This document shows, piece after piece, positions 1 to 64,000 of a stretch of DNA of 64,000 nucleotides. Position 1 is the stretch's first letter, and every line of letters starts with the position of its first letter. The position numbers and the translations under genes were made by a program. The stretch comes from Cytophagales bacterium (lineage in GTDB: Bacteria > Bacteroidota > Bacteroidia > Cytophagales > Cyclobacteriaceae), in assembly GCA_017303795.1 (NCBI GenBank), contig JAFLBR010000002.1, positions 310,001 to 374,000 on the forward strand, given 5' to 3'. The notes below the pieces were generated by a model that saw nothing but the letters and a program-made list of their open reading frames with translations, was not told the origin of the DNA and made no database searches.

Positions 1-1768
1 AACGGAAGAACAGGAGTTTCTTAATCTGCCCGGTTCAAGGGTGACTAATTCTACGGCTAATGTTACCGTTGGTGGTAATGAAGTCAGCCGGTTAAGAAAT
101 GATATGCCCGTGGGCCCGTCTATTAGTCTGCAGGTCATGCCTGGTGATGCGCTGTTTGCCACAGCGTTTGCTTACCATGAGGGTACAGGCTTCGGCACAA
201 CGGCAATAACAAACGGGGCAATGATTACTGCTATCGCTGCTGCGTTTGGAGGCGTAAGTGGTGCGCCCGGTGAAGCGGGGCAGGTCTTTAATGCCGTGAA
301 CAACGCCTATCCCATACATGGACCAACCGCATCGCCAAGCAACAACCACCCAGCTGCATTTGTCAACTATATCTTGTTTGATCTCAATATGGTTCCCATT
401 ACCGGAGGCTATACGCGCGTGGGCACTTCCCCGGGGCAAGTTCAACTCGGCCCTGTTTTGGTTGAGCAACCGGGCTATGTTTATTTCTTTTTAAGCAACG
501 AAGGAAACTCAACCACACCGGTTTACTTCGATGACTTTACTGTACAGGTTCAGGAGTCTAAGTTAATGGGCGCTTACCTCACCTACCCGTTTGGGGCCGA
601 GGTCGAAAGCCAGACTCTGGAGCGTTGGCGCATGCCGGAGAACCGGTACCGCTTTCAGAGCAAGGCAATCCAAAAAGATCTTGGTGTTGAGTTGTACGAT
701 TTTGGTTCCAGATTGTATGATCCCTATACCGGACGATGGTTTGCTGTCGATCCACAGAAACAATTTGCGAGCCCGTACACAGCAATGGGAAATAATCCAT
801 TGATGATGGTCGATCCCGATGGTGAGTTGGTTTGGTTTGTGCCCATTATTATTGGCGCAGTTATTGGCGGTGCGACTGGTGGTGTTTACGCGGCAAACTC
901 AGGAGACTATTCAATTCTTGGCGGAATTTGGAGAGGTGCATTGATTGGTGGCATTGCTGGCGCAGGGGGTGTTGGCGTGAGTACAGCGGGTGGAGGGGCA
1001 ATGCTTGCTGGAGCGACTGGAGGCGCTTTAGGGGGTGCAGGATTCTCAGGCCTTCAAAATGATTGGGATGCAAACGAAATGTTAAGGGGCGGTTTAATCG
1101 GTGCTGCCAGCGGGTTTGTCGGTGGTGGTTTTGCTTCTGCCATTGGTGGTGGTGGTGGTGCGTTTGTCGGAGGTGCTACAGCTGATATGACCGGGCAGTT
1201 ATTAACGACGGGTGATTTGAACATTGGACAATCATTAGTAGCAGGTGGAGTATCACTTGGGATGCATCATGGAATGTCAAAGTTAAGCTACGAGACTGGC
1301 GGTAAGAAACTTGGAAAAATTGATCTAACATATAAAGAGTTTAAAACCATCCAAGCAGAAAATCAACGTTCAAGGTTTTGGCATCGCGAGAGGGGCGTTA
1401 CTCTATTAAAAAATGCTGATCCAAGAGTTGTTCCAAAGAAGGGGCTTTATGAGGGCAAGATAAAGCAGTTGAGATTTAAGGAAAGCATTGATTTTCCGAG
1501 TGCGGATGATTTAGGAATTGATCTCAGTGAAATTAAGGCACAGTGGCATAGTCATTGGAGTAAATCTTTTGCTGTTGGTTTTTCTGGTACTGATCTAGGA
1601 AATCCTCACAACCAAATCGTTACTAATCGTCACAATAGCTATGTTAATTATAATTACTACGACTATCGACCTCAAGATAACTTCTTTGCCCAATATACAA
1701 CTTGGGAACAATATCCTGTTGCAGATGGCTTCGCAAGGTACTTCTGGTTCTCTATTTTCAGATTTTAA
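1..1768 (+). CDS. RHS/YD-repeat protein, C-terminal part (5' truncated by the window)
   Basis: The reading frame is open to the left edge (first full codon at base 2), so the GTG at 41 is not the real start and only the C-terminal part is present. The RHS core signature is clear: YDFGSRLYDPYTGRWFAVDP followed by YTAMGNNPLMMVDPDGE, roughly bases 695-825. A glycine- and alanine-rich hydrophobic stretch follows (about 835-1270), as is usual between an RHS core and its polymorphic tip. The last ~160 residues are the variable tip. They contain HSH (1547-1555), nine residues, then SGTD (1583-1594), which matches the HxH-x(7-10)-SxxD metal-binding pattern of JAB/JAMM peptidases. RHS proteins are exported or cell-surface polymorphic toxins. 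A toxin role here is inferred, and the JAMM assignment rests on the motif only. Confidence 0.85.
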   Translation, partial: TEEQEFLNLPGSRVTNSTANVTVGGNEVSRLRNDMPVGPSISLQVMPGDALFATAFAYHEGTGFGTTAITNGAMITAIAAAFGGVSGAPGEAGQVFNAVNNAYPIHGPTASPSNNHPAAFVNYILFDLNMVPITGGYTRVGTSPGQVQLGPVLVEQPGYVYFFLSNEGNSTTPVYFDDFTVQVQESKLMGAYLTYPFGAEVESQTLERWRMPENRYRFQSKAIQKDLGVELYDFGSRLYDPYTGRWFAVDPQKQFASPYTAMGNNPLMMVDPDGELVWFVPIIIGAVIGGATGGVYAANSGDYSILGGIWRGALIGGIAGAGGVGVSTAGGGAMLAGATGGALGGAGFSGLQNDWDANEMLRGGLIGAASGFVGGGFASAIGGGGGAFVGGATADMTGQLLTTGDLNIGQSLVAGGVSLGMHHGMSKLSYETGGKKLGKIDLTYKEFKTIQAENQRSRFWHRERGVTLLKNADPRVVPKKGLYEGKIKQLRFKESIDFPSADDLGIDLSEIKAQWHSHWSKSFAVGFSGTDLGNPHNQIVTNRHNSYVNYNYYDYRPQDNFFAQYTTWEQYPVADGFARYFWFSIFRF

Positions 1769-1782
1769 CTCAATACAAACAC

Positions 1783-2220
1783 ATGAGGCGTAAAAATTTA
1801 GCGGTTCTCGTTATTTCAATTTTTTTTCTCAGCCGCACCGCTGCTCAAGACAATGGGGCTTCCAAAAGATATGACAGTCTTTCAAGAACGGGTTCTGTCC
1901 ATGATGATCGTCCAGTGCCTTCATTATATATTTTCGATAGTCTATTTATCATAAGTGAAAAACTCGTTAAAAAAAACTTCCGGTTAGCGGGTACTATAAC
2001 GTATTCTAAATTGATCTTTAACTCGCAAGATTCGAATGTATTTTATGTAAAAACAGGAAGAACAGTCTATTTAAATGGCAAGTTGCTTGGTTCACGGGAA
2101 AGCCTTCTAGATATAAATAATTGTCCTCGAATTAGGTTTAGGATAATCTCTGCTAATACTCTTCGGAGAAGGTATGGTTTTGAAAATGCAAATGGTGCTT
2201 ATTTCATAACATGTGAATAG
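1783..2220 (+). CDS. Small secreted protein resembling a stand-alone TonB-receptor plug segment
   Basis: 145 residues, starting at ATG 1783, 14 bases after the RHS stop. An upstream in-frame start at 1702 would lie inside the RHS gene and would destroy the signal peptide. The N-terminus, MRRKNLAVLVISIFFLSRTA followed by AQ, is a typical Sec signal peptide. The C-terminal half (TVYLNGKLLG, then RIRFRIISANTLRRRYGF and NANGAYFITCE) follows the rhythm of the TonB-dependent receptor plug, where an IxxIxVL strand leads to YGxxxxNGVIxITT. No barrel follows, so this is at most an isolated plug-like domain. Its position behind an RHS tip would also suit an immunity or accessory protein. Function is unknown. 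Confidence 0.6.
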   Translation: MRRKNLAVLVISIFFLSRTAAQDNGASKRYDSLSRTGSVHDDRPVPSLYIFDSLFIISEKLVKKNFRLAGTITYSKLIFNSQDSNVFYVKTGRTVYLNGKLLGSRESLLDINNCPRIRFRIISANTLRRRYGFENANGAYFITCE

Positions 2221-2301
2221 TTAGGTTTTGACATGCGCTTGATTGGTGCTGTCGCACCCTGAATCACCTTGCCGTTGAAACTTTATTGCGAGGAGCGGTT
2301 T

Positions 2302-3378
2302 CTATATTAGACTCAATTCTGATTTTATATCTTGCACCATTGCCTGTGCCAAATCCTCTACATTTAGTTTTTCGCCATTGATCACTTGCTTAAATACTTC
2401 TAGACCCTCCTTGCGGTTACCCGCCTCCAGAAATTGTGCTGCTTCCTGAATCGCAGTTTGATAGTTCATCGGTTGCTTTACTGCTGGCACATTGGTAACA
2501 ATATTGCGTGTAGTCAATAGTTTTGAAATCGTATAGGCCCGCATCGCTGAATCCTGGGATGGCGTGCATAAGTCCAATACATCCTTTTGTGATAAGTCCC
2601 GGTTTAACCAGGCCTTTTCATCTTCCCGTGGAATGAATACCGGCATGCGCTGCTTGTGATTATGTACATATTCCAAAATGCTGTTGGCCTTCGTGGTGAG
2701 CACCGTGTAACTATAATAATATTCACCGGTAACTTTATCTTTCCACCTGCTATAGAGCCCAGCCATAGAACGCACCTGTTGATCCCGAAACGTCACATAA
2801 TACGGTATCTTCACCGTTCCTTTTTCATCCAGCCACCGCCATTCATAAAAACCCGTTACCGGGATCAGACACCGCTGTGCATTTTTGACCGCATCCCGAT
2901 AGGAAGGTTTGTCGGCCATCTCTTCAGAAATACAATTCAATGTCTGCGTGCGCAAGATCATCGCCTTCTCCGAATCACTCATGTAAAAGGGGATAAGCCC
3001 CCATCGGAATAACTTGAACTGATCAGGTTCACCCGCAGTGATAACAGGCGTAGGCAGGTAATCAAAACCATTCTCATGATACCGGGAAATTTTTTCTTTA
3101 TCAATTCCAGACAGCGTCTTGAGATAATACTTCAGTTCAGAAAGTTCCTGTTTAGAATAATGTGCGGGCAGACTATTCTTTTGGGAATAGGCAACAAGCA
3201 AGTTGTGAATAGATTCTGTTTGATTAAGACTTAACGCATACAATGCACCATCTTTCCGCGCTAACACCTCAAACTTTTTTTTGATGATGTCCAACTCTTC
3301 GGTAATCGCTTGAAAGGATGCATCGTAGTGCTCCTCCAGTTCACTCACCTTTGTTGCTAATGCTTTGTGATAACACAT
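2302..3378 (-). CDS. HMCES/YedK-type SRAP protein (abasic-site DNA-protein crosslinker) with extensions
   Basis: SRAP proteins bind abasic sites in single-stranded DNA and crosslink to them through Cys2. The N-terminus is MCYHKAL, so Cys2 is exposed after Met removal. Other active-site segments are present: LNCISEE (the Asn of the usual NARxE), GFYEW (Glu), and HNHKQRMP (the His before RMP), plus RWGLIPFY. The protein has 358 residues against about 220 in the family. The excess is an insertion of roughly 80 residues after the N-terminal strand (about residues 20-100) and a helical C-terminal tail of about 50 residues. A 108-residue gene lies 19 bases upstream on the same strand, probably in the same transcript. 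A second SRAP homologue with a degenerate active site lies at 43764-44456. Confidence 0.85.
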   Translation of the reverse strand: MCYHKALATKVSELEEHYDASFQAITEELDIIKKKFEVLARKDGALYALSLNQTESIHNLLVAYSQKNSLPAHYSKQELSELKYYLKTLSGIDKEKISRYHENGFDYLPTPVITAGEPDQFKLFRWGLIPFYMSDSEKAMILRTQTLNCISEEMADKPSYRDAVKNAQRCLIPVTGFYEWRWLDEKGTVKIPYYVTFRDQQVRSMAGLYSRWKDKVTGEYYYSYTVLTTKANSILEYVHNHKQRMPVFIPREDEKAWLNRDLSQKDVLDLCTPSQDSAMRAYTISKLLTTRNIVTNVPAVKQPMNYQTAIQEAAQFLEAGNRKEGLEVFKQVINGEKLNVEDLAQAMVQDIKSELSLI

Positions 3379-3397
3379 TGTAGTAACGGTAACGAAA

Positions 3398-3724
3398 TCA
3401 GGCCAGGTACTTTTGAATCACCAAACGCACCTCAGCGTCAATAAACTCCTGTGTCATATTTGCCTCCGGTTCCAATGCCAACTCTTTTGCTTGTTTGATG
3501 GTGGTGGCATAATGAACAAGGTCGAGTGGTGACTCCGCCAAGCTGGTTAAATCCCGCTTGAGAAACTCTGTTCGCACCGCACTGATCGCAAACACCTCAA
3601 ACTTATCTTCCAGGTACGTTGCCAATGCATCCGGCTTCAGCAAGGATTTGATAGAGGTGACACGCTGCTCGCTGATATGTTCTATGATTCTGTCGGTGTT
3701 CCAAATTGATTCGAGGGTCGGCAT
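3398..3724 (-). CDS. Conserved-looking small protein, unknown function
   Basis: 108 residues, starting at ATG 3724. A TAACTTTG element on the same strand (3749-3756) fits a Bacteroidota promoter for this gene. The protein (MPTLESIWNTDRIIEHISEQ at the start) has no signal peptide or membrane segment and looks mostly helical. I recognise no domain. It precedes the SRAP gene by 19 bases, so the two are probably co-transcribed. The coding call rests on length, a clean start and the operon arrangement. Confidence 0.6.
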   Translation of the reverse strand: MPTLESIWNTDRIIEHISEQRVTSIKSLLKPDALATYLEDKFEVFAISAVRTEFLKRDLTSLAESPLDLVHYATTIKQAKELALEPEANMTQEFIDAEVRLVIQKYLA

Positions 3725-3748
3725 GAACAGGATTTAATGCTAATATCT

Positions 3749-3756
3749 CAAAGTTA
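3749..3756 (-). promoter_or_regulatory. Candidate -7 promoter element upstream of the 108-aa gene and SRAP gene
   Basis: Read on the reverse strand the bases are TAACTTTG, an exact match to the Bacteroidota -7 consensus TAnnTTTG, 24 bases upstream of the ATG. No TTTG was seen at the expected -33 distance, so support is partial. Confidence 0.35.
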
Positions 3757-3842
3757 ACGAAAAGAAATTGGTTGGTTTTGGTTTGTGTTTGGTGGTGTGA
3801 TGAACATTTTTCCGCCCGCCAAAGTTGTCCCGCCCGCAGAAC

Positions 3843-3909
3843 CTTTGTCAAGGGTAATACGAGTGTCGATTGTTTTTTATTTTTTTTGGAATCGCCACCC
3901 TTGACAAAG
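3843..3909. repeat. 13-bp perfect inverted repeat around a T-rich loop
   Basis: CTTTGTCAAGGGT (3843-3855) is the exact reverse complement of ACCCTTGACAAAG (3897-3909). The 41-base spacer contains long T runs. The loop is long for a terminator. It may be a remnant of terminal inverted repeats or a long-loop hairpin. Confidence 0.5.
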
Positions 3910-4097
3910 AACCTCCGGTCAGCACATTGGCGGCTTAACGGAAAGAATGGATAGGTGTGGGCGGGGTAAGAGTAAGAGTACTGTGGAACATAGTAGAGTA
4001 GAAGTAAGTTATGCTCACGGAATCATCGTGTTGAATGGTGTGCTAAAGACTAACGCAACTTGCATTCCAGTTGGTCGTGTGCCAGGGTTTCAGGCAA

Positions 4098-4385
4098 TCA
4101 GGCAACCTGAAGCTGCTCATGAATCCAAAGCAAATCTTCCAGCAAGACAGATCGCTCGTCATCCAGATCATGGTAGAGTCCCTCTCCGGTAGCAATATCT
4201 TTGGTGATCACAATAATCTCATCGCCTTGCATCAACACACCGTCAATGAGCTCACGCGCAGAACCTAACTTCTTTCCGTTCTCGAATTGAATCTCCGGCT
4301 GCATTTCAAGGCATCGGATGATATCGGTGAGCATTTGTTCACGCAGTTGCTGTATGTGTGGCCGGAAGGTAGTGAGCTGTAGCAT
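4098..4385 (-). CDS. Small hypothetical protein, unknown function
   Basis: 95 residues, starting at ATG 4385 (MLQLTTFRPHIQQLREQMLT). Acidic and soluble, with no signal peptide, membrane segment or recognisable motif. The middle (GVLMQGDEIIVITKDIATGE) looks like short beta strands, and the end is a helix rich in Asp, Glu and Leu. It sits alone between two spacers next to the integrase region, which suggests accessory DNA. Gene status is plausible but not proven. Confidence 0.45.
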   Translation of the reverse strand: MLQLTTFRPHIQQLREQMLTDIIRCLEMQPEIQFENGKKLGSARELIDGVLMQGDEIIVITKDIATGEGLYHDLDDERSVLLEDLLWIHEQLQVA

Positions 4386-4600
4386 TGAGTTTTTTTATTA
4401 GTGTATAAGTTACAAATTTGATACGTGAAGTAAAAGTGATTTCGCTAAAAGAAGGGCGTTAAATCCATTTCCGGTTTGGTGCGATTTCTTCGTTGCCTCC
4501 GCTTGCCTGTTCTTACTTTAGCGGGAAAGCTTGCACCTTGTTTGGGTAATACATACCCACCTTGTTAACATCTTGTGATCCCATTCCTGAAATTATTCAG

Positions 4601-4930
4601 ATGATTGTGCGTGCATCAATGAATGACAAGATGGAGCTGCCCAAACAATTCATTAAGGAGTTATTCAATTCCTACCTCGACACCACGTTTTCGAAAGCGT
4701 TACCCGAGATCGTGAAAGAAGTGCTTTCGAAAAACAATTGGTTTGCCGGTCAGGACTTTCTCGCCATTGATGAGGCAAGCAAACGGTACCGACTATGCCG
4801 AAAGACATTATACAACTATCACAATAAAAAATACATCACGCTCCATAGTTCCGCGGGGAAGACCTTCGTTTCCATCACTGATTTGGAGAATCACATTCGT
4901 AAAAATCCGCTGCCACGAAATACTAACTAG
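4601..4930 (+). CDS. Excisionase-like helix-turn-helix DNA-binding protein
   Basis: About 109 residues from ATG 4601; ATG 4619 (MNDKMELPKQF) is an equally good start. An upstream TTG at 4562 looks less likely. The C-terminal half (FLAIDEASKRYRLCRKTLYN, then ISTDLENH-like spacing near FVSITDLENHI) follows the MerR/excisionase HTH pattern, in which a helix-turn-helix is followed by a short wing and a residual helix. The first half is helical. The gene converges on the tyrosine recombinase and their 3' ends overlap by 8 bases. A directionality factor or local regulator for that recombinase is the natural inference. Confidence 0.65.
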   Translation: MIVRASMNDKMELPKQFIKELFNSYLDTTFSKALPEIVKEVLSKNNWFAGQDFLAIDEASKRYRLCRKTLYNYHNKKYITLHSSAGKTFVSITDLENHIRKNPLPRNTN

Positions 4931-6254
4931 CGATCCGGTATTCAGATCGGGGTTCCTCCACAACTTTAGTTACCAGGTCGTCCCACTGCTGGTTCGCCTG
5001 CTCCAAACTATCCTTGTTCACATCTACGTAGCGGCTGTATGCCGCGAAAGTCTTATGGCCCGTTCTTTTCATGGATGTTTTGGTCGGAATGCCCAGCATA
5101 TTGTCAATAGTGGCTGCGGTCTTCCTCATAAACTTAGTGGAGAACACTTCTTTCAAGGGTAATTCATCAACAGATGTCAGTCTTCCATAACTGTCATATT
5201 GCGGAACATACTTAATTTGATTCCAGTCAAGGAGTCGGGCGATGGCTCTCAAATTAGTGTTCATCCGCTGGTTGGTCGGCACACGCGGCAGCACATTATT
5301 ATACTTGGCAAGGATTTCCAGTCCGATTTTGTTCAGAACAATTTCCTGATGTGCATTCCCGGTTTTGCCTTCAAAGTAGGTGATTGTGTTTTGATTCACT
5401 TTGAAGCCGTTCTTTTTTAGCGTCTCTGCCATTCGTTTTAAGTCTCCGTGCCTCGGTCCACCAATGGAAACCGCAAACACAAAAACATCCCGCGTTTGCT
5501 CCAGGCACTTTCGCTTGCTGAGGTCTTTCTGGTAAAGCTGAAAGAACTGGTCAACCGTTAACCCAATCGGGTCACCATATCTGGCCTTGACCTTGAACTT
5601 CATACAAACGGTTGGAATCTGAATACCTTCGTTTTCACCGGCTACCCAACGCAAGAAAATCCTTAAGTTCTTGAATTGTTTGTGGATAGTCGGACCAGAC
5701 AACTTGAGCCCCTCCAGATAATCCCTGAACTTCTCCAGAAATTCTTTCGTAAGATCGGATAGGTGCAATACCCCTGTTCCGGCTGTGAAAGTTTTATAAT
5801 GTTCGAAAGTGCTTCGGTATGAATTGATTCCTGCACCAATCTCTTTTTCCTTTTTTACGATAAAGGCCTCATACCAGGCGGCAATCGACTTGTCGGCAAT
5901 AACCGTATCTGGCAGTTGATCTTTGGCAAATTCTGTTTTCACATTATCCGGAGAAAGGGATAGTGACTTTAATTTTAGGTGAAAGACCGCTGCGTTCAAT
6001 TTTTGGTATATGCTGTTAAGCATGGTGTTATTAGAAATGAGTTTTCTCCGTTCTTTATCACTCAACTTTTTTAGGGACCTGAGTTTGTATAACTCCAAGT
6101 CCTTATCGAACACTAACTCTGTGTCATTCGGGTTTACCGTAATCGAGGTATTGACCCTGAATCTTTTCTTAAGGTGTGAGTACTCTATAATAATAGGAGA
6201 TTCATTACTCTTATTAATATAGTACCTCTTTATATAGGTATGAATCGTTGCCAT
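4923..6254 (-). CDS. Tyrosine recombinase/phage-type integrase (Bacteroidota type)
   Basis: 443 residues, starting at ATG 6254. An N-terminal arm-type DNA-binding region (about residues 1-110) is followed by a core-binding SAM-like helical domain (about 120-225) and a catalytic domain (about 235-425). Catalytic segments visible are GGPRHGDL (first Arg), KFMRKTAAT (the HxxR box, with Lys replacing His), RTGHKTF (His/Trp position) and AAYSRYVDV (nucleophilic Tyr). Such enzymes carry out strand exchange between attachment sites of conjugative or phage-like elements. No transfer or phage genes flank it, so the element is either very small or decayed. Paired TGGTACACT repeats lie just upstream, and short direct repeats about 150 bases upstream may be attachment-site relics. 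Confidence 0.9.
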   Translation of the reverse strand: MATIHTYIKRYYINKSNESPIIIEYSHLKKRFRVNTSITVNPNDTELVFDKDLELYKLRSLKKLSDKERRKLISNNTMLNSIYQKLNAAVFHLKLKSLSLSPDNVKTEFAKDQLPDTVIADKSIAAWYEAFIVKKEKEIGAGINSYRSTFEHYKTFTAGTGVLHLSDLTKEFLEKFRDYLEGLKLSGPTIHKQFKNLRIFLRWVAGENEGIQIPTVCMKFKVKARYGDPIGLTVDQFFQLYQKDLSKRKCLEQTRDVFVFAVSIGGPRHGDLKRMAETLKKNGFKVNQNTITYFEGKTGNAHQEIVLNKIGLEILAKYNNVLPRVPTNQRMNTNLRAIARLLDWNQIKYVPQYDSYGRLTSVDELPLKEVFSTKFMRKTAATIDNMLGIPTKTSMKRTGHKTFAAYSRYVDVNKDSLEQANQQWDDLVTKVVEEPRSEYRIAS

Positions 6255-6268
6255 TGGCTTTATCGTTT

Positions 6269-6288
6269 TGGTACACTAATGGTACACT
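6269..6288. repeat. Tandem TGGTACACT pair upstream of the integrase
   Basis: TGGTACACT occurs at 6269-6277 and 6280-6288, an 11-base period, so both copies face the same side of the helix. They lie 15-34 bases upstream of the integrase start codon. This would suit arm-type integrase sites or an autoregulatory operator. Confidence 0.5.
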
Positions 6289-6401
6289 TTTGATATTCAA
6301 TTTAACGAAATACCTCCTATAAAAGGCACGATTTCACCTGAAAAATTCAGTTTTTATGCAAATTTGGGCATTGTTGTGTATTGGTATGTATTGCCAAACA
6401 T

Positions 6402-6416
6402 CCGCTCGGAACCTCC
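6402..6416. repeat. 15-bp direct repeat, copy 1 (candidate att/tRNA 3'-end remnant)
   Basis: CCGCTCGGAACCTCC recurs identically at 6505-6519. The sequence would suit a tRNA acceptor-stem 3' end (AACCTCC followed here by A), and each copy is followed within 12 bases by an intrinsic terminator. No complete tRNA is present. The neighbouring integrase makes an attachment-site origin plausible. Confidence 0.45.
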
Positions 6417-6420
6417 ATCT

Positions 6421-6446
6421 AAAGCCATCCGCAGGATGGCTTTTTT
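6421..6446 (+). terminator. Intrinsic terminator
   Basis: A perfect 10-bp stem (AAAGCCATCC, loop GCA, GGATGGCTTT) runs straight into a T tract. It lies directly behind the first 15-bp repeat. No gene in the window obviously ends here on the plus strand, so it may be left over from an RNA gene whose 3' end is that repeat. Confidence 0.75.
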
Positions 6447-6485
6447 GTTTTTAGGGAATTCATACAAAAGTCTGCAATGCGGTTC

Positions 6486-6505
6486 GTCCCGATAGCTATC
6501 GGGAC
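6486..6505. repeat. 20-bp perfect palindrome
   Basis: GTCCCGATAGCTATCGGGAC is its own reverse complement. It directly precedes the second 15-bp repeat. The core CCCGATAGCTATCGGG is a word I associate with dispersed palindromes in Bacteroidota genomes, though I cannot count copies here. Confidence 0.6.
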
Positions 6506-6519
6506 CGCTCGGAACCTCC
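6505..6519. repeat. 15-bp direct repeat, copy 2
   Basis: Identical to 6402-6416 (CCGCTCGGAACCTCC), 103 bases downstream, and again followed by a hairpin with a T tract. Confidence 0.45.
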
Positions 6520-6527
6520 GCGATAAG

Positions 6528-6556
6528 GAGAATTCAGAAATGAGTTCTCTTTTTTT
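6528..6556 (+). terminator. Intrinsic terminator
   Basis: GAGAATTC (6528-6535) pairs with GAGTTCTC (6542-6549) through eight pairs including one G-T, with a 6-base loop, followed by seven Ts. It follows the second 15-bp repeat, mirroring the arrangement at the first. Confidence 0.65.
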
Positions 6557-6651
6557 GTTTATGACTTCTTGTATGAATAGTGTTGTTTTAGCAAATCCTT
6601 CCATCACAAAATCCATAGCAACCAATTCCAGTTTTTATATATCTTTCCAAC

Positions 6652-7758
6652 ATGAAGAAATTCTTAATTGGCATGGGAGTGCTATTGGCAGCAGGCTGCT
6701 CAACTCCTAAAAAACAAGATGTTATGGAGAACACAACTTCTCAACCCGCATTGAACGAACAAACTGTTACCCTCACTAACACCAAGGGTTTAAAGGCTAC
6801 GATCACGCCCTACGGTGGTAAAGTAATTAGTCTTTGGGTACCCGATAAAAATGGTAATCTGGGCGATATAGTTTTAGGGTATGATTCAGCCAGTCAATAC
6901 CCTTCAGGTAATCCATACTTTGGTGCACTAATCGGCCGCTACGGTAACCGTATTGGCAAAGGGCAATTTACCCTCGATGGCACTACGTACCAATTAGAGA
7001 CAAATAATGGAGCGAATGCTTTGCATGGTGGCCCAGGTGGGTTTCATAATGTTATGTGGGATGTAGTGGAAGTTAAGTCGAATAGTATAGTATTGGCATA
7101 CACCAGTGCCGATGGTGAAGAAGGTTATCCCGGTACACTTCAGGCTAAAGTTATTTACACCTTAACGGATGCGAACGAACTCACTATTGAATACGAAGCC
7201 ACAACCGATCAACCTACTATTGCCAACCTAACGCATCACTCATTCTTTAACCTGGCTGGCGAAGGTGTGGGCGATATTCTGAATCATGAATTGCAAATTA
7301 TTGCCGATACGTTTACGCCTGTAGATGAAGGTCTGATTCCGACTGGCGAACTGAAACCTGTAGCCGGAACGCCTTTTGATTTTAACAAACCAACCGCCAT
7401 TGGTGCCCGCATTGAGGCAGATGATATTCAATTGAAGTATGGTAAAGGGTACGATCACAACTGGGTGTTGAAACGTGAAGGAACTGGGTTGAGTCTTGCA
7501 GCAGTAGCTTCAGAACCTACAACCGGTAGAGTAATGGAAGTCTGGACTACCGAACCCGGTCTCCAGTTTTACTCTGGTAACTTTTTGAATGGTACGGAAG
7601 GTGGTAAAGCCGGGAAGCAATACCAGTTTCGAACCGGATTTTGTTTGGAGGCACAACACTTTCCTGACTCACCCAATAAACCAGAATTTCCATCTACTTT
7701 GTTGAGGCCCGGTCAGGTTTACATACAAAAAACGGTGTATAAATTTTTGACCAAGTAA
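6652..7758 (+). CDS. galM: Aldose 1-epimerase (mutarotase), lipoprotein form
   Basis: Interconverts alpha and beta anomers of aldoses such as galactose and glucose. The 368-residue protein begins MKKFLIGMGVLLAAGCSTPK, a lipoprotein signal with lipobox LAAGC, so it probably acts in the periplasm, unlike cytosolic GalM. Family landmarks are in order: NRIGKGQFTLDG, NGANALHGGPGGF, LTHHSFFNLAGEG (catalytic His), YGKGYDHNWVL (substrate-binding Asp), LQFYSGNFL and CLEAQHFPDSPN (catalytic Glu). Length fits the family plus a signal peptide. It stands alone with a terminator behind it. No sugar-utilisation genes are near, so the substrate cannot be narrowed. Confidence 0.93.
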   Translation: MKKFLIGMGVLLAAGCSTPKKQDVMENTTSQPALNEQTVTLTNTKGLKATITPYGGKVISLWVPDKNGNLGDIVLGYDSASQYPSGNPYFGALIGRYGNRIGKGQFTLDGTTYQLETNNGANALHGGPGGFHNVMWDVVEVKSNSIVLAYTSADGEEGYPGTLQAKVIYTLTDANELTIEYEATTDQPTIANLTHHSFFNLAGEGVGDILNHELQIIADTFTPVDEGLIPTGELKPVAGTPFDFNKPTAIGARIEADDIQLKYGKGYDHNWVLKREGTGLSLAAVASEPTTGRVMEVWTTEPGLQFYSGNFLNGTEGGKAGKQYQFRTGFCLEAQHFPDSPNKPEFPSTLLRPGQVYIQKTVYKFLTK

Positions 7759-7785
7759 TCTTCCATTACCTTTTTATTCCTTTGT

Positions 7786-7820
7786 AAAGCCTTACTAACA
7801 AGTGAGGCTTTCATTTTTTT
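7786..7820 (+). terminator. Intrinsic terminator after galM
   Basis: AAAGCCTTACT (7786-7796) pairs with AGTGAGGCTTT (7801-7811) through an 11-bp stem with one G-T pair and loop AACA, followed by a T-rich tract. It isolates galM from the nos region. Confidence 0.8.
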
Positions 7821-7865
7821 CATAGCGAGTAGCTTTCACGCGCCAACTTAAGAAACTTTATGAGA

Positions 7866-7889
7866 GGTTTATGATTCTGATCATAAACC
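7866..7889. promoter_or_regulatory. FNR/CRP-type palindromic operator upstream of the nos-region regulator
   Basis: GGTTTATGAT, spacer TCTG, ATCATAAACC: a perfect 10-bp inverted repeat with a 4-base spacer. Its core ATGAT-N4-ATCAT differs from the FNR box TTGAT-N4-ATCAA by one base in each half. The centre (7877.5) lies about 41.5 bases before a start point near 7919 predicted from the -7-like element at 7908-7915, the spacing of class II activators. Confidence 0.7.
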
Positions 7890-7907
7890 AAGAGTAGTTC
7901 AATCCCT

Positions 7908-7915
7908 GATATTTG
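7908..7915 (+). promoter_or_regulatory. Candidate -7 element for the Crp/Fnr gene
   Basis: GATATTTG matches TAnnTTTG except for the first base. It lies 14 bases before the ATG at 7930 and at the expected distance downstream of the palindromic operator. No good -33 element was seen, as is common for activator-dependent promoters. Confidence 0.35.
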
Positions 7916-7929
7916 TCTGGTCAATTTCT

Positions 7930-8703
7930 ATGAAAAGGAATAGCGTACCATCTTGCCTCACCGAATTTAATTCAATCTGGAATCCTGTATTGGGTGCCTT
8001 CTTAAAACAAGTCATATCTCAAACTGATAAAAATCATTTTTTACCGGAGACAACACGGGTAGGTTTGATACAACAAATCCGCCCGCTTATGATTGATCCA
8101 TTGGTTCTACTGCGTTATGGTGCTCGCGAAGTAAGCCTTCAAAAAGATGACGTACTTTTTCGAGAAGGTGATGAAGCATTGTATTATTTTCAGATGCGAA
8201 GCGGCTCCATAAAAATGATCACTAACAGCCCGGATGGTCAGGAATTTATTCAAGGAATATTTAAGGGTGCTGATAGTTTTGGCGAGCCACCTTTACTCTG
8301 TTCATTTCCTTACCCCAGTAATGCCATTGCGTTAGAGCCTTCTATTGTGATTAAACTTTCCAAAGAAAAGTTTCTAATGCTGCTGCGCGAAAATTTCGAA
8401 ATCCATCTTCATCTTGATAAGGTTTTGTGCCAACGCCTGCGCTACAAATCCATGGTGTTATCAGAAATTTCTTTTTACGATCCGGAGCATCGCATTATGA
8501 GTTTACTGCAATACTTAAAAGAAGAAGCGCATCAAAGCAAGTTTACCGGAATGATTCGTGAGAATCATGCATATGAAGTGCCTTTTACCCGGCAGCAGTT
8601 GGCCGATATGAGTGGGCTTCGGGTAGAAACTGTAATCCGCACAGTTAAAAGGATGGAAGAAGAGGGCAAAGTAAAATTGATTGGAAGAAAAATCACACTT
8701 TAA
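7930..8703 (+). CDS. Crp/Fnr-family transcriptional regulator, likely controller of the nos genes
   Basis: 257 residues. A helical N-terminal extension (about 1-50) precedes a cNMP-binding-type beta-roll (about 55-165; VLFREGDEALYYFQMRSGSI, then FGEPPLL), the long dimer helix, and a C-terminal winged HTH (about 205-257; FTRQQLADMSGLRVETVIRT). I see no cysteine cluster like that of oxygen-sensing FNR, so DNR-like or ligand-responsive behaviour is possible. It lies 9 bases upstream of the cytochrome c gene at the head of the N2O reductase island, and has a perfect FNR-like palindrome in its own leader. Positive autoregulation and activation of the whole island under low oxygen or nitrogen oxides is inferred. 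Confidence 0.9.
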   Translation: MKRNSVPSCLTEFNSIWNPVLGAFLKQVISQTDKNHFLPETTRVGLIQQIRPLMIDPLVLLRYGAREVSLQKDDVLFREGDEALYYFQMRSGSIKMITNSPDGQEFIQGIFKGADSFGEPPLLCSFPYPSNAIALEPSIVIKLSKEKFLMLLRENFEIHLHLDKVLCQRLRYKSMVLSEISFYDPEHRIMSLLQYLKEEAHQSKFTGMIRENHAYEVPFTRQQLADMSGLRVETVIRTVKRMEEEGKVKLIGRKITL

Positions 8704-8712
8704 ATAAAACCT

Positions 8713-9180
8713 ATGAAAACAATTAAATCTCTTTTTGGAGTAAGTCTGGTAGCAGTCATGTTTGCCTGCGCACCAGAAAAACCTGTGGATAAGGAGGAGA
8801 AAGATCTGAATAAAAGTGCTGTGGAGGCAATTACCGATCCCACCAAAGGGATTGGAGCAGTAAAAAATGTAACACTCAATACACCATTAGAACAAGATCG
8901 CGTAAAGCGCGGCTTGGCTATTTATGAAATGAAGTGCTTGTCGTGCCACAAGCTTGATGAAACCCGGATTGTTGGGCCTGGCTGGAAAGACGTTACCAAA
9001 AATCGCAAGCCAGAGTGGATCATGAATATGATTACCAATGTTGATGTAATGCTGGAACAAGATCCCGAAGCGCAAAAGTTGCTGGAGTTGTGTTTGATGC
9101 GAATGCCAAATCAAAACATGTCGATTGGTGATGCGCGCGATGTACTTGAATTTATGCGTCAGAATGATGGTGAAAAATAG
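8713..9180 (+). CDS. Monoheme c-type cytochrome, lipoprotein
   Basis: 155 residues with a lipoprotein signal (MKTIKSLFGVSLVAVMFACA; Cys19 is the anchor). One heme-binding site, KCLSCHKL, at about residues 75-80. A downstream Met in RMPNQNMS is a likely sixth heme ligand. Fold and size fit class I cytochrome c. It lies between the Crp/Fnr gene and nosZ, so it probably delivers electrons from the quinol pool to NosZ, the role small c-type cytochromes play in clade II nos loci. The donor role is inferred from position. Confidence 0.88.
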   Translation: MKTIKSLFGVSLVAVMFACAPEKPVDKEEKDLNKSAVEAITDPTKGIGAVKNVTLNTPLEQDRVKRGLAIYEMKCLSCHKLDETRIVGPGWKDVTKNRKPEWIMNMITNVDVMLEQDPEAQKLLELCLMRMPNQNMSIGDARDVLEFMRQNDGEK

Positions 9181-9197
9181 AACTAACCAAATCTGCT

Positions 9198-9743
9198 ATG
9201 AAAAAATATCTTTTAATTCTTGCATTGTTTGCGTGGGCTTGTGGTCAGCAAACAACTAGTACCGAAACCGCGGTAGACGCTAACGTTCCGGCTGGGGGCC
9301 AGTCAAATGTAGAGGATAGCGACTCACAACCGGATGTGGTAAAAATTGCTGTAAACTCGGCCGACCACACCACGTTGGTTGCTGCCCTTAAAGCTGCCGA
9401 ATATGTAGATGCGCTTTCCAATGCCGGGCCATTTACGGTTTTCGCACCGACTAATGCCGCGTTTGATAAACTTCCTGCCGGAACGTTGGAGACCTTAACC
9501 AAACCTGAAAACAAAGAACAACTGCGTACTATTCTGGAATACCATGTGTATGTGGGTGTACTAACCGAAACCATTATTCAGGATGGTATGAAATTAAACC
9601 AGGTTAGCCTGGATAATGTAACGCTCAATAAAAAAGACGGCAAGCTTACTGTTAATGGTGCTAACGTGTTGGGATCTGCCCGCGGCTCAAATGGAATAGT
9701 TTACATTATTGATGCCGTGTTGTTACCGCCCGCTAAAAATTGA
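9198..9743 (+). CDS. Fasciclin (FAS1) domain lipoprotein
   Basis: 181 residues. MKKYLLILALFAWACGQQ is a lipoprotein signal with Cys15 as the anchor. A linker rich in Thr, Ser and Asp (about 20-48) precedes one FAS1 domain (about 50-180), with the classic segments FTVFAPTNAAFDKLP, ILEYHVYVGVLT, VTLNKKDGKLTVNGANVLGS and GIVYIIDAVLLPP. FAS1 domains mediate adhesion or protein contacts. It lies 17 bases after the cytochrome and 27 bases before nosZ, so it is part of the island. A scaffold that holds cytochrome and reductase together is possible but unproven. Confidence 0.88.
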   Translation: MKKYLLILALFAWACGQQTTSTETAVDANVPAGGQSNVEDSDSQPDVVKIAVNSADHTTLVAALKAAEYVDALSNAGPFTVFAPTNAAFDKLPAGTLETLTKPENKEQLRTILEYHVYVGVLTETIIQDGMKLNQVSLDNVTLNKKDGKLTVNGANVLGSARGSNGIVYIIDAVLLPPAKN

Positions 9744-9770
9744 TTCTCTCTTCACTAAATATTACTTTTT

Positions 9771-11762
9771 ATGAAAACTAAAATACATCGCCTGCTTACT
9801 TTGCTGGTAATATTCACCAGCGCAGTTGTATGGCAAAGTTGTAAACCTAAGGCGCCTGCCAGTGTGGCTATGGGCGATGCAGCCTCCAAAGCATTTGTAC
9901 CACCAGGAAAGTATGATGAATTCTATAATGTAGTTTCGGGAGGATTCAATGGCCAGATGAGTATCTACGGTCTTCCATCGGGACGATTGTTTCGTATCAT
10001 TCCGGTTTTTTCACAGTTTCCGGAAAGCGGTTGGGGTTACAGCGAAGAAACAAAACCTATGCTTAATACCTCGCATGGTTTTGTTCCGTGGGATGACCTG
10101 CACCACATTGCATTATCCACCACCAATGGCGAGCACGATGGCCGCTGGGCTTTCGGTAATGCAAACAATACACCCCGCGTAGCGCGGGTGGATATGAAAA
10201 CTTTTAAAACGGTAGAAATCTTAGAATTGCCCAATAGCGGTGGTAATCACTCATCGCCTTTTATTACCGAGAATACCGAGTATGTGGTGGCGGGCACTCG
10301 CTTTAGTGTTCCGGTAGGCGATAAAACCGATGTTCCCATCAGTTCTTTCAAAGAGAACTTCAAAGGCTATATCAGTTTTATTTCAGTTGACCCGACCGAT
10401 GGCAAAATGAAAATTGCGTTTCAGCTAAAGACTCCCGGTGTAAGTTTTGACCTTGCCCGTGCAGGTAAAGGAAAATCGCACGGTTGGTTCTTTTTCTCCA
10501 CCTATAATACCGAACAAGCCTACACACTTTTGGAAGTAAATGCTTCGCAAAAAGATAAGGACTTTATTATGGCTGTTAACTGGAAAAAAGCTGAAGAGTA
10601 TATCAAAGCCGGAAAGGGAACAAAATCAAAAGCAAAATATGCGCATAATGTTTGGGACGAACACACTCACACAGGCGTATCAACTATAATGGATGAAGTA
10701 CTTCAATTAGATCCGGCTGAATTGAAAGATATTATCTATTTTATCCCTTGTCCTAAGTCGCCACACGGTTGCGATACCGATCCAACTGGCGAATACATTG
10801 TAGGTAGTGGAAAGTTAGCCGCGTTAATACCCGTATTCTCGTTTACCAAAATACAACAAGCTATTGCCAACAAAGAATTTGAAGGCGAGTTTGCTGGTAT
10901 TCCGGTTATTAAATATGAAGCCGCTTTACATGGCGAAGTGAAGAAGCCAGGCCTTGGTCCATTGCATACTGAGTTTGATGCTAAGGGCAATGCCTATACT
11001 TCGTTTTTTGTTTCGTCTGAGATTGTGAAGTGGAATGTACAATCGCTTGAAGTTTTAGATCGGGTACCAACTTACTATTCAATCGGTCACCTGAGTGTAC
11101 CTGGAGGCCCGACTAAAAAACCGCATGGTAAATATGTGGTTGCTTATAATAAGATTACGAAAGACCGGTATTTGCCTACGGGTCCTGAGCTTACACAGTC
11201 TGCACAATTGTATGACATCAGCGGTGATAAGATGCAACTCATACTTGATTTCCCTACCACAGGAGAACCTCATTATGCTGAGTCGATACCGGCTGAATTG
11301 GTAATGCCTAATTCGGTAAAGATTTTTAAGCTGGAAGAAAACAAGCATCCCTATGCAGCTTTAGGCGAAGGCCAGGCAAAGGTTGAGCGCAAAGGAAATC
11401 AGGTGCATGTGTATATGACGGCCATCCGCTCGCACCTTACACCCGATAACATTGAAGGTGTTAAGCTTGGCGATGATGTTTATTTTCACGTAACTAACCT
11501 GGAACAGGATTGGGATGTGCCACATGGCTTTGCAATTAAAGGTGCAAGCACTGCCGAAGTTTTGGTAATGCCCGGTGAAACGCAAACGTTAAAATGGAAA
11601 CCATTAACTACGGGTGTGTTTCCATTCTACTGCACCGACTTCTGTTCAGCATTGCATCAGGAAATGCAAGGTTATGTGCGCGTATCGCCAGCAGGTAGTA
11701 ATGTCCCCTTGAAATTTTCAACCGGTAAAATCGATGACCAAAGCAGTGGCGCTGGTCAATAG
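9771..11762 (+). CDS. nosZ: Nitrous oxide reductase, Sec-dependent (clade II) type
   Basis: Reduces N2O to N2 in the periplasm with two copper centres. 663 residues. The N-terminus MKTKIHRLLTLLVIFTSAVV lacks twin Arg and ends in a Cys (WQSC), so export is by Sec and probably with lipid anchoring, as in clade II. The beta-propeller (about residues 50-520) carries the CuZ histidines in DDLHHIA, GEHDGRW, GKSHGWF, EHTHTG, SPHGCD, GPLHTEF and KKPHGKY. The C-terminal cupredoxin domain has the CuA ligands in FPFYCTDFCSALHQEMQGY (C-x3-C-x3-H-x2-M). All accessory genes for copper delivery follow. The protein should be functional. Confidence 0.97.
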   Translation: MKTKIHRLLTLLVIFTSAVVWQSCKPKAPASVAMGDAASKAFVPPGKYDEFYNVVSGGFNGQMSIYGLPSGRLFRIIPVFSQFPESGWGYSEETKPMLNTSHGFVPWDDLHHIALSTTNGEHDGRWAFGNANNTPRVARVDMKTFKTVEILELPNSGGNHSSPFITENTEYVVAGTRFSVPVGDKTDVPISSFKENFKGYISFISVDPTDGKMKIAFQLKTPGVSFDLARAGKGKSHGWFFFSTYNTEQAYTLLEVNASQKDKDFIMAVNWKKAEEYIKAGKGTKSKAKYAHNVWDEHTHTGVSTIMDEVLQLDPAELKDIIYFIPCPKSPHGCDTDPTGEYIVGSGKLAALIPVFSFTKIQQAIANKEFEGEFAGIPVIKYEAALHGEVKKPGLGPLHTEFDAKGNAYTSFFVSSEIVKWNVQSLEVLDRVPTYYSIGHLSVPGGPTKKPHGKYVVAYNKITKDRYLPTGPELTQSAQLYDISGDKMQLILDFPTTGEPHYAESIPAELVMPNSVKIFKLEENKHPYAALGEGQAKVERKGNQVHVYMTAIRSHLTPDNIEGVKLGDDVYFHVTNLEQDWDVPHGFAIKGASTAEVLVMPGETQTLKWKPLTTGVFPFYCTDFCSALHQEMQGYVRVSPAGSNVPLKFSTGKIDDQSSGAGQ

Positions 11763-11808
11763 ATCTCGTCTTCAAGCGAGTTGAAATTCATAGTTTCCAG
11801 GTTGAAGG

Positions 11809-11835
11809 CCCCGCTCCGCCTTGGCGGATGCGGGG
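11809..11835. other. GC-rich hairpin between nosZ and the next gene
   Basis: CCCCGC (11809-11814) pairs with GCGGGG (11830-11835), and an inner CCGC/GCGG stem closes the loop. No T tract follows. It may stabilise the 3' end of nosZ mRNA and help give the reductase a different expression level from the accessory genes. Confidence 0.55.
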
Positions 11836-11856
11836 TTCACTAAAACACAAACTAAA

Positions 11857-12438
11857 ATGAAAACGCTTAAGCCTTTATCGCGTCTGGTGGTTGCAATAGC
11901 TGCTCTGTTAATGGTAAGCGCCTACTTTGTTCCGCTGTGGCAAATCTTAATGTGGGCACCACAATATCCCGAAGGTTTGGAAATGGATATCTGGATTAAC
12001 ACGATTACCGGAGATGTGAAAGTAATCAGTGCCCTTAATCATTATATCGGTATGAAGCATATCGAAGTTGAAATGTTTCCGGAGTTTGGGTATATGATTT
12101 ACATCGTTGGGTTTTTAATTGGGTTCGGATTGTTAACAGCGCTGATCAATCGCAGGTTCATGTTATGGATGTTTAGTTTGTTGTTGGTAGCAACTGCCGT
12201 TGCAGCCTTGGTAGATTTCTGGTTGTGGGGTTATGATTATGGACACAACCTGGATCCGACAGCGGCTATCAATATTCCGGGAATGTCGTATCAACCGCCA
12301 CTAATTGGCACCAAACAACTTTTAAACTTCACAGCATTTTCGGGGCCTGATATAGGTGGATGGATTTTTATAATCGCTGGCGTTTTGATTATGGGCACAC
12401 TGGGTTTTGAATTGTACACCCAAAAGAAAAAAGTATGA
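11857..12438 (+). CDS. NosB-like integral membrane protein of the nos cluster
   Basis: About 193 residues from ATG 11857, which is preferred over the in-frame GTG/TTG region at 11821 because it starts MKTLKPLSRLVVAIAALLMV. Four predicted membrane helices, at about residues 8-27, 84-104, 107-128 and 163-184. The first loop contains WAPQYPEGLEMDIWIN and LNHYIGMKHIEVEMFPEF, rich in His and Met and possibly metal-binding. Clade II nos clusters commonly contain a membrane protein of unknown role called NosB. I assign this by position and topology rather than by a decisive motif. Its stop overlaps the nosL start (ATGA). Confidence 0.65.
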   Translation: MKTLKPLSRLVVAIAALLMVSAYFVPLWQILMWAPQYPEGLEMDIWINTITGDVKVISALNHYIGMKHIEVEMFPEFGYMIYIVGFLIGFGLLTALINRRFMLWMFSLLLVATAVAALVDFWLWGYDYGHNLDPTAAINIPGMSYQPPLIGTKQLLNFTAFSGPDIGGWIFIIAGVLIMGTLGFELYTQKKKV

Positions 12439-12866
12439 AAGTTTGTTGGATGTGGATAATGGGTTTGGCAATGGTGGGTTGCACGGCTAAGCCCGAGCCA
12501 TTGGTGTTTGGTAAAGATGCCTGCCATACTTGTAAAATGACTTTAGTAGATAGCAAGTACGGTGCAGAGCTTGTAACTAAGAAAGGCAAGATTTATAAAT
12601 TCGATGATTTGAATTGTATGTTGAACTTCTACCATTCCGGTTACGAAGAAATTTCTGATTTTAAATTTATTCAGGTGATAGATTTTTCGGTGCCTGAAAA
12701 ATTAATTGATGCGCAACATGCCTGGTATGTAAAGTCGGCTAACCTGCGCACACCCATGGCCAGCGAAGTGGCAGCCTTTGAAACGGAACAATCAACACAA
12801 GTACTTAAGAAAGAATGGAACGGAGTGTTGTTAAGCTGGGGCGAAATTCAAACACAGTTTAAATAA
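12435..12866 (+). CDS. nosL: NosL, copper chaperone lipoprotein
   Basis: 143 residues. The signal ends in GLAMVGCTAK, giving a lipid-anchored periplasmic protein. The copper site is plain: DACHTCKMTL, the CxxCxM pattern of NosL, at about residues 32-38. The rest (KGKIYKFDDLNCMLNFY) is typical of the family. NosL binds Cu(I) and passes it towards the NosDFY complex for maturation of NosZ. It overlaps the preceding gene by 4 bases and precedes nosD by 4 bases. Confidence 0.93.
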   Translation: MKVCWMWIMGLAMVGCTAKPEPLVFGKDACHTCKMTLVDSKYGAELVTKKGKIYKFDDLNCMLNFYHSGYEEISDFKFIQVIDFSVPEKLIDAQHAWYVKSANLRTPMASEVAAFETEQSTQVLKKEWNGVLLSWGEIQTQFK

Positions 12867-12870
12867 AGAG

Positions 12871-14109
12871 ATGTTAAGGTTGGTTGTAATTACGGTAATG
12901 CTGATCAGTTGCTCTATAAGCAATGCAACCACTTTTATTGTTGGTGCAAGCCAAAAAGTAAAGCACATCAAAGATGCAATCATACAGGCACAACCAGGCG
13001 ATACAGTGTTGATTCAATCAGGCGTTTATCGCGAAGGAAATCTTATTCTTCAAAAATCACTTGTTATAAAAGGGGAAGGCTATCCGATACTAGATGGTGA
13101 AAATCAATATGAAATCTTTACCATTCACGCCAATGACGTGGTAATTGAAGGTTTGAAATTTAGAAACACCGGTATTGCCAGTATTAACGACCTTGCAGCA
13201 ATTAAACTGTTGGAGTCGAGTCGGGTTAGGATTCTGAAGAACAAATTCGAAAATACTTTCTTCGGAATCTATCTCGCCAACGCATCGCATGTGTGGATTG
13301 ATGGAAACGAATTGCAGGCTGAGGCCGAAGCCGAACATCAGATCGGTAATGGCATTCATTTGTGGAAGTGCACTAACATTACCATTAACAATAATACGGT
13401 AAAAGGTCATCGCGATGGAATTTATTTCGAGTTTGTCACGAACTCCTTAATCACTAACAATCACAGCGAAGGTAACATGCGGTATGGCTTGCATTTTATG
13501 TTTTCGCATAACGATGAATATCGCAACAATACATTTGTAAATAATGGAGCTGGGGTAGCGGTAATGTACACCAAAGAGGTTACTATGGTTAACAATACAT
13601 TTGTTCATAACTGGGGGCCATCTGCCTATGGATTGCTATTAAAAGATATTCGCGACAGCGAGATTAATAATAATTACTTTCTGGAGAATTCAGTTGGAAT
13701 TTTTATGGAAGGCAGCAGTCGCAATAACATTCAACGAAATAAATTTTATCAGAACGGGTACGCGTTAAAGTTGCAAGCCAGTTGCGATGATAATATAATT
13801 CGCAAAAACAACTTTCAGCAAAACACATTCGATCTGGTAACCAATGGTAGTCTTGTGTTGAATAAAATTGACGCTAACTATTGGGATCGGTATGAAGGTT
13901 ATGATTTAGATAAAGATAAAACGGGCGATGTACCGTATAGACCTATCAGTATGTATGGCACTATTGTTGAACGAATGCCGCAGGCAATTTTATTGTGGCG
14001 AAGTTTTCTGGTGTTGTTGTTAGATAAAGCCGAGAAAGCCATACCCGTACTTACACCCGAAAATTTGATGGACACAACTCCCGCTATGTATCCGTATGAT
14101 TTTAATTGA
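12871..14109 (+). CDS. nosD: NosD, periplasmic beta-helix copper-insertion protein
   Basis: 412 residues with a Sec signal (MLRLVVITVMLISCSISNAT). The body is a right-handed parallel beta-helix made of repeated NNxF/NNxx turns, for example IDGNELQAEAEAE, ITINNNTVKGHRDG, NSLITNNHSEGNM, HNDEYRNNTFVNNG and EVTMVNNTFVHN. The C-terminal TSGSLVLNKIDANYWD-like region (NKIDANYWDRYEGYDLDKD) is a NosD hallmark. It works with the NosFY ABC transporter to assemble CuZ in NosZ. Its end overlaps the start of nosF by 14 bases, which suggests translational coupling. Confidence 0.93.
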   Translation: MLRLVVITVMLISCSISNATTFIVGASQKVKHIKDAIIQAQPGDTVLIQSGVYREGNLILQKSLVIKGEGYPILDGENQYEIFTIHANDVVIEGLKFRNTGIASINDLAAIKLLESSRVRILKNKFENTFFGIYLANASHVWIDGNELQAEAEAEHQIGNGIHLWKCTNITINNNTVKGHRDGIYFEFVTNSLITNNHSEGNMRYGLHFMFSHNDEYRNNTFVNNGAGVAVMYTKEVTMVNNTFVHNWGPSAYGLLLKDIRDSEINNNYFLENSVGIFMEGSSRNNIQRNKFYQNGYALKLQASCDDNIIRKNNFQQNTFDLVTNGSLVLNKIDANYWDRYEGYDLDKDKTGDVPYRPISMYGTIVERMPQAILLWRSFLVLLLDKAEKAIPVLTPENLMDTTPAMYPYDFN

Positions 14110-14824
14110 CAACATATCAAAAAAGTTTGGAACATTAACCGCACTTGATCAGGTTACGCTTGAGTTAAAAGGTGGGAAAAGTTATGCCTTGATTGGCCCG
14201 AATGGCTCGGGTAAAACAACATTAATAAAAAGTATACTCGGGCTGGTAGTTCCTACATCAGGCAATATTCTTTTTGATGAGGAAAGTATTTTAAACGATT
14301 GGAAGTACCGCGATAAAATCGGGTATATGCCGCAGATTGGTCGCTACCCCGAAAACATGCGCGTAGGGCAGTTGTTCGAAATGATGAAACACATCCGGCA
14401 GGATAAACCAAAGTTTGATGAAGAGTTACTGGATGCGTTTAAGCTTTATAAAATTTTCGATAAGCGGATGCACGCGCTTTCCGGAGGAACACGCCAAAAA
14501 GTAAGTGCAGCATTGGCATTTCTGTTTCATGCACCGGTTTTAATTTTAGACGAACCCACGGCTGGGCTCGATCCGGTTTCGGTTGAAATCCTGAAAGAGA
14601 AAATCGTGCACGAAAAACAAATGGGCAAGTTGTTAATGATCACTTCGCATATATTGAACGACCTGGACGAAATTGCTACTGAAATGGTGTACATGTTTGA
14701 AGGGAGAATTCAGTACAGCAACACAATTGAATTGCTCAAGGCAGAAACAAAGGAGACCAAACTTAACAAAGCAATTGCCACCCTTATCCGACAACGCGAA
14801 TTGTTGCAGTCTGTAACCGAATAG
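14096..14824 (+). CDS. nosF: NosF, ABC transporter ATPase
   Basis: 242 residues. Walker A GPNGSGKTT (about residues 34-42), signature LSGGTRQKVSAA (about 131-142) and Walker B VLILDEPTAGLDP (about 150-162), followed by the H-loop ITSHI. It powers the NosY permease and NosD in copper-centre assembly. It starts inside the end of nosD and is followed after 2 bases by nosY. Confidence 0.95.
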   Translation: MILIDNISKKFGTLTALDQVTLELKGGKSYALIGPNGSGKTTLIKSILGLVVPTSGNILFDEESILNDWKYRDKIGYMPQIGRYPENMRVGQLFEMMKHIRQDKPKFDEELLDAFKLYKIFDKRMHALSGGTRQKVSAALAFLFHAPVLILDEPTAGLDPVSVEILKEKIVHEKQMGKLLMITSHILNDLDEIATEMVYMFEGRIQYSNTIELLKAETKETKLNKAIATLIRQRELLQSVTE

Positions 14825-14826
14825 TC

Positions 14827-15594
14827 ATGACGCGCATTATTAAGTATGTATTCTACGATATTCTGCGCACACGGTTTATCCTTTTCTATACAGCCTTTTT
14901 AATGGTTTGTACATTTGCCTTCTTTCAGATTGATGGAGATTTTGGTAAGGTGGTATTAAGCCTGATGAACATAGTACTGATGGCCGTACCCTTGGTGAGT
15001 GTAGTATTTACCACGATTCATTTTTTTAATTCGTACGAGTTTATTGAATTGATGCTGGCACAACCGGTAAATCGCAGGGCTGTATTTCTGAGTGAATACC
15101 TCGCAGTAGCCTCATCGCTTTGCCTGGCGTTTGTGGTGGGCGTGGGTTTTCCGTTTGTATTGTATGGTGCGTGGCAACCCATTTCTTCTTTAATGATTAC
15201 GGGAATTTTTCTAACTCTCGTTTTTGTGTCGCTCGCATTTTTTGCCTCGGTATTAACCCGCGATAAAGCTAAGGCCATTGGTATTGCACTGCTTTTCTGG
15301 TTTTATTTCTCGCTTATATATGATGGCCTGCTGCTTTGGGTTATCTATTCGTTTAGCGATTACCCGCTAGAAAAACTTACGCTTACGCTCATTGCCTTTA
15401 ACCCGATTGATCTGGCCCGGATAATTATGTTATTGCAATTGGATATTTCCGCCCTGATGGGTTATACAGGAGCATTCTATAAAAACTTTTTTGGAAGTAA
15501 CCTCGGTATTTTGTTTTCGCTTTCGCTGCTGATAATTTGGGTCCTTTGGCCAATCTTGTTTGCCCTGCGCATTTTTAACAGGAAGGATTTATGA
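14827..15594 (+). CDS. nosY: NosY, ABC transporter permease
   Basis: 255 residues with about six membrane helices, including FILFYTAFLMVCTFAFF at the start and LGILFSLSLLIIWVLWPILF near the end. Topology and place in the nosDFY block identify it as the membrane partner of NosF. The EFIELMLAQPVNRRAVFLSE segment between helices 2 and 3 is typical of NosY-like ABC-2 permeases. The stop overlaps the next start (ATGA). Confidence 0.92.
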   Translation: MTRIIKYVFYDILRTRFILFYTAFLMVCTFAFFQIDGDFGKVVLSLMNIVLMAVPLVSVVFTTIHFFNSYEFIELMLAQPVNRRAVFLSEYLAVASSLCLAFVVGVGFPFVLYGAWQPISSLMITGIFLTLVFVSLAFFASVLTRDKAKAIGIALLFWFYFSLIYDGLLLWVIYSFSDYPLEKLTLTLIAFNPIDLARIIMLLQLDISALMGYTGAFYKNFFGSNLGILFSLSLLIIWVLWPILFALRIFNRKDL

Positions 15595-16025
15595 AGTGGC
15601 TGGTATTGCTGCACGTGCTGGGCGCTACGGTATGGGTTGGTGGACATTTAATATTATCGATAGGTTTTGTGCCGCGGGCCTTGCAACTGAAAGATGTAAA
15701 CATAATCACCACCTTCGAAAAAGGGTTTGAACGCATAGGCATCCCGGCATTGCTCGCCCAGATTGTTACCGGGCTATGGATGGCCACCTTGTATATTCCT
15801 CCAAGTCAATGGTTCAGTCTTGCTTCGGTGCATCATCAATACCTGTGGATTAAAATCGGGTTGGTGACGGGCACTTTACTATTGGCGATACATGCCCGGT
15901 TTTTTATTATACCCCGGCTATCTGCGCAAAACCTTCCTGCTATGGCGTTTCATATTGTGTTGGTTACCGTGTTGGCGGTAGGGTTGTTGCTAACCGGTTT
16001 AAGTTTCAGGTACATTTATTTTTAA
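15591..16025 (+). CDS. CopD-like integral membrane protein
   Basis: 144 residues with four membrane helices. His residues lie in or near them: LLHVLGATVWVGGHLILS in helix 1, VHHQYLWIKIGL before helix 3, and AIHARFF. The arrangement resembles the CopD/YcnJ copper-handling membrane domain, and the nos context, overlapping nosY by 4 bases, supports a role in copper uptake. Heme binding by the conserved His pairs is another possibility. Confidence 0.75.
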   Translation: MKWLVLLHVLGATVWVGGHLILSIGFVPRALQLKDVNIITTFEKGFERIGIPALLAQIVTGLWMATLYIPPSQWFSLASVHHQYLWIKIGLVTGTLLLAIHARFFIIPRLSAQNLPAMAFHIVLVTVLAVGLLLTGLSFRYIYF

Positions 16026-16029
16026 TCAT

Positions 16030-16335
16030 ATGGATATCCTAAACTCGATTGAATTTAGTCCGGGTAAACCCACGGTATTACAGATAAAAAAAACCGAAAC
16101 GATAAGAATGTTTTGTGTGGCCCTTGGTAAAGATCAACTGTTGCAAAAGCACCAGGCAAAAGTTCCAAGTCTCTTACTGGTATTGAAAGGCAGTGTTGAT
16201 TTCTTAATAGGAGGGGAGGTTATAACCTTACGGGAACTGGAAACTTACCAGATACCCGTAAACACCGATCATGAAGTTAAAGGCCGGCTAGATCAGAACA
16301 TTATATTAATAACACAGGAATTAAAATCGTTTTAA
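16030..16335 (+). CDS. Small cupin-like protein
   Basis: 101 residues. The beta-rich pattern (VPSLLLVLKGSVDFLIGGEV, then ETYQIPVNTDHEVKG) follows a one-domain cupin. The metal-binding His set of enzymatic cupins is largely missing; one His is seen in DHEVKG. It lies 4 bases after the CopD-like gene and directly abuts the hemoglobin gene, so all three are probably one transcript. Likely a sensor or binding protein; the ligand is unknown. Confidence 0.65.
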   Translation: MDILNSIEFSPGKPTVLQIKKTETIRMFCVALGKDQLLQKHQAKVPSLLLVLKGSVDFLIGGEVITLRELETYQIPVNTDHEVKGRLDQNIILITQELKSF

Positions 16336-16686
16336 ATGCAGGATCTAAATTCAAGATCTGAAATTGAACTTATGGTGAATAGGTTTTATGATAAAGTAAA
16401 GCATGACGAACTGCTTGCACCGTTGTTTGCCCAGGTGGATTGGCCACATCACCTTCCCATTATGTATAACTTTTGGGCTTCTATGTTGCTGGGTGATAGA
16501 AGTTATGCCGGAAATCCGTTCCAAAAGCACGTGGCTTTGCCGCTAACAGTCCTTCACTTCAGTCGATGGCTGGAATTATTCAATCAAACAATAGATGAAA
16601 ACTTTGCCGGAGCTAAAGCCGAAGAGGTAAAATCCAGAGCTCAGAACATTGCCGCAGTGTTTCAATACCGGCTCAACCTTGGTTAG
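16336..16686 (+). CDS. Group III truncated hemoglobin
   Basis: 116 residues, the usual length of the 2-on-2 group III globins. The N-terminal helix (EIELMVNRFYDKVKHDELLA), the MYNFWASMLLGDRSYAGNPF segment and the proximal His in VLHFSRWLELFNQT match the family. Such globins bind O2 or NO and are often found with nitrogen-oxide metabolism, so NO detoxification that protects NosZ is a sensible inference. The start codon directly follows the stop of the cupin gene. It closes the nos island. Confidence 0.88.
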   Translation: MQDLNSRSEIELMVNRFYDKVKHDELLAPLFAQVDWPHHLPIMYNFWASMLLGDRSYAGNPFQKHVALPLTVLHFSRWLELFNQTIDENFAGAKAEEVKSRAQNIAAVFQYRLNLG

Positions 16687-17270
16687 TTGCCGTTAGCCCA
16701 ATCTGCCGCGACCATACTCGCAGTTATAAACGTAGCACCGCAAGGGCGGTGAAGACTGGGAAATGTAAGCGCGTAAGAACAAATAGACCGATCGGATATA
16801 AAATTCTGAAAAGAAAAGCCGAAGTCTCTATTCGGTTGTGAACGCATTTTATAAGATACCCATCACTCTTGGCTCGTGTAAAGAGAAGACAAACGAGATC
16901 CAAGACGCACTGGAAAGTTGAGGTATAAGTTGCACCAGGTTTGAATAATATTGGTTAAGCCAGTTACAATTTGGGTTATCCAAATTCCTAAATTGATGGA
17001 AATGAGAACTCTAGTAGTGATGAATTGTGACACTTTTTATGTAAAATAATTTATAATAATTCTAAATTACTTTACCGATAAGAATTGATGGAAGAATACC
17101 ATCTAAAACCTGTTCAATAAGTACACCATCATTACACGTTAAAGTTGCTACAGTTAGGTTTAGAACATTTAAATTTATTGTACCACTCGTTAAAATTAAT
17201 TTGAAATAAGGCATTTGGCATGTAGATTTGTGCGATTCCGTAAAAAAGCGGCTATCCTAAACGTGCAACG
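16687..17270. other. 584-base spacer before the ACIII operon
   Basis: No open frame of interest was found on either strand. The left part contains small hairpins (CACCGC-AAGG-GCGGTG near 16736-16751, and GCCGAA pairing with TTCGGT near 16817-16836). The right part is A/T-rich and ends in the promoter at 17200-17230. A small RNA or a decayed gene in the left part cannot be excluded. Confidence 0.4.
17200..17230 (+). promoter_or_regulatory. Bacteroidota-type promoter of the act-cox operon
   Basis: TTTG (17200-17203), 19 bases, then TAGATTTG (17223-17230): both parts of the Bacteroidota sigma consensus (TTTG at -33 and TAnnTTTG at -7) at the proper distance. Transcription would begin near 17235, leaving a leader of roughly 35 bases before actA. 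Confidence 0.65.
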
Positions 17271-18530
17271 ATGAAGAAAAGATTATCTCGTCCCGTTACG
17301 ATTTTAACTCTCGCCCTCGTATTCTTTTTTAATTTTTCATTATCCGCTCAGGAAATTCCAACAGACGAAGCCGCTATTAAAGCAGGCGAAGCCTTATTCA
17401 ATGGCAACTGTAAGTCTTGCCATCGCGTAAAGCAAAAGTTGGTAGGGCCAGCCCTTGCCGGAGTAGAAGATCGCGCTCCTTCTGTATCATGGATTATTAG
17501 CTGGGTGCGTAATCCCGCAAAAGTGATTGCCAGTGGCGATGAGTACGCCAACAAAATTTATAACGAGTATAACAAAAGCCAGATGACGGCTTTCACCAGT
17601 TATACCGATGAACAAATCCTGAGCATTTTAGCGTATGTAAAAGCAGATGCTGCCAGGGTTGATGCACCAGCCCCCGGAACAACAACAGCAGACAACACTG
17701 GCGGTGGTGCAGGTGTTCCATCCGGTTATCTCAATGCCATCCTGATCGGGCTTGTCGTAATCCTAGTATTGTTGCTCATCATTTTAAGTCTGATCATCAA
17801 CGCCCTTAAAAAATATCTCGATCAGAAAGATCTTACAGAAGACGAAAAGGAAGTTGTTCACTCCAAGTACACCTTCAATACTATTATTAAGAGTTCAGGT
17901 TTTATTTTCATTGTAATATTTCTGGTGGCCTCTATTACATTCAAGAATGTGATTGATGGTCTTTACTCTATCGGTATTCAGCAAAACTATCAACCTAAGC
18001 AGCCTATTGCGTTCTCGCACAAGATTCACGCGGGGCAATATGAAATTGAGTGTCGTTATTGCCACACAGGTGCACTTAAAGGCAAACAAGCCAACATTCC
18101 TTCGGCCAACATTTGTATGAACTGTCACTCACAAATCCGTGAGGGTACTAATACCGGAACAACGGAAATCAGTAAGATTTATGCCGCTATCGGATATGAT
18201 CCAGCTACCGGATCTTACACCGGTAAACAAAAACCAATTGAGTGGGTGCGGATTCATAATCTTCCTGACTTAGCTTATTTCAATCACGCACAACATAATA
18301 ATGTGGGTGGTATTGAATGCCAGACTTGCCATGGCCCTATTGAAGAAATGGATGTGGTGAAACAATACTCACTGTTAACAATGGGCTGGTGTATTGATTG
18401 CCATCGTAAAACAGATGTGAACACTAAAGGCAACGAGTACTACGACAAGTTGCTGGAGTTACACAACAGTAAGAAATCATTGAAAGTAGAAGACATTGGC
18501 GGTTTGGAATGTGCCAAATGTCACTATTAA
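17271..18530 (+). CDS. actA: Alternative complex III subunit ActA with fused N-terminal cytochrome c (six hemes)
   Basis: 419 residues. A Sec signal (to about residue 26, SLSAQ) is followed by a class I cytochrome c domain (NCKSCHRVKQKLVGPALAGV), a linker, a membrane helix (ILIGLVVILVLLLIILSLII, about residues 162-181), a second helix (about 207-225) and the pentaheme domain. Five CxxCH motifs in the latter are CRYCH, CMNCH, CQTCH, CIDCH and CAKCH; the last ends at the penultimate residue. With the N-terminal one this makes six hemes. ActA passes electrons within the quinol-oxidising ACIII complex. It leads the operon, with a good promoter upstream. Confidence 0.93.
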   Translation: MKKRLSRPVTILTLALVFFFNFSLSAQEIPTDEAAIKAGEALFNGNCKSCHRVKQKLVGPALAGVEDRAPSVSWIISWVRNPAKVIASGDEYANKIYNEYNKSQMTAFTSYTDEQILSILAYVKADAARVDAPAPGTTTADNTGGGAGVPSGYLNAILIGLVVILVLLLIILSLIINALKKYLDQKDLTEDEKEVVHSKYTFNTIIKSSGFIFIVIFLVASITFKNVIDGLYSIGIQQNYQPKQPIAFSHKIHAGQYEIECRYCHTGALKGKQANIPSANICMNCHSQIREGTNTGTTEISKIYAAIGYDPATGSYTGKQKPIEWVRIHNLPDLAYFNHAQHNNVGGIECQTCHGPIEEMDVVKQYSLLTMGWCIDCHRKTDVNTKGNEYYDKLLELHNSKKSLKVEDIGGLECAKCHY

Positions 18531-18566
18531 AATTATAATTCGAACTCGACCGGATTTTTTGAACCT

Positions 18567-21500
18567 ATGACTACAAAAACATACTGGAAAGGATTACCCC
18601 AACTGAAAAACGACCCCAAGTTTGTTAAGAATGCAGACAAGGAGTTTGTTGATCTTGGCGTACAGGAAGATGCGGGCCACTCGCGCAGGGATTTTCTTAA
18701 GATGATGGGCTTTAGCGTAGCCGCAGCTTCATTGGCTGCCTGCGAAGCGCCTATCCGCAAAGCAATTCCTTATGTAAGCAAGCCTTTGGATGCTGATCCG
18801 GGCATTCCGAACTATTACGCCAGCACCTATATTAATGGTGGCGATTATTGCAGCATTGTTGTTAAGGTAAGAGATGGTCGTCCGATAAAGATTGATGGTA
18901 ACAGCTTATCAAAAGTTACCATGGGTGGAACCAGTGCACAAGTGGAGGCTTCTGTGTTATCGTTGTACGATAACTTCCGGTTGCGAGGCCCGCGGGTAGG
19001 CGAGAAGGTTTCGGATTGGGAAACTGTTGATAAAGAAATTTTAGCCAAGCTTACTGAGATTGCTTCTAAAGGTGGCCAGATCAGAATTGTGAGCAATACT
19101 ATTCTCAGCCCAAGCACAAAAGCAGTTATTGAGAAATTCAAAACCAAGTATCCTACTACCAAAGTAGTTCAGTACGATCCGATTTCATATTACGGTATAG
19201 TAAAAGCTAATCAGGAATCGCTGGGAGCAGCCATCATTCCTTCATACGATTTCAGCAAAGCGAAAGTAATTGTAAGCGTGGGTGCCGATTTCTTAGGAAC
19301 CTGGTTATCGCCTATCGAATTCACGAAACAATTTGCAACCAACCGCGAGATTACTGCCGAGAAGAAAGAGATGTCGCGCTTATATGCATTCGAATCTAAC
19401 CTTTCACTTACCGGTGCAAATGCCGATTACCGCACGGCTATCAAACCTTCGCAGGAAGGATTAGTTGTAGCACAACTTTACAAATTGATTTCAGATAGCG
19501 GTTCTACCGGAATAGATGGAATTACGCATCTTGAAAAAGCAGCAGCCGAACTAAAAGCAAATGCCGGAAAAGCATTGGTGGTTAGCGGTTCAAATGATAA
19601 AAACGTACAGATTGTAGTTAACGCAATCAATAATTTGTTGGGAAGCTACGGCACTACTATTAACGCAAGTGCTCCGGTTAATTTCCGCCAGGGTAACGAT
19701 GAGGAAATGGCTGCCTTTGTAGCAGAAGCAACCAGCGGTAAAGTAGATGGCGTTATTTTCTATAACTGTAATCCAGTTTACGATCATCCGCAAGGAGTGG
19801 AGTTAGGCAAAGCACTTAAAGGCCTTGCGCTTACAGTTTCTACTTCTACAACACCCGATGAAACTGCTTCGGCTTCGGCATACATTGCGGCCGATCATCA
19901 TTACTTAGAATCATGGAACGATGCAGAGCCAAAGTTGAATTCATTCAGCTTATCGCAACCTGCCATTACACCGATATTTAAAACCCGTCAGGCACAGGAG
20001 AGTTTGCTGGTTTGGGCTGGTGAAGCTAATACCGAATATTTTTCTTTCGTTCAGGAGTATTGGAGAAGCCGTTTCTTTGCCGCTTCTGGCGGATTGGATT
20101 TTCAAAACTTCTGGGATAAGTGCTTATACGATGGCGTGTTCGAAGTAACAGGCAATTCACCTGCGGCTTCCTTCAATGGAAATGCCGATAGCGCATTGTC
20201 TGCGATTGCTTCTACATACTCTGCATCAAATTCAGGTTTTGAATTGGTGCTTTATGAAACTTGTGGTTTGGGTACAGGCTCTCAAGCTAACAACCCATTG
20301 TTGCAAGAGTTACCAGATCCTATTACCAAAGCAACATGGGATCATTATGTAACTGTTTCATTATCGGATGCATCTGAATTAGGTATTGATAATGATGCTG
20401 AAGGCAGAACCCAATTAGTGAATGTTACTGCCAATGGCAAAACTATCTCAGTAGCTGCGTTGGTTCAGCCCGGTCAGGCAAAAGGAACATTGGGTGTTGC
20501 ATTAGGATACGGCCGCACACAAGTGGGGTTAGTAGGTAAGGAGATTGGAGCTAATGCTTATCCATTACTTAGCTTAGGCACATCACTTGGTTATAGTGTT
20601 ACATCTGGAGTTAAAGTCGAGAAGACAGAAACCCCATTCCAGATTGCACAAACCCAGATTCATCAAACATACATGGGCCGTGCCAATGTGGTGCAAGAGT
20701 CAGTACTTGCTGATTACCTGAGCAACCCACAAGAGTGGAACGATAAAGCTCCCAAGGTTACATCATGGGATAAGAAAGTTCTTCCCGGAACATTGAGTTT
20801 GTGGAAAGGCCACGACTATAAAAATCACCATTGGGGAATGGCCGTTGACCTGAACACGTGTACCGGTTGCGGCTCTTGCGTAGTGGCTTGTAATGTAGAA
20901 AACAACGTGGCGCTGGTGGGTAAGCAAGAAGTAATCAATCGCAGAGAAATGCATTGGTTGCGGATCGATCGCTACTACTCTTCGGAAGCTGATGTGGAAG
21001 ATTATATTGGAATGGAAAAAGCTTCAGAAAATCCTGAAGTAGTATTCCAGCCGATGATGTGTCAGCATTGTAATAACGCACCTTGCGAAACGGTGTGTCC
21101 GGTTGCGGCAACCACACACAGTACAGAAGGTCTTAATCAAATGACCTATAACCGTTGTATCGGTACCCGCTATTGTGCAAACAACTGTCCTTATAAAGTA
21201 AGACGTTTCAACTGGTTCAAATATCACGATAACAACCAGTTCTTGAATGCTAACCCAGCCATGAATACCGACTTAGGTCGCATGGTGTTGAATCCGGACG
21301 TAACCGTTCGTTCGCGCGGTGTAATGGAGAAATGTTCATTCTGTGTGCAACGCATTCAAAGCGGTAAGCTTACTGCCAAGAAAGAGCGTAGAACCATGAA
21401 AGATGGCGAAGTAGTAACCGCTTGCCAGGCTGCATGTTCTACCGGTGCTATTTTGTTTGGCGATATGAACGATCCGGAAAGCAAAATCAGCAAAGTGTTG

Positions 21501-21686
21501 GGCATTGAAACTCAATACAAAGAGGTAGTAATAGATGGTAAAAAAGAAACTGTTGTGGATTATGGAATCGACAAGAAGGTTACTAACCCACGTGCCTACA
21601 GAGTACTGGAGGAAATCGGGGTTAAGCCAAACATCTTCTACTTAACAAAAATCCGTAACAAGGATAAAGAATCTAAGAACGCTTAA
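18567..21686 (+). CDS. actB: Alternative complex III subunit ActB (molybdopterin-oxidoreductase-like plus ferredoxin domain)
   Basis: 1039 residues. A twin-arginine type signal, SRRDFLKMMGFSVAAASLAA, lies at about residues 35-55. The large middle (about 60-740) resembles the molybdopterin oxidoreductase fold, without cofactor in characterised ACIII. The C-terminal ferredoxin part (about 760-1000) has four cysteine groups: CTGCGSCVVAC, CQHCNNAPCETVC, CIGTRYCANNC, and CSFCVQR with CQAAC, consistent with three [4Fe-4S] and one [3Fe-4S] clusters as in known ActB. The two parts are fused in one chain, as in other Bacteroidota. Confidence 0.94.
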   Translation: MTTKTYWKGLPQLKNDPKFVKNADKEFVDLGVQEDAGHSRRDFLKMMGFSVAAASLAACEAPIRKAIPYVSKPLDADPGIPNYYASTYINGGDYCSIVVKVRDGRPIKIDGNSLSKVTMGGTSAQVEASVLSLYDNFRLRGPRVGEKVSDWETVDKEILAKLTEIASKGGQIRIVSNTILSPSTKAVIEKFKTKYPTTKVVQYDPISYYGIVKANQESLGAAIIPSYDFSKAKVIVSVGADFLGTWLSPIEFTKQFATNREITAEKKEMSRLYAFESNLSLTGANADYRTAIKPSQEGLVVAQLYKLISDSGSTGIDGITHLEKAAAELKANAGKALVVSGSNDKNVQIVVNAINNLLGSYGTTINASAPVNFRQGNDEEMAAFVAEATSGKVDGVIFYNCNPVYDHPQGVELGKALKGLALTVSTSTTPDETASASAYIAADHHYLESWNDAEPKLNSFSLSQPAITPIFKTRQAQESLLVWAGEANTEYFSFVQEYWRSRFFAASGGLDFQNFWDKCLYDGVFEVTGNSPAASFNGNADSALSAIASTYSASNSGFELVLYETCGLGTGSQANNPLLQELPDPITKATWDHYVTVSLSDASELGIDNDAEGRTQLVNVTANGKTISVAALVQPGQAKGTLGVALGYGRTQVGLVGKEIGANAYPLLSLGTSLGYSVTSGVKVEKTETPFQIAQTQIHQTYMGRANVVQESVLADYLSNPQEWNDKAPKVTSWDKKVLPGTLSLWKGHDYKNHHWGMAVDLNTCTGCGSCVVACNVENNVALVGKQEVINRREMHWLRIDRYYSSEADVEDYIGMEKASENPEVVFQPMMCQHCNNAPCETVCPVAATTHSTEGLNQMTYNRCIGTRYCANNCPYKVRRFNWFKYHDNNQFLNANPAMNTDLGRMVLNPDVTVRSRGVMEKCSFCVQRIQSGKLTAKKERRTMKDGEVVTACQAACSTGAILFGDMNDPESKISKVLGIETQYKEVVIDGKKETVVDYGIDKKVTNPRAYRVLEEIGVKPNIFYLTKIRNKDKESKNA

Positions 21687-21719
21687 AATTTTTGAATAGG
21701 AACTGATACGAACCAAAGT

Positions 21720-23093
21720 ATGCAAGCAACTTCATCAGTACGGGAATCACTAATCACTGGCGGCAAAACGGTACGCGATGTATCGGAAGACATCAGCCGG
21801 CATGTAGAGAACAAACCTAACCGCTTGTGGTGGATAGCGTTTTCAATTTCACTAGTTCTATTCGGGTTTGGCTTTTATTGCCTGGCCGCACTCTTATGGG
21901 AAGGGATTGGCCTTTGGGGGTTGAATAAAACAGTGGGTTGGGCGTGGGATATCACCAACTTCGTATGGTGGGTTGGTATTGGTCACGCTGGTACGCTTAT
22001 TTCTGCCATCTTATTATTGTTCCGTCAGAAGTGGAGAATGTCAATCAACCGCGCTGCAGAAGCGATGACCATCTTTGCGGTAATTTGCGCGGCTACGTTT
22101 CCGTTGGCGCACATGGGTCGTTTATGGTTAGGTTTCTATTGGGCGCTGCCACTGCCTAACACCTGGGGTTCGTTGTGGGCAAACTTTAACTCACCACTGT
22201 TGTGGGATGTATTTGCGATCTCGACTTACTTTACTGTATCACTTGTATTCTGGTACATTGGTCTTATTCCTGACTTTGCCGTTATCCGCGACCGCGCAAC
22301 CCGTATGGGTAACAAAACCCGCGCAACTATTTATAACGCCCTTAGCTTTGGTTGGGATGGAGCCGCAAAAACATGGATGCGTTACGAGTCAGTGGCGTTA
22401 ATCCTTGCAGGTCTGTCAACACCACTGGTACTTTCAGTTCACACCATTGTATCGTTCGACTTTGCAACTTCGGTTGTTCCGGGTTGGCACACTACGATCT
22501 TCCCGCCATACTTTGTGGCTGGTGCGATCTTCTCTGGCTTCGCGATGGTACTTACTCTCTTGATTGTAACCCGTAAAGTATTTAAACTGGAAGATTACAT
22601 CACGATCTACCACATCGAGTTGATGAACATTGTAATCATCATCACAGGTTCCATTGTAGGCATTGCATATATCACGGAGTTCTTTGTTGCCTGGTACGGA
22701 ATGGTACCGGCTGAATTCTACGCATTCTATAACCGCGCAACCGGTCCATACTGGTGGGCATATTGGTCAATGATGACGTGTAACGTTATTTCACCTCAAC
22801 TTTTCTGGTTCAAGAAAATCAGAACCAATATCGTAGCCACATTTGTGTTGTCGATTATTGTAAACATTGGTATGTGGTTCGAACGTTTTGTAATTATCGT
22901 AACCTCTATCCACCGCGATTACCTGCCTTCAAGCTGGTCGATGTTTTATCCTACCGTGTACGATTTGGGTGAATACATCTTCACGTTTGGGTTGTTCTTT
23001 ACCGCATTCTTCCTGTTTGCCAAGTTCTTCCCGGTAATCAACATGGCCGAGGTAAAAAGTATTATTAAATCATCTTCCGAAAAGAAGCATTAA
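21720..23093 (+). CDS. actC: Alternative complex III subunit ActC (NrfD/PsrC-like)
   Basis: 457 residues with about ten membrane helices after an N-terminal amphipathic stretch. It belongs to the NrfD/PsrC quinol-binding family. Segments such as VWWVGIGHAGTLISAILLLF and TYFTVSLVFWYIGLIPDFAV are characteristic of ActC. It is expected to hold the quinol-oxidation site next to ActB. It lies between actB and actD in the canonical gene order. Confidence 0.94.
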   Translation: MQATSSVRESLITGGKTVRDVSEDISRHVENKPNRLWWIAFSISLVLFGFGFYCLAALLWEGIGLWGLNKTVGWAWDITNFVWWVGIGHAGTLISAILLLFRQKWRMSINRAAEAMTIFAVICAATFPLAHMGRLWLGFYWALPLPNTWGSLWANFNSPLLWDVFAISTYFTVSLVFWYIGLIPDFAVIRDRATRMGNKTRATIYNALSFGWDGAAKTWMRYESVALILAGLSTPLVLSVHTIVSFDFATSVVPGWHTTIFPPYFVAGAIFSGFAMVLTLLIVTRKVFKLEDYITIYHIELMNIVIIITGSIVGIAYITEFFVAWYGMVPAEFYAFYNRATGPYWWAYWSMMTCNVISPQLFWFKKIRTNIVATFVLSIIVNIGMWFERFVIIVTSIHRDYLPSSWSMFYPTVYDLGEYIFTFGLFFTAFFLFAKFFPVINMAEVKSIIKSSSEKKH

Positions 23094-23098
23094 CAGAT

Positions 23099-23626
23099 AT
23101 GAGCAGCACTGGCGAAAAATTTCTGGTAGGTATTTTTGACGATGAAGACATTTTGCTTCATGGCGTTGAAGGCATTCGTGAAAAAGGCGTAAAGATACAC
23201 GAGGTGTATACTCCGTTTCCCGTTCACGGCCTGGATGAAGTATTGGGTTATAAGCGTTCGCGTTTACCTATTGCAGCTTTCTTGTTCGGTTTAACCGGAA
23301 CCAGCTTAGCATTAACCATGCAAATCTGGATGTTGGGTTTTGACTGGCCTATGATTATTGGTGGTAAAAACTTTGTTTCGTTACCACCTTTTATTCCAGT
23401 AACGTTCGAGTTAACCGTTTTGCTTTCAGCGTTGGGTATGGTGGCCACGTTTTTTATTGTGAGCGACATGAAACCTTATAAAACGCCTCGAACTTACGAT
23501 ATCCGCAGCACAGACGATAAGCATGTAATGGCTATTGATCTGGCAGCAAACAAATTGAGCAAAGATGAAATTGGCCAGATTCTGAAAGCCAATGGTGCAT
23601 CGGAAGTAAATGAAAAGAACTTTTAA
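23099..23626 (+). CDS. actD: Alternative complex III subunit ActD (DUF3341)
   Basis: 175 residues. The N-terminal soluble part (FLVGIFDDEDILLHGVEGIR, then HEVYTPFPVHGLDEVLG) is the DUF3341 signature. Two membrane helices follow, at about residues 58-80 and 95-122. A structural subunit of ACIII. It lies 5 bases after actC and 2 bases before actE. Confidence 0.93.
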   Translation: MSSTGEKFLVGIFDDEDILLHGVEGIREKGVKIHEVYTPFPVHGLDEVLGYKRSRLPIAAFLFGLTGTSLALTMQIWMLGFDWPMIIGGKNFVSLPPFIPVTFELTVLLSALGMVATFFIVSDMKPYKTPRTYDIRSTDDKHVMAIDLAANKLSKDEIGQILKANGASEVNEKNF

Positions 23627-23628
23627 TT

Positions 23629-24258
23629 ATGCTGAATATGCGTATTAAGTTAGGAATATGGGGTGTGGCAGGAGCCTTGTTGCTGGCAGGTTGTAAAGCT
23701 GGTGGCGATTATCAAGGTCTGGAATATGCGCCCAACATGTATCACTCTGTAGCGTATGAGCCTCTTACCCAAATTACCGATGAAGGGTATGGCGTAATGG
23801 TGAACTCACTGGATAACGGTAGGGGTGAATATTACAACACCAATAAGTTTAATCCATTTGCTATGAATATGCGTCTTCCGGCTCCCAACACGGTGCGCAG
23901 AACTGCGAATGGCTGGTTGCCTTACCGCGGTGCAAATGATACAACCGGTTTACGTCTGGCAAATAAGTTAATCAATCCGCTTGCTGAATCTCCAGCCATT
24001 CTGGATCAAGGGAAACTGCTATACGAAATCAACTGCAAGCATTGCCACGGGGCCAAAGGTGCTGGCGATGGTAAAGTAGCCGATAAATATCCAGGCGTGG
24101 CTAACCTTACCGGTGATGCAATTAAAGGCGTAACAGAAGGTCACATCTTCCACGTAATCACATACGGAAAAGGTTTGATGGGCGCACATGGTTCGCAGGT
24201 AAGCGAAGAAGAGCGCTGGAAAATTGCCCGCTACGTAAAACAACTTCAAAAGAATTAA
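23629..24258 (+). CDS. actE: Alternative complex III subunit ActE, monoheme cytochrome c lipoprotein
   Basis: 209 residues. The signal MRIKLGIWGVAGALLLAGCK (counted from ATG 23638) has lipobox LLAGC; ATG 23629 is three codons further upstream and either could be used. One heme site, CKHCHGAKGAGDG, lies in the C-terminal half, with a Met in GKGLMGAHG as probable axial ligand. ActE probably passes electrons from ActA to the caa3 oxidase or a soluble cytochrome. Confidence 0.92.
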   Translation: MLNMRIKLGIWGVAGALLLAGCKAGGDYQGLEYAPNMYHSVAYEPLTQITDEGYGVMVNSLDNGRGEYYNTNKFNPFAMNMRLPAPNTVRRTANGWLPYRGANDTTGLRLANKLINPLAESPAILDQGKLLYEINCKHCHGAKGAGDGKVADKYPGVANLTGDAIKGVTEGHIFHVITYGKGLMGAHGSQVSEEERWKIARYVKQLQKN

Positions 24259-24281
24259 TCTCTACTTAGATACCTATATCA

Positions 24282-25625
24282 ATGGCAGCAGACGAACAGT
24301 ACATTTTTAAACCGGAAGCAAAGCGTAAAATCTCCATTCTGTTTGGAGTTGGTATTTTACTTTTTGTACTGGGTGTTATTATGGCTATGAATTCCGGTGG
24401 ACACCATGAAGGTGCCGAACACGGATCAATAGAAGCCGCCAAAACTTTAGTAGCCAGCACCGATCCGGAAGCTTCTGCAACCGAAGAAGGTGGCCACCAT
24501 GGTAGCCCGGTGTGGTTAAAAAGAATTTATACTTCACTGTGGCATAACAACATCTTCTTTACCGGAATTGGTATAATCGGGTTGTTCTTTGTGGCAATAC
24601 AATATGCGGCACAGGCCGGTTGGTCGGCTCCCATTAAGCGTATTCCGCTTGCTATGGGTCAGTGGATTCCTATTGCCGGAGTGTTGATGTTAATTATCTG
24701 GTTCGTTGCCAAAGGCGACCTCTTCCATTGGACGCATCATGATTTATATGATCCAGCTTCTGCTGATTATGATAAAATTCTGGATCAGAAGAGTGTTTAT
24801 TTTTTCTGGTTAGGATCGAAAGGTGGTTTCCCAACTTTCTACATCCTGCGCATGGTAGCATTCTTTTCCTTGTGGTACTGGTTCTATACCCTCATCAAAA
24901 AACAAATGCTGGCCGAGGATTTGGAAGGCGGTACACAACACTGGTATTCAGCCCGTAAACTTTCGGCTGTGTTCCTGATCATTTTTGCAGTGAGTTCATC
25001 AGTAGCGGCATGGGATTGGGTAATGAGTATCGATCCACATTGGTTCAGTACCATGTTTGGCTGGTATGTGTTTGCAAGCTGGTGGGTAACAGGTTTAGCT
25101 ACCATTACTTTAATCGTAGTTAACTTGAAAGATGCCGGCTACCTGAAAATGGTTAACGCCAACCACCTGCACGATTTGGGTAAGTTTGTATTTGCGTTTA
25201 GTGTGTTCTGGACATACATCTGGTTTAGCCAGTTCATGTTGATTTATTATGCCAACATTCCTGAAGAAACGGTGTATTTCATTGAACGCCTGAAGCATTC
25301 TCCATACTCCTGGATATTCTATGCCAACCTGATCTTAAACTTTGTGTTGCCGTTCTTGTTATTAATGACGCGCGATGCCAAGCGCCACATGGCTATGTTG
25401 AAAGTAGTTTGCCCGATTATAATTGTGGGCCACTGGTTCGATTTCTATAACATGATTACACCAGGTATTATGCAATACAACGGTGGTATAGGTTTACTGG
25501 AAATTGGCTTGGCTTGTATTTTCTTTGCATTGTTCTTATGGGTTTCGTTAAGTGCCCTTTCGAAAATGCCACTGGTGGCTAAGAACCACCCGATGATGGG
25601 CGAGAGTTTGAATCATCATATTTAA
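24282..25625 (+). CDS. actF: Alternative complex III subunit ActF
   Basis: 447 residues with about ten membrane helices, an NrfD-like homologue of ActC. Between helices 1 and 2 lies a loop with many His, Glu and Gly residues (NSGGHHEGAEHG, and EEGGHHGS). Characteristic segments include FYILRMVAFFSLWYWFYTLI and SVAAWDWVMSIDPHWFSTMF. Followed after 23 bases by coxB, which fuses the ACIII and oxidase gene blocks. Confidence 0.93.
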   Translation: MAADEQYIFKPEAKRKISILFGVGILLFVLGVIMAMNSGGHHEGAEHGSIEAAKTLVASTDPEASATEEGGHHGSPVWLKRIYTSLWHNNIFFTGIGIIGLFFVAIQYAAQAGWSAPIKRIPLAMGQWIPIAGVLMLIIWFVAKGDLFHWTHHDLYDPASADYDKILDQKSVYFFWLGSKGGFPTFYILRMVAFFSLWYWFYTLIKKQMLAEDLEGGTQHWYSARKLSAVFLIIFAVSSSVAAWDWVMSIDPHWFSTMFGWYVFASWWVTGLATITLIVVNLKDAGYLKMVNANHLHDLGKFVFAFSVFWTYIWFSQFMLIYYANIPEETVYFIERLKHSPYSWIFYANLILNFVLPFLLLMTRDAKRHMAMLKVVCPIIIVGHWFDFYNMITPGIMQYNGGIGLLEIGLACIFFALFLWVSLSALSKMPLVAKNHPMMGESLNHHI

Positions 25626-25648
25626 TAGAAACGCTGAATAAATAATAT

Positions 25649-26728
25649 ATGCTGACGTTGATAATCGTATTTGGAGTTTTACTGGTGTTAGGCATCCTGT
25701 ATTTCATTTTCAGGATCGGAAACCTGGTGAGCTTGGTAAAAGGAAAAGAAGATGAAGAGACATCATGGAATTCGATTAACGCGTACCTCTTCTTGTTTTT
25801 TATGATTGGAAGCTTAGGAGCTTTCTTCTGGTACTCATATGCTACATTCGATGGTTATAATTTGCCGGTAGCTTCTGAGCATGGGGAAGTTACCGATTAT
25901 CTTTTCTGGTTAACCATGGCTGTAACGGTAGTGGCGTTTACCATAATATTTATTGTAATGTTCTGGTTCACCTTTAAGTATCGTTACGAAAAAGGAAAGA
26001 AAGCAGAGTTTTTTGCGGATGACCATAAACTTGAAATTGCCTGGACGGTAGTTCCAGCTATTGTGTTGGCCTTGTTGATCTTTAGCGGTTTGCGTGCCTG
26101 GAACGATATTACCGATGAGGCTTCTAAAGATGCAGCTGTAATTGAAGTAATTGGCCAGCAATTTTTATGGACAGCCCGTTATCCGGGTAAAGACAACTTG
26201 CTGGGACATCATAACTATAAAATGATTGATGCTTCTAATGAGTTTGGCTTGGATTTATCTAATGAGAATAGTTGGGATGATTTCAAGTCATTAGAGCTTC
26301 ATTTACCCAAAGGCAAAGAAGTTAAATTGATGATCCGCGCTAAAGATGTTTTGCATAGCGTGTTTCTGCCACACTTCCGCGTAAAAATGGATGCTGTACC
26401 AGGCATGCATACCACATTTAAGTTTATCGCAACCAAGTCAACAGCAGAGATGCGTTCTGAAACCGGAAATCCTAATTTCAATTACGAAATGGCGTGTGCT
26501 GAAATTTGTGGTAAAGGCCACTTCTCTATGCGCTTTCCAGTATTTGTACATGATAGCGTAGAAGATTACGAGAATTGGTTGAAGTCTCAGGATGCCTGGT
26601 TAAAACAAAACCCAGACTACCTGAAACAGGTGCCCGCTGAAAAGCGCGAGGCAGCAATTGTAAAGGCAGGAATTCCGGCTGATAGCAAAGAAGCCATTCA
26701 ACAAGCTCCGGCTGTAACCTTAAATTAA
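25649..26728 (+). CDS. coxB: Cytochrome c oxidase subunit II
   Basis: 359 residues. An extra N-terminal helix (about 1-22) precedes the usual two-helix hairpin (about 45-68 and 87-112) and the periplasmic cupredoxin domain. The CuA site is complete: HSVFLPHFR supplies the first His and MACAEICGKGHFSM has C-x3-C-x3-H-x2-M. The C-terminal tail of about 45 residues is charged and helical. I see no CxxCH, so the heme c of classic caa3 subunit II is absent, and electrons must come from a separate cytochrome or from ACIII. Confidence 0.95.
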   Translation: MLTLIIVFGVLLVLGILYFIFRIGNLVSLVKGKEDEETSWNSINAYLFLFFMIGSLGAFFWYSYATFDGYNLPVASEHGEVTDYLFWLTMAVTVVAFTIIFIVMFWFTFKYRYEKGKKAEFFADDHKLEIAWTVVPAIVLALLIFSGLRAWNDITDEASKDAAVIEVIGQQFLWTARYPGKDNLLGHHNYKMIDASNEFGLDLSNENSWDDFKSLELHLPKGKEVKLMIRAKDVLHSVFLPHFRVKMDAVPGMHTTFKFIATKSTAEMRSETGNPNFNYEMACAEICGKGHFSMRFPVFVHDSVEDYENWLKSQDAWLKQNPDYLKQVPAEKREAAIVKAGIPADSKEAIQQAPAVTLN

Positions 26729-26741
26729 GATATTATAAGTC

Positions 26742-28625
26742 ATGGCAACGATAGATATACATCCTCAAACATCAACCCACCACCACGATGATCATGCACA
26801 CGAGCATGAACATCATCATGGTAATTTCTGGACGAACTATGTATTTTCTGAAGATCATAAAGTAATTGCGAAGCAATTCCTGATTACGGGTATGGCCTGG
26901 GCCTTGATTGGCGGAATTCTTTCTGTATTGTTTCGTCTGCAATTGGGTTTTCCTGATGCAGACCTTTCGTGGTTAAAACCAATCTTGGGTGGGTGGTTAA
27001 CTCCCGAAGGAAAGATTGATCCTGAATTTTACCTGGCCTTGGTTACGATGCACGGAACCATCATGGTGTTCTTTGTACTTACTGCGGGCTTGAGTGGTAC
27101 ATTCAGTAACTTCCTTATTCCTTTGCAGATTGGTGCCCGCGATATGGCCAGTGGTTTCATGAACATGTTATCATACTGGTTCTTCTTCGTGTCGAGTGTA
27201 ATCATGTTTACATCTTTGTTTATTTCTACCGGCCCGGCTTCGGGTGGTTGGGTAATTTATCCGCCTTTGAGCGCGTTGCCACAAGCTATGCAAGGTTCAG
27301 GATTGGGTATGACGTTGTGGTTGGTAGCTATGGCTATCTTCATTGCAAGTTCATTGTTGGGAAGTATCAACTACATTACTACTGTAATTAATATGCGCAC
27401 GCAGGGTATGTCGTTTACCCGTTTGCCGCTTACCATCTGGGCGTTTTTCTTTACAGCCATTATTGGTGTGTTGTCTTTCCCGGTATTGTTCGCAGCTGCC
27501 TTGTTGTTGATCTTCGATAGAAGTTTCGGAACCAGTTTCTACTTATCTGACATTTATATTGGTGGTGAAGCATTACCCAACCAGGGTGGAAGCCCGATTT
27601 TGTTCCAGCACTTGTTCTGGTTCCTTGGTCACCCGGAAGTGTATATTGTGTTATTACCGGCATTAGGTATTACCTCTGAAATTATTGCGACCAACTCGCG
27701 TAAGCCGATCTTTGGTTATAAAGCGATGGTGGGTTCCATGTTGTTCATCGCTATTCTATCATTTGTTGTATGGGCGCACCACATGTTTGTAACGGGTATG
27801 AATCCATTCCTCGGTTCAATCTTTACGCTGCTTACGCTGATTATTGCGGTGCCTTCGGCTGTTAAAATCTTTAACTACGTTACTACACTCTGGAAAGGAA
27901 ACATCCGCTTTACGGCTGCGATGTTGTTCTCCATTGGTCTGGTATCGTTTTTCTTAACGGGTGGTATTACCGGTATCTTCCTGGGTAATTCTGCTATCGA
28001 TATTCAATTACACGATACCTACTTTGTGGTAGCTCACTTTCACCTGGTAATGGGTAGCGCATCATTCTTTGGTATGGTGGCTGGGGTGTACCATTGGTTC
28101 CCTAAAATGTTTGGCCGTATGATGGACGAACGTTTGGGTTACATCCACTTCTGGTTAACCTTCCTTGGTGTTTATTTGGTATTCTTCCCGATGCACTACA
28201 TTGGTATTGCAGGTTTCCCGCGCAGGTATTACAGTTGGACTAACTTCGAAACCTTTAGTGGTTTTGCTGACTTGAATATGCTGGTAAGTGCGGCCGCGAT
28301 CTTAACCTTGAGTGCGCAGTTTATCTTCCTGTTCAACTTTATCTATAGCATTTTCAGAGGTAAAGCTGCTTCGGCTAACCCGTGGAACTCCACCACATTG
28401 GAGTGGACAACACCACGCAATCCCGGACACGGTAACTGGCCTGGCGAAATTCCAACTGTTTACCGTTGGCCCTACGATTACAGCAAGCCCGGTGCTAAAG
28501 AAGATTTTATTCCACAGCATATTCCATATTCTGAAACTCCGGAATCAAACCTGCCTCATGAAAATGAGTTGATCAAATTGGAACTTAACAACGGTTCTAT
28601 TGATGTAGAAAAGAATAAGCATTAA
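26742..28625 (+). CDS. coxA: Cytochrome c oxidase subunit I
   Basis: 627 residues. Twelve or more membrane helices with the full set of ligands: VTMHGTIMVFF (heme a His), FLGHPEVYIVLLPALG (CuB His and the cross-linked Tyr of A-type enzymes), VVWAHHMFVTGM (CuB His pair), and HDTYFVVAHFHLVMG (heme a3 and heme a His). The N-terminus is strikingly His-rich, with ten His in the first 28 residues. Catalytic subunit reducing O2 to water. It lies 13 bases after coxB. A terminator-like hairpin follows inside the start of ctaA. Confidence 0.97.
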   Translation: MATIDIHPQTSTHHHDDHAHEHEHHHGNFWTNYVFSEDHKVIAKQFLITGMAWALIGGILSVLFRLQLGFPDADLSWLKPILGGWLTPEGKIDPEFYLALVTMHGTIMVFFVLTAGLSGTFSNFLIPLQIGARDMASGFMNMLSYWFFFVSSVIMFTSLFISTGPASGGWVIYPPLSALPQAMQGSGLGMTLWLVAMAIFIASSLLGSINYITTVINMRTQGMSFTRLPLTIWAFFFTAIIGVLSFPVLFAAALLLIFDRSFGTSFYLSDIYIGGEALPNQGGSPILFQHLFWFLGHPEVYIVLLPALGITSEIIATNSRKPIFGYKAMVGSMLFIAILSFVVWAHHMFVTGMNPFLGSIFTLLTLIIAVPSAVKIFNYVTTLWKGNIRFTAAMLFSIGLVSFFLTGGITGIFLGNSAIDIQLHDTYFVVAHFHLVMGSASFFGMVAGVYHWFPKMFGRMMDERLGYIHFWLTFLGVYLVFFPMHYIGIAGFPRRYYSWTNFETFSGFADLNMLVSAAAILTLSAQFIFLFNFIYSIFRGKAASANPWNSTTLEWTTPRNPGHGNWPGEIPTVYRWPYDYSKPGAKEDFIPQHIPYSETPESNLPHENELIKLELNNGSIDVEKNKH

Positions 28626-28639
28626 TCGCGTAAGCGTTG

Positions 28640-29647
28640 ATGAATACAGCGACCAGTCGGTTTCACAGGCTTTGCCTGATAACACTGGTCGCTGTTTATT
28701 TTTTAATATTAGTAGGCGGGATAGTACGCAGCACGGGTTCGGGTATGGGTTGCCCCGATTGGCCGAAATGTTTTGGTTCCTGGGTTCCACCTATATCTAT
28801 CAATCAACTGCCTTCTGATTACAAAGAAAAGTTTGCCGCTATTCGCGAGGCAAAGAATAGAAAGTTTGCCCGTTACCTGAATATATTCGGATTCGAGTCA
28901 ACAGCCAACGCCATTCTAAACGATAAGTCCATTCTGGTTGAAGCCGATTTTAATGCTGCCAAAACCTGGATTGAGTATTTGAATCGGATTGTGGGTGTGA
29001 TTATCGGGTTTCTGATTATAGCCGTGTTTGTATTAAGCTTCCGCCTGCGCAAAGAACATAAGTCATGGTTCTGGATTGCGCTGGCCACTTTAATTACGGT
29101 TATCATTCAAGGTTGGTTTGGCTCTATTGTAGTGTCCACCAATCTTACTTCCTGGACTATTACCATCCACATGCTGATGGCCTTTGTGCTGGTTGGTTTA
29201 TTAATATGGCTCTATGAAAAGAGCGCAGCACCCACTCGTTTACCTTCCGCAAAATATACCCGGTTACTTCTGGTAATGGCAATGATTTTATTGATTGTAC
29301 AAGTACTGCTAGGCACCGAAGTTAGGGCAGCCATTGATCGCGTTGCCGGACTGTTTATACCCCGCGAGTCGTGGATTACAGAGGCTGGAAAGGATTTTCT
29401 GATACATCGGTCGTTTTCGTGGATTGTGGTGCTGGTGCATGCGGTTTTGGTGTATAGATTATTCAAAACAAGCCGCGCTAATCCTTTACCAGTTGCCCTT
29501 GTTCTGCTAATTTTGCTCACCCTGATTACAGGTATTGGAATGGCCTATTTTGCAGTTCCGGCCTATCTTCAGCCTATACATTTACTGGTGGCAACCCTTA
29601 CTTTTGGTATCCAGTTTTTGTTGTTAATGAGGTTAAAAACGAATTGA
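28640..29647 (+). CDS. ctaA: Heme A synthase (CtaA/COX15)
   Basis: 335 residues from ATG 28640 (a TTG one codon earlier is unlikely). It oxidises the heme O methyl group to make heme A for the oxidase. Eight predicted helices. The His residues expected for heme are in NRIVGVIIGF-adjacent segments: TITIHMLMAFVLVGLLIW, LIHRSFSWIVVLVHAVLVYR and LQPIHLLVATLTFG. The N-terminal GGIVRSTGSGMGCPDWPKCF is a family hallmark. The first 20 codons also form a strong hairpin followed by a T-rich run (28646-28704). Confidence 0.94.
   Translation: MNTATSRFHRLCLITLVAVYFLILVGGIVRSTGSGMGCPDWPKCFGSWVPPISINQLPSDYKEKFAAIREAKNRKFARYLNIFGFESTANAILNDKSILVEADFNAAKTWIEYLNRIVGVIIGFLIIAVFVLSFRLRKEHKSWFWIALATLITVIIQGWFGSIVVSTNLTSWTITIHMLMAFVLVGLLIWLYEKSAAPTRLPSAKYTRLLLVMAMILLIVQVLLGTEVRAAIDRVAGLFIPRESWITEAGKDFLIHRSFSWIVVLVHAVLVYRLFKTSRANPLPVALVLLILLTLITGIGMAYFAVPAYLQPIHLLVATLTFGIQFLLLMRLKTN
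28646..28704 (+). terminator. Terminator- or attenuator-like hairpin inside the ctaA 5' coding region
   Basis: ACAGCGACCAGT (28646-28657) is the exact reverse complement of ACTGGTCGCTGT (28684-28695). Inside it, CAGGC pairs with GCCTG around TTT. A T-rich tract (TTTATTTTTT) follows at once. It starts six bases after the A of the ctaA ATG. It could end most transcripts after coxA and so make less CtaA and downstream product. Confidence 0.5.
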
Positions 29648-29648
29648 G

Positions 29649-30542
29649 ATGCCCGAATCCATAACTACAGCAGCTACCATTTCAGCAGGCACTAAAATCC
29701 GGGCTTTCGTGGAATTGCTGAAAGTCAGATTATCGTTGCTGGTAGCTTTTTCATGTGCATTTGGTTACGGTTTGGCTACACGCGGCAATATGGATTGGCA
29801 GGTGCTAATCATGCTTACGTTGGGTGGGTTTCTGTTATCGGGAGCTTCGGTTAGTATTAATCAGATTTTGGAAAAAGATCTGGATTCGTTAATGACCCGT
29901 ACACAAAATCGCCCTTTACCAACAGCCCGGTTAACGGTAAGTGAAGCGACCGTCTTTACACTCATCTGCCTGATAGCAAGTTTGGTTATTCTGTGGATTT
30001 ACACCAACCCACTTACTGTAGTCCTGTCAATCATTTCAATGTTGCTGTATAGCTTTGTCTATACTCCTCTAAAGCAGGTTGGCCCGATAGCAGTTTTTGT
30101 TGGTGCTATACCCGGAGCCTTGCCGCCTTTGTTGGGTTGGATAGCTGCTACCGGTTCTATTACATACGAAGCCATAATCATTTTTGGGATTCAATTTATC
30201 TGGCAGTTTCCGCACTTCTGGGCAATAGCCTGGGTAGCCGATGATGATTATAAGAAAGCCGGATTTAAACTGCTGCCATCGGGTGGGGGAAAAGACTTGA
30301 ACACCGCCATTCAGATTATGGTTTATACCTTGTTTTTAATTCCGTTAGGATTGTTACCAGCAACTTTTGGTATAACTGGAATTTATTCGGCAGTGGTAGC
30401 TACCATTTGCGGGGCAGCTTTTTTTGCGCAGACCTTTTCGTTAATGAAAACAGGAAGCCGCCAGTCAGCGTTAAGAATAATGTTCGGATCTTTTATTTAC
30501 CTGCCGGTAGTACAGATTGCGTATTTGTTGGATAAAATTTAA
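29649..30542 (+). CDS. ctaB: Protoheme IX farnesyltransferase (heme O synthase)
   Basis: 297 residues with about nine helices; UbiA-family prenyltransferase. The polyprenyl-Mg motif is NQILEKDLDSLMTRTQNR, matching the N-x4-DxD-x2-MxRT pattern of CtaB/CyoE. A second conserved loop is WAIAWVADDDYKKAGFKLLP. It attaches farnesyl to heme B to give heme O, the substrate of CtaA encoded one base upstream. The pair supplies heme A for the neighbouring oxidase. Confidence 0.95.
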   Translation: MPESITTAATISAGTKIRAFVELLKVRLSLLVAFSCAFGYGLATRGNMDWQVLIMLTLGGFLLSGASVSINQILEKDLDSLMTRTQNRPLPTARLTVSEATVFTLICLIASLVILWIYTNPLTVVLSIISMLLYSFVYTPLKQVGPIAVFVGAIPGALPPLLGWIAATGSITYEAIIIFGIQFIWQFPHFWAIAWVADDDYKKAGFKLLPSGGGKDLNTAIQIMVYTLFLIPLGLLPATFGITGIYSAVVATICGAAFFAQTFSLMKTGSRQSALRIMFGSFIYLPVVQIAYLLDKI

Positions 30543-30549
30543 TGTGGCG

Positions 30550-31143
30550 ATGGATAATTTAACAACCGGAGATTTTAAGATAGTAGAAGAGCCAGCCAAG
30601 CCGTTGGCGATGGAGCCCCGTAAGTTTGGAATGTGGATTTTTATGGGCAGTGTGGTGATGTTGTTTGCCGCGTTAACATCGGCTTACATTGTGCGCGAAG
30701 CTGAAGGCAACTGGGTGTATTTCGATATGCCGCAGGTGTTCACGATTTCAACGGTAGTAATTCTGGTAAGTAGTATTACCATGCAATGGGCATACTGGTC
30801 AGCAAAAAAAGATAACCTCCAAAATGCCAAGGTGATGATATCCATCACTGCCGTTTTAGGGTTAGCGTTTGTAGTATTGCAATGGCAGGGCTGGGGTCAA
30901 CTGGTAGCCAATAAAATTTATTTTGTAGGCAACCCATCAGGTTCTTTTCTGTATGTACTTACGGGAGTTCATGCCCTGCACATTATTAGCGCTTTGGTTT
31001 TCCTGCTGATTGTGTTAGTAGCTACATATCGTTACAAAGTTCACTCAAAAAGCCTCGTTAGCATAGAAATGTGTACAACTTACTGGCATTTTTTGGGCGG
31101 ACTTTGGCTATATTTGTTCGTATTTCTATTATTGTATCGTTAA
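30550..31143 (+). CDS. Cytochrome c oxidase subunit III-like protein (first copy)
   Basis: 197 residues from ATG 30550; GTG 30544 is also possible. Five helices typical of the short heme-copper oxidase subunit III (KFGMWIFMGSVVMLFAALTS, then TGVHALHIISALVFLLIV and TYWHFLGGLWLYLFVFLLLY). It has no metal and supports the stability and proton uptake of subunit I. A second subunit III follows 18 bases later, the tandem arrangement usual in Bacteroidota cox loci. Confidence 0.9.
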   Translation: MDNLTTGDFKIVEEPAKPLAMEPRKFGMWIFMGSVVMLFAALTSAYIVREAEGNWVYFDMPQVFTISTVVILVSSITMQWAYWSAKKDNLQNAKVMISITAVLGLAFVVLQWQGWGQLVANKIYFVGNPSGSFLYVLTGVHALHIISALVFLLIVLVATYRYKVHSKSLVSIEMCTTYWHFLGGLWLYLFVFLLLYR

Positions 31144-31161
31144 AAAACCTAATACCTGATT

Positions 31162-31929
31162 ATGGCACATATTACAGCCACTGCAGTAACCGGAAAGAAC
31201 GTTTGGGATGGCGGAACATCGCCCATGGGTGCCAGCTATGGCAAGCTTATGATGTGGTTCTTCCTTCTTTCAGATGCATTCACTTTCTCAGGGTTACTGA
31301 TTACTTACGGACTGGTTCGTTCATCGCATCAGGCATACGAAGGCTTAGTAAGTACATTCACTTTCTCAACCGAGTACTGGCCCGTTCCTGAAAAAGTATT
31401 TGAAGCCGTTCCTTTCCTACATGGTTATGAATTGCCATTGGTGTTTGTAGGTATCATGACGTTTATTCTCATTATGAGTTCTGTAACCATGGTGTTGGCG
31501 GTTGAGGCTGGTCATAGAATGGATCGCAGAGCAGTTGAAAAATGGATGTTGTGGACAATCATTGGCGGTGCAACTTTCCTGGCTTGTCAGGCATGGGAGT
31601 GGACACACTTTATTGTTGGCACTGATTCTCCTACCATAGTGAAAGACTTTGTAAACGGACAATGGATAACGAAAGAAGTGTATGGGGCAAATCTTAAAAT
31701 CAATCAATACGGTCCGCAACCTTTTGCAGATTTCTTCTTCTTCATTACGGGCTTTCACGGCTTTCACGTGTTTAGCGGAGTGATGCTAAACTTCCTGATT
31801 TATTATAACACTGTTACAGGTGTGTACGAGCGCAGAGGCCATTATGAAATGGTAGAGAAGGTTGGCTTGTACTGGCACTTTGTAGATCTGGTTTGGGTAT
31901 TTGTTTTCACGTTCTTCTATCTTGTATAA
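31162..31929 (+). CDS. coxC: Cytochrome c oxidase subunit III (second copy)
   Basis: 255 residues. Larger than the first copy, with an insertion between helices that includes a periplasmic loop (about residues 55-90 and 150-180). Family segments: MMWFFLLSDAFTFSGLLITY, FLACQAWEWTHF, FFFFITGFHGFHVFSGVML and VEKVGLYWHFVDLVWVFVF. The two subunit III paralogues differ clearly, so this is an old duplication. Confidence 0.92.
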   Translation: MAHITATAVTGKNVWDGGTSPMGASYGKLMMWFFLLSDAFTFSGLLITYGLVRSSHQAYEGLVSTFTFSTEYWPVPEKVFEAVPFLHGYELPLVFVGIMTFILIMSSVTMVLAVEAGHRMDRRAVEKWMLWTIIGGATFLACQAWEWTHFIVGTDSPTIVKDFVNGQWITKEVYGANLKINQYGPQPFADFFFFITGFHGFHVFSGVMLNFLIYYNTVTGVYERRGHYEMVEKVGLYWHFVDLVWVFVFTFFYLV

Positions 31930-31931
31930 CT

Positions 31932-32264
31932 ATGGCACACCACGCACACGAACCACAAGTTACTGTTCTTCCGCCCGATAAAGCGAAGATCAAGAAATTA
32001 TGGACAATAGCTTTATACCTGTTGATAATTACGGGTATTGAATTTTTAATAGCATTTTTGGTGCCTCACGAATACAAACAACTGCGCGTATGGGTATTTG
32101 TTGCATTAACAATTGTAAAGGCAGCCTACATAGTCGGTGAGTTTATGCACCTGCGCTACGAGGTAAAAGTATTGTTCTGGTCAATCCTGATTCCCATCAT
32201 CTTCATTGTGTGGATGCTGGTTGCATTTGTATATGAAGGAATTAAAATGCCGGTATTTCAATAA
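31932..32264 (+). CDS. Cytochrome c oxidase subunit IV family protein
   Basis: 110 residues from ATG 31932; an earlier in-frame start overlaps coxC and is unlikely. Three membrane helices (LWTIALYLLIITGIEFLIAF, VWVFVALTIVKAAYIVGEFM, LFWSILIPIIFIVWMLVAFV) match the prokaryotic subunit IV of caa3 oxidases. The N-terminus MAHHAHEPQ is His-rich like CoxA. It is the last gene before a strong terminator. Confidence 0.88.
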   Translation: MAHHAHEPQVTVLPPDKAKIKKLWTIALYLLIITGIEFLIAFLVPHEYKQLRVWVFVALTIVKAAYIVGEFMHLRYEVKVLFWSILIPIIFIVWMLVAFVYEGIKMPVFQ

Positions 32265-32285
32265 CGGTTATAATATTATGATCAC

Positions 32286-32320
32286 AAGAAGGCTAAAGTG
32301 GTGAACTTTAGCCTTCTTTT
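32286..32320 (+). terminator. Strong intrinsic terminator closing the act-cox operon
   Basis: AAGAAGGCTAAAGT pairs with ACTTTAGCCTTCTT in a 13-14 bp perfect stem with loop GGTGA and a T tract. It lies 22 bases after the subunit IV stop. Confidence 0.9.
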
Positions 32321-32335
32321 TATGTTACCTGATTG

Positions 32336-32812
32336 ATGTCCAAAAAGTTTATTTATCTCTTTTTAGCGCTGCTCTTACCGGGGCTCATTTTTGTGTTTCT
32401 TCGGAAGTATGGTAAGAATGAATTTAATATTCCGGTGTATTACGAAACTGGAGTAACGGATGCTCCTGCTGAATGTGGTACTTATCCAACTCCGTATCGG
32501 GTGGTTGATTCTGTATTACAGGTTATCCGCACGGCCAACAAACCCGTACTTGTGGTAACCGATTCATCAACCGATATAAAGAGAAATCTGGCTCGGTTAA
32601 AATCGGAGTTGAACGATTCCTTTACGGTTGTCTTTCCTGAGTCAAATACGCGTTGGGCTACCTGGTTGGATTGTGCCTTCTTATTGCAGAAACCGTGGAC
32701 GGCAGTTTTGATTGATGAGCAAGGTCAGATTCGAGGGTACTACTCACCGACCTCGCGCGAAGAATCAGATCGCCTACTAGTTGAAATACGAATTTTATTA
32801 AAGCAATATTAA
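32336..32812 (+). CDS. SCO-like membrane-anchored protein lacking the copper CxxxC motif
   Basis: 158 residues from ATG 32336. One N-terminal helix (KFIYLFLALLLPGLIFVFLR), then a thioredoxin-like periplasmic part. The end (WTAVLIDEQGQIRGYYSPTS) resembles the last strands of SCO/SenC copper chaperones, and the anchor with KNEFNIPVYYETG is SCO-like. The CxxxC copper site is absent: the only cysteines are in PAECGTYP and WLDCAFLL. Position next to the oxidase genes suggests derivation from a CuA assembly factor. Starts 16 bases after the terminator and 3 bases before the DUF420 gene. Confidence 0.6.
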   Translation: MSKKFIYLFLALLLPGLIFVFLRKYGKNEFNIPVYYETGVTDAPAECGTYPTPYRVVDSVLQVIRTANKPVLVVTDSSTDIKRNLARLKSELNDSFTVVFPESNTRWATWLDCAFLLQKPWTAVLIDEQGQIRGYYSPTSREESDRLLVEIRILLKQY

Positions 32813-32815
32813 CGT

Positions 32816-33337
32816 ATGACCGAAACCACTAAATCACCTTACCATAAACTGATCGTTACACTTTCAATTGTGTTACCTATTGCAGTTGCTGCACTTTTCA
32901 GAATTAAAATACCGGGTTACGATTTTAGTTTTTTACCACCTATTTATGCAGCTACTAATGGCTTAACGGCTGTGTTGCTGATAGCAGCAGTAATTGCTAT
33001 TGAACGTAAGAAACGTAAACTGCACGAAGTGCTGATTAAGATCTGCATGAGTTTATCGGCAGCATTTCTGGTGATGTATGTGTTGTATCACATGACCAGC
33101 GATTCTACTGCATATGGTGGCGAAGGCGGCTGGCGAACTTTTTATTATATCATTCTTATCAGCCACATCATCTTGTCAGTAATAGTAGTGCCCTTTGTAT
33201 TATTTACGTTCTCCAGGGCGTTATCGGGTAATTTTGAAAGACATAAAGCGTTGGCTAAATTTACATTCCCGCTGTGGTTGTATGTAGCCATAACCGGTGT
33301 TATCGTTTACATTATGATTAGTCCGTATTATGCATAA
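32816..33337 (+). CDS. DUF420 membrane protein (CtaM-like oxidase assembly factor)
   Basis: 173 residues with about five helices. DUF420 landmarks are the KKRKLHEVLIKICMSLSAAF segment, YVLYHMTSDST, YYIILISHIILSVIVVPFVL and HKALAKFTFPLWLYVAITGV. The conserved His residues in helices suggest heme or metal handling. Firmicute members (CtaM/YozB) are linked to heme-copper oxidase maturation, and this position beside the cox genes fits. Confidence 0.88.
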   Translation: MTETTKSPYHKLIVTLSIVLPIAVAALFRIKIPGYDFSFLPPIYAATNGLTAVLLIAAVIAIERKKRKLHEVLIKICMSLSAAFLVMYVLYHMTSDSTAYGGEGGWRTFYYIILISHIILSVIVVPFVLFTFSRALSGNFERHKALAKFTFPLWLYVAITGVIVYIMISPYYA

Positions 33338-33338
33338 G

Positions 33339-33587
33339 ATGAAAACAGTTTTTCGGGTAGCAGCATTAGTGCTATTCTTTGTGCTGATTCAGGTGGAATC
33401 AAACGCGCAGTGTGCCATGTGCCGCACTCAATTAGAAAACAATGTAAGTAATGGCGACATTGGAATTGCAGCCGGAATTAACTTTGGAATTTTATATCTC
33501 TTTGCGGCTCCTTATTTAATAATTTCTCTCATTGCTTTCTTTTGGTATAGAACCAGTAAAAATGCCAAACGCAACGAATACGCTTAA
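33339..33587 (+). CDS. Small membrane protein with a CxxC motif
   Basis: 82 residues from ATG 33339; ATG 33330 overlaps the preceding stop and is also possible. A Sec signal ends at SNAQ, followed by CAMCRTQLENN and one C-terminal helix (GILYLFAAPYLIISLIAFFW). The exposed CxxC could bind a metal or do thiol exchange. Oxidase-locus position suggests an assembly role. I do not recognise a named family. Confidence 0.75.
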   Translation: MKTVFRVAALVLFFVLIQVESNAQCAMCRTQLENNVSNGDIGIAAGINFGILYLFAAPYLIISLIAFFWYRTSKNAKRNEYA

Positions 33588-33933
33588 TAGAATCTGGTTG
33601 GGTAAATGCCCACGTTGCCACAAAGGCGATATCTTCAAATACCCTTTAAGTAAGGTTTCTCATTTCGCGACTATGCACAGCGAGTGCCCGGTTTGTAATG
33701 CTTCGTTCAATCCCGAACCCGGTTTTTACTTCGGTGCTTTATTTGTGAGTTATGCTTTTACCGTAGCCATTATGGTTGCCGTGTGGTTAGTACTCTATGT
33801 TTTAGTAAATCCTGCCGATTGGATTTATGGGGTTGCATTGGTTGCGGGTGCAGTTTTGTTTTCTCCAATCAGTTTTCGCCTATCGCGGGTGCTGTGGCTC
33901 TATTGGTTTGGTGGCCACAAGCCCAATTCTTAA
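33562..33933 (+). CDS. DUF983 family protein
   Basis: 123 residues from ATG 33562, overlapping the preceding gene by 26 bases in another frame. Two CxxC pairs (LGKCPRCHKGDIF and SECPVCNASFNPEPGFYFGA) form a zinc-ribbon-like N-terminus, and two membrane helices follow. This is the DUF983 layout, commonly found near cytochrome oxidase genes in Bacteroidota and Alphaproteobacteria. Role unknown. Confidence 0.88.
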   Translation: MPNATNTLNRIWLGKCPRCHKGDIFKYPLSKVSHFATMHSECPVCNASFNPEPGFYFGALFVSYAFTVAIMVAVWLVLYVLVNPADWIYGVALVAGAVLFSPISFRLSRVLWLYWFGGHKPNS

Positions 33934-33966
33934 CTGGATTTCTTATTTTTAAGAAACCGTACACCA

Positions 33967-36900
33967 ATGTTTAAGAGGCAAGCATGGATATTTATTATTC
34001 TTATCGGATGCTTTGCTGGCTGCCTGATTAGCGAAAGCTTTTATCAAAACCGTGGTAATAATTTTGCGGATGAGATTTCTGAAAATCTTAACACCGGACT
34101 TACAGCACTCCGAAATGAAGCTACAAAAATCAAAACCGAAAAAACTTTAATCTGGTCAACTTTAGCCGGTGCCCATTATCTAATCCAGAACGGAGAATTG
34201 AAAGCATGGAGTGTTACCGACTTTGCTCCGGATACCCGCATTATTACGGATACAAGCGCTCTGCAATTCTGGCAAACGGCACTGGGTGATTTTATTATCA
34301 TCAGACAAGCGTTGAACACAAATGAAGTATTGATATCCATGTTGCCGTTGGTGAGGCGATACCCAATTGCCAATCGGTATTTACCCGCACAACTTAACGA
34401 AGCGGTGTTTAAGCAGTATCAGGTTCGGGTATTTCCATCGGAGTTTTCGGTCGGAGAATTAATTGCATTCAATAACCAACCCCTGTTTAACGTGAATTTA
34501 CAAGCGAATGCCGGAACGCAGGTGTTGACTTTACTTTTTGGAATAGGGGTTCTAATTTCAGTAATTCTCATCCTTATTCAGTTTGTCCAAAAGCTTCATC
34601 AGCAAAAAAAGTATGCGTCTGCTTTTCTGTTGATGGCATTCGCGTTTGTGGTGATCCGGATTTTAATGGTTGAACTTAATTTTCCTGCGCGCTGGTGGCC
34701 AACTCCAATTTTTAGTCCGCAGGAGTTTGCTTCCTCTACTTACAATGCCTCGGTGGGCGATCTTGTACTAAACTCGCTGGGTATTTTGTTAATCTGTGGC
34801 TATGTTTTTTTTACGTACTCACGTTGGAGTATTCTGCAGACGTTAGTTCAAACTCCATTGGAAGGAATTAGGAAATTAATTAGCGTGGCACTCTTACTTG
34901 CTGCACTCTTTTCATTTCTGTATCCTTTCCTCTTTATCGAAACCATTTTTCACAACTCTTCAATTTCGTTGGATATAACCCGCACGCTATCGATAGGTAC
35001 CTTACGGGCATTGGCATTTTTCTCGTTGTTGCTGGGCACCATCAGTGGTTTTTTCTTTACGCATGTTTTTGTTCGGTTATCCAAAACGTTAAATCAATCC
35101 ACAAGTAGTTTCTGGATCACGATTGGCATAGCACTTATTCTTTTCATTGGTTATTTTATAGTGTTGGAAAGAAACTATTGGATAACAGTTGCGATTGCGG
35201 TGCCTTACTTTGCCATACTGCATCTTACTAAACTGAGTTTAATCCGTAAGAGCGCATTTATTTCATTCTTGTATTTTTTTCTTGCCTTGCTTGCGTTTGG
35301 AGCGCAGAGTGCGTGGAGTATTATGCGTTTCTCAGAAGAAGAGAAAATTGAATCGCAATTTAGATTTGCGGGGAGTTACCTGATTGATCGCGATGTGATG
35401 GCAGAATATCTTCTGAACGAAAGTCGTAAGCGCATTAGTACAGATGCATTTATTCAATCCCGTATGGCTAGTCCATTTCTGAGTCGTTCTGCTGCGCGAC
35501 AAAAAATAAAACAAGTTTACCTCAGCTCATATTTTGATCGGTACGATTTGCAAGTGCATTTATTTACTCCACAAAAAGAACCATTGGACGAACTTTCGAT
35601 GGATCGTTGGTCGGAGTGGAATCAACAAATCAATAATGCCCAATACACTACGGAGTATGACGGTATTTATTTTATTCGCTCTGCTTCGGTTGAAACCGGT
35701 AAACGCTATCTGGTTGTTATTCCTGTTTTGCGTGCAGCCCAGGTTGTGGGGTATGCAGTGTTGGATCTTTCGCTTAAGCGTACCATACCACAAAGTGTTT
35801 ATCCGGAATTGCTGGTTGATAGTCGCTTTGCTGAATACTTTGAGAACCGGGATAAAAGTTTTGCTTTTATAGCCGATGGCCGGATTCAAAGCAATTTTGG
35901 AAACTTCAATTACGAGCGCGATTTCAATTCGGCCCTACTAAAGGAGCCTAAACTCTTCAATGAAGGAACTAGAAAAAATGGATTTATCCATACAGCAGTA
36001 GAAGATGATGCCGGCCAGGTAGCAGTGGTAACTTCACGCACCTATCCATACTTTTTTGTGCTGACTAACTTCTCGTTCTTTTTTGTGGCTTGCGTATGTT
36101 TGATTGCCCTTGTATTGGTTGGTTATGGAATTAAATCCTGGATAACGGGAAGAAGTATTAACTACGCTACGCGGATTCAACTTTACATTTACCTGGCCTT
36201 TGCTTTGCCCTTGGTGGTGGTGGCTGTTACTACCTTAAATCGCGTATCGCGTTCTGCTGAAGTTCAACTCACACAGGAGTATCTGAGCAAAGCGCGGGTG
36301 TTAGGCGAAAATCTTTTACCAGCATTGGCAAGTTATACCCAAAGTCCGGAAGAAAATAGAACCGAATTAGATGATGGGTTGGGTGCGGCCGCACGTTTTG
36401 CTGATGTAGATATTTCTGTATTCGATAAGCAGGGGATGATGGTTGCTTCAAGCCAACCTGCAATTGCCGAAGGTTTACTTTCTTCTGGTTTAATGAATCG
36501 CACCGCATGGGAGCGCGTATTTAAAACTGGCGACATTGCTTTTGTGTTGAACGACAAAATTGGTTCGTTGAATTTTAATAATGCCTTTTTTGCATTGCGC
36601 TCACCCGAAACTTCGGATATTCTGGGTGTGATCAGTTTACCATTCTTCGAGTCGGCTCAATCGCTGGATGCTACGCAGATTACTGTGTTGGCTAATATAC
36701 TTACGGTGTTTACACTTATCTTCATTGTGTTCTCGCTGCTTTCGTTTTATGTGGTGGAGTCGCTTACATTCCCATTGCGGTTTATTACCCGAACCTTAAG
36801 TAACACTACGTTAACCGGCAACAAGCAACTCGAATGGAAATCGAACGATGAAATTGGATTGATGGTGAATGAGTATAATAAAATGGTGGAGAATCTGGAA

Positions 36901-37584
36901 CAAAGTAAAATTGAATTATCACGCAGCCAGAAGGAGAGTGCGTGGCGCGAAATTGCGCGGCAGGTTGCGCATGAAATTAAGAACCCACTCACACCCATGA
37001 AGCTAACGCTGCAACAAATGGAGTTGTGGTTAGCGAAAGATACCTTAGAAAAAGATCGGGCAAAGCAATCGGTAACAACGCTGCTCAATCAGGTTGAAAT
37101 ACTGAATGAAATAGCTTCATCGTTCAGCGCCTTTGCACGAATGCCGGCCCCTATTCTTGAGAAACTTGACTTGGTGGCTTTGCTAAATAAAACGATAAAC
37201 CTATACAGTACGTACGAAGGCGGTAAAGTAGATTTTAGCTGTAATGAAGCTACAACATTTGTAAATGGCGATCCGCAATTATTAGACAGAATTTTCTCAA
37301 ATCTGATTTTAAATGGCTTGCAGGCCGGTGGTATTCCCCCTCATGTTAAGGTAGAGTTGAAACGTGTTGAATCGAGCGTACAAATTGTAGTTCACGATAA
37401 TGGTGCCGGTATTCCAAACGATCTTCAGGATAAAATTTTTATTCCTTACTTCACTACAAAAAAATCCGGCTCAGGACTTGGGTTGGCTATTGCGCGGCAG
37501 GGCATTGAATTGAGTAGCGGAAAAATCTGGTGCGAATCAGAATCTGGCAACACAAAGTTTTACGTGGAGTTTCCGGTGCTTTAA
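33967..37584 (+). CDS. Large membrane sensor histidine kinase, NtrY-like
   Basis: 1205 residues. An N-terminal helix and a periplasmic region (about 30-180) are followed by about eight helices (180-450), a soluble sensor region (about 460-690), further helices near 695-760, a second extracytoplasmic region, and a last helix (about 895-915; ILTVFTLIFIVFSLLSFYVV). Then come a HAMP domain (about 915-975), the dimerisation helix with phospho-acceptor VAHEIKNPLTPMKLTLQQME, and the ATPase domain (LILNGLQAGG N box, DNGAGIP G1, GSGLGLAIARQGIE G2). No response-regulator gene is adjacent. The 3' end overlaps the convergent ABC ATPase gene by 4 bases. Confidence 0.92.
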   Translation: MFKRQAWIFIILIGCFAGCLISESFYQNRGNNFADEISENLNTGLTALRNEATKIKTEKTLIWSTLAGAHYLIQNGELKAWSVTDFAPDTRIITDTSALQFWQTALGDFIIIRQALNTNEVLISMLPLVRRYPIANRYLPAQLNEAVFKQYQVRVFPSEFSVGELIAFNNQPLFNVNLQANAGTQVLTLLFGIGVLISVILILIQFVQKLHQQKKYASAFLLMAFAFVVIRILMVELNFPARWWPTPIFSPQEFASSTYNASVGDLVLNSLGILLICGYVFFTYSRWSILQTLVQTPLEGIRKLISVALLLAALFSFLYPFLFIETIFHNSSISLDITRTLSIGTLRALAFFSLLLGTISGFFFTHVFVRLSKTLNQSTSSFWITIGIALILFIGYFIVLERNYWITVAIAVPYFAILHLTKLSLIRKSAFISFLYFFLALLAFGAQSAWSIMRFSEEEKIESQFRFAGSYLIDRDVMAEYLLNESRKRISTDAFIQSRMASPFLSRSAARQKIKQVYLSSYFDRYDLQVHLFTPQKEPLDELSMDRWSEWNQQINNAQYTTEYDGIYFIRSASVETGKRYLVVIPVLRAAQVVGYAVLDLSLKRTIPQSVYPELLVDSRFAEYFENRDKSFAFIADGRIQSNFGNFNYERDFNSALLKEPKLFNEGTRKNGFIHTAVEDDAGQVAVVTSRTYPYFFVLTNFSFFFVACVCLIALVLVGYGIKSWITGRSINYATRIQLYIYLAFALPLVVVAVTTLNRVSRSAEVQLTQEYLSKARVLGENLLPALASYTQSPEENRTELDDGLGAAARFADVDISVFDKQGMMVASSQPAIAEGLLSSGLMNRTAWERVFKTGDIAFVLNDKIGSLNFNNAFFALRSPETSDILGVISLPFFESAQSLDATQITVLANILTVFTLIFIVFSLLSFYVVESLTFPLRFITRTLSNTTLTGNKQLEWKSNDEIGLMVNEYNKMVENLEQSKIELSRSQKESAWREIARQVAHEIKNPLTPMKLTLQQMELWLAKDTLEKDRAKQSVTTLLNQVEILNEIASSFSAFARMPAPILEKLDLVALLNKTINLYSTYEGGKVDFSCNEATTFVNGDPQLLDRIFSNLILNGLQAGGIPPHVKVELKRVESSVQIVVHDNGAGIPNDLQDKIFIPYFTTKKSGSGLGLAIARQGIELSSGKIWCESESGNTKFYVEFPVL

Positions 37585-38333
37585 GCCTTGTCTTTCAAAC
37601 TGCGCATTACTTTGTTGGTAAAAACAAAGTCGTCCAGTTCTTTTACACCCGAGTGAATGAGATCGTTGTTAGAACCCTCCCATAATTTATTTCCTTTATA
37701 CAAGAACATAATTTTTTCGCCTATCCCCAGCACCGAATTCATATCGTGGGTAACCACAACAGTAGTAATATCAAACTCGTGCGTTATCTCCATAATCAAC
37801 TCATCAATTAAAATTGATGTTTGTGGATCTAGACCAGAGTTAGGTTCATCGCAAAACAAGTAGTTAGGATTGTTTACAATTGCGCGGGCAATGCCTACGC
37901 GCTTTTTCATACCACCACTTATCTCAGAAGGCATTTTTTTATTTACACCTTCTAGGCCCACGCGCTTTAAACAAAAATTTACGCGCTCAATTTTTTCTGC
38001 CGGACTCATTTTAGTCAGGATGTCGAGCGGAAACATAACGTTTTCCTGAACATTCTTCGAATCGAATAATGCACCACCCTGAAACAACATCCCGATCTCG
38101 CGCCTGATGTCGGATTTCATTTCTTTATCCGCTTCCGTAAAGTTTCGCAGATCGAAAAAGACACTGCCTGTATCGGGTTGAATTAAACCCACAATACATT
38201 TCAACAACACGCTTTTACCGGTACCACTCGATCCGATGATTAAGTTCGTTTTACCTTTTTCAAGCTCGCCACTAATCCCGGCAAGCACTTGCTTATCGCT
38301 AAAAGATTTCGATATGTCCTTAATCTTAATCAT
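37581..38333 (-). CDS. ABC transporter ATPase, MlaF-like
   Basis: 250 residues. Walker A GSSGTGKSVLLK (about 33-44), signature ISGGMKKRVGIARAIV (about 138-153), Walker B LFCDEPNSGLDP (about 158-169), H-loop VVTHDM. The GMKKRVG variant is typical of MlaF, the ATPase for lipid transport between the membranes. It follows the permease by 4 bases. The MCE-domain protein is not in the window. Confidence 0.9.
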   Translation of the reverse strand: MIKIKDISKSFSDKQVLAGISGELEKGKTNLIIGSSGTGKSVLLKCIVGLIQPDTGSVFFDLRNFTEADKEMKSDIRREIGMLFQGGALFDSKNVQENVMFPLDILTKMSPAEKIERVNFCLKRVGLEGVNKKMPSEISGGMKKRVGIARAIVNNPNYLFCDEPNSGLDPQTSILIDELIMEITHEFDITTVVVTHDMNSVLGIGEKIMFLYKGNKLWEGSNNDLIHSGVKELDDFVFTNKVMRSLKDKA

Positions 38334-38337
38334 AAAA

Positions 38338-39066
38338 TCAGATCAGCAGGTATGCCAGAAAATAATCAGCTAACAAAATCGCAATAATGCTGGAGGTTAC
38401 TGCCTGTGTACTGGCAATACCAACCTCAAGTGCACCGCCCTGTGTATAGTAGCCTTTAAAAGACGAAATCGTACTAATCAAAAATGCAAACACAAAAGTC
38501 TTGATCAGAGCAAACGTGATAAAATACGGATTGAACGCATACCGGATTCCATATACGTACTCAGTAGGAGTTAACAATCCCGTTAAGGTACCCACCAGGT
38601 AGCCGCCCATAAGTGCACATACCGCAGCTACAATTACCAACAAGGGGTACATCAGAATAGAAGCAACAATTTTGGGAAGCACCAAATACGAAGCTGCGTT
38701 TATACCCATTACTTCAAGCGCATCAATTTGTTCGGTAATGCGCATGGTGCCCAAGCCGCCTGCCATACTGGAACCAACTTTGCCGGCATAGATTACCGCC
38801 ATAATAGTAGGAGCCAATTCCAAAATGGTCATCTCCCGTACCACGTTCGAAATGATAAAACGCGGAACGAATGGACTAACCAGGTTAGCGCCCGTTTGCA
38901 GGGTGGTTACCGCACCCATAAAGGTGGAAACCAACATGAAAAGTAAAATGGATTTTAGCCCGATCTGTACGCATTCCTCAAGCGTAAGTGTGTAGTAAGT
39001 TTTGAAAGTCTCCCTGCGTACTACTAACGAGCTTAAGAAGATAACGTACCGGCCAAAACCCTTCAT
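38338..39066 (-). CDS. ABC transporter permease, MlaE-like
   Basis: 242 residues from ATG 39066. A longer frame up to 39147 would overrun the divergent SDR gene, and a -7 promoter element on this strand sits at 39094-39101. MlaE-family helices and motifs are present: LFMLVSTFMGAVTTLQTGAN, APTIMAVIYAGKVGSSMAG, LGTMRITEQIDALEVMGI and ISSFKGYYTQGGALEVGIAS. It is the inner-membrane permease for phospholipid trafficking and partners the ATPase encoded just downstream. Confidence 0.92.
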   Translation of the reverse strand: MKGFGRYVIFLSSLVVRRETFKTYYTLTLEECVQIGLKSILLFMLVSTFMGAVTTLQTGANLVSPFVPRFIISNVVREMTILELAPTIMAVIYAGKVGSSMAGGLGTMRITEQIDALEVMGINAASYLVLPKIVASILMYPLLVIVAAVCALMGGYLVGTLTGLLTPTEYVYGIRYAFNPYFITFALIKTFVFAFLISTISSFKGYYTQGGALEVGIASTQAVTSSIIAILLADYFLAYLLI

Positions 39067-39093
39067 GCAGAAATGTTCTAATGCTATATTGCC

Positions 39094-39101
39094 CAAAGAT
39101 A
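39094..39101 (-). promoter_or_regulatory. Candidate -7 promoter element for the Mla-type operon
   Basis: On the reverse strand the bases read TATCTTTG, an exact TAnnTTTG match, 27 bases before the permease ATG at 39066. It falls in the 46-base divergent gap with the SDR gene. A TTTG occurs 16 bases further upstream, a shorter spacing than usual. Confidence 0.45.
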
Positions 39102-39112
39102 AGACAAATCCG

Positions 39113-39808
39113 ATGAACAAACTGATAGTAGTAACCGGAGGCACCAAAGGTATTGGCCGGGCAATTTTACAGCGTTTTGCCGCGGCCGGTTTTGATGTAG
39201 CAACTTGCGGCCGAAACGAAGAACACCTGGCCCGGTTTAAAACTGAAATGGAACAACTTCAGGTTAAGGCGTATACGTTCAGAGCCGATATGCGCGATGT
39301 AGAACAAGTGGCTGCATTCTGTAAATCGATAGCGGATCTAAATCGCCCGGTTGATGTGCTGGTGAACAATGCCGGATATTTTGTGCCTGGCTCGGTACTG
39401 GACGAACCTGCCGGAACCCTCGAAAGCATGATTGAAACCAATTTGTACAGCGCGTACTATACCACCCGTGGACTAAGTAATCAAATTAAAACCGGGGGTC
39501 ATATTTTTAACATGTGTTCTATTGCCAGCATAAAAGCTTACCCAAATGGCGGCTCTTATGCCATCTCCAAGTTTGCCTTGCTGGGCTTTTCGAAAGTGTT
39601 GCGCGAAGAACTGAAACCTGCCGGGGTTCGCGTTACCGCGATTTTGCCCGGTGCCACCAAAACCGATAGCTGGGCTGGCTCTACATTGCCCGATAGTCGG
39701 TTTATGAAGCCCGAAGATGTGGCCGAGGCAGTTTTTTCGGCCTGGTCGCTCTCGCCACATAGCGTGGTAGAAGAATTACTTATTCGCCCGCAGTTGGGTG
39801 ATATTTAG
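39113..39808 (+). CDS. Short-chain dehydrogenase/reductase, 3-oxoacyl-ACP-reductase-like
   Basis: 231 residues from ATG 39113; an upstream extension would overlap the divergent permease gene. Rossmann glycine motif VTGGTKGIG (about residues 6-14), NNAG (about 84-87), catalytic Ser in NMCSIASIKA and SYAISK (YxxxK). NADP-type SDR, classical length. It starts 46 bases from the divergent Mla operon. The substrate is not predictable. Confidence 0.9.
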   Translation: MNKLIVVTGGTKGIGRAILQRFAAAGFDVATCGRNEEHLARFKTEMEQLQVKAYTFRADMRDVEQVAAFCKSIADLNRPVDVLVNNAGYFVPGSVLDEPAGTLESMIETNLYSAYYTTRGLSNQIKTGGHIFNMCSIASIKAYPNGGSYAISKFALLGFSKVLREELKPAGVRVTAILPGATKTDSWAGSTLPDSRFMKPEDVAEAVFSAWSLSPHSVVEELLIRPQLGDI

Positions 39809-39843
39809 GCGTAATAGTAAAACAAAACCTATTGCCAAAGGGT

Positions 39844-39851
39844 TAACTTTG
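39844..39851 (+). promoter_or_regulatory. Candidate -7 promoter element of ispG
   Basis: TAACTTTG matches TAnnTTTG, 17 bases before the GTG start. No TTTG was seen at the -33 distance. Confidence 0.35.
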
Positions 39852-39868
39852 TTGATAAATCTTAGGCT

Positions 39869-41824
39869 GTGAATCTGGTTCAGGTAAAACAATATTGCGA
39901 TAGTCTGGTGAGTTACAACCGCAGAAAAACCCGCGTGGTAAACATTGGTGGTCTGCCTATGGGTGGCGATAATCCTATTCGGATTCAATCCATGACAACC
40001 ATTGATACGATGGATACCAAAGGTTCGGTTGAACAAACCATTCGCATGGTAGAAGTAGGTTGCGAGTATGTGCGCATTACAGCACCCAGCATTAAAGAAG
40101 CTCAGAACCTGGCTGAAATAAAAAAAGAATTACGCTTGCGCGGATATGAGGTTCCGCTTATCGCGGATATTCACTTTACACCTAACGCTGCAGAGCTTGC
40201 TGCTCGTATTGTTGAAAAAGTGCGCGTTAATCCCGGCAACTATGCCGATAAAAAACGCTTCGAGGAAATTGAATATACCGATGTTACGTATCAGGCCGAA
40301 CTGCAGCGCATCCGCGAAAAGTTTACGCCACTGGTAAAAATTTGTAAAGAGTACGGCACAGCCATGCGCATTGGTACTAATCATGGTTCGCTCTCCGATC
40401 GCATTATGAGTCGCTATGGCGATACACCACTGGGTATGGTGGAATCTGCTTTAGAATTTCTGCGCATCTGCGAAGACTTGAACTACTACGACATTGTGTT
40501 GTCAATGAAGGCCAGCAATCCGCAGGTAATGGTGCAGGCGTACCGGTTGCTGGTTCAGAAATTAGATGAAGAAAATTTCCAACCCTATCCTTTACATCTT
40601 GGTGTTACAGAAGCAGGCGATGGCGAAGATGGTCGTATCAAATCATCGGTGGGAATTGGAACGTTACTGGAAGATGGTTTAGGTGATACCATTCGCGTAT
40701 CGTTAACGGAAGAACCCGAGGCCGAAGTACCCGTAGCCAAAATGCTGGCCGATCGGTACACTACGCGCAAAACAACTTATTCAATTCCAGAGATCACGCA
40801 GAATCCAATCAACCCGTATGCCTATACACGCAGGGCAACGCACGAAGTGTTAAACATTGGTGGGCATCAGGTGCCGCGGGTAATTGCTGATTTCTCAGCC
40901 AAAGAAAAAATAACAGCAGCCTCGTTGTTTGCGTTGGGCTATCAGTATTCAGTTCCCTTAGATAAATGGAACATCACCGACATGGCTTGCGATTATATTT
41001 TTCTGGGCGATAAAACCGTTGACTTTGAAATTCCTGGAACGCTTGGGTTTATTTATAATCACGCCACATGGCTGAACGAAAAAAATAAAGCTCGTAGCTA
41101 TCCGTTTATAAATCCTAAAGATTATCTGGCAGGAGTGGAGCGTTCCGCACAACTCAATTTTATCTATACCCAACTGAAAGATATTTCCGATGAATTTATT
41201 GCTGCACTAAAAGCAGATACTACGGCTGTGCTTTTGATTGATACCTACAACGATCATGGTCTTGCCGAACAACGTAGATTATTTATTGAATTGATTAATC
41301 GCGAATGCAATGTGCCTGTAATTATTGGTCGCGCGTATGCCGACTTGCAATCCGATCAGTTGCAACTTTATGCCGCCACCGATATGGGCGGGTTGTTGAT
41401 TGATGGGTTAGGGGATGGCGTATTCATTGCGGCTGAACGTTCGGGTTCAGATAAAATGATTAACGAAACTGCCTTTGGAATTTTACAAGCCACGCGTACC
41501 CGCATTTCGAAGACTGAGTACATTTCTTGTCCTTCATGTGGCCGTACTTTGTTCGATCTACAAGAGACTACTGCTAAGATTCGTTCGCGTACCAGTCACC
41601 TGAAAGGAATTAAGATTGGTATTATGGGTTGCATTGTAAACGGCCCGGGTGAAATGGCCGATGCTGATTATGGCTATGTCGGTTCAGGTCCCGGAAGGAT
41701 AACGTTATATCGTGGTAAAGAAGTAGTGAAGCGCAATGTACCTACGCCACAAGCCGTAGATGCACTCATCGGACTTATTCAGGAAGATAATAATTGGATT
41801 GAACCTCAATCCGTAAATCAGTAA
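39869..41824 (+). CDS. ispG: 4-hydroxy-3-methylbut-2-en-1-yl diphosphate synthase, long form
   Basis: The penultimate step of the MEP isoprenoid pathway, using a [4Fe-4S] cluster. 651 residues, against about 370 in E. coli; the extra domain lies between the TIM barrel (about 1-290) and the C-terminal cluster domain (about 540-640), the form shared by Bacteroidota and plants. Cluster ligands: CPSCGRT and GCIVNGPGEM (third Cys and the Glu). The barrel has PIRIQSMTT and VRINPGN-like VRVNPGNYADKKRF. The start is GTG 39869: a stop codon lies two codons upstream and the next in-frame Met is about residue 31, inside the conserved region. Confidence 0.95.
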   Translation: MNLVQVKQYCDSLVSYNRRKTRVVNIGGLPMGGDNPIRIQSMTTIDTMDTKGSVEQTIRMVEVGCEYVRITAPSIKEAQNLAEIKKELRLRGYEVPLIADIHFTPNAAELAARIVEKVRVNPGNYADKKRFEEIEYTDVTYQAELQRIREKFTPLVKICKEYGTAMRIGTNHGSLSDRIMSRYGDTPLGMVESALEFLRICEDLNYYDIVLSMKASNPQVMVQAYRLLVQKLDEENFQPYPLHLGVTEAGDGEDGRIKSSVGIGTLLEDGLGDTIRVSLTEEPEAEVPVAKMLADRYTTRKTTYSIPEITQNPINPYAYTRRATHEVLNIGGHQVPRVIADFSAKEKITAASLFALGYQYSVPLDKWNITDMACDYIFLGDKTVDFEIPGTLGFIYNHATWLNEKNKARSYPFINPKDYLAGVERSAQLNFIYTQLKDISDEFIAALKADTTAVLLIDTYNDHGLAEQRRLFIELINRECNVPVIIGRAYADLQSDQLQLYAATDMGGLLIDGLGDGVFIAAERSGSDKMINETAFGILQATRTRISKTEYISCPSCGRTLFDLQETTAKIRSRTSHLKGIKIGIMGCIVNGPGEMADADYGYVGSGPGRITLYRGKEVVKRNVPTPQAVDALIGLIQEDNNWIEPQSVNQ

Positions 41825-41828
41825 CAAC

Positions 41829-42035
41829 ATGGAAAAGCAAACAACCGGAGAGAAGAAGAAACTTTCAGTACGCGAGTTCTTTACGTTAGGTGAGGTGGGC
41901 GGTTATTTCTTCCGCAAAAAAGATCCTTCACGGCCATCCAACATCAACATCAGAATGATGCATGGCATCAACAAAATTTCCATTGCCATTTTTTTAGTGG
42001 GTGTACTATACCTCATCTTAAAGCGTTTCATTTGA
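41829..42035 (+). CDS. Small single-helix membrane protein (DUF6728-like)
   Basis: 68 residues. A charged N-terminus (VREFFTLGEVGGYFFRKKDP) and one C-terminal helix (KISIAIFLVGVLYLILKRF). I believe this matches a small Bacteroidota family of unknown function (DUF6728), but cannot confirm it here. It lies 4 bases after ispG, and the next gene starts inside its stop codon, so it is co-transcribed. Confidence 0.7.
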   Translation: MEKQTTGEKKKLSVREFFTLGEVGGYFFRKKDPSRPSNINIRMMHGINKISIAIFLVGVLYLILKRFI

Positions 42036-42385
42036 ACGTAGAACAATTCAGAAGTTATTGCCTGGCAAAGCGTGGCGTTACCGAAGAGTTTCCGTTTGGT
42101 GAAGAAACGCTGGTGTACAAAGTGATGGGCAAAATGTTTGCCCTGGCCGATGTAACGCTTTTTGAAAGCATAAACCTGAAGTGCGATCCGGAGCTAGCCG
42201 CGGAGTTGCGGGAGCAATATCCGGCCGTGCAGCCGGGCTATCACATGAATAAAAAACACTGGAATACGGTGCTGATGGATGGCAGTTTGCCCGATAAGCT
42301 GGTTAAAACCTGGATCGATAATTCCTATAATCTGGTAGTGGCCAGTCTTCCCGCAAAGGTAAAGGCTGAACTTAAGACGCTTTAA
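42032..42385 (+). CDS. MmcQ/YjbR family protein
   Basis: 117 residues. The segments VTEEFPFGEETLVYKVMGKM, FALADV, INLKCDPELAAELREQYPAV and GYHMNKKHWNTVLMDGSLPD are the MmcQ/YjbR pattern, a CyaY-like fold suggested to bind DNA. The start is a TTG that overlaps the stop of the preceding gene (TTGA). No other start exists before the conserved region. Confidence 0.9.
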   Translation: MNVEQFRSYCLAKRGVTEEFPFGEETLVYKVMGKMFALADVTLFESINLKCDPELAAELREQYPAVQPGYHMNKKHWNTVLMDGSLPDKLVKTWIDNSYNLVVASLPAKVKAELKTL

Positions 42386-42453
42386 GTTGATTTTCAGTAA
42401 ATTACAGAGGTGTTAGAATCCTTACATGCTGTGGATTACTTGGGTTAATTAAT

Positions 42454-42461
42454 TAATTTTG
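42454..42461 (+). promoter_or_regulatory. Candidate -7 promoter element
   Basis: TAATTTTG matches TAnnTTTG, 24 bases before the ATG of the Lys-rich lipoprotein gene. No clear -33 element. Confidence 0.35.
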
Positions 42462-42485
42462 TTGATTGCGAATGTCGCTATTGGA

Positions 42486-43340
42486 ATGATCCGGGCTTTA
42501 TTCTTAGGTGTATCCATCCTGCTGGTTATGGGGTCTTGTACCCAGCGCCTGATTTGCCCTGCTTATCAGAGTTCGTTCATTTACTATAAACCTACCGCCA
42601 AAGAGAAGTTTGTTTATTACAACGAAAGTACCACGCAACCGCGCGAAGTACTGGCATCGGCAAACAGTAAAACCATAACACTGCCGCCCCGCGATTCTAC
42701 CTGGAAAAAGAGCGATGGCTTACCCGGCCCGGCTTTGCCGCACGTGCGCAGGGTAAAAAAGGACCGGTATCTGTTGCTGCCCGAAAAGACTTACAAGCAA
42801 GCCTTAAAGGCATTGCGCACCGTAGAGATGAAACCGGTGTATCCTAAAAAAGAAACTGATTCGCTTGACATTGCAGCGGAGCTGGATAGTGCTGCACGTA
42901 GTATTTCTGATACTACCTTAATTGGTAGCAGCACCAAACCAAAACAGACAGCCGATTCAGCTTACGCGATAACCAAAACAAAAGAAAAGTATAACCTCGA
43001 TCAGGATGCTTACCTCTGGTACTTCCGCGATGTATTGGTACTACCCGATGTGCGGGCTGCTATGATGGAAGAAGGTGAAATACAAGCCGCAAAGAAAAAA
43101 TCGGATAAGAAAGCCAAAGGTGGATTCTTTAAAAATCTGTTTAAGAAGAAAGACAAGAAGAAGCAACCCACCGACAGCTTAACGGTTAGCAATGCACAGC
43201 CTGATTCAATACAAACTGAACCTAAACCTAAGAAGAAACTTTTAGGTGGACTGTTCAAGAAAAAAACCAAAGCCGATAAAGCTAAACCGGACGAAAAACC
43301 GGAAGACAAGAAGAAGGAAGAGGATGATGGGTTTGAATGA
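42486..43340 (+). CDS. Lysine-rich lipoprotein of unknown function
   Basis: 284 residues from ATG 42486 (the TTG at 42459 is less likely). A lipoprotein signal, MIRALFLGVSILLVMGSCTQ, has its anchor at the Cys of GSC. The middle contains PAYQSSFIYYKPTAKEKFVY and DAYLWYFRDVLVLPDVRAAM. The last ~100 residues are low-complexity and Lys-rich with two related modules, GGFFKNLFKKKDKKK and LLGGLFKKKTKADK. This could bind acidic polymers. I recognise no family. Confidence 0.75.
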   Translation: MIRALFLGVSILLVMGSCTQRLICPAYQSSFIYYKPTAKEKFVYYNESTTQPREVLASANSKTITLPPRDSTWKKSDGLPGPALPHVRRVKKDRYLLLPEKTYKQALKALRTVEMKPVYPKKETDSLDIAAELDSAARSISDTTLIGSSTKPKQTADSAYAITKTKEKYNLDQDAYLWYFRDVLVLPDVRAAMMEEGEIQAAKKKSDKKAKGGFFKNLFKKKDKKKQPTDSLTVSNAQPDSIQTEPKPKKKLLGGLFKKKTKADKAKPDEKPEDKKKEEDDGFE

Positions 43341-43763
43341 GAACTACTTGCCGCAAAAGATTCTCTAAAGCACTAAGTCGCGAAAGATTAAGGTTGTTGT
43401 TAGCAAGCGAAATAACTTTATCGCTCCCCGTCTATTAGCTATTGTCATCATTAAGAGCCAGAGGCTCGCTTGATATTTTAGCAGCGGATTTTAATCCGCT
43501 GTTGGTCAATTCTCCACTATTGGAGAGTGCCATCGGCACGGAACATTTTCTAAGATTAATGATGCACCGAGCCCATGGCTCTCAACTTTTTTAACTCATT
43601 GTTTAATCAACAGATTAAAATCCGTTGTTAGAGAATGCTTCGAGCCTACGGCTCTTAACTTGGCCTATCAATTTCCAAGCCCTTAAGTTAATGACTATGA
43701 TCCCCAAAGGAGTTAGTGTCTTAGCGCCTCAGTCTGCTGTCAGGCAGGTTGGTGGCAAACAGA
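43341..43763. other. Intergenic region made largely of REP-like palindromes
   Basis: No credible gene. The 423-base gap is filled by short palindromes listed separately (43455-43654). It separates convergent transcription units. Confidence 0.6.
43455..43654. repeat. Cluster of REP-like palindromes
   Basis: Three copies of GAGCC-N3-GGCTC (43455-43467, 43569-43581, 43642-43654), a perfect 20-base palindrome CAGCGGATTTTAATCCGCTG (43482-43501), an imperfect relative AACAGATTAAAATCCGTTGTT (about 43609-43629), TCTCCA-CTAT-TGGAGA (43511-43526) and GTGCC-ATC-GGCAC (43527-43539). This modular set in an intergenic gap is the picture of REP/BIME elements mobilised by REP-associated tyrosine transposases. 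No transposase gene is nearby. Confidence 0.7.
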
Positions 43764-44456
43764 TCAATCAAATAATGTCAGATTCCCATGTTGATCGGCT
43801 GCGGGTGCAGGCAGCAGGAGTGAAGGCTTATCGAACTCAGGTGTAAATACTGCTGGTGATACCGTATGACTCGCCAGATCATTTTCCGGATAAGATTTAA
43901 TTAAGTCCAGCAGTTGTAATTCGCTTGAATTTGGATTCAACCACACCAACTCCTGCTCGCGATTAAAGATCACGGGCATTCTATCGGTAACGGATGAAAC
44001 CGTAGCATTAGCCGGCATGGTGAGCATTGAAAAAGTATGATAGGCATTGCCATCCGAATCATCGTACTCTTCCCATAGTCCCGCAAAGGAGACCGTAAGT
44101 TTTGGTGTAAATAATTTAGGGACTGCCGATTTTTTACCAATCTTTTTCCAGGCATAAAAACCGTTGGCCGGAATTATACATCGATAGCGCATTAATGCTT
44201 TGCGCAACATGGGTTTTTCCTGGATCCACTCTACGCGTGTGTTGATGATGCGTTCCGCTACAGTTTTATTTTTTATCCATTGCGGATCGGTGCCCCAATA
44301 GAAATAAGAAAACCCTTGCGGACTTTGATGCGTAATCACCGGAAGCAATTTACCGGCAGCTGCATTATAATAAGGTTTATAGCCGGGCAATTCTTCAATG
44401 CCAAAGCGGTTAGCCAATTGCTGAAAAGGAGAATGAATGGTGTAGCGTTCTATCAT
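43764..44456 (-). CDS. SRAP-family protein with degenerate active site (probable pseudoenzyme)
   Basis: 230 residues from ATG 44456, which overlaps the stop of the hydrolase gene (ATGA). The SRAP fold is evident: LPGYKPYYNAAAGKLLPVIT, IINTRVEWI, CIIPANGFYAWKKIG, TMPANATVSSVTDRMPVIFN. Three catalytic positions are altered. The N-terminus is MIERYT rather than MCGR, so the crosslinking Cys2 is missing; GFYAW replaces GFYEW; and VTDRMP replaces the usual HDRMP. The Asn of INTR is kept. It may bind DNA without forming the crosslink. The catalytic-looking paralogue lies at 2302-3378. Confidence 0.8.
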   Translation of the reverse strand: MIERYTIHSPFQQLANRFGIEELPGYKPYYNAAAGKLLPVITHQSPQGFSYFYWGTDPQWIKNKTVAERIINTRVEWIQEKPMLRKALMRYRCIIPANGFYAWKKIGKKSAVPKLFTPKLTVSFAGLWEEYDDSDGNAYHTFSMLTMPANATVSSVTDRMPVIFNREQELVWLNPNSSELQLLDLIKSYPENDLASHTVSPAVFTPEFDKPSLLLPAPAADQHGNLTLFD

Positions 44457-45391
44457 GTGCCTGCCTGAATAAACTGCAGTGCGCGCAGTTCGCTCCAATA
44501 TACCCCATTTTTATTAAACTGAGCGAAGCCTACATGGCCACCACGTTTCGGGTATTCCGTTTTTAAAAATTTGTGATCAGCAAAAACCGGATAACATCGG
44601 GTACTTAGAAACGGATCGTTTTGCGCATTTACCAGTAAGGTTGGCCGGGCAATGTCGTTCAAAAAATAAAGGGAACTACATTTTTCATAGTAGTCGATAG
44701 CATTGGCAAAGCCATGCAGGCGTGCGGTATAGGCATCATCAAATTCCTGAAGGGAATTGATTTGATCGAGATGTTGAACATCAATTTGCGGCATGAGTCG
44801 AGCTTTGTCGGCCACTTTTTGTTTTAGTGTTTTTAAAAAGCGAGTAGCATAAATGCCGCGGGCACTGGTTTCAATGTTCATACAACTGGAGTGCAGATGA
44901 AGCGGTACCGAAAACACAACCGATTTTTTTATCTGATCGGGTAGATTAACGCTTTGCTCACCGAGGTATTTCAACGTGAGGTTCCCGCCAAGGCTAAAGC
45001 CAATCAAATGGATTTGTTCGTAGCGCTGCGCGGCATGTTGTACTACCTCATGCAGATCATCGGTTGCGCCACTGTGGTAAAACCTCACTTGCTTATTTAC
45101 TTCACCACTGCATCCGCGGTAGTTCCAGGCCAGCACATCGTACTTCTGATTAAAAAATACACGCGCCATACCTTGTACGTAAGCACGCGTACTATTGCCT
45201 TCCAATCCATGCGAAATGATAACTAACTTTTTTGAGCCGCCTTTCAGCCAATCCAAATCCAGAAAGTCATGATCAGGTGTAGTGATGCGTTCGCGGATAT
45301 AGCTAACGTTTTTTACCGAGCGCAACAGAGCCGGGTAAATGGTTTCAAGGTGTTTGTTAAAGAGTATAGCCGGTGCCTGATAAGCCAGCAT
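44453..45391 (-). CDS. Alpha/beta-hydrolase, YheT-type
   Basis: 312 residues. YheT-family landmarks: NKHLETIYPALLR near the start, DFLDLDWLKGG, LVIISHGLEGNSTRAYVQGM, WNYRGCSGE, the nucleophile elbow IGFSLGGNLTLKYLGE, acidic NAQNDPFL and catalytic His in KRGGHVGFAQF. Probably an esterase; the substrate is unknown. Its start overlaps the previous stop by one base and its stop overlaps the next start, so translation is coupled. Confidence 0.88.
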   Translation of the reverse strand: MLAYQAPAILFNKHLETIYPALLRSVKNVSYIRERITTPDHDFLDLDWLKGGSKKLVIISHGLEGNSTRAYVQGMARVFFNQKYDVLAWNYRGCSGEVNKQVRFYHSGATDDLHEVVQHAAQRYEQIHLIGFSLGGNLTLKYLGEQSVNLPDQIKKSVVFSVPLHLHSSCMNIETSARGIYATRFLKTLKQKVADKARLMPQIDVQHLDQINSLQEFDDAYTARLHGFANAIDYYEKCSSLYFLNDIARPTLLVNAQNDPFLSTRCYPVFADHKFLKTEYPKRGGHVGFAQFNKNGVYWSELRALQFIQAGT

Positions 45392-45927
45392 TACCAGTTC
45401 AGCTTTTTTCGGAGTTCGGTAATGTGTGCGGTATGATGCGCCCCGTGCCAGGCATAAAGCGCAATCATATTATGAATAGCTACCCGCTTTTGTGTTTCGG
45501 GATGTACAAATTCTTTTTGTAATTCTTCAGGCTGCAAACTTTCCAAAAGCAACGTAAACTTACGATGTAAGGCCTGAATCAACGCAAGTGAAATTGTAGG
45601 AGATAACGACACCTCAGGTGTTTCGGCCCAAAGTTTTTCGTTGTAGGCTTTAATAGTAGGTGTAGCTTCTGTGATGGTCCACTTAATGCGGATGTAAGCA
45701 TTCATGTGGCTATCGGCTACATGATGCACAACCTGGCGCAACGTCCAGCCGCCCTCGCGATAAGGTGTATCTAACTGGCTATCGGTTAAACCTACAATTG
45801 CGGCTTCCAGTTTTAGTGGCAGCAACCGGATTTGTTCAATACAAGCGGCAATTTCTGCAGTTGTGTGACTTGGTTGTGGTGTGAATTTACCAATGGGATA
45901 CCGAGGATCAGTTTCGGTTGTGCTCAT
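45391..45927 (-). CDS. DinB/YfiT-type metal-dependent transferase
   Basis: 178 residues. The opening DPRYPIGKFTPQP and the His motifs RQVVHHVADSHMN and YAWHGAHHTAHITEL (three metal ligands) are those of the YfiT/BstA branch of the DinB four-helix family, which includes bacillithiol transferases. The reaction here is not certain; thiol transfer for detoxification is the usual suggestion. It starts one base after the TerC stop. Confidence 0.88.
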   Translation of the reverse strand: MSTTETDPRYPIGKFTPQPSHTTAEIAACIEQIRLLPLKLEAAIVGLTDSQLDTPYREGGWTLRQVVHHVADSHMNAYIRIKWTITEATPTIKAYNEKLWAETPEVSLSPTISLALIQALHRKFTLLLESLQPEELQKEFVHPETQKRVAIHNMIALYAWHGAHHTAHITELRKKLNW

Positions 45928-45928
45928 A

Positions 45929-46750
45929 CTATTTGTTCAATTCTTTAACGGCCTCTTCCAATTCTTTGTCATCATACCCTTTGTTCAACTTAACCGGGTT
46001 TGATTTAGCCTTACGTCTTTTACGCACCCGAATATTGGTGAACTCAATCAGCAATGAAAAGGCAACGGCAAAATAAATGTATCCTTTCGGGATTTCCTGG
46101 TGTAAACCTTCTAACAACAATGTAAAGCCAATCAAAATCAGGAAGCCCAGCGCCAGAACTTCCATTGACGGGTGGTTCTTGATGAACGTACTGATCGCGC
46201 CCGAGAAGAACATCATCACAATGATGGACACAATAACCGCAATAATCATAATCACTACCTGCTCGGGCGGAACAATCCCCACCGCGGTAAGAATAGAATC
46301 GAACGAGAAAATTATATCGAGTAAAATGATCTGGACAATCGTTCCGGAAAATGTTACCACAGCAGCTTTTGCAACTCCGGGTTCATCTTCATCATCGCCT
46401 TCCATTTCGTGGTTTATTTCTAAAGTGCTTTTTGCGATGAGGAACAAACCACCAAAGCCAAGAATTAAATCTTTACCGCTAAACGCCATGTCGTGCTTAA
46501 TCAGAAAGTTGGCGGGAATGGTAAAGAGTGGTTCTACAAAACCAATAATCCAGGTAATGCAGAGCAGCAATACAATGCGCACACCCATAGCCAATGCGAG
46601 CCCCACGTTGCGGGCTTTTGGCCGTTGTTCTTCCGGTAGTTTGTTGGAGACAATGGAGATGAAGATGATGTTGTCGATGCCGAGTACAATTTCAAGGAAA
46701 CAAAGCGTAAGCAGGGCCAGCCAGGTATCGGCTTTCAGGAACATTTCCAT
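45929..46750 (-). CDS. TerC-family integral membrane protein
   Basis: 273 residues, seven or more helices. Typical TerC motifs: FLEIVLGIDNIIFISIVSNK with conserved acidic residues, and IILLDIIFSFDSILTAVGIV. Members export Mn2+ or other metals and are named after tellurium resistance. The C-terminus is basic and helical. First gene of a four-gene operon (TerC, YfiT, hydrolase, SRAP). Confidence 0.92.
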   Translation of the reverse strand: MEMFLKADTWLALLTLCFLEIVLGIDNIIFISIVSNKLPEEQRPKARNVGLALAMGVRIVLLLCITWIIGFVEPLFTIPANFLIKHDMAFSGKDLILGFGGLFLIAKSTLEINHEMEGDDEDEPGVAKAAVVTFSGTIVQIILLDIIFSFDSILTAVGIVPPEQVVIMIIAVIVSIIVMMFFSGAISTFIKNHPSMEVLALGFLILIGFTLLLEGLHQEIPKGYIYFAVAFSLLIEFTNIRVRKRRKAKSNPVKLNKGYDDKELEEAVKELNK

Positions 46751-46947
46751 ACAGAAGTGCGAAGTTTGGTACTACTTTAAAACGTTGAAATTAACCAAAG
46801 AAACTTACATTTTAAACTCACTTTCATAAAGTTAGAACCCCTTAAAATAGACTGTTTTTGAGGTTTTTGTATTGCCAGCTCTTACATGTTTTGAAGGCGG
46901 TTTCGACCAAGGTTTTTAGTGAAGTATGGGGATAGTTTAAAGTCTTA

Positions 46948-47007
46948 AGTCCTAAGTAAAAAGTCTAAGAGCTCTACTCTTAAACTTTTTACTCTCGACT
47001 AAGGACT
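46948..47007. repeat. Long imperfect inverted repeat after the giant protein gene
   Basis: AGTCCTAAGTAAAAAGTCTA-AGAG (46948-46971) pairs with most of 46977-47007 (CTCTTAAACTTTTTAC, then GACTAAGGACT), with a small insertion in the right arm. It lies 8 bases beyond the stop at 47015. A transcript-end structure is plausible, though there is no terminal U run. Confidence 0.5.
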
Positions 47008-47014
47008 ATAAACT

Positions 47015-50000
47015 CTAATGCGCCACCAGCACCTTCTTCCTTACCACCCCTGTCTTCCCCGACCCAATCTGCACCACATAAATTCCCTGCGCCAGATTTT
47101 GTGTATTCACCGTTTTGGTTTGTTCACCTTTTTCAAAGTAAAGTTGTTGGGCTGCGCGACCAACCGGATCAATTAAGTTAACCATTAAGCGGTGCTCGGC
47201 TTTAAAGGGCAACTCAATTTCAAAACTTTCATTGGCCGGGTTAGGGTAGATGTTGATGTATTCGGAAAGGTCTTCGATGGCGGTAACCAAAGTAGGTTGG
47301 TCGGGTAAGAAAGCAGGATTCAGATCAAGATCAGCCTGAAATACTTCCCGCGTGTTTACATCCTGTACAAAAGCCACAATAGCTAACTCAGTAACATCTA
47401 TCTGTGGTTTTTCAATTCTTACGCTGTCAATCACTTCAATAAAATCATCTTCTTGCATACTTACTGGCAATACATGGCCCACCGCATTTGGCACTAGCTT
47501 GCGTAACACGAAGCGATTAGTACTAACCGTTTTCTCTACAACAGCAAGATGCAACACCGGACGTTTGGCCGCACCAATATCTGTTTTGGCGGTTACAACA
47601 GCACGAATTTTAAAGTAGCTATTATCGGTGGCATCTAATGATTCTACGCTGACATCAAAGTCACTGGTCTTTAAGCTTTGTTTGCTAAACCGGGTAGTAG
47701 CCCAGTTGGCAAGGTTAGGAATACCATTATTATTAGGGTCTAATGGGCCATCGCTTATTCCATCAATATAACTGCGTGGAATTTGCTGATCGGTCATCGG
47801 GATACCATAATAGGCGGCCCGTGCAAGAGGATCAACAGTATTCACTTCGTATTCCGAATCGGTATCTGGGAAGCCTACATGGTATTGGATTTTGGCAACT
47901 TCGGTATTGGGTATGGTAGTCGTAAATACTGTGTTGTTATCACCGTATCTTGTCGATCCATTATTCGTGAAGTTTTCAACAAGAGAGATTCGGTCTCTAG
48001 AGTTGATTGTCAAGTTATTAAAACCAAACCCTTCATAAACGGAATTACCCAAATTATCGGGTAGGTTATTTTCATCTGTGGTAAAGACAAATCGAAACCG
48101 AATATTACTTCTATCGCTGGCACTTAGATTACTAATATTATCTAAGGCCTTGACTGCAAATACAAGTGTGTCTGATTCCAAATTATCAACTAAAGAAGAT
48201 GCCCGGCCTGACCATCCTAATGCGCTGCTACCGATATTTCCAAATCCGAAGCCAGTAGTGTTGAACCAATTTAAGCCATTGTCAATTGCTCCAACGGCAA
48301 ACCAGGTTATACCCCCATCTTTTGAAAACTCAAGAACAACTCCATCTCGCTTAGATTCAGTATCCAAAACCATATTCATGGAAACGACAGGCCTGTTTAT
48401 TTCTTCAATATTCAAGCAAGGACTGTTAAGGAATGATTTTTCTAATGCAACATAATCTGACACTAAGCCTGTAGTCCATGCATTGCCTTCTAATTTCGAA
48501 AGCAGTGGCTTTGTGGGTGAACCGAATTCCCAAGTAGAGTTACCATTCACGTCCTCAAGTCGCCAATATCCCATACCGCCATCCAAACTTTCCATTCTGT
48601 AAGGATTACTTGAAGTTCTTATTAGTGTATCCAAAATTGTTACTGGTTTGGTTATTGAATTAGAACAACCCAAAGCTGTATAGGTAGTAAGTGTAACATT
48701 ATAAACACCGGATGAATTATCGATATCCGAACTTTCAAATTTATGTCTTGGTTCTTTATACGTGCCACTATTATTTGGCAGGGGAACAGTTGCTAATGCT
48801 AGACCTTTGGATATATAAGTACCAGGGGAGGAATCACCAAAATCCCATTCAAACTCATCAGAACCTACTCCCACTAATTGAGTTAAATTTCCCTCACAAA
48901 TAAGGGAATATGTAAAATCTGGAGTTGGATTTTGTCCAATTATTGGATTCTGTTGCTCGGAGCGGATGCAGCCAAAGCTATTAGTAACTTCTAACACAAC
49001 AGGATTTGAACTAAAGGCAGTGTAAGTATGCGTGATACTTGGATCATTATTTTTGGTAATGTTTGTTCCGTCCCCCATGGTCCACTTATAAATATTAAAG
49101 GCAGTTGAGCTGTTTAAAGTATCAATTGGTCCAGTAAATGATTCAGGCCTATTTATACAAAAATTTGGTAAACTAAACCGAGCATCTGGAGCTCGATTGA
49201 TTTCAATAGTGACTTCAGTTGGATCACTTTTACAGCCTTTGTATTGTTGCCGAACGAAGAAATTTTCAATTAAAGGTGTTGTTCCGTTTATAGAAGGAAC
49301 CGGTAAATCAAAATTTATTGAGTCGATGACTGCTGCTAATGGATTGGCTATTGGGTCAACACCATACCAAAATGGTTTATCGGAACTTCCGGTAGGTTGT
49401 GCTGGTATTTTGTAGGATGTTGGAGCTGTAACCTGACAAAATTCTACATTATTAGATATTGGTGAACTTGGCTTATTAATCCAGTTAAATTTTCTTTGGA
49501 CACTTGAAGGGCAGTTGTTTGCATCAGAATAGTTTAGTGTAATAGTTAATGGAATCTCTTCAAATCCACTAGTCAAGAGCGAATTTGCTCCAGGATTAAA
49601 AACTCTTGAATTTGCTCCAGTTAAAGCACCAGCATAATTTGGGGTAATTTCAAAATCATCAATTGCATACCCAACTATGCTTTGATCCAAAGTTATATTG
49701 GTTGCCGTTGCGCAAATGTTTGCTTGTTCTAAAATATTGACAATCTCGGGTGCTGGTCCATTTCGCACAAGTTCAAATGGTTGAAAAGAAATCAGAAATT
49801 CTTGATTGAGGTTATTTCGGCCATATACCAAAATAAAATAACTGTTTATCCGTCCGTTGCCGTTTAGATTTAATTCTCCTGAATAGCCAAATGTATTTCT
49901 TATTGCTGCGATATTTAAGTCATAGGTTATAGGTATAGTTACATTTATCGGGGCGAAGGGATTGGTTACGGGATGGTAAGCGATGTTTGGAAAACTTCCG

Positions 50001-52909
50001 CTAGAAGCCTGGGTAAGGGGATTGATTCCAACACAAAAACTATCATTTGGCCCTCCGTAAAAACATCCGTTATTATAAAAAATCAAACGAGTAAATTGGT
50101 ATTCATTTGGGGGATTAGTAGGTGTAAAAATAACTCTTGAATTGGCTGCATTTGGAGTAAGATCTTCTTCTAATGTTTCAGCCTGACAATATCTTAGTTC
50201 AAGATTGTTTACCACGGAATTAGTAACAACAAATTGAACAGTATCTGTTGCAAAACAACCAAAATTATTTGTGTACTTAAAAACAATATCATGAACCCCT
50301 AATGTCGCATCAAAAGGATTGAAATAGTAGAAACCATCATTTAATTTCTTAACCCCGGCTCCATTGAATTCAACTCCGGCACCACTTTGATTACCATATA
50401 ATCTATAGTTAATGTTTGACTCGGTATAATTAACCCTTACAGAACTTTCACCAGGAGCTGGGATAATAGTTGCGGTTGGGGATGGATTAACAACTACATC
50501 TACAAAGTCTGTGACGATATTTCCTGCGTTATCTTCTACCTCTAATGTGTATTGGGTATTTACTGTCGGTGCAACTAATGGACTTGAGCTTGAGGCAATG
50601 AGCGTTGGATCAGAAGGTGTTGCAGTCCATCTGAACTGATAAAAACCAGTTCCACCACTTGCGGAACCAATCAATGTTATCGCAGAGCCTAGGCATACCG
50701 TATTGGCGGGGCCATTCGTAGTGCTTACACTTACCGCCAAAGAAGCCACCGTAAGCGTAACCGGAGTATTCGTTAATGTTCTTGCAGTACAACCTGTGCG
50801 TGAAACATCAATTCTATAAGTGTAGCTACCAACAACATTTAAAGGGTCTGCTGGGCCATTAGCGGTATTTAAGGTGCGAGTTCCGTTATTACCAGCGACT
50901 ACATGCACTATAGCGGTAGGTGATGGACTGTAACCCACCGGTGCGCTGGTGAGGATTAATGAATAATCATAATTATTGCTCTGTGTATTTAGCACATCAA
51001 TGTTTACACTAGTATTCTGTGCAGGGCTAAGTGTAACCGGTGTAACTGTTAAACCAGTATTGATAGCCGGAAAAACATTGAGATTGCTGGCTGAGTTAGC
51101 ACTTACAAGGTCACTATCATTATTTCGTACAGTAATAGCACCTGTAGCAAAACCTGCAGGCAATGTAAACACAACCTGATTGGCAGTAAATGACACAATG
51201 TTAAGAGCTGGTATGGTTACACCATTTACTGTAACAGTGGGTTGTGTATTACCACTTGCTGGGCTGCCGGTTCCGGTAAAACGCGAACCATTAACGGTAA
51301 CATTATCAGCAATACAGGTTCCGGCTGCGGGCAGAAAACCACCAATTGATGGCCTATCCTCTGTTGTAAAGGTGATACTCTGAGCAGAGGAAGGATTCTC
51401 AACCGCATCCTCAATTGGATTCATTTCAACATAATAAACCTGGTTGTGCGCAAGCGTACTATTGGGGTTAATAGTTATTTCGGTGTTTGTACCATTAATG
51501 GTGGCGGTAAACGGAACGGTAGCACCACCGTTGTTAGTAAGTTTCAGTTCAACCAAACCACCTTGAATATCGGCTGGAGTAACAGCGGAATTATCGAGTT
51601 TGCGAATGGGTTCATTAAAAGTAAGTACGAGGTTACCAACAGCAGAAACATTGGTTGCTCCATTAGCCGGATTAAATGTAACCTGTGGTGGTAAGCTATC
51701 GCCAGTGGTAAATGTGATACTTGTGGTAGTAGTTGCATTATTACTTTCGTCCTCAACGGGATTCATCTCAACGTAATATTGGGTATTGCTAGTCAGGTTG
51801 CCTGAAGGGGTAATGGTAACAACCGTTCTGAGACCATTAATGTTTGCCGTAAAAGGAACAAGTGCTCCGGCATTATCAGTAAGTTTTAATTCTACAAGTG
51901 TATTAAGGTCGCCAGATGTAATTGCACCATCATCTATTTTGCGTACAGCTTCATTGAAAGTTATAATAATCTGGGTTGTTTCGAGCACCCCCGTAGCACC
52001 ATCGGTTATATTGAAAGATACTGTAGGGGCAATAGTATCGGGAGTGGTGAAGGTAATAGCGGATGATGTTGTTTCATTGCCATCAAGATCTTCAACCGGA
52101 TTAAGCTCTACATAATAGGTGGTGTTATTATTTAAATCGGCATTGGGATTAATAGTAATCTGATTTGTACCATTAAAGGTGGCTGTAAAGGGAACGGCAG
52201 CTCCGCCATTGTTGGTTACTTTAAGTTCTACAATTCCGCCCTCAATTGCAGCGGCATCAAGAGCAGTAGCATTGGCTTGAAACACGTTTTCATCAAAGGT
52301 GATAACAATGTTTGAGTTAACGGCCACATTGGAAGTCCCGTTAAGCGGGTTGAAGGTAAAGGTTGGTGTTATTACATCTTCAAAGCTATAAGTAGTACCG
52401 GTTATAGTTGCGGCATTAACAGTACCTGCGGCAGTAACGTTGGCTTGTGTTAATGATGGTGTAACGGTAGCGGTAGCAGAATTTACGCTGTTATCTGCAT
52501 CCACAACAAGAAAATATCTTCTTACCTCTGCTCCGGATGCGCCACTGAAAGTAGTTATACCACCCGTAAAGTTAATAGACGTTGGGCCGAATGCCGGTGT
52601 ACCAACTTCATTTGCAAGATCAGCAACATCAAAACTATTATTGTTGTCAGATCGAACCAGTCTGGGGTTAGTAAATCGGCCAACCGGATTCTGACCTAAA
52701 GGAATTGAAATGGCCGTAATGGAATTAGTACCACCTCCAGCTTTATCGAATTGAATACCAAAAATTGCAACATCGGTAGCTGTGTTGGCCAAAGGAGAAG
52801 ACGATACCCCTCCCGTAAGTTGGGTTATGGTTATGTTTTGTGAATAACTAGTGGCCCAGGCAACCACACCAAGTACAAAAACTAAAATTCGAGTTAGGTT
52901 GATACGCAT
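47015..52909 (-). CDS. Giant T9SS-secreted Ig-like repeat protein
   Basis: 1964 residues from ATG 52909; a TTG three codons earlier overlaps the previous stop (TTGA). Signal peptide MRINLTRILVFVLGVVAWATSYSQ (split at SYSQ). Domains in order: an N-terminal beta domain; three tandem Ig-like (SbsA type) repeats of about 110 residues (about 185-520), each with NPxNGxTNV, LTFNE and YYVEMNPxED; an IPT/TIG-like domain; further Ig-like domains; a PKD domain (EFEWDFGDSSPG); a MAM/lectin-like region (GGMGYWRLEDVNG); an Omp28-like thioredoxin-fold region (SLVENFTNNGSTRYGD, then YYGIPMTDQQIPRSYIDG); and the T9SS type A sorting tail (INIYPNPANESFEIELP to KVLVAH). It is last in a six-gene operon. Confidence 0.92.
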   Translation of the reverse strand: MRINLTRILVFVLGVVAWATSYSQNITITQLTGGVSSSPLANTATDVAIFGIQFDKAGGGTNSITAISIPLGQNPVGRFTNPRLVRSDNNNSFDVADLANEVGTPAFGPTSINFTGGITTFSGASGAEVRRYFLVVDADNSVNSATATVTPSLTQANVTAAGTVNAATITGTTYSFEDVITPTFTFNPLNGTSNVAVNSNIVITFDENVFQANATALDAAAIEGGIVELKVTNNGGAAVPFTATFNGTNQITINPNADLNNNTTYYVELNPVEDLDGNETTSSAITFTTPDTIAPTVSFNITDGATGVLETTQIIITFNEAVRKIDDGAITSGDLNTLVELKLTDNAGALVPFTANINGLRTVVTITPSGNLTSNTQYYVEMNPVEDESNNATTTTSITFTTGDSLPPQVTFNPANGATNVSAVGNLVLTFNEPIRKLDNSAVTPADIQGGLVELKLTNNGGATVPFTATINGTNTEITINPNSTLAHNQVYYVEMNPIEDAVENPSSAQSITFTTEDRPSIGGFLPAAGTCIADNVTVNGSRFTGTGSPASGNTQPTVTVNGVTIPALNIVSFTANQVVFTLPAGFATGAITVRNNDSDLVSANSASNLNVFPAINTGLTVTPVTLSPAQNTSVNIDVLNTQSNNYDYSLILTSAPVGYSPSPTAIVHVVAGNNGTRTLNTANGPADPLNVVGSYTYRIDVSRTGCTARTLTNTPVTLTVASLAVSVSTTNGPANTVCLGSAITLIGSASGGTGFYQFRWTATPSDPTLIASSSSPLVAPTVNTQYTLEVEDNAGNIVTDFVDVVVNPSPTATIIPAPGESSVRVNYTESNINYRLYGNQSGAGVEFNGAGVKKLNDGFYYFNPFDATLGVHDIVFKYTNNFGCFATDTVQFVVTNSVVNNLELRYCQAETLEEDLTPNAANSRVIFTPTNPPNEYQFTRLIFYNNGCFYGGPNDSFCVGINPLTQASSGSFPNIAYHPVTNPFAPINVTIPITYDLNIAAIRNTFGYSGELNLNGNGRINSYFILVYGRNNLNQEFLISFQPFELVRNGPAPEIVNILEQANICATATNITLDQSIVGYAIDDFEITPNYAGALTGANSRVFNPGANSLLTSGFEEIPLTITLNYSDANNCPSSVQRKFNWINKPSSPISNNVEFCQVTAPTSYKIPAQPTGSSDKPFWYGVDPIANPLAAVIDSINFDLPVPSINGTTPLIENFFVRQQYKGCKSDPTEVTIEINRAPDARFSLPNFCINRPESFTGPIDTLNSSTAFNIYKWTMGDGTNITKNNDPSITHTYTAFSSNPVVLEVTNSFGCIRSEQQNPIIGQNPTPDFTYSLICEGNLTQLVGVGSDEFEWDFGDSSPGTYISKGLALATVPLPNNSGTYKEPRHKFESSDIDNSSGVYNVTLTTYTALGCSNSITKPVTILDTLIRTSSNPYRMESLDGGMGYWRLEDVNGNSTWEFGSPTKPLLSKLEGNAWTTGLVSDYVALEKSFLNSPCLNIEEINRPVVSMNMVLDTESKRDGVVLEFSKDGGITWFAVGAIDNGLNWFNTTGFGFGNIGSSALGWSGRASSLVDNLESDTLVFAVKALDNISNLSASDRSNIRFRFVFTTDENNLPDNLGNSVYEGFGFNNLTINSRDRISLVENFTNNGSTRYGDNNTVFTTTIPNTEVAKIQYHVGFPDTDSEYEVNTVDPLARAAYYGIPMTDQQIPRSYIDGISDGPLDPNNNGIPNLANWATTRFSKQSLKTSDFDVSVESLDATDNSYFKIRAVVTAKTDIGAAKRPVLHLAVVEKTVSTNRFVLRKLVPNAVGHVLPVSMQEDDFIEVIDSVRIEKPQIDVTELAIVAFVQDVNTREVFQADLDLNPAFLPDQPTLVTAIEDLSEYINIYPNPANESFEIELPFKAEHRLMVNLIDPVGRAAQQLYFEKGEQTKTVNTQNLAQGIYVVQIGSGKTGVVRKKVLVAH

Positions 52910-52914
52910 ACTGC

Positions 52915-54261
52915 TCAATTGGTTAATTCACCATTTTTATCCATTCTCATTAAAAAAACTGAAGCGTACCCACTTAAGGTGTTGGTACCACATACTATAA
53001 TGTCGCCATTGCTGGCCTCGGTAACCCCTGCAGGGTCATCATCGCCAGTTCCACCCATAGTTTTAATCCAGACTATATCGCCAATAGCATTAACCTTGAT
53101 TATAAAAAGGTCTTTGCCACCATTACCTTTCTGGGGCGTGGTAGTCATAGTGCCTACCAAAACAAACCCGCCATCGCTGGTGGCGGTAATGGCTTTGCCT
53201 TCGTCAAGTATTTCGGAGTTATCCTTGTTTTGAGGAGTTGTATTGAAAGAACCAATTCCGTCAAAGTATCGATCGCTGCCGGGAATGATAGTACCATTGG
53301 AGGCCACTCTTAAAAAGAATATGTTTCCTTTCGAGCCATCGGTAATCTGGCTGTAGGTACCCACTACACCATAACCAAAGGCCGGTGATGAGGCCGGTTG
53401 AATATCGGCAGGTAAAAACAATTGCGTGCTGGTTTCGCCAGCCTGGCTAAAGTTTATCGGAACAGATTGTTCCTGTACATAAGGTATGGCCAGATAAGAT
53501 GAAGTAAAATCGCCTTGCACATCGGCAACGGCAGTAGCCCAGATAATGTTGCCGTTTGACGCATGGACGGATTTAGCATTAGAGTAGGTATTAGCGAGAA
53601 GCGGATAAGTTTTAAACCAGGAACTATCTTTACTTTGTGTTAGGCCATAAAGCATTTGCTCTTCTGGTGCATTTTGCTGGTTTACAATACCGCGTTTGAA
53701 TGTCCCCAAGACAATAGCTTCACCATTCTCAGTAAGATTTACCGGGCCGCCAAAGTAATCATCCTTAACAGGGTGATTTAGAGAAAGATCTTGCTTATCA
53801 GTAATGTATAATCTATTTCTTGTTTCTGCGAAATTAGCATTAAGTACAAGCACAGCCATCGAAGAAATACTAACATTAGCTGCCTGATCAACATTGGGGT
53901 TTATAATTATACTATCGCCCACAACAATGAAACCATTTAAAGCTCCCCCATTTACTAAAGGCTTAAATGATTTGGCTGTTATGTTATCATATTTATGGTA
54001 GTCGCCAATCCTGATTCCGATCTCATCCGTTTCAAATAGAATAGTTTGATTGATGGTACTGCTATTTGAAGGTGAAACCATGTTGGCCAATACTGCAAAA
54101 CCGCCCGGTATTTTTTCAATGGCGGCAGCTGTCATGGAGTAGGGGCCTTCGTAAAATTTCAGGAAAGTATTTCGCGGTGCCGGATCGGCATTATCCAGGT
54201 TCTTGCAAGTGGTGAGCAAGAACGCAGTTGCGAATAGTATAAAGGTGTTTATCTTTTTCAT
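52915..54261 (-). CDS. Lipoprotein, probably beta-propeller-like, unknown function
   Basis: 448 residues. MKKINTFILFATAFLLTTCK is a lipoprotein signal with lipobox LTTC. Repeated segments resemble the blades of the propellers in Bacteroidota surface proteins: IPGGFAVLANMVSPSN, ATSDGGFVLVGTMT, GDIVWIKTMGGTGDDDPAGV and ASNGDIIVCGTNT. It overlaps the beta-barrel gene by 4 bases (ATGA) and its stop overlaps the start region of the giant protein gene, so it may be a partner or anchor of that protein. Confidence 0.8.
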   Translation of the reverse strand: MKKINTFILFATAFLLTTCKNLDNADPAPRNTFLKFYEGPYSMTAAAIEKIPGGFAVLANMVSPSNSSTINQTILFETDEIGIRIGDYHKYDNITAKSFKPLVNGGALNGFIVVGDSIIINPNVDQAANVSISSMAVLVLNANFAETRNRLYITDKQDLSLNHPVKDDYFGGPVNLTENGEAIVLGTFKRGIVNQQNAPEEQMLYGLTQSKDSSWFKTYPLLANTYSNAKSVHASNGNIIWATAVADVQGDFTSSYLAIPYVQEQSVPINFSQAGETSTQLFLPADIQPASSPAFGYGVVGTYSQITDGSKGNIFFLRVASNGTIIPGSDRYFDGIGSFNTTPQNKDNSEILDEGKAITATSDGGFVLVGTMTTTPQKGNGGKDLFIIKVNAIGDIVWIKTMGGTGDDDPAGVTEASNGDIIVCGTNTLSGYASVFLMRMDKNGELTN

Positions 54262-55334
54262 GAACGGTTGCGTAGCTTCTTGGGATTAAACATGTTGATA
54301 ATGTATGACCCCTGTATGGCCAGAGATGAAAGTTTGAAGACAGGATCGGCATAATATTGCCCCCAGGTGGCTTGCTGATTTTCAAAAGCAGTTTCGGACG
54401 AACTGATGCGCGATAAGCCGTGTGAATACCGCACTTCCAAAACTACATACCCGCCTCCGGCTTTTGTTTTTATTCCGGTAGCAATCAAGGCACTAAGGTT
54501 TATTTTTTCGCGTGTTAGATCGAAAGAAGTTTCGGGCAAGGCGGCTGCTTCATCGCGAAAGCGCTCGGATCGTAACGTGCCATTACCCATCAGGTAGCCA
54601 ACAGAAAACCCACCGGCTACATAGGGATTTAGTTTTTCATTTTGCAGATAGTTGTACTGCAAACTTATAGGCATGGTAAGCCAGTTCTGCGATTCAACAC
54701 CCTGTAGGGTTTGAAACAATTCTACATTGTCTGCATTAAGGCCACGACTTACCTTTTGTTCAAGTTCAAATTTATGTTGCGTATAGAGTAGTTCACCGTG
54801 CAAGGTTAGTTTATAGTGTTTGATTTTTCCAAGCCGTAAAGGAACATCAGCCGATGCTCCAAACTGAATACCAATTGCATATTTGTATTTGCTGGATGCA
54901 TCGTTTACGGCTGAGATGGTATTTACTACATTTGGCTGGCTTGCATTTACGCCCAGTGCTGCACCAATGCGATAAATTTCTTTTGTGCGAAAAGTTCTAT
55001 ACAATGCTACAAACTCGGCCGGGTCAACTGCCTCATTAATTTTAAAGTAGTTATCCGTTTGCAAAAGCTTAAGCATGGTCTCGTCTGCTTTGCCGGGTTC
55101 TTCCAGGTAGATGTAGGTAAGTGTTAATAGTTTTAACAGACTTACGTGTTCGGCCTGACCGCACGCGGCCGAAGTACTGCTCAGTGCTTTGTTGATCAGG
55201 TCTTCCAGCTCATGTAATCGACCTTGATCGTAAACTGATTGAGCCAGTCGTACGGATTGAGCGCAGGAGGTGGTTTGAGCCGATGCACCCCAGGTAAGGG
55301 CAACGAAAATCAGAATCAGGTAAAATTTCTTCAT
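54258..55334 (-). CDS. Outer-membrane beta-barrel protein with N-terminal helical region
   Basis: 358 residues. Sec signal MKKFYLILIFVALTWGASAQ. Residues about 25-115 are helical and TPR-like (AQSVYDQGRLHELEDLINKA, then LLTLTYIYLEEPGKADETML). From about 120 the alternating pattern (YRIGAALGVNAS, AIGIQFGASADVPL, LTLHGELLYTQHKFEL, MPISLQYNYL, NPYVAGGFSVGYLMG) is that of a PorT-like eight-to-ten-strand barrel. It begins 3 bases after the STAND gene and overlaps the lipoprotein gene by 4 bases. Confidence 0.85.
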   Translation of the reverse strand: MKKFYLILIFVALTWGASAQTTSCAQSVRLAQSVYDQGRLHELEDLINKALSSTSAACGQAEHVSLLKLLTLTYIYLEEPGKADETMLKLLQTDNYFKINEAVDPAEFVALYRTFRTKEIYRIGAALGVNASQPNVVNTISAVNDASSKYKYAIGIQFGASADVPLRLGKIKHYKLTLHGELLYTQHKFELEQKVSRGLNADNVELFQTLQGVESQNWLTMPISLQYNYLQNEKLNPYVAGGFSVGYLMGNGTLRSERFRDEAAALPETSFDLTREKINLSALIATGIKTKAGGGYVVLEVRYSHGLSRISSSETAFENQQATWGQYYADPVFKLSSLAIQGSYIINMFNPKKLRNRS

Positions 55335-55337
55335 AGA

Positions 55338-58300
55338 TTATTTCCCCGCTTTTTTGGTGTTGGTTAAGCGTGCTTCTATACCTGGATAGTTTTCACAGGT
55401 TTTCTGCCACGGATAATCTTCCAGGTTACCCACGTAAATTTCCCACTCATCTTTACTGAGATTTCGTTTTACTCTTTCGCAAAGCAGTGATGACATCCCA
55501 TTAAAGTCGGTAGGGTAGGCGTGAATAGTTTGGTCAATTCCTTTTACGGTTTCGCGCACACTGTTAATACCGGCTAATAATTGCGAATCGTCTGGCGAGA
55601 AGGTTACACTCCAAACCCAATCGTGGTCGCTAACCGTAATGGGTTGTTCATTCAGTTTCCTGAAGTTCCAGAGTCTTACAGAATAGTCCTTACTGGCTGA
55701 TGCCATAAATGTTCCGGCATGGTTAAACTTAATGTCTTCAATCTGTGAAGAGTGACCGGGTAAATCGCGAATAACAATTCCATTACTCACAATTTTTAAC
55801 AATCCGTTTCGGCTACCCACTACAATCTGGCGGCCATCGGGTGCAAAACATACAGCCGACAAACCATTGGAGATATTAACTTTTGTAACGGCAAAGTTTT
55901 TATTGATATCCCAAACGTACAGGTTGCCTTTATCGCCTGCGCCTGCCAGCAGAGTTCCATTCTCATTCAGATCAAGCGATACAATTTTTTCATCTGACTT
56001 GATAACTTCTTTTGTTGTAGTTAAATCAGAAAACTTTATGCTATGACCAGAGTTATCGCGGGCATAGAAGCCTTTACCATCTGGTGTGAAGTGGATGTTC
56101 TCGATGTTATGCTTAAAGCCGGGTATCTTCTTAACCGGAGTGGACGGATTACGCAGATCATACAGTTCAGCATAATTCGATTCAGGATTTGATGGGAATA
56201 AGCCACCAGCAATCAGCGTATTTCCATCCGGGCTGGTATCTAACGTAAACACCATATAATCCAGTCGCTTGTCTACAATCATTTCTGCATTCCATTGTTT
56301 GTTGGCATAGTTCCAGCGAATAATGCGACCATCACTTCCGCCCGAGTAGATGTGATTGCCTTTGCCATGTGTTTCTAATGCGCGGGCCGCTCCATTGGTG
56401 TGGGCCTGCAAACTTTTGGTAAGGGGTTCTTCCCAATTTTTTAAGGCTGTATATAAACCACCGTACACATCGCTGTTATATTCATAACCACCATATTTTT
56501 TATTGAACATGTAGGCTTGCTGCGCAACTAAGCCTTCCAATGCAAGGTCGTTGCCCAGTTCTTTGGATTTAATGGCCATTGCTTTTGCAGCTGCGAGGTA
56601 TTTTTCACGCTCTGCGCGTTCCGCGTTGCGGTCTGCACGTTCAGCATTGGCTACTGCTTTTTTCTCATTATCAATAGCGAGTTTTTCCTTTTCTTCAGCT
56701 CTACTCTTTTGTTTCAAAGCTTCTGCTTCTTGCTCTCTTGCTCTTTGTTCATTTTCTTCCGCTTTCTTTCGTTGCTCTGCTTCAGCAATTTGAGCCGCTT
56801 CCGCCTCTAGCTTAGCTTTCTCTGCAGCTTCTTGTGCAATTCTTGCCTTATCTCTTTCTTCTTCAGCAATCTTTTGCTGCTTTAGTGCTTCTACAGCATT
56901 GTTTTCAGCGGTAATTTTCTGTCTGTTCGCCTCCGCCTGCTGCACAAACGCATACACAAACGCAATCAGGGCTATACCAGCCAGTGTACCAAACACAATT
57001 GCGGTAATGCGGGCGCGTTGCAACTTGCGCTTAGCTTCCAGTTCTTTTATCCGTTGCTCGGTATCAAATTCTTTCTTGGAGTATTCCAGAAAGATCATGG
57101 TACGCTCAAAGGCCGGATGGTAGCGCTGGCCCCAGACCAAAGTAGGTTTGTGTTTGGCTTGCCAGTTAAGCGCTAATTGTAAATCGGGTGGGCGCCACAA
57201 GCCGGCTTTGCCTACCTGATATTGCCCCGCAGCTTCGGCCAAACGCAAATACATTTGCACGGCTTCACTCTCGTCATCCACCCAATTTTTCAAGCGCACC
57301 CAAATGCGCATCAAACTTTCGTGCGAGATGTCGATCATCGACTTTGAGCCTAACTCTATACCATAAGCCGGTGTTAACAACGAGCGACCGGGCTCGCGGA
57401 ATTTTTCGATTACGGCCACTACATCTGCTTCCGATACATCGGCAATAGAAGCAATTTCATTTAAGCGCGTGGGTCTTCGAATACCAAAGTTCTCGCCTCG
57501 CTTTTCGGTAATGGCTTTGAATAGAATTTCGCAGATGCGTTGTTGCTCTTCATCCAATTCGTCATACGCTTCGTTGGCATGCATCGAAAGCGCTTCTGAC
57601 ATGGTACCGATGGCCTCATAATGTTTCAGGTCAACCGGCTCGCCATCATAATCGCGATACTTTGCCCAATAACTCCATGTGCGCATTAACGCGTGTTGCA
57701 GAATAGGGAGCTGATCGGGGTTGTCGCCCAAATCGTTTAGCAATTGTTGTGTTAACCGCGGAGTAATTTTAGCATTACCCACAGCCACCGGGCCTTCTAC
57801 GGCTCTGCGTTTCTGATCGCGCGTCATTTGCGGAATCAGGTAGTGGCTATCGTTAATCTTGCGGGTTAGTTCAGGAAACTGCGCACACTCACCAATAAAA
57901 TCCGAGCGCATGGTAATGGCTACATAGATGGGTGCATCTTCATAGTTAACCGCTTCCATTAACAGGTTAATGAAGGCAAGCGATTCGTTTACGGAATTGG
58001 GATCGGTGCTGTCTTTAAACCGGAAAAGTTCTTCAAACTGATCGACCAGAATTAAATAGTTTATGTCTTCTTTTCTACGCGATTGCTGAATGGCTTCCAC
58101 CAAACCCAACGAGCTACTTCTTTGTAAAGTAGAAACAATAGTGCGTTTTATTTTTTTATCCTCAACATCGGCAGCGTTATAATCTTTAACAGTTTTAAGA
58201 AGCGATTCTGCTAAGTTATCGATGGGGCCGGCACCGGGGCGGGTAACTACTACTTCCCAATTGGGGCTGGCATCAGTTAAAAATCCGCCATAGAGAATAG

Positions 58301-58514
58301 GAAGTACACCACAATAAATGAAAGATGACTTACCACTTCCGGAAGGACCAATAACGCCCACAAACCGGCTCTTGGAAAGTTTGAGCAGCACTTCATCGCT
58401 CTGGCCTTCGCGACCAAAGAACAAATGGCTCTCTTCAATTTTGAATGGCCGCAGACCGGGGAAAGGGTTTACCGTTCCTACCAGTGTGCCATGTTCGTCT
58501 ACCATCTGGCTCAT
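55338..58514 (-). CDS. nSTAND-type NTPase with membrane helix, coiled coil and WD40 propeller
   Basis: 1058 residues. The N-terminal NPFPGLRPFKIEESHLFFGR and Walker A GPSGSGKSS (56-64), with Walker B YLILVDQFEELF (153-164), identify an nSTAND1-type P-loop NTPase (about 15-440). A membrane helix follows at about 503-524 (ITAIVFGTLAGIALIAFVYA). A long Ala/Glu/Lys coiled coil occupies about 525-650. Seven WD40 repeats fill about 700-1045, for example GGSDGRIIRWN, GAGDKGNLYVWD and SASKDYSVRLWN. The topology puts the NTPase and, probably, the propeller on opposite sides of the membrane. STAND proteins act as signal-triggered oligomerising switches. It lies 3 bases after the TIR-like gene. Confidence 0.93.
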   Translation of the reverse strand: MSQMVDEHGTLVGTVNPFPGLRPFKIEESHLFFGREGQSDEVLLKLSKSRFVGVIGPSGSGKSSFIYCGVLPILYGGFLTDASPNWEVVVTRPGAGPIDNLAESLLKTVKDYNAADVEDKKIKRTIVSTLQRSSSLGLVEAIQQSRRKEDINYLILVDQFEELFRFKDSTDPNSVNESLAFINLLMEAVNYEDAPIYVAITMRSDFIGECAQFPELTRKINDSHYLIPQMTRDQKRRAVEGPVAVGNAKITPRLTQQLLNDLGDNPDQLPILQHALMRTWSYWAKYRDYDGEPVDLKHYEAIGTMSEALSMHANEAYDELDEEQQRICEILFKAITEKRGENFGIRRPTRLNEIASIADVSEADVVAVIEKFREPGRSLLTPAYGIELGSKSMIDISHESLMRIWVRLKNWVDDESEAVQMYLRLAEAAGQYQVGKAGLWRPPDLQLALNWQAKHKPTLVWGQRYHPAFERTMIFLEYSKKEFDTEQRIKELEAKRKLQRARITAIVFGTLAGIALIAFVYAFVQQAEANRQKITAENNAVEALKQQKIAEEERDKARIAQEAAEKAKLEAEAAQIAEAEQRKKAEENEQRAREQEAEALKQKSRAEEKEKLAIDNEKKAVANAERADRNAERAEREKYLAAAKAMAIKSKELGNDLALEGLVAQQAYMFNKKYGGYEYNSDVYGGLYTALKNWEEPLTKSLQAHTNGAARALETHGKGNHIYSGGSDGRIIRWNYANKQWNAEMIVDKRLDYMVFTLDTSPDGNTLIAGGLFPSNPESNYAELYDLRNPSTPVKKIPGFKHNIENIHFTPDGKGFYARDNSGHSIKFSDLTTTKEVIKSDEKIVSLDLNENGTLLAGAGDKGNLYVWDINKNFAVTKVNISNGLSAVCFAPDGRQIVVGSRNGLLKIVSNGIVIRDLPGHSSQIEDIKFNHAGTFMASASKDYSVRLWNFRKLNEQPITVSDHDWVWSVTFSPDDSQLLAGINSVRETVKGIDQTIHAYPTDFNGMSSLLCERVKRNLSKDEWEIYVGNLEDYPWQKTCENYPGIEARLTNTKKAGK

Positions 58515-58517
58515 AAC

Positions 58518-59954
58518 TTATGAGTTTATGTCTTGTAAAAATGTCTTGAGATTTTCGAGCGAGCGATTGGTATCGCCTGCTATCAACGTAAGGTTCTGAT
58601 TTTTGAAACCATCTAAGGTGTTATTACTGCCAGCTACAATCGCTTTGCCTTGAATGGGTTTTTTACGACCGAAGCCCGGAGCTTTCAATAAGTCGAGCAC
58701 TTTCATGCGCACCCATTGATCGTTTACTTTTCCTTTGAAGATAATAGCGCCATCGAAGTTGCGCAGGTTTTCAATGTGTTGTTTACGCACTTCCAGCAAC
58801 TCACCTTCAAAGGCAGGTATTAAAACTTTAAAGCCAGATTTTTCTATCGCTTCGCGGAAAGGGCGAACTTCAGTATCGTCAATCTTGTCATGTACGAGAT
58901 AAATAGATTTGCCACCCGATTCATCTATGCTTTTGCGCTCCTGCGATTCGATCAGTTCTTCGCGCATAATGTTTTTGAAATCTTCCAATGGGTTTTGCAA
59001 AATTTCAGCTCCTTCCTGCGCTTCGGTATCGCGTTTAAGCGTATCGATAAATGCACGTTGTTTATCGCTGGCGTTTTTTAGGTTTTGCGAAATCCAGATC
59101 AGACGCGAGAACTCGTGTTGCTTTTGTTTTTTCTCTACGGCTACTTCAGCAGAAAGCTGATTTTGAAGATCAACAATAGAACGATCGCTGCCTTCGGGTA
59201 TTTCGCCATAGGCACTACCCACCAGGTGCACTGATAGTGAGCATTCTTCTAAATCTTTGCGCACAATGCGGGTTACTTCACTTACGTGCGATGGGAGCGT
59301 GTTTTTTGGTAACACAATATACCCATGACGTTGCAACTCGCGCTTAATGATGTTTCGCTGCACCGATAAGTCGTGGCCGGTTTCAGCGAGGTAAATAGAC
59401 TTACGTTTGTAAATATTCTTTACGGATGATTTTGCATCACCTTCATTCAGAATCATTAATGCTTCGTGAATGTCGTAAGCCAAATCAACCAACTTCATCC
59501 AATATTGTTTCTCGGCTTCCTGACTAAAAAAATCGGAGTACTCTTTTTGTAAACCTGTTTCGGTATCGAGTTGATACATTTCATAACCAAGCAAATCGCG
59601 CAAGCGGGGTGGTTGTTCTTGTATAGAAAGCGGAGCCTTCATTACTTTAAACACGCGATTGATTTTAGATTCGGAAGAGTTTTTATAAAACGTTTCTAAA
59701 TTATCAAGGCAACGACCGGAGAGTGCAAACTCTTTAGTAACAATGGGTACCAGAATAGCCGCATTATTTAATGCCGGAGCTGTGGCAGAATCAAATTCTG
59801 ATTTAAGAATAATGTTAGGCTTGGTGCCTTGCACTTGCGTGAGCATCAGTTCCAGAAATTTTCTGAACTGTGTAACCCAACCCGTTTCCGTTTTCTGGGC
59901 GGTTTCATTGTCCTTCTCGGCAAATGTTATCAGTACGTCAATTTCAAAAGCCAT
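58518..59954 (-). CDS. Protein with three TIR-like modules
   Basis: 478 residues, soluble. Residues 1-130 (FEIDVLITFAEKDNETAQ, ALNNAAILVPIVTKEFALSG, RCLDNLETFY) follow the TIR fold. Residues about 185-290 (KSIYLAETGHDLSVQRNIIK, GYIVLPKN, CSLSVHLVGSAYG) and about 348-475 (KSIYLVHDKIDDTEVRPFRE, GFKVLIPAFEGE, FDGAIIFKG) are two further TIR-like, DUF4062-type modules. In the first module the position of the NADase Glu (usually WCxxEL) reads RCLDNL, so catalytic activity is doubtful; E87 is two residues further on. It is encoded directly upstream of the STAND NTPase and probably works with it. Confidence 0.82.
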   Translation of the reverse strand: MAFEIDVLITFAEKDNETAQKTETGWVTQFRKFLELMLTQVQGTKPNIILKSEFDSATAPALNNAAILVPIVTKEFALSGRCLDNLETFYKNSSESKINRVFKVMKAPLSIQEQPPRLRDLLGYEMYQLDTETGLQKEYSDFFSQEAEKQYWMKLVDLAYDIHEALMILNEGDAKSSVKNIYKRKSIYLAETGHDLSVQRNIIKRELQRHGYIVLPKNTLPSHVSEVTRIVRKDLEECSLSVHLVGSAYGEIPEGSDRSIVDLQNQLSAEVAVEKKQKQHEFSRLIWISQNLKNASDKQRAFIDTLKRDTEAQEGAEILQNPLEDFKNIMREELIESQERKSIDESGGKSIYLVHDKIDDTEVRPFREAIEKSGFKVLIPAFEGELLEVRKQHIENLRNFDGAIIFKGKVNDQWVRMKVLDLLKAPGFGRKKPIQGKAIVAGSNNTLDGFKNQNLTLIAGDTNRSLENLKTFLQDINS

Positions 59955-59966
59955 AGTTTAAAAAAT

Positions 59967-62900
59967 TTAGTTTGCAGGTTGTTTTTCGGGTTGTTCGGTA
60001 ATGTTGTGTATAAGGCCCTGGGCCAGTTCGTGGTGGTTGGCCAAAACGAAATAGAAATCAATAAGACTTATTTTAAAAATAACACTTCGCTCTTGTGCAT
60101 GCACTTGGCTGATAGTAGGGGTAGGGCCTTCCTGAAACAAATCGCCATATACAGCACCCGGTTTCAAATCCATAATAGTTTGACCTTCATTCAGCAATTG
60201 TGCTTTACCATGTGCCATTATTAAAATAGGCATCTCTTCTGTTTGCGGAATGTTAAGCTTCTCGTTTGCCTTAAGAGTAATCGGTTGAATCTTATCCGAC
60301 AAATCACTTAATACTTTTCCCTGAATGTGATAGAATGCCGGAATAGATTTAATGAGCATGATCATTTCAATGTAAAGGAAGAACCCATCATCTAATCCAT
60401 CCAGCAGTTGATTACTTTCTATTGAAGAATCAAGAAATTTTTTGTCTTTGTAAGGAAGTCTTTCAGAAATAGTCTGATAAGCAGCGTGATCTTTATTATA
60501 AATTACCCAGGCCGTTGTTTCTTGTAATAGTTTATCGCTGTTAAACATCTGGCTGATCAAGCCGCGGCTTACGCGGAAGTTGGGAATGTAAGCGCAGGCA
60601 TGCACCGCACATACTTTGGTCCACCGGTTGTTGTAATTAAAATCGCGATTAAGAATGTAGTTGATAACCTGAATAGGGTTGTAGCTTTCGCGTGGGAAGA
60701 AGGTTTGCAGGTTCTCTAATTTTTTAGGTGTTGAGGAATCATCTAAAAGTGGAATCAACTTGGGTTTTAAATCCTGATCGACAAACAAATCCAGCAACTC
60801 AAGTGCATACTGCACACTATCCGGTGTACCTAACTCAATGTTTTCTTTTACTAATTGTACTGATTCCGGATCGTACACCAACGAAAGCAGCAAACTGAGA
60901 TGATCGTAGTTATCGCGAACTTCTTCGCGCAAGGCTTCGCGAAGATATTTGTAAATAGGTTCGTCTGGTAATTCATGCAAAGCTGCCAGGTTCCATAGCG
61001 TTTTGCTCATCTCGGCATCCAGCAAATCTTTTACGGCCAATGCTTCGCGGCCGCTTGCGCGATAGTTGATAAAGCGAAGCGAATACAAAATTTGTTTTAC
61101 GATGCGCTTATCGGGATAGTCTATTTTTTTCCAAAGCAATTGTAAACTTTCCTGGCCGGGAATATGCCCGATAATCTGAATAAGTTTCAGCATCACCAGA
61201 TCGTTCTGCCCCGATTTATGAAAGGCAGTTTCCAAAACCGGAAGCACTGCTGCGCCAGCTTCTTTCAATGCCGATGCAGCCTGATGCGCATAACGAGGCG
61301 AGGCCAGGAGTTCGATTAGTACATTCCAGGTTTCGGGGCGTTTTACTTTGCGGGCAGTAAGCAAGGCTTCGGTTCTTACTTTGGGGTCAGCATCGCGCAT
61401 TAATTCCAACAGAATGAAAATGGTTTTCTGATTGGTAAGTTTGCGCATTAACTTAGCAGCCAGTAACCGGTCGGTTTGTTTAACCGATTTACTCAGCTTC
61501 ATTAGTTTTTCTACCGGTATCGAAAGCAGGTCGCTGTCTTCGGCCATGCCTGCCGCTTGCGAGGCTAAGCCTTTTATTTCATTATCGGCAGCTAAGATGC
61601 CAAGCTCTTCAATTTTCTTACGCGCAAACAGCGATACTTTTTTAGAGGGACTATCAGCCAGTTGCATTAAAGATGTTTCGAACAAGGCTGGCTCTAACTT
61701 CTCCATCAACTTAAGTCCGTAAATAATTTTCTCTTCGGCTGTACTACGAACTTCTTTTTCAAGCACACTATCTAAAGTGTATTCTCTAACTAAGTTTTTC
61801 TTTACAGTCGATTTATTTTTTACCAGCGAACTCTGTAACGTCTCGCGATAGCCCTTGTGCATGCGGTTGGAAGTCCAATACCACAAGCCCAGCACGGGAA
61901 GCGTAAAGGCAGTAACCGATAACACGGTGAAAATATCGAACGAATTGATTAACACGATGGCACCCCCGGCAATAGCACTGGCCAGTGCAGTTACAGTACC
62001 TTCAATTTTAGTTTGCGCATCAATGCTGATGGAGCGATCGATGGGAACATAGAAAAATTTGAAGGTTGGGTTATCCAAGGCCTCGCGTAGCGAGTTGATA
62101 AACAACTTACTCATGGCCACGGCAATGAAGAAGAACGTTATGGTACTCTTTTCTCCTGAGGTAAGGTCGTAACCAAAGTAAGAACCCAGTGCAAAGGCAG
62201 CTCCGGTAAAAATGAGGAGGATAACCGGATTAATCAGCAATGAAATACGTAAGCCATAATCCTGGTTAATGCGGTTGGTAACAAACGTAGTAAACAAGAA
62301 ACTGAAGACCACCACCGTTGCTTCAAACAGACTTAGGAAGGTGGCCAGTTGGTCATTATCTAGTTTGCCGTTTTCAGTGTATTGTATAGTGATGGCATTA
62401 AAGAATGCATAGTCCACAAATCGCAACGCAATAAGCGATACAATGATAAAGAGCGAAAGCGTGATGATATACTTGTTGGTAAGAAACTGCCCGATAGAAA
62501 GTTTCTTGATTTCGGATTCGCTTTTGATAGCTCGTTTACCGGCTGCCAGATACTTGCGCGACAGTACAATAAACAATACTAGATAGCCGGTTATACTCAC
62601 CAGTCCAATAGTATAAAGCGATTCAGCAGCAACTCCATAACTTAATAAAATGGGGATAGAGAAGAAGGCAATGATGGCGGCTATATCGGTACCAACATCT
62701 ACGCTGCCAATTAAACGCTTGGAATCGCGCACGTTAAACATGCGGTTAAACGAACCCCAGAAAACCAGTTGGGTTACAAACGTGAAGGGGAGAATGAGTG
62801 TAAATCCAAAGTAAAAAAGTTGGTTGGTATCTTGTACATAAGGCTCACCAAATTCAATGAAGGCGGTTAACAGAATTACCAACACCAGATTAAAAACAGC

Positions 62901-63152
62901 AAGGGCCGTGAATGGTATCCGGCCCTGAAGAAAGTTGTAGAGTAAAGTTATTAAAACACCAATTCCACCCGAGATGGCAAGCGCAGCCGGCAATTGGTTT
63001 CGTTCATCAAAATGTGCCAGAAAAAGAGTTTGCGATGCAACGGCCACGGTTGCCAGAAATAGCCCCATGAGAAAACTCATGACTAAGAGTAGCGATACCT
63101 GACCGGTTTCGTCAGGTTCAACATCAAGTGCTTTCCATAGCCGTTGAAGCAT
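59967..63152 (-). CDS. NTT/MFS-like membrane protein fused to HEAT repeats and a cNMP-binding domain
   Basis: 1061 residues from ATG 63152; a GTG ten codons earlier (63182) is the only other start. Residues about 15-440 form about 12 helices resembling the nucleotide-transporter (ADP/ATP translocase) branch of MFS-like proteins, for example SVDVGTDIAAIIAFFSIPIL and FFYVPIDRSISIDAQTKIEG. Residues about 450-900 are HEAT-like helical repeats (FILLELMRDADPKVRTEALL, then KSGQNDLVMLKLIQIIGHIP). A cyclic-nucleotide-binding beta-roll closes the chain (about 950-1050; PILIMAHGKAQLLNEGQTIM, then VYGDLFQEG). First gene of the six-gene operon, 12 bases before the TIR-like gene. Confidence 0.85.
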   Translation of the reverse strand: MLQRLWKALDVEPDETGQVSLLLVMSFLMGLFLATVAVASQTLFLAHFDERNQLPAALAISGGIGVLITLLYNFLQGRIPFTALAVFNLVLVILLTAFIEFGEPYVQDTNQLFYFGFTLILPFTFVTQLVFWGSFNRMFNVRDSKRLIGSVDVGTDIAAIIAFFSIPILLSYGVAAESLYTIGLVSITGYLVLFIVLSRKYLAAGKRAIKSESEIKKLSIGQFLTNKYIITLSLFIIVSLIALRFVDYAFFNAITIQYTENGKLDNDQLATFLSLFEATVVVFSFLFTTFVTNRINQDYGLRISLLINPVILLIFTGAAFALGSYFGYDLTSGEKSTITFFFIAVAMSKLFINSLREALDNPTFKFFYVPIDRSISIDAQTKIEGTVTALASAIAGGAIVLINSFDIFTVLSVTAFTLPVLGLWYWTSNRMHKGYRETLQSSLVKNKSTVKKNLVREYTLDSVLEKEVRSTAEEKIIYGLKLMEKLEPALFETSLMQLADSPSKKVSLFARKKIEELGILAADNEIKGLASQAAGMAEDSDLLSIPVEKLMKLSKSVKQTDRLLAAKLMRKLTNQKTIFILLELMRDADPKVRTEALLTARKVKRPETWNVLIELLASPRYAHQAASALKEAGAAVLPVLETAFHKSGQNDLVMLKLIQIIGHIPGQESLQLLWKKIDYPDKRIVKQILYSLRFINYRASGREALAVKDLLDAEMSKTLWNLAALHELPDEPIYKYLREALREEVRDNYDHLSLLLSLVYDPESVQLVKENIELGTPDSVQYALELLDLFVDQDLKPKLIPLLDDSSTPKKLENLQTFFPRESYNPIQVINYILNRDFNYNNRWTKVCAVHACAYIPNFRVSRGLISQMFNSDKLLQETTAWVIYNKDHAAYQTISERLPYKDKKFLDSSIESNQLLDGLDDGFFLYIEMIMLIKSIPAFYHIQGKVLSDLSDKIQPITLKANEKLNIPQTEEMPILIMAHGKAQLLNEGQTIMDLKPGAVYGDLFQEGPTPTISQVHAQERSVIFKISLIDFYFVLANHHELAQGLIHNITEQPEKQPAN

Positions 63153-63353
63153 AGGTTGTGGTTTAACCTTTAAATTTTGCACAATTCATCGAAAAATCCA
63201 ATTCAATTAACAGTTGATTTAAATTTTGATTAGCAACTGATTAATAAGAAGTTGATGATTGCGTAACACTAAAATCAATTCATCCTGGCGACAATTCCAT
63301 AAAACATGGGTGTGGATGGGCAAATGCCTTATAAGGTAAGTTGGAATCGGGAA

Positions 63354-64000
63354 TTATTTTCTGAAAAGGAGGGAGCTATCACCATAACTCAGAAACCGGT
63401 AGTCGGTAGCTAACGCAGCGTCATAAATCTCTCGCCAACCCGAGCCTACAAAGGAAGCCACCAGCAAAATGAGGGTTGAACCCGGCTGGTGAAAGTTGGT
63501 AATCAGTGCATCTACTGTGCGAAATTTATAGCCCGGCATAATGTAAATGGCAGTTTCGCCCACCAGTGTGTTTAGCTGGTTAAGATTCATGTAATCAAGT
63601 ACTTGCTGCAAGGCATCCGGCACGCTAATGTGTTGGGGCAAGGTGTAAGCTTCTTGCTGACTGATTTGAAAAGTACTTTGGTTGTTGCCCATCAGTTTAA
63701 CCCCAAACCAGTATATACTTTCAAGTGTGCGCACCGAAGTTGTACCCACGGCCACGGTAAACCTGCTACTTAATAAGGTCTGGATATTTTCGCGTGTAAC
63801 AACAATCTGCTCCTGATGCATGATGTGATTTTGCGCCTGCTCGGCCTTTACCGGCTGAAAGGTTCCGGCACTTACGTGGAGGGTGAGGTACTCGGTGCAA
63901 TGGCCGGCCGCTTCAAGTTGTTGAAGCACCGAATCAGTAAAATGCAGTCCGGCCGTTGGGGCGGCTACAGCACCTTCATGTTTGGAGTAAACCGTTTGGT
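63354..64000 (-). CDS. queA: tRNA preQ1(34) S-adenosylmethionine ribosyltransferase-isomerase, C-terminal part
   Basis: The frame runs past the right edge, so the 5' end is outside the window; an internal GTG at 63929 is not the start. The last ~215 residues are present and include HEGAVAAPTAGLHFT, LHVSAGTFQPVKAE, VAVGTTSVRTLES, TNFHQPGSTLILLVASFVG and YRFLSYGDSSLLF, all QueA hallmarks. The enzyme transfers and isomerises the ribosyl part of SAM onto preQ1 at the tRNA wobble base in queuosine synthesis. It is separated by 171 bases from the six-gene operon on the same strand. Confidence 0.95.
   Translation of the reverse strand, partial: QTVYSKHEGAVAAPTAGLHFTDSVLQQLEAAGHCTEYLTLHVSAGTFQPVKAEQAQNHIMHQEQIVVTRENIQTLLSSRFTVAVGTTSVRTLESIYWFGVKLMGNNQSTFQISQQEAYTLPQHISVPDALQQVLDYMNLNQLNTLVGETAIYIMPGYKFRTVDALITNFHQPGSTLILLVASFVGSGWREIYDAALATDYRFLSYGDSSLLFRK

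Follow-up and report, generated by a model that had tools for sequence, protein, structure and literature searches.

A Cytophagales operon with a constant STAND and TIR-like core and an exchangeable envelope cassette

As judged by comparing related loci, a six-gene operon from a Cytophagales bacterium is made of a constant core and an exchangeable envelope cassette. The core encodes an NTT-HEAT-cNMP protein, a triple TIR-like protein and the ATPase half of an nSTAND-WD40 protein, and the cassette covers the propeller half of the STAND protein, an outer-membrane barrel, a lipoprotein and much of a giant surface protein. This division is new in this analysis: the original prediction had grouped the six genes, but it missed that the exterior is exchanged around a constant interior and that the STAND propeller is predicted to be periplasmic. 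The main role known for STAND ATPases and TIR domains is that of immune switches in the cytoplasm. In this operon, which is conserved across an order, they are linked to a type IX surface protein by a putative periplasmic propeller.

Gene content and predicted topology

The window (the whole 64,000-nucleotide stretch of DNA that was analysed) contains these features:

63354..63998, reverse strand: QueA flank, C-terminal part in the window (Pfam; conserved neighbour)
59967..63182, reverse strand: NTT, open reading frame for a polytopic transporter-like protein with HEAT and cNMP-like parts
about 61884-63092, reverse strand: polytopic nucleotide-transporter-like domain of NTT (Kyte-Doolittle scan)
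61266-61511, reverse strand: HEAT repeats of NTT (Pfam HEAT_2)
60036-60227, reverse strand: degenerate cNMP-like domain of NTT (weak Pfam match below cut-off)
58518..59954, reverse strand: TIR, open reading frame for a triple TIR-like cytoplasmic protein
59460-59954, reverse strand: TIR domain D1, TIR_2-like (weak TIR_2 match)
59169-59396, reverse strand: TIR domain D2, DUF4062 (extent of the Pfam match, above cut-off)
58521-58922, reverse strand: TIR domain D3, DUF4062-related (hhalign to D2)
55338..58514, reverse strand: STAND, open reading frame with nSTAND1 ATPase, membrane helix, coiled coil and WD40
57216-58466, reverse strand: nSTAND1 ATPase (Pfam, E = 4e-96)
56943-56999, reverse strand: membrane helix of STAND (hydrophobic scan)
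about 56565-56942, reverse strand: alanine-heptad coiled coil of STAND (alanines every seven residues)
about 55560-56447, reverse strand: WD40 propeller of STAND (Pfam WD40)
54258..55334, reverse strand: OMB, open reading frame with signal peptide, N-terminal domain and outer-membrane beta-barrel
residues 1-121 of OMB, reverse strand: N-terminal domain
54405-54971, reverse strand: beta-barrel of OMB (Pfam OMP_b-brl_2)
52915..54261, reverse strand: LIPO, open reading frame for a putative lipoprotein with propeller-like repeats
47015..52918, reverse strand: GIANT, open reading frame for a 1967-aa T9SS-exported surface protein (Big_5, PKD)
47027-47251, reverse strand: sorting domain of GIANT (Por_Secre_tail, PF18962)
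47384..56925, reverse strand: exchangeable envelope cassette relative to locus L096 (blastn against L096 and L305)
45929..46750, reverse strand: TerC flank (Pfam; conserved neighbour)

The six reverse-strand reading frames lie where the original prediction placed them, with the tight spacing that it gave: the gaps from NTT to OMB are 12, 3 and 3 bases, and OMB and LIPO overlap by 4 bases. LIPO and GIANT overlap by 4 bases if GIANT starts at TTG, or are separated by ~5 bases if it starts at an ATG three codons later. Promoter and terminator scans found no more sites than in shuffled sequence. The gene packing and the domain calls agree with a single operon-like unit that has parts for every compartment, as had been proposed, and the Pfam matches (HEAT_2, a weak cNMP match, DUF4062, a weak TIR_2 match, nSTAND1, WD40, OMP_b-brl_2, Big_5, PKD_4 and Por_Secre_tail) correspond to the domain content that had been read from the sequence alone.

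The reading of the first gene as NTT-HEAT-cNMP stood in part. The HEAT repeats were found, and the membrane part, which has 14 hydrophobic segments within its first 433 residues in a Kyte-Doolittle scan, is judged to be NTT-type from its orthologs and from a paralog in the same genome; nucleotide exchange is a putative activity. The window copy gave no Pfam match to TLC/NTT (PF03219). The NTT proteins of same-type operons in G065 C12, G544, G559, G572 and G581 score above the cut-off for this family, as does the paralog (G000 C2). The cNMP-like domain is the other weak point: it falls below the Pfam cut-off, unlike the paralog's, and we take it to be without a clear phosphate-binding arginine. 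A PDB sequence search with the membrane part found no significant relative.

The second protein is triple TIR-like, as the original prediction had it. Among 34 homologs, TIR_2 was found in 21 and DUF4062 in 31, and D3 is related to D2 (hhalign E = 1.8e-5, probability 78%). hhalign detected no relation of D1 to D2 or D3, and a PDB sequence search with the TIR profile gave no significant relative (best E = 0.32). D1 aligns with the active-type TIR domains of TIR-STAND pairs, which have the motif SEWC..E. At the position of the catalytic glutamate, 8/81 operon copies have Glu, versus 7/8 pair-type proteins; the window copy has Asn. The acidic position of D2, which may correspond to E97 of KpSwz, is Asp in 57/81 operon copies and Glu in 17/81, and D3 has Trp in 81/81 and Lys in 80/81. 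These positions were matched by sequence alignment rather than by structure, and the alignment is uncertain for distant copies. The expected catalytic Glu thus appears to be mostly lost from the first domain, and we read the operon's TIR-like protein as mostly non-catalytic, with D2 as a possible exception. In L178, L184 and L094, the gene immediately before NTT encodes another TIR-like protein.

The third protein has the features of a STAND NTPase: besides the nSTAND1 match, the Walker A pattern is present in 48/51 homologs and Walker B in 51/51. All 51 have a single predicted helix after the ATPase (hydrophobic scan), and in all 51 the positive charge is greater on the ATPase side of the helix. 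The ATPase is therefore predicted to be cytoplasmic and the coiled coil and propeller periplasmic, which agrees with the earlier description of a membrane-spanning switch. In cytoplasmic STAND immune sensors the sensor repeats are inside the cell, whereas here a predicted helix precedes the propeller. Across 44 STAND proteins, conservation per 50 residues falls from 0.80-0.95 to 0.42-0.66 at the helix.

LIPO has no Pfam match; 46/46 homologs have a cysteine within residues 11-45, and there is a sub-threshold match to a delta-60 repeat. GIANT contains Big_5, PKD_4 and Por_Secre_tail domains. The sorting domain terminates all 30 complete homologs of GIANT, which range from 1667 to 5613 aa, and the 11 that were tested all exceed the Pfam cut-off. 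PF18962 together with SprA in the same genome marks GIANT as a putative T9SS substrate. As a discriminating trait, association with T9SS is uninformative, because the marker SprA is in 147/148 genomes of the family. The giants also share a conserved region of ~500 aa before the sorting domain (47250-48800 in the window) with many invariant W, G and P residues. This region matched no Pfam family above cut-off; by eye, its end resembles what we take to be candidate relatives, Omp28 or thioredoxin-like proteins.

Distribution and variants of the operon

We examined 148 genomes of the family, one per species, many of which are metagenome assemblies. Matches were found in 83 genomes for TIR, 86 for STAND (E up to 1e-120) and 84 for NTT (E up to 1e-20). 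All three core genes are in 76/148 genomes and none are in 58/148, so the system is dispensable. STAND and NTT occur together in 81 genomes, one without the other in 5 and 3, and neither in 59 (Fisher p = 2e-31). With fragments counted, 66/104 TIR hits sit between an adjacent NTT gene upstream and an adjacent STAND gene downstream. Five genomes have STAND and NTT with no TIR hit.

We fetched 20-kb regions for 60 hits (the neighbour counts leave out the window). NTT precedes TIR in 54 regions, STAND follows TIR in 52, and a barrel gene is next in 49; the barrel is followed by a lipoprotein-sized gene in 47, and 42 continue with another gene on the same strand. Of those 42 genes, 31 code for 1667 aa or more, 9 are truncated at a contig end, and 2 differ (L060 and L081); the slot in L060 is shifted because the barrel frame is split. 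The giant is absent from its usual slot in three loci: L075, where a long reading frame lies on the opposite strand, L081, and L093, which has none. Of the 11 loci without a barrel, five have TIR alone, five are truncated where the contig ends, and in one the STAND frame is split. Median gaps across the family's operons are 25, 2, 6 and 1 bases.

At the level of the order, the TIR profile matched 53/291 genomes, 39 of which belong to 11 other families. In 20 regions from those 39 genomes, STAND and a barrel follow TIR in 18 and NTT lies at most two genes before TIR in 17. A sample of the phylum gave TIR matches in just 8/395 genomes, four of them in the window's family and four weak and partial, so the system looks limited to the order. 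Among the named holders are Chryseolinea, Pseudochryseolinea, Chryseotalea and Fulvivirga. The order consists mostly of free-living bacteria. The original prediction had noted that scattered homologs, or adjacency in a single strain, would point to a chance cluster; instead, gene order is kept across the family and the order, and these counts rule out a chance cluster.

Some loci depart from the usual layout. The window's own genome carries, elsewhere, a second, paralogous set of NTT, STAND, barrel, lipoprotein and a long reading frame, without TIR. All six further TIR-less STAND loci that we examined have a barrel, a lipoprotein and then a reading frame cut by the end of the fetched stretch. 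Conversely, L051, L052, L065, L091 and L092 have TIR without adjacent core or envelope genes. Each of these genomes has STAND elsewhere, so TIR might serve a second set in trans. These solitary TIR genes remain near queA, and near terC as well in L051 and L052; the other operon genes were apparently lost. Genes for HAMP-SpoIIE phosphatases lie between NTT and TIR in three loci (L255:14367-16385, L256:3036-4988 and L263:14428-16461), and in L185 a SpoIIE protein with a regulator propeller precedes TIR. Phosphatases of this type beside TIR point to signal transduction.

QueA is upstream of NTT in six other loci (L057-L060, L063 and L064). TerC homologs, 77-96% identical, are downstream in 7/7 relatives at a consistent distance, which fits 13.0-14.8 kb from the TIR start in all seven, with contig identity confirmed through shared sequence for L096 only and with contig numbers that do not match the record numbers for L097 and L103. 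With QueA upstream and TerC downstream of several loci in the family, the locus seems to be largely inherited in place. PADLOC matched no family to the six proteins, only weak Walker-type ATPase similarity, and a check of the same type on ten other proteins of the window found no defence genes, with one protein showing ABC-ATPase-type similarity only. The flanks are housekeeping genes and defence genes are absent from the neighbourhood, so neither PADLOC nor the neighbours support a mobile defence island.

Exchange of the envelope genes

Compared with its nearest relative, L096, the window's operon is 89% (NTT), 91% (TIR) and 98% (nSTAND) identical in the core, versus 53% in the propeller half, 47% in the barrel and 39% in the lipoprotein; the giant's sorting tail is 88% identical. 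In blastn comparisons with L096 and L305, similarity runs from 64000 to 56926 at 79.8%, from QueA through about STAND codon 529. Inside the cassette there are only short pieces at 66-70%. Similarity resumes from 47383 to 47016 (77%; the last 122 codons of the giant) and continues through TerC. Relative to L096, the cassette spans STAND codon ~529, past the membrane helix, to just before the sorting domain of the giant.

Other pairs show similar ends, although blastn ends are approximate breakpoints only. L122 and L124 share a single block (10,561 bases, 92.2%) that stops at STAND codon 535; no further match lies beyond it at E 1e-10, and identity drops there from about 95% to 60-67%. L111 matches L112 over about 15 kb at 91.6% and L114 over 14.5 kb at 89.0%, and both matches stop at barrel codon 119. 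The coiled coil has diverged as well between L111 and L112, with the propeller kept. L112 and L114 are similar as far as the start of the giant. Further ends in the barrel gene are at codons of about 124, 164 and 188 (the window against L098, L099 and L172, respectively) and, numbered from the first start codon, about 136 (L120/L121).

Rapid evolution of surface proteins does not suffice as the whole explanation for these pairs. At fourfold sites, L122 and L124 differ by 0.20-0.33 in NTT, TIR and nSTAND and by 0.61-0.86 beyond; L111 and L112 differ by 0.17-0.18 and then by 0.57-0.69 in OMB and LIPO. In these pairs (and L111/L114), synonymous sites jump as well and DNA similarity ends abruptly, and the window and L096 are alike again in the sorting domain and TerC. 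Between more distant loci, whose synonymous sites are saturated, fast evolution may still account for much of the divergence.

Counts over close pairs caution against reading too much into exchange. Of the 10 pairs whose cores are 0.95 or more identical, 7 have similar envelope genes and 3 have a barrel plus lipoprotein identity below 0.6; among 5 pairs at 0.90-0.95, that identity is below 0.5 in 2. These pairs share genomes and are not independent. The barrel plus lipoprotein are more similar than the core in only 5/1540 pairs. L096 and L097 are such cases when compared to UBA5585, which is another genus (L139, the same DNA as G065): the barrel is 77-79% identical, the lipoprotein 72-74% and the propeller half 80%, versus just 66-67% for the core. 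The first 479 residues of the L096 giant are 58.6% identical to the UBA5585 giant, and the remainder best matches the window (39%), with a sorting domain that is 88% identical to the window's versus 42% to that of UBA5585. The UBA5585-like envelope of L096 and L097 thus marks a cassette that was transferred, reaching from the STAND helix to a point inside the giant, in a direction assigned by parsimony.

Gene trees for 56 loci give the same division. NTT, TIR and nSTAND agree with 0 to 2 strong conflicts (NTT versus TIR, 0/40), and OMB and LIPO conflict at 3/33. In contrast, NTT has 25/40 strong conflicts with OMB and 25/40 with LIPO; the propeller is intermediate. Core and envelope trees have 22/53 splits in common and each data set rejects the other's tree (with an IQ-TREE warning that the replicates were too few). 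The nearest neighbour is the same by core and by envelope for 31/56 loci.

With core distance held constant, the envelope parts co-vary across the 56 loci: 0.78 for OMB and LIPO, 0.53 for propeller and OMB, and 0.40 for propeller and LIPO (0/500 permutations each). In the 29 loci with complete giants, LIPO and the giant's C-terminal region give 0.44, OMB and that region 0.28, and OMB and LIPO 0.41 (0/500 each); propeller and barrel give 0.19 (5/500). In these 29 loci, propeller and LIPO (201/500), propeller and giant (103/500), and LIPO and sorting domain (97/500) were not significant. Chromosomal linkage alone would give the same chain of co-variation.

Possible functions and related systems

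From the gene order and its conservation, the predicted topology, the blocks of co-inheritance, the cassette exchange and the loss of the D1 Glu, all read from sequence, we propose a recognition relay across the envelope with exchangeable specificity, a reading that we consider about as likely to be right as wrong. The giant would be exported by T9SS and would form the exterior together with the lipoprotein propeller and the outer-membrane barrel. The state of this exterior would reach the periplasmic propeller and coiled coil of the membrane-spanning nSTAND ATPase; the cytoplasmic ATPase would then switch, probably by oligomerising, and its output would be carried by the triple TIR-like protein and by the membrane protein NTT-HEAT. 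The physical contacts, the direction of the signal, ATP-driven switching, the ligand and the output are parts that we infer. With constant cytoplasmic parts and an exchangeable exterior, discrimination among variable surface partners or ligands seems most likely; the partners might be neighbouring cells, self-type or a variable surface. The recognition reading derives from the exchange at compartment borders. A tentative version resembles allorecognition: the inner-membrane STAND would read a cassette-borne self-type by its periplasmic propeller and signal via a silenced TIR scaffold. Of the three roles suggested originally, cell-contact or envelope signalling fits best.

Control might instead run from inside to outside, with the cytoplasmic ATPase and TIR-like protein regulating display or release of a giant adhesin via the periplasmic propeller. 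Exterior diversity would then come not from recognition but from the pressure that phage, predators or substrates put on a surface antigen. The giant Ig/PKD-type proteins with a sorting domain in all 30 complete copies, the membrane-spanning ATPase, and the HAMP-SpoIIE phosphatases of some variants, which could be an input module for cytoplasmic control, speak for this. However, the barrel, lipoprotein and periplasmic propeller are exchanged along with the exterior, which goes beyond what a plain antigen needs, and a neighbouring envelope gene of L111 and L112 (TPR-PD40-OmpA, 766 aa) lies inside their conserved 91.6% block. We give this perhaps a one-in-a-few chance. LapD, an inner-membrane regulator, controls the giant adhesin LapA in the LapD-LapG-LapA system, and the operon is like it in joining such a regulator to such an adhesin, but the six proteins have no GGDEF, EAL or LapG-type Pfam domain.

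Immunity or abortive infection, in which a sensor on the outside would register phage or attack, leading STAND to oligomerise and TIR/DUF4062 to deplete NAD+ as in Swarozyc or TIR-STAND defence, seems unlikely. It draws on PMC13174449, which reports DUF4062 to be a family of TIR-like NADases, some of them antiphage, on the DUF4062-STAND-WD40 order, which is as in TEP1, on exterior diversity, and on TIR-STAND pairs without envelope genes, which retain the SEWC..E-type motif. The residues argue against it (D1 Glu in few operon copies versus most pair-type ones, D2 mostly Asp, and D3 almost always Lys), as do the lack of a PADLOC family and the QueA and TerC flanks without defence genes, so the defence role suggested originally is poorly supported. 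That the locus is a loose neighbourhood of unrelated envelope and signalling genes is very improbable: loss of members is evident from the solitary TIR genes and from the paralogous operon without TIR, but the NTT-TIR-STAND order at 66/104 TIR hits, the co-occurrence of STAND and NTT, and the 18/20 order-level loci with STAND and OMB beside TIR contradict it.

The recognition relay can be set beside several known systems. The DUF4062-STAND-WD40 proteins (TEP1 and NWD1/2) and Swarozyc have the same order of effector, STAND ATPase and WD40 sensor, according to the available part of PMC13174449, and DUF4062 is found in the operon's TIR proteins as in Swarozyc-type NADases (31/34 homologs; the window copy is above cut-off). 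In contrast, the operon splits this order over two genes, has a triple TIR-like protein, and places a helix between ATPase and propeller. It also appears to have mostly lost the catalytic Glu, has envelope partners, and lies outside a defence island. The TIR-STAND pairs and STAND conflict systems of bacteria, such as those in PMC7159879, share the nSTAND ATPase, the TIR partner and the propeller, but the operon's propeller is predicted to be periplasmic and a T9SS protein, an outer-membrane barrel and a lipoprotein are included; neither "outer membrane" nor "T9SS" occurs in the available text of PMC7159879. The polymorphic kin receptor TraA of Myxococcus likewise has a variable recognition part, a constant C-terminal sorting tag and signs of recombination among alleles (PMC3820747, available part). 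We claim no homology to TraA; the operon shows this pattern between species only, and its variation extends over four genes with a cytoplasmic STAND attached. NTT-HEAT-cNBD fusion proteins (PMC5381601) have the same three-part architecture as the first gene, with function given there as not known, and the available text does not tie them to STAND, TIR or T9SS genes. We found no published description of the six-gene layout, which the original prediction had called unfamiliar, in a search of literature listings that covered a minority of the subscription journals.

If the allorecognition-like version holds, an immune-type switch of STAND and TIR would have been turned to the outside, for recognition of cells or surfaces, and recombination at compartment borders would join its constant and variable regions. 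The operon, if the recognition relay is right, would give a first handle on the role of NTT-HEAT-cNBD proteins and show how information from outside the cell can reach a STAND switch in Bacteroidota. It would also be a candidate system by which gliding bacteria that live on surfaces recognise what they meet there.

Elsewhere in the window, 9771-28625 holds respiratory genes (for cytochromes, COX1, an NrfD-type complex and a nos_propeller protein that would fit nitrous oxide reductase), and 33967-37584 encodes a 1205-aa sensor histidine kinase that adjoins an ABC ATPase gene.
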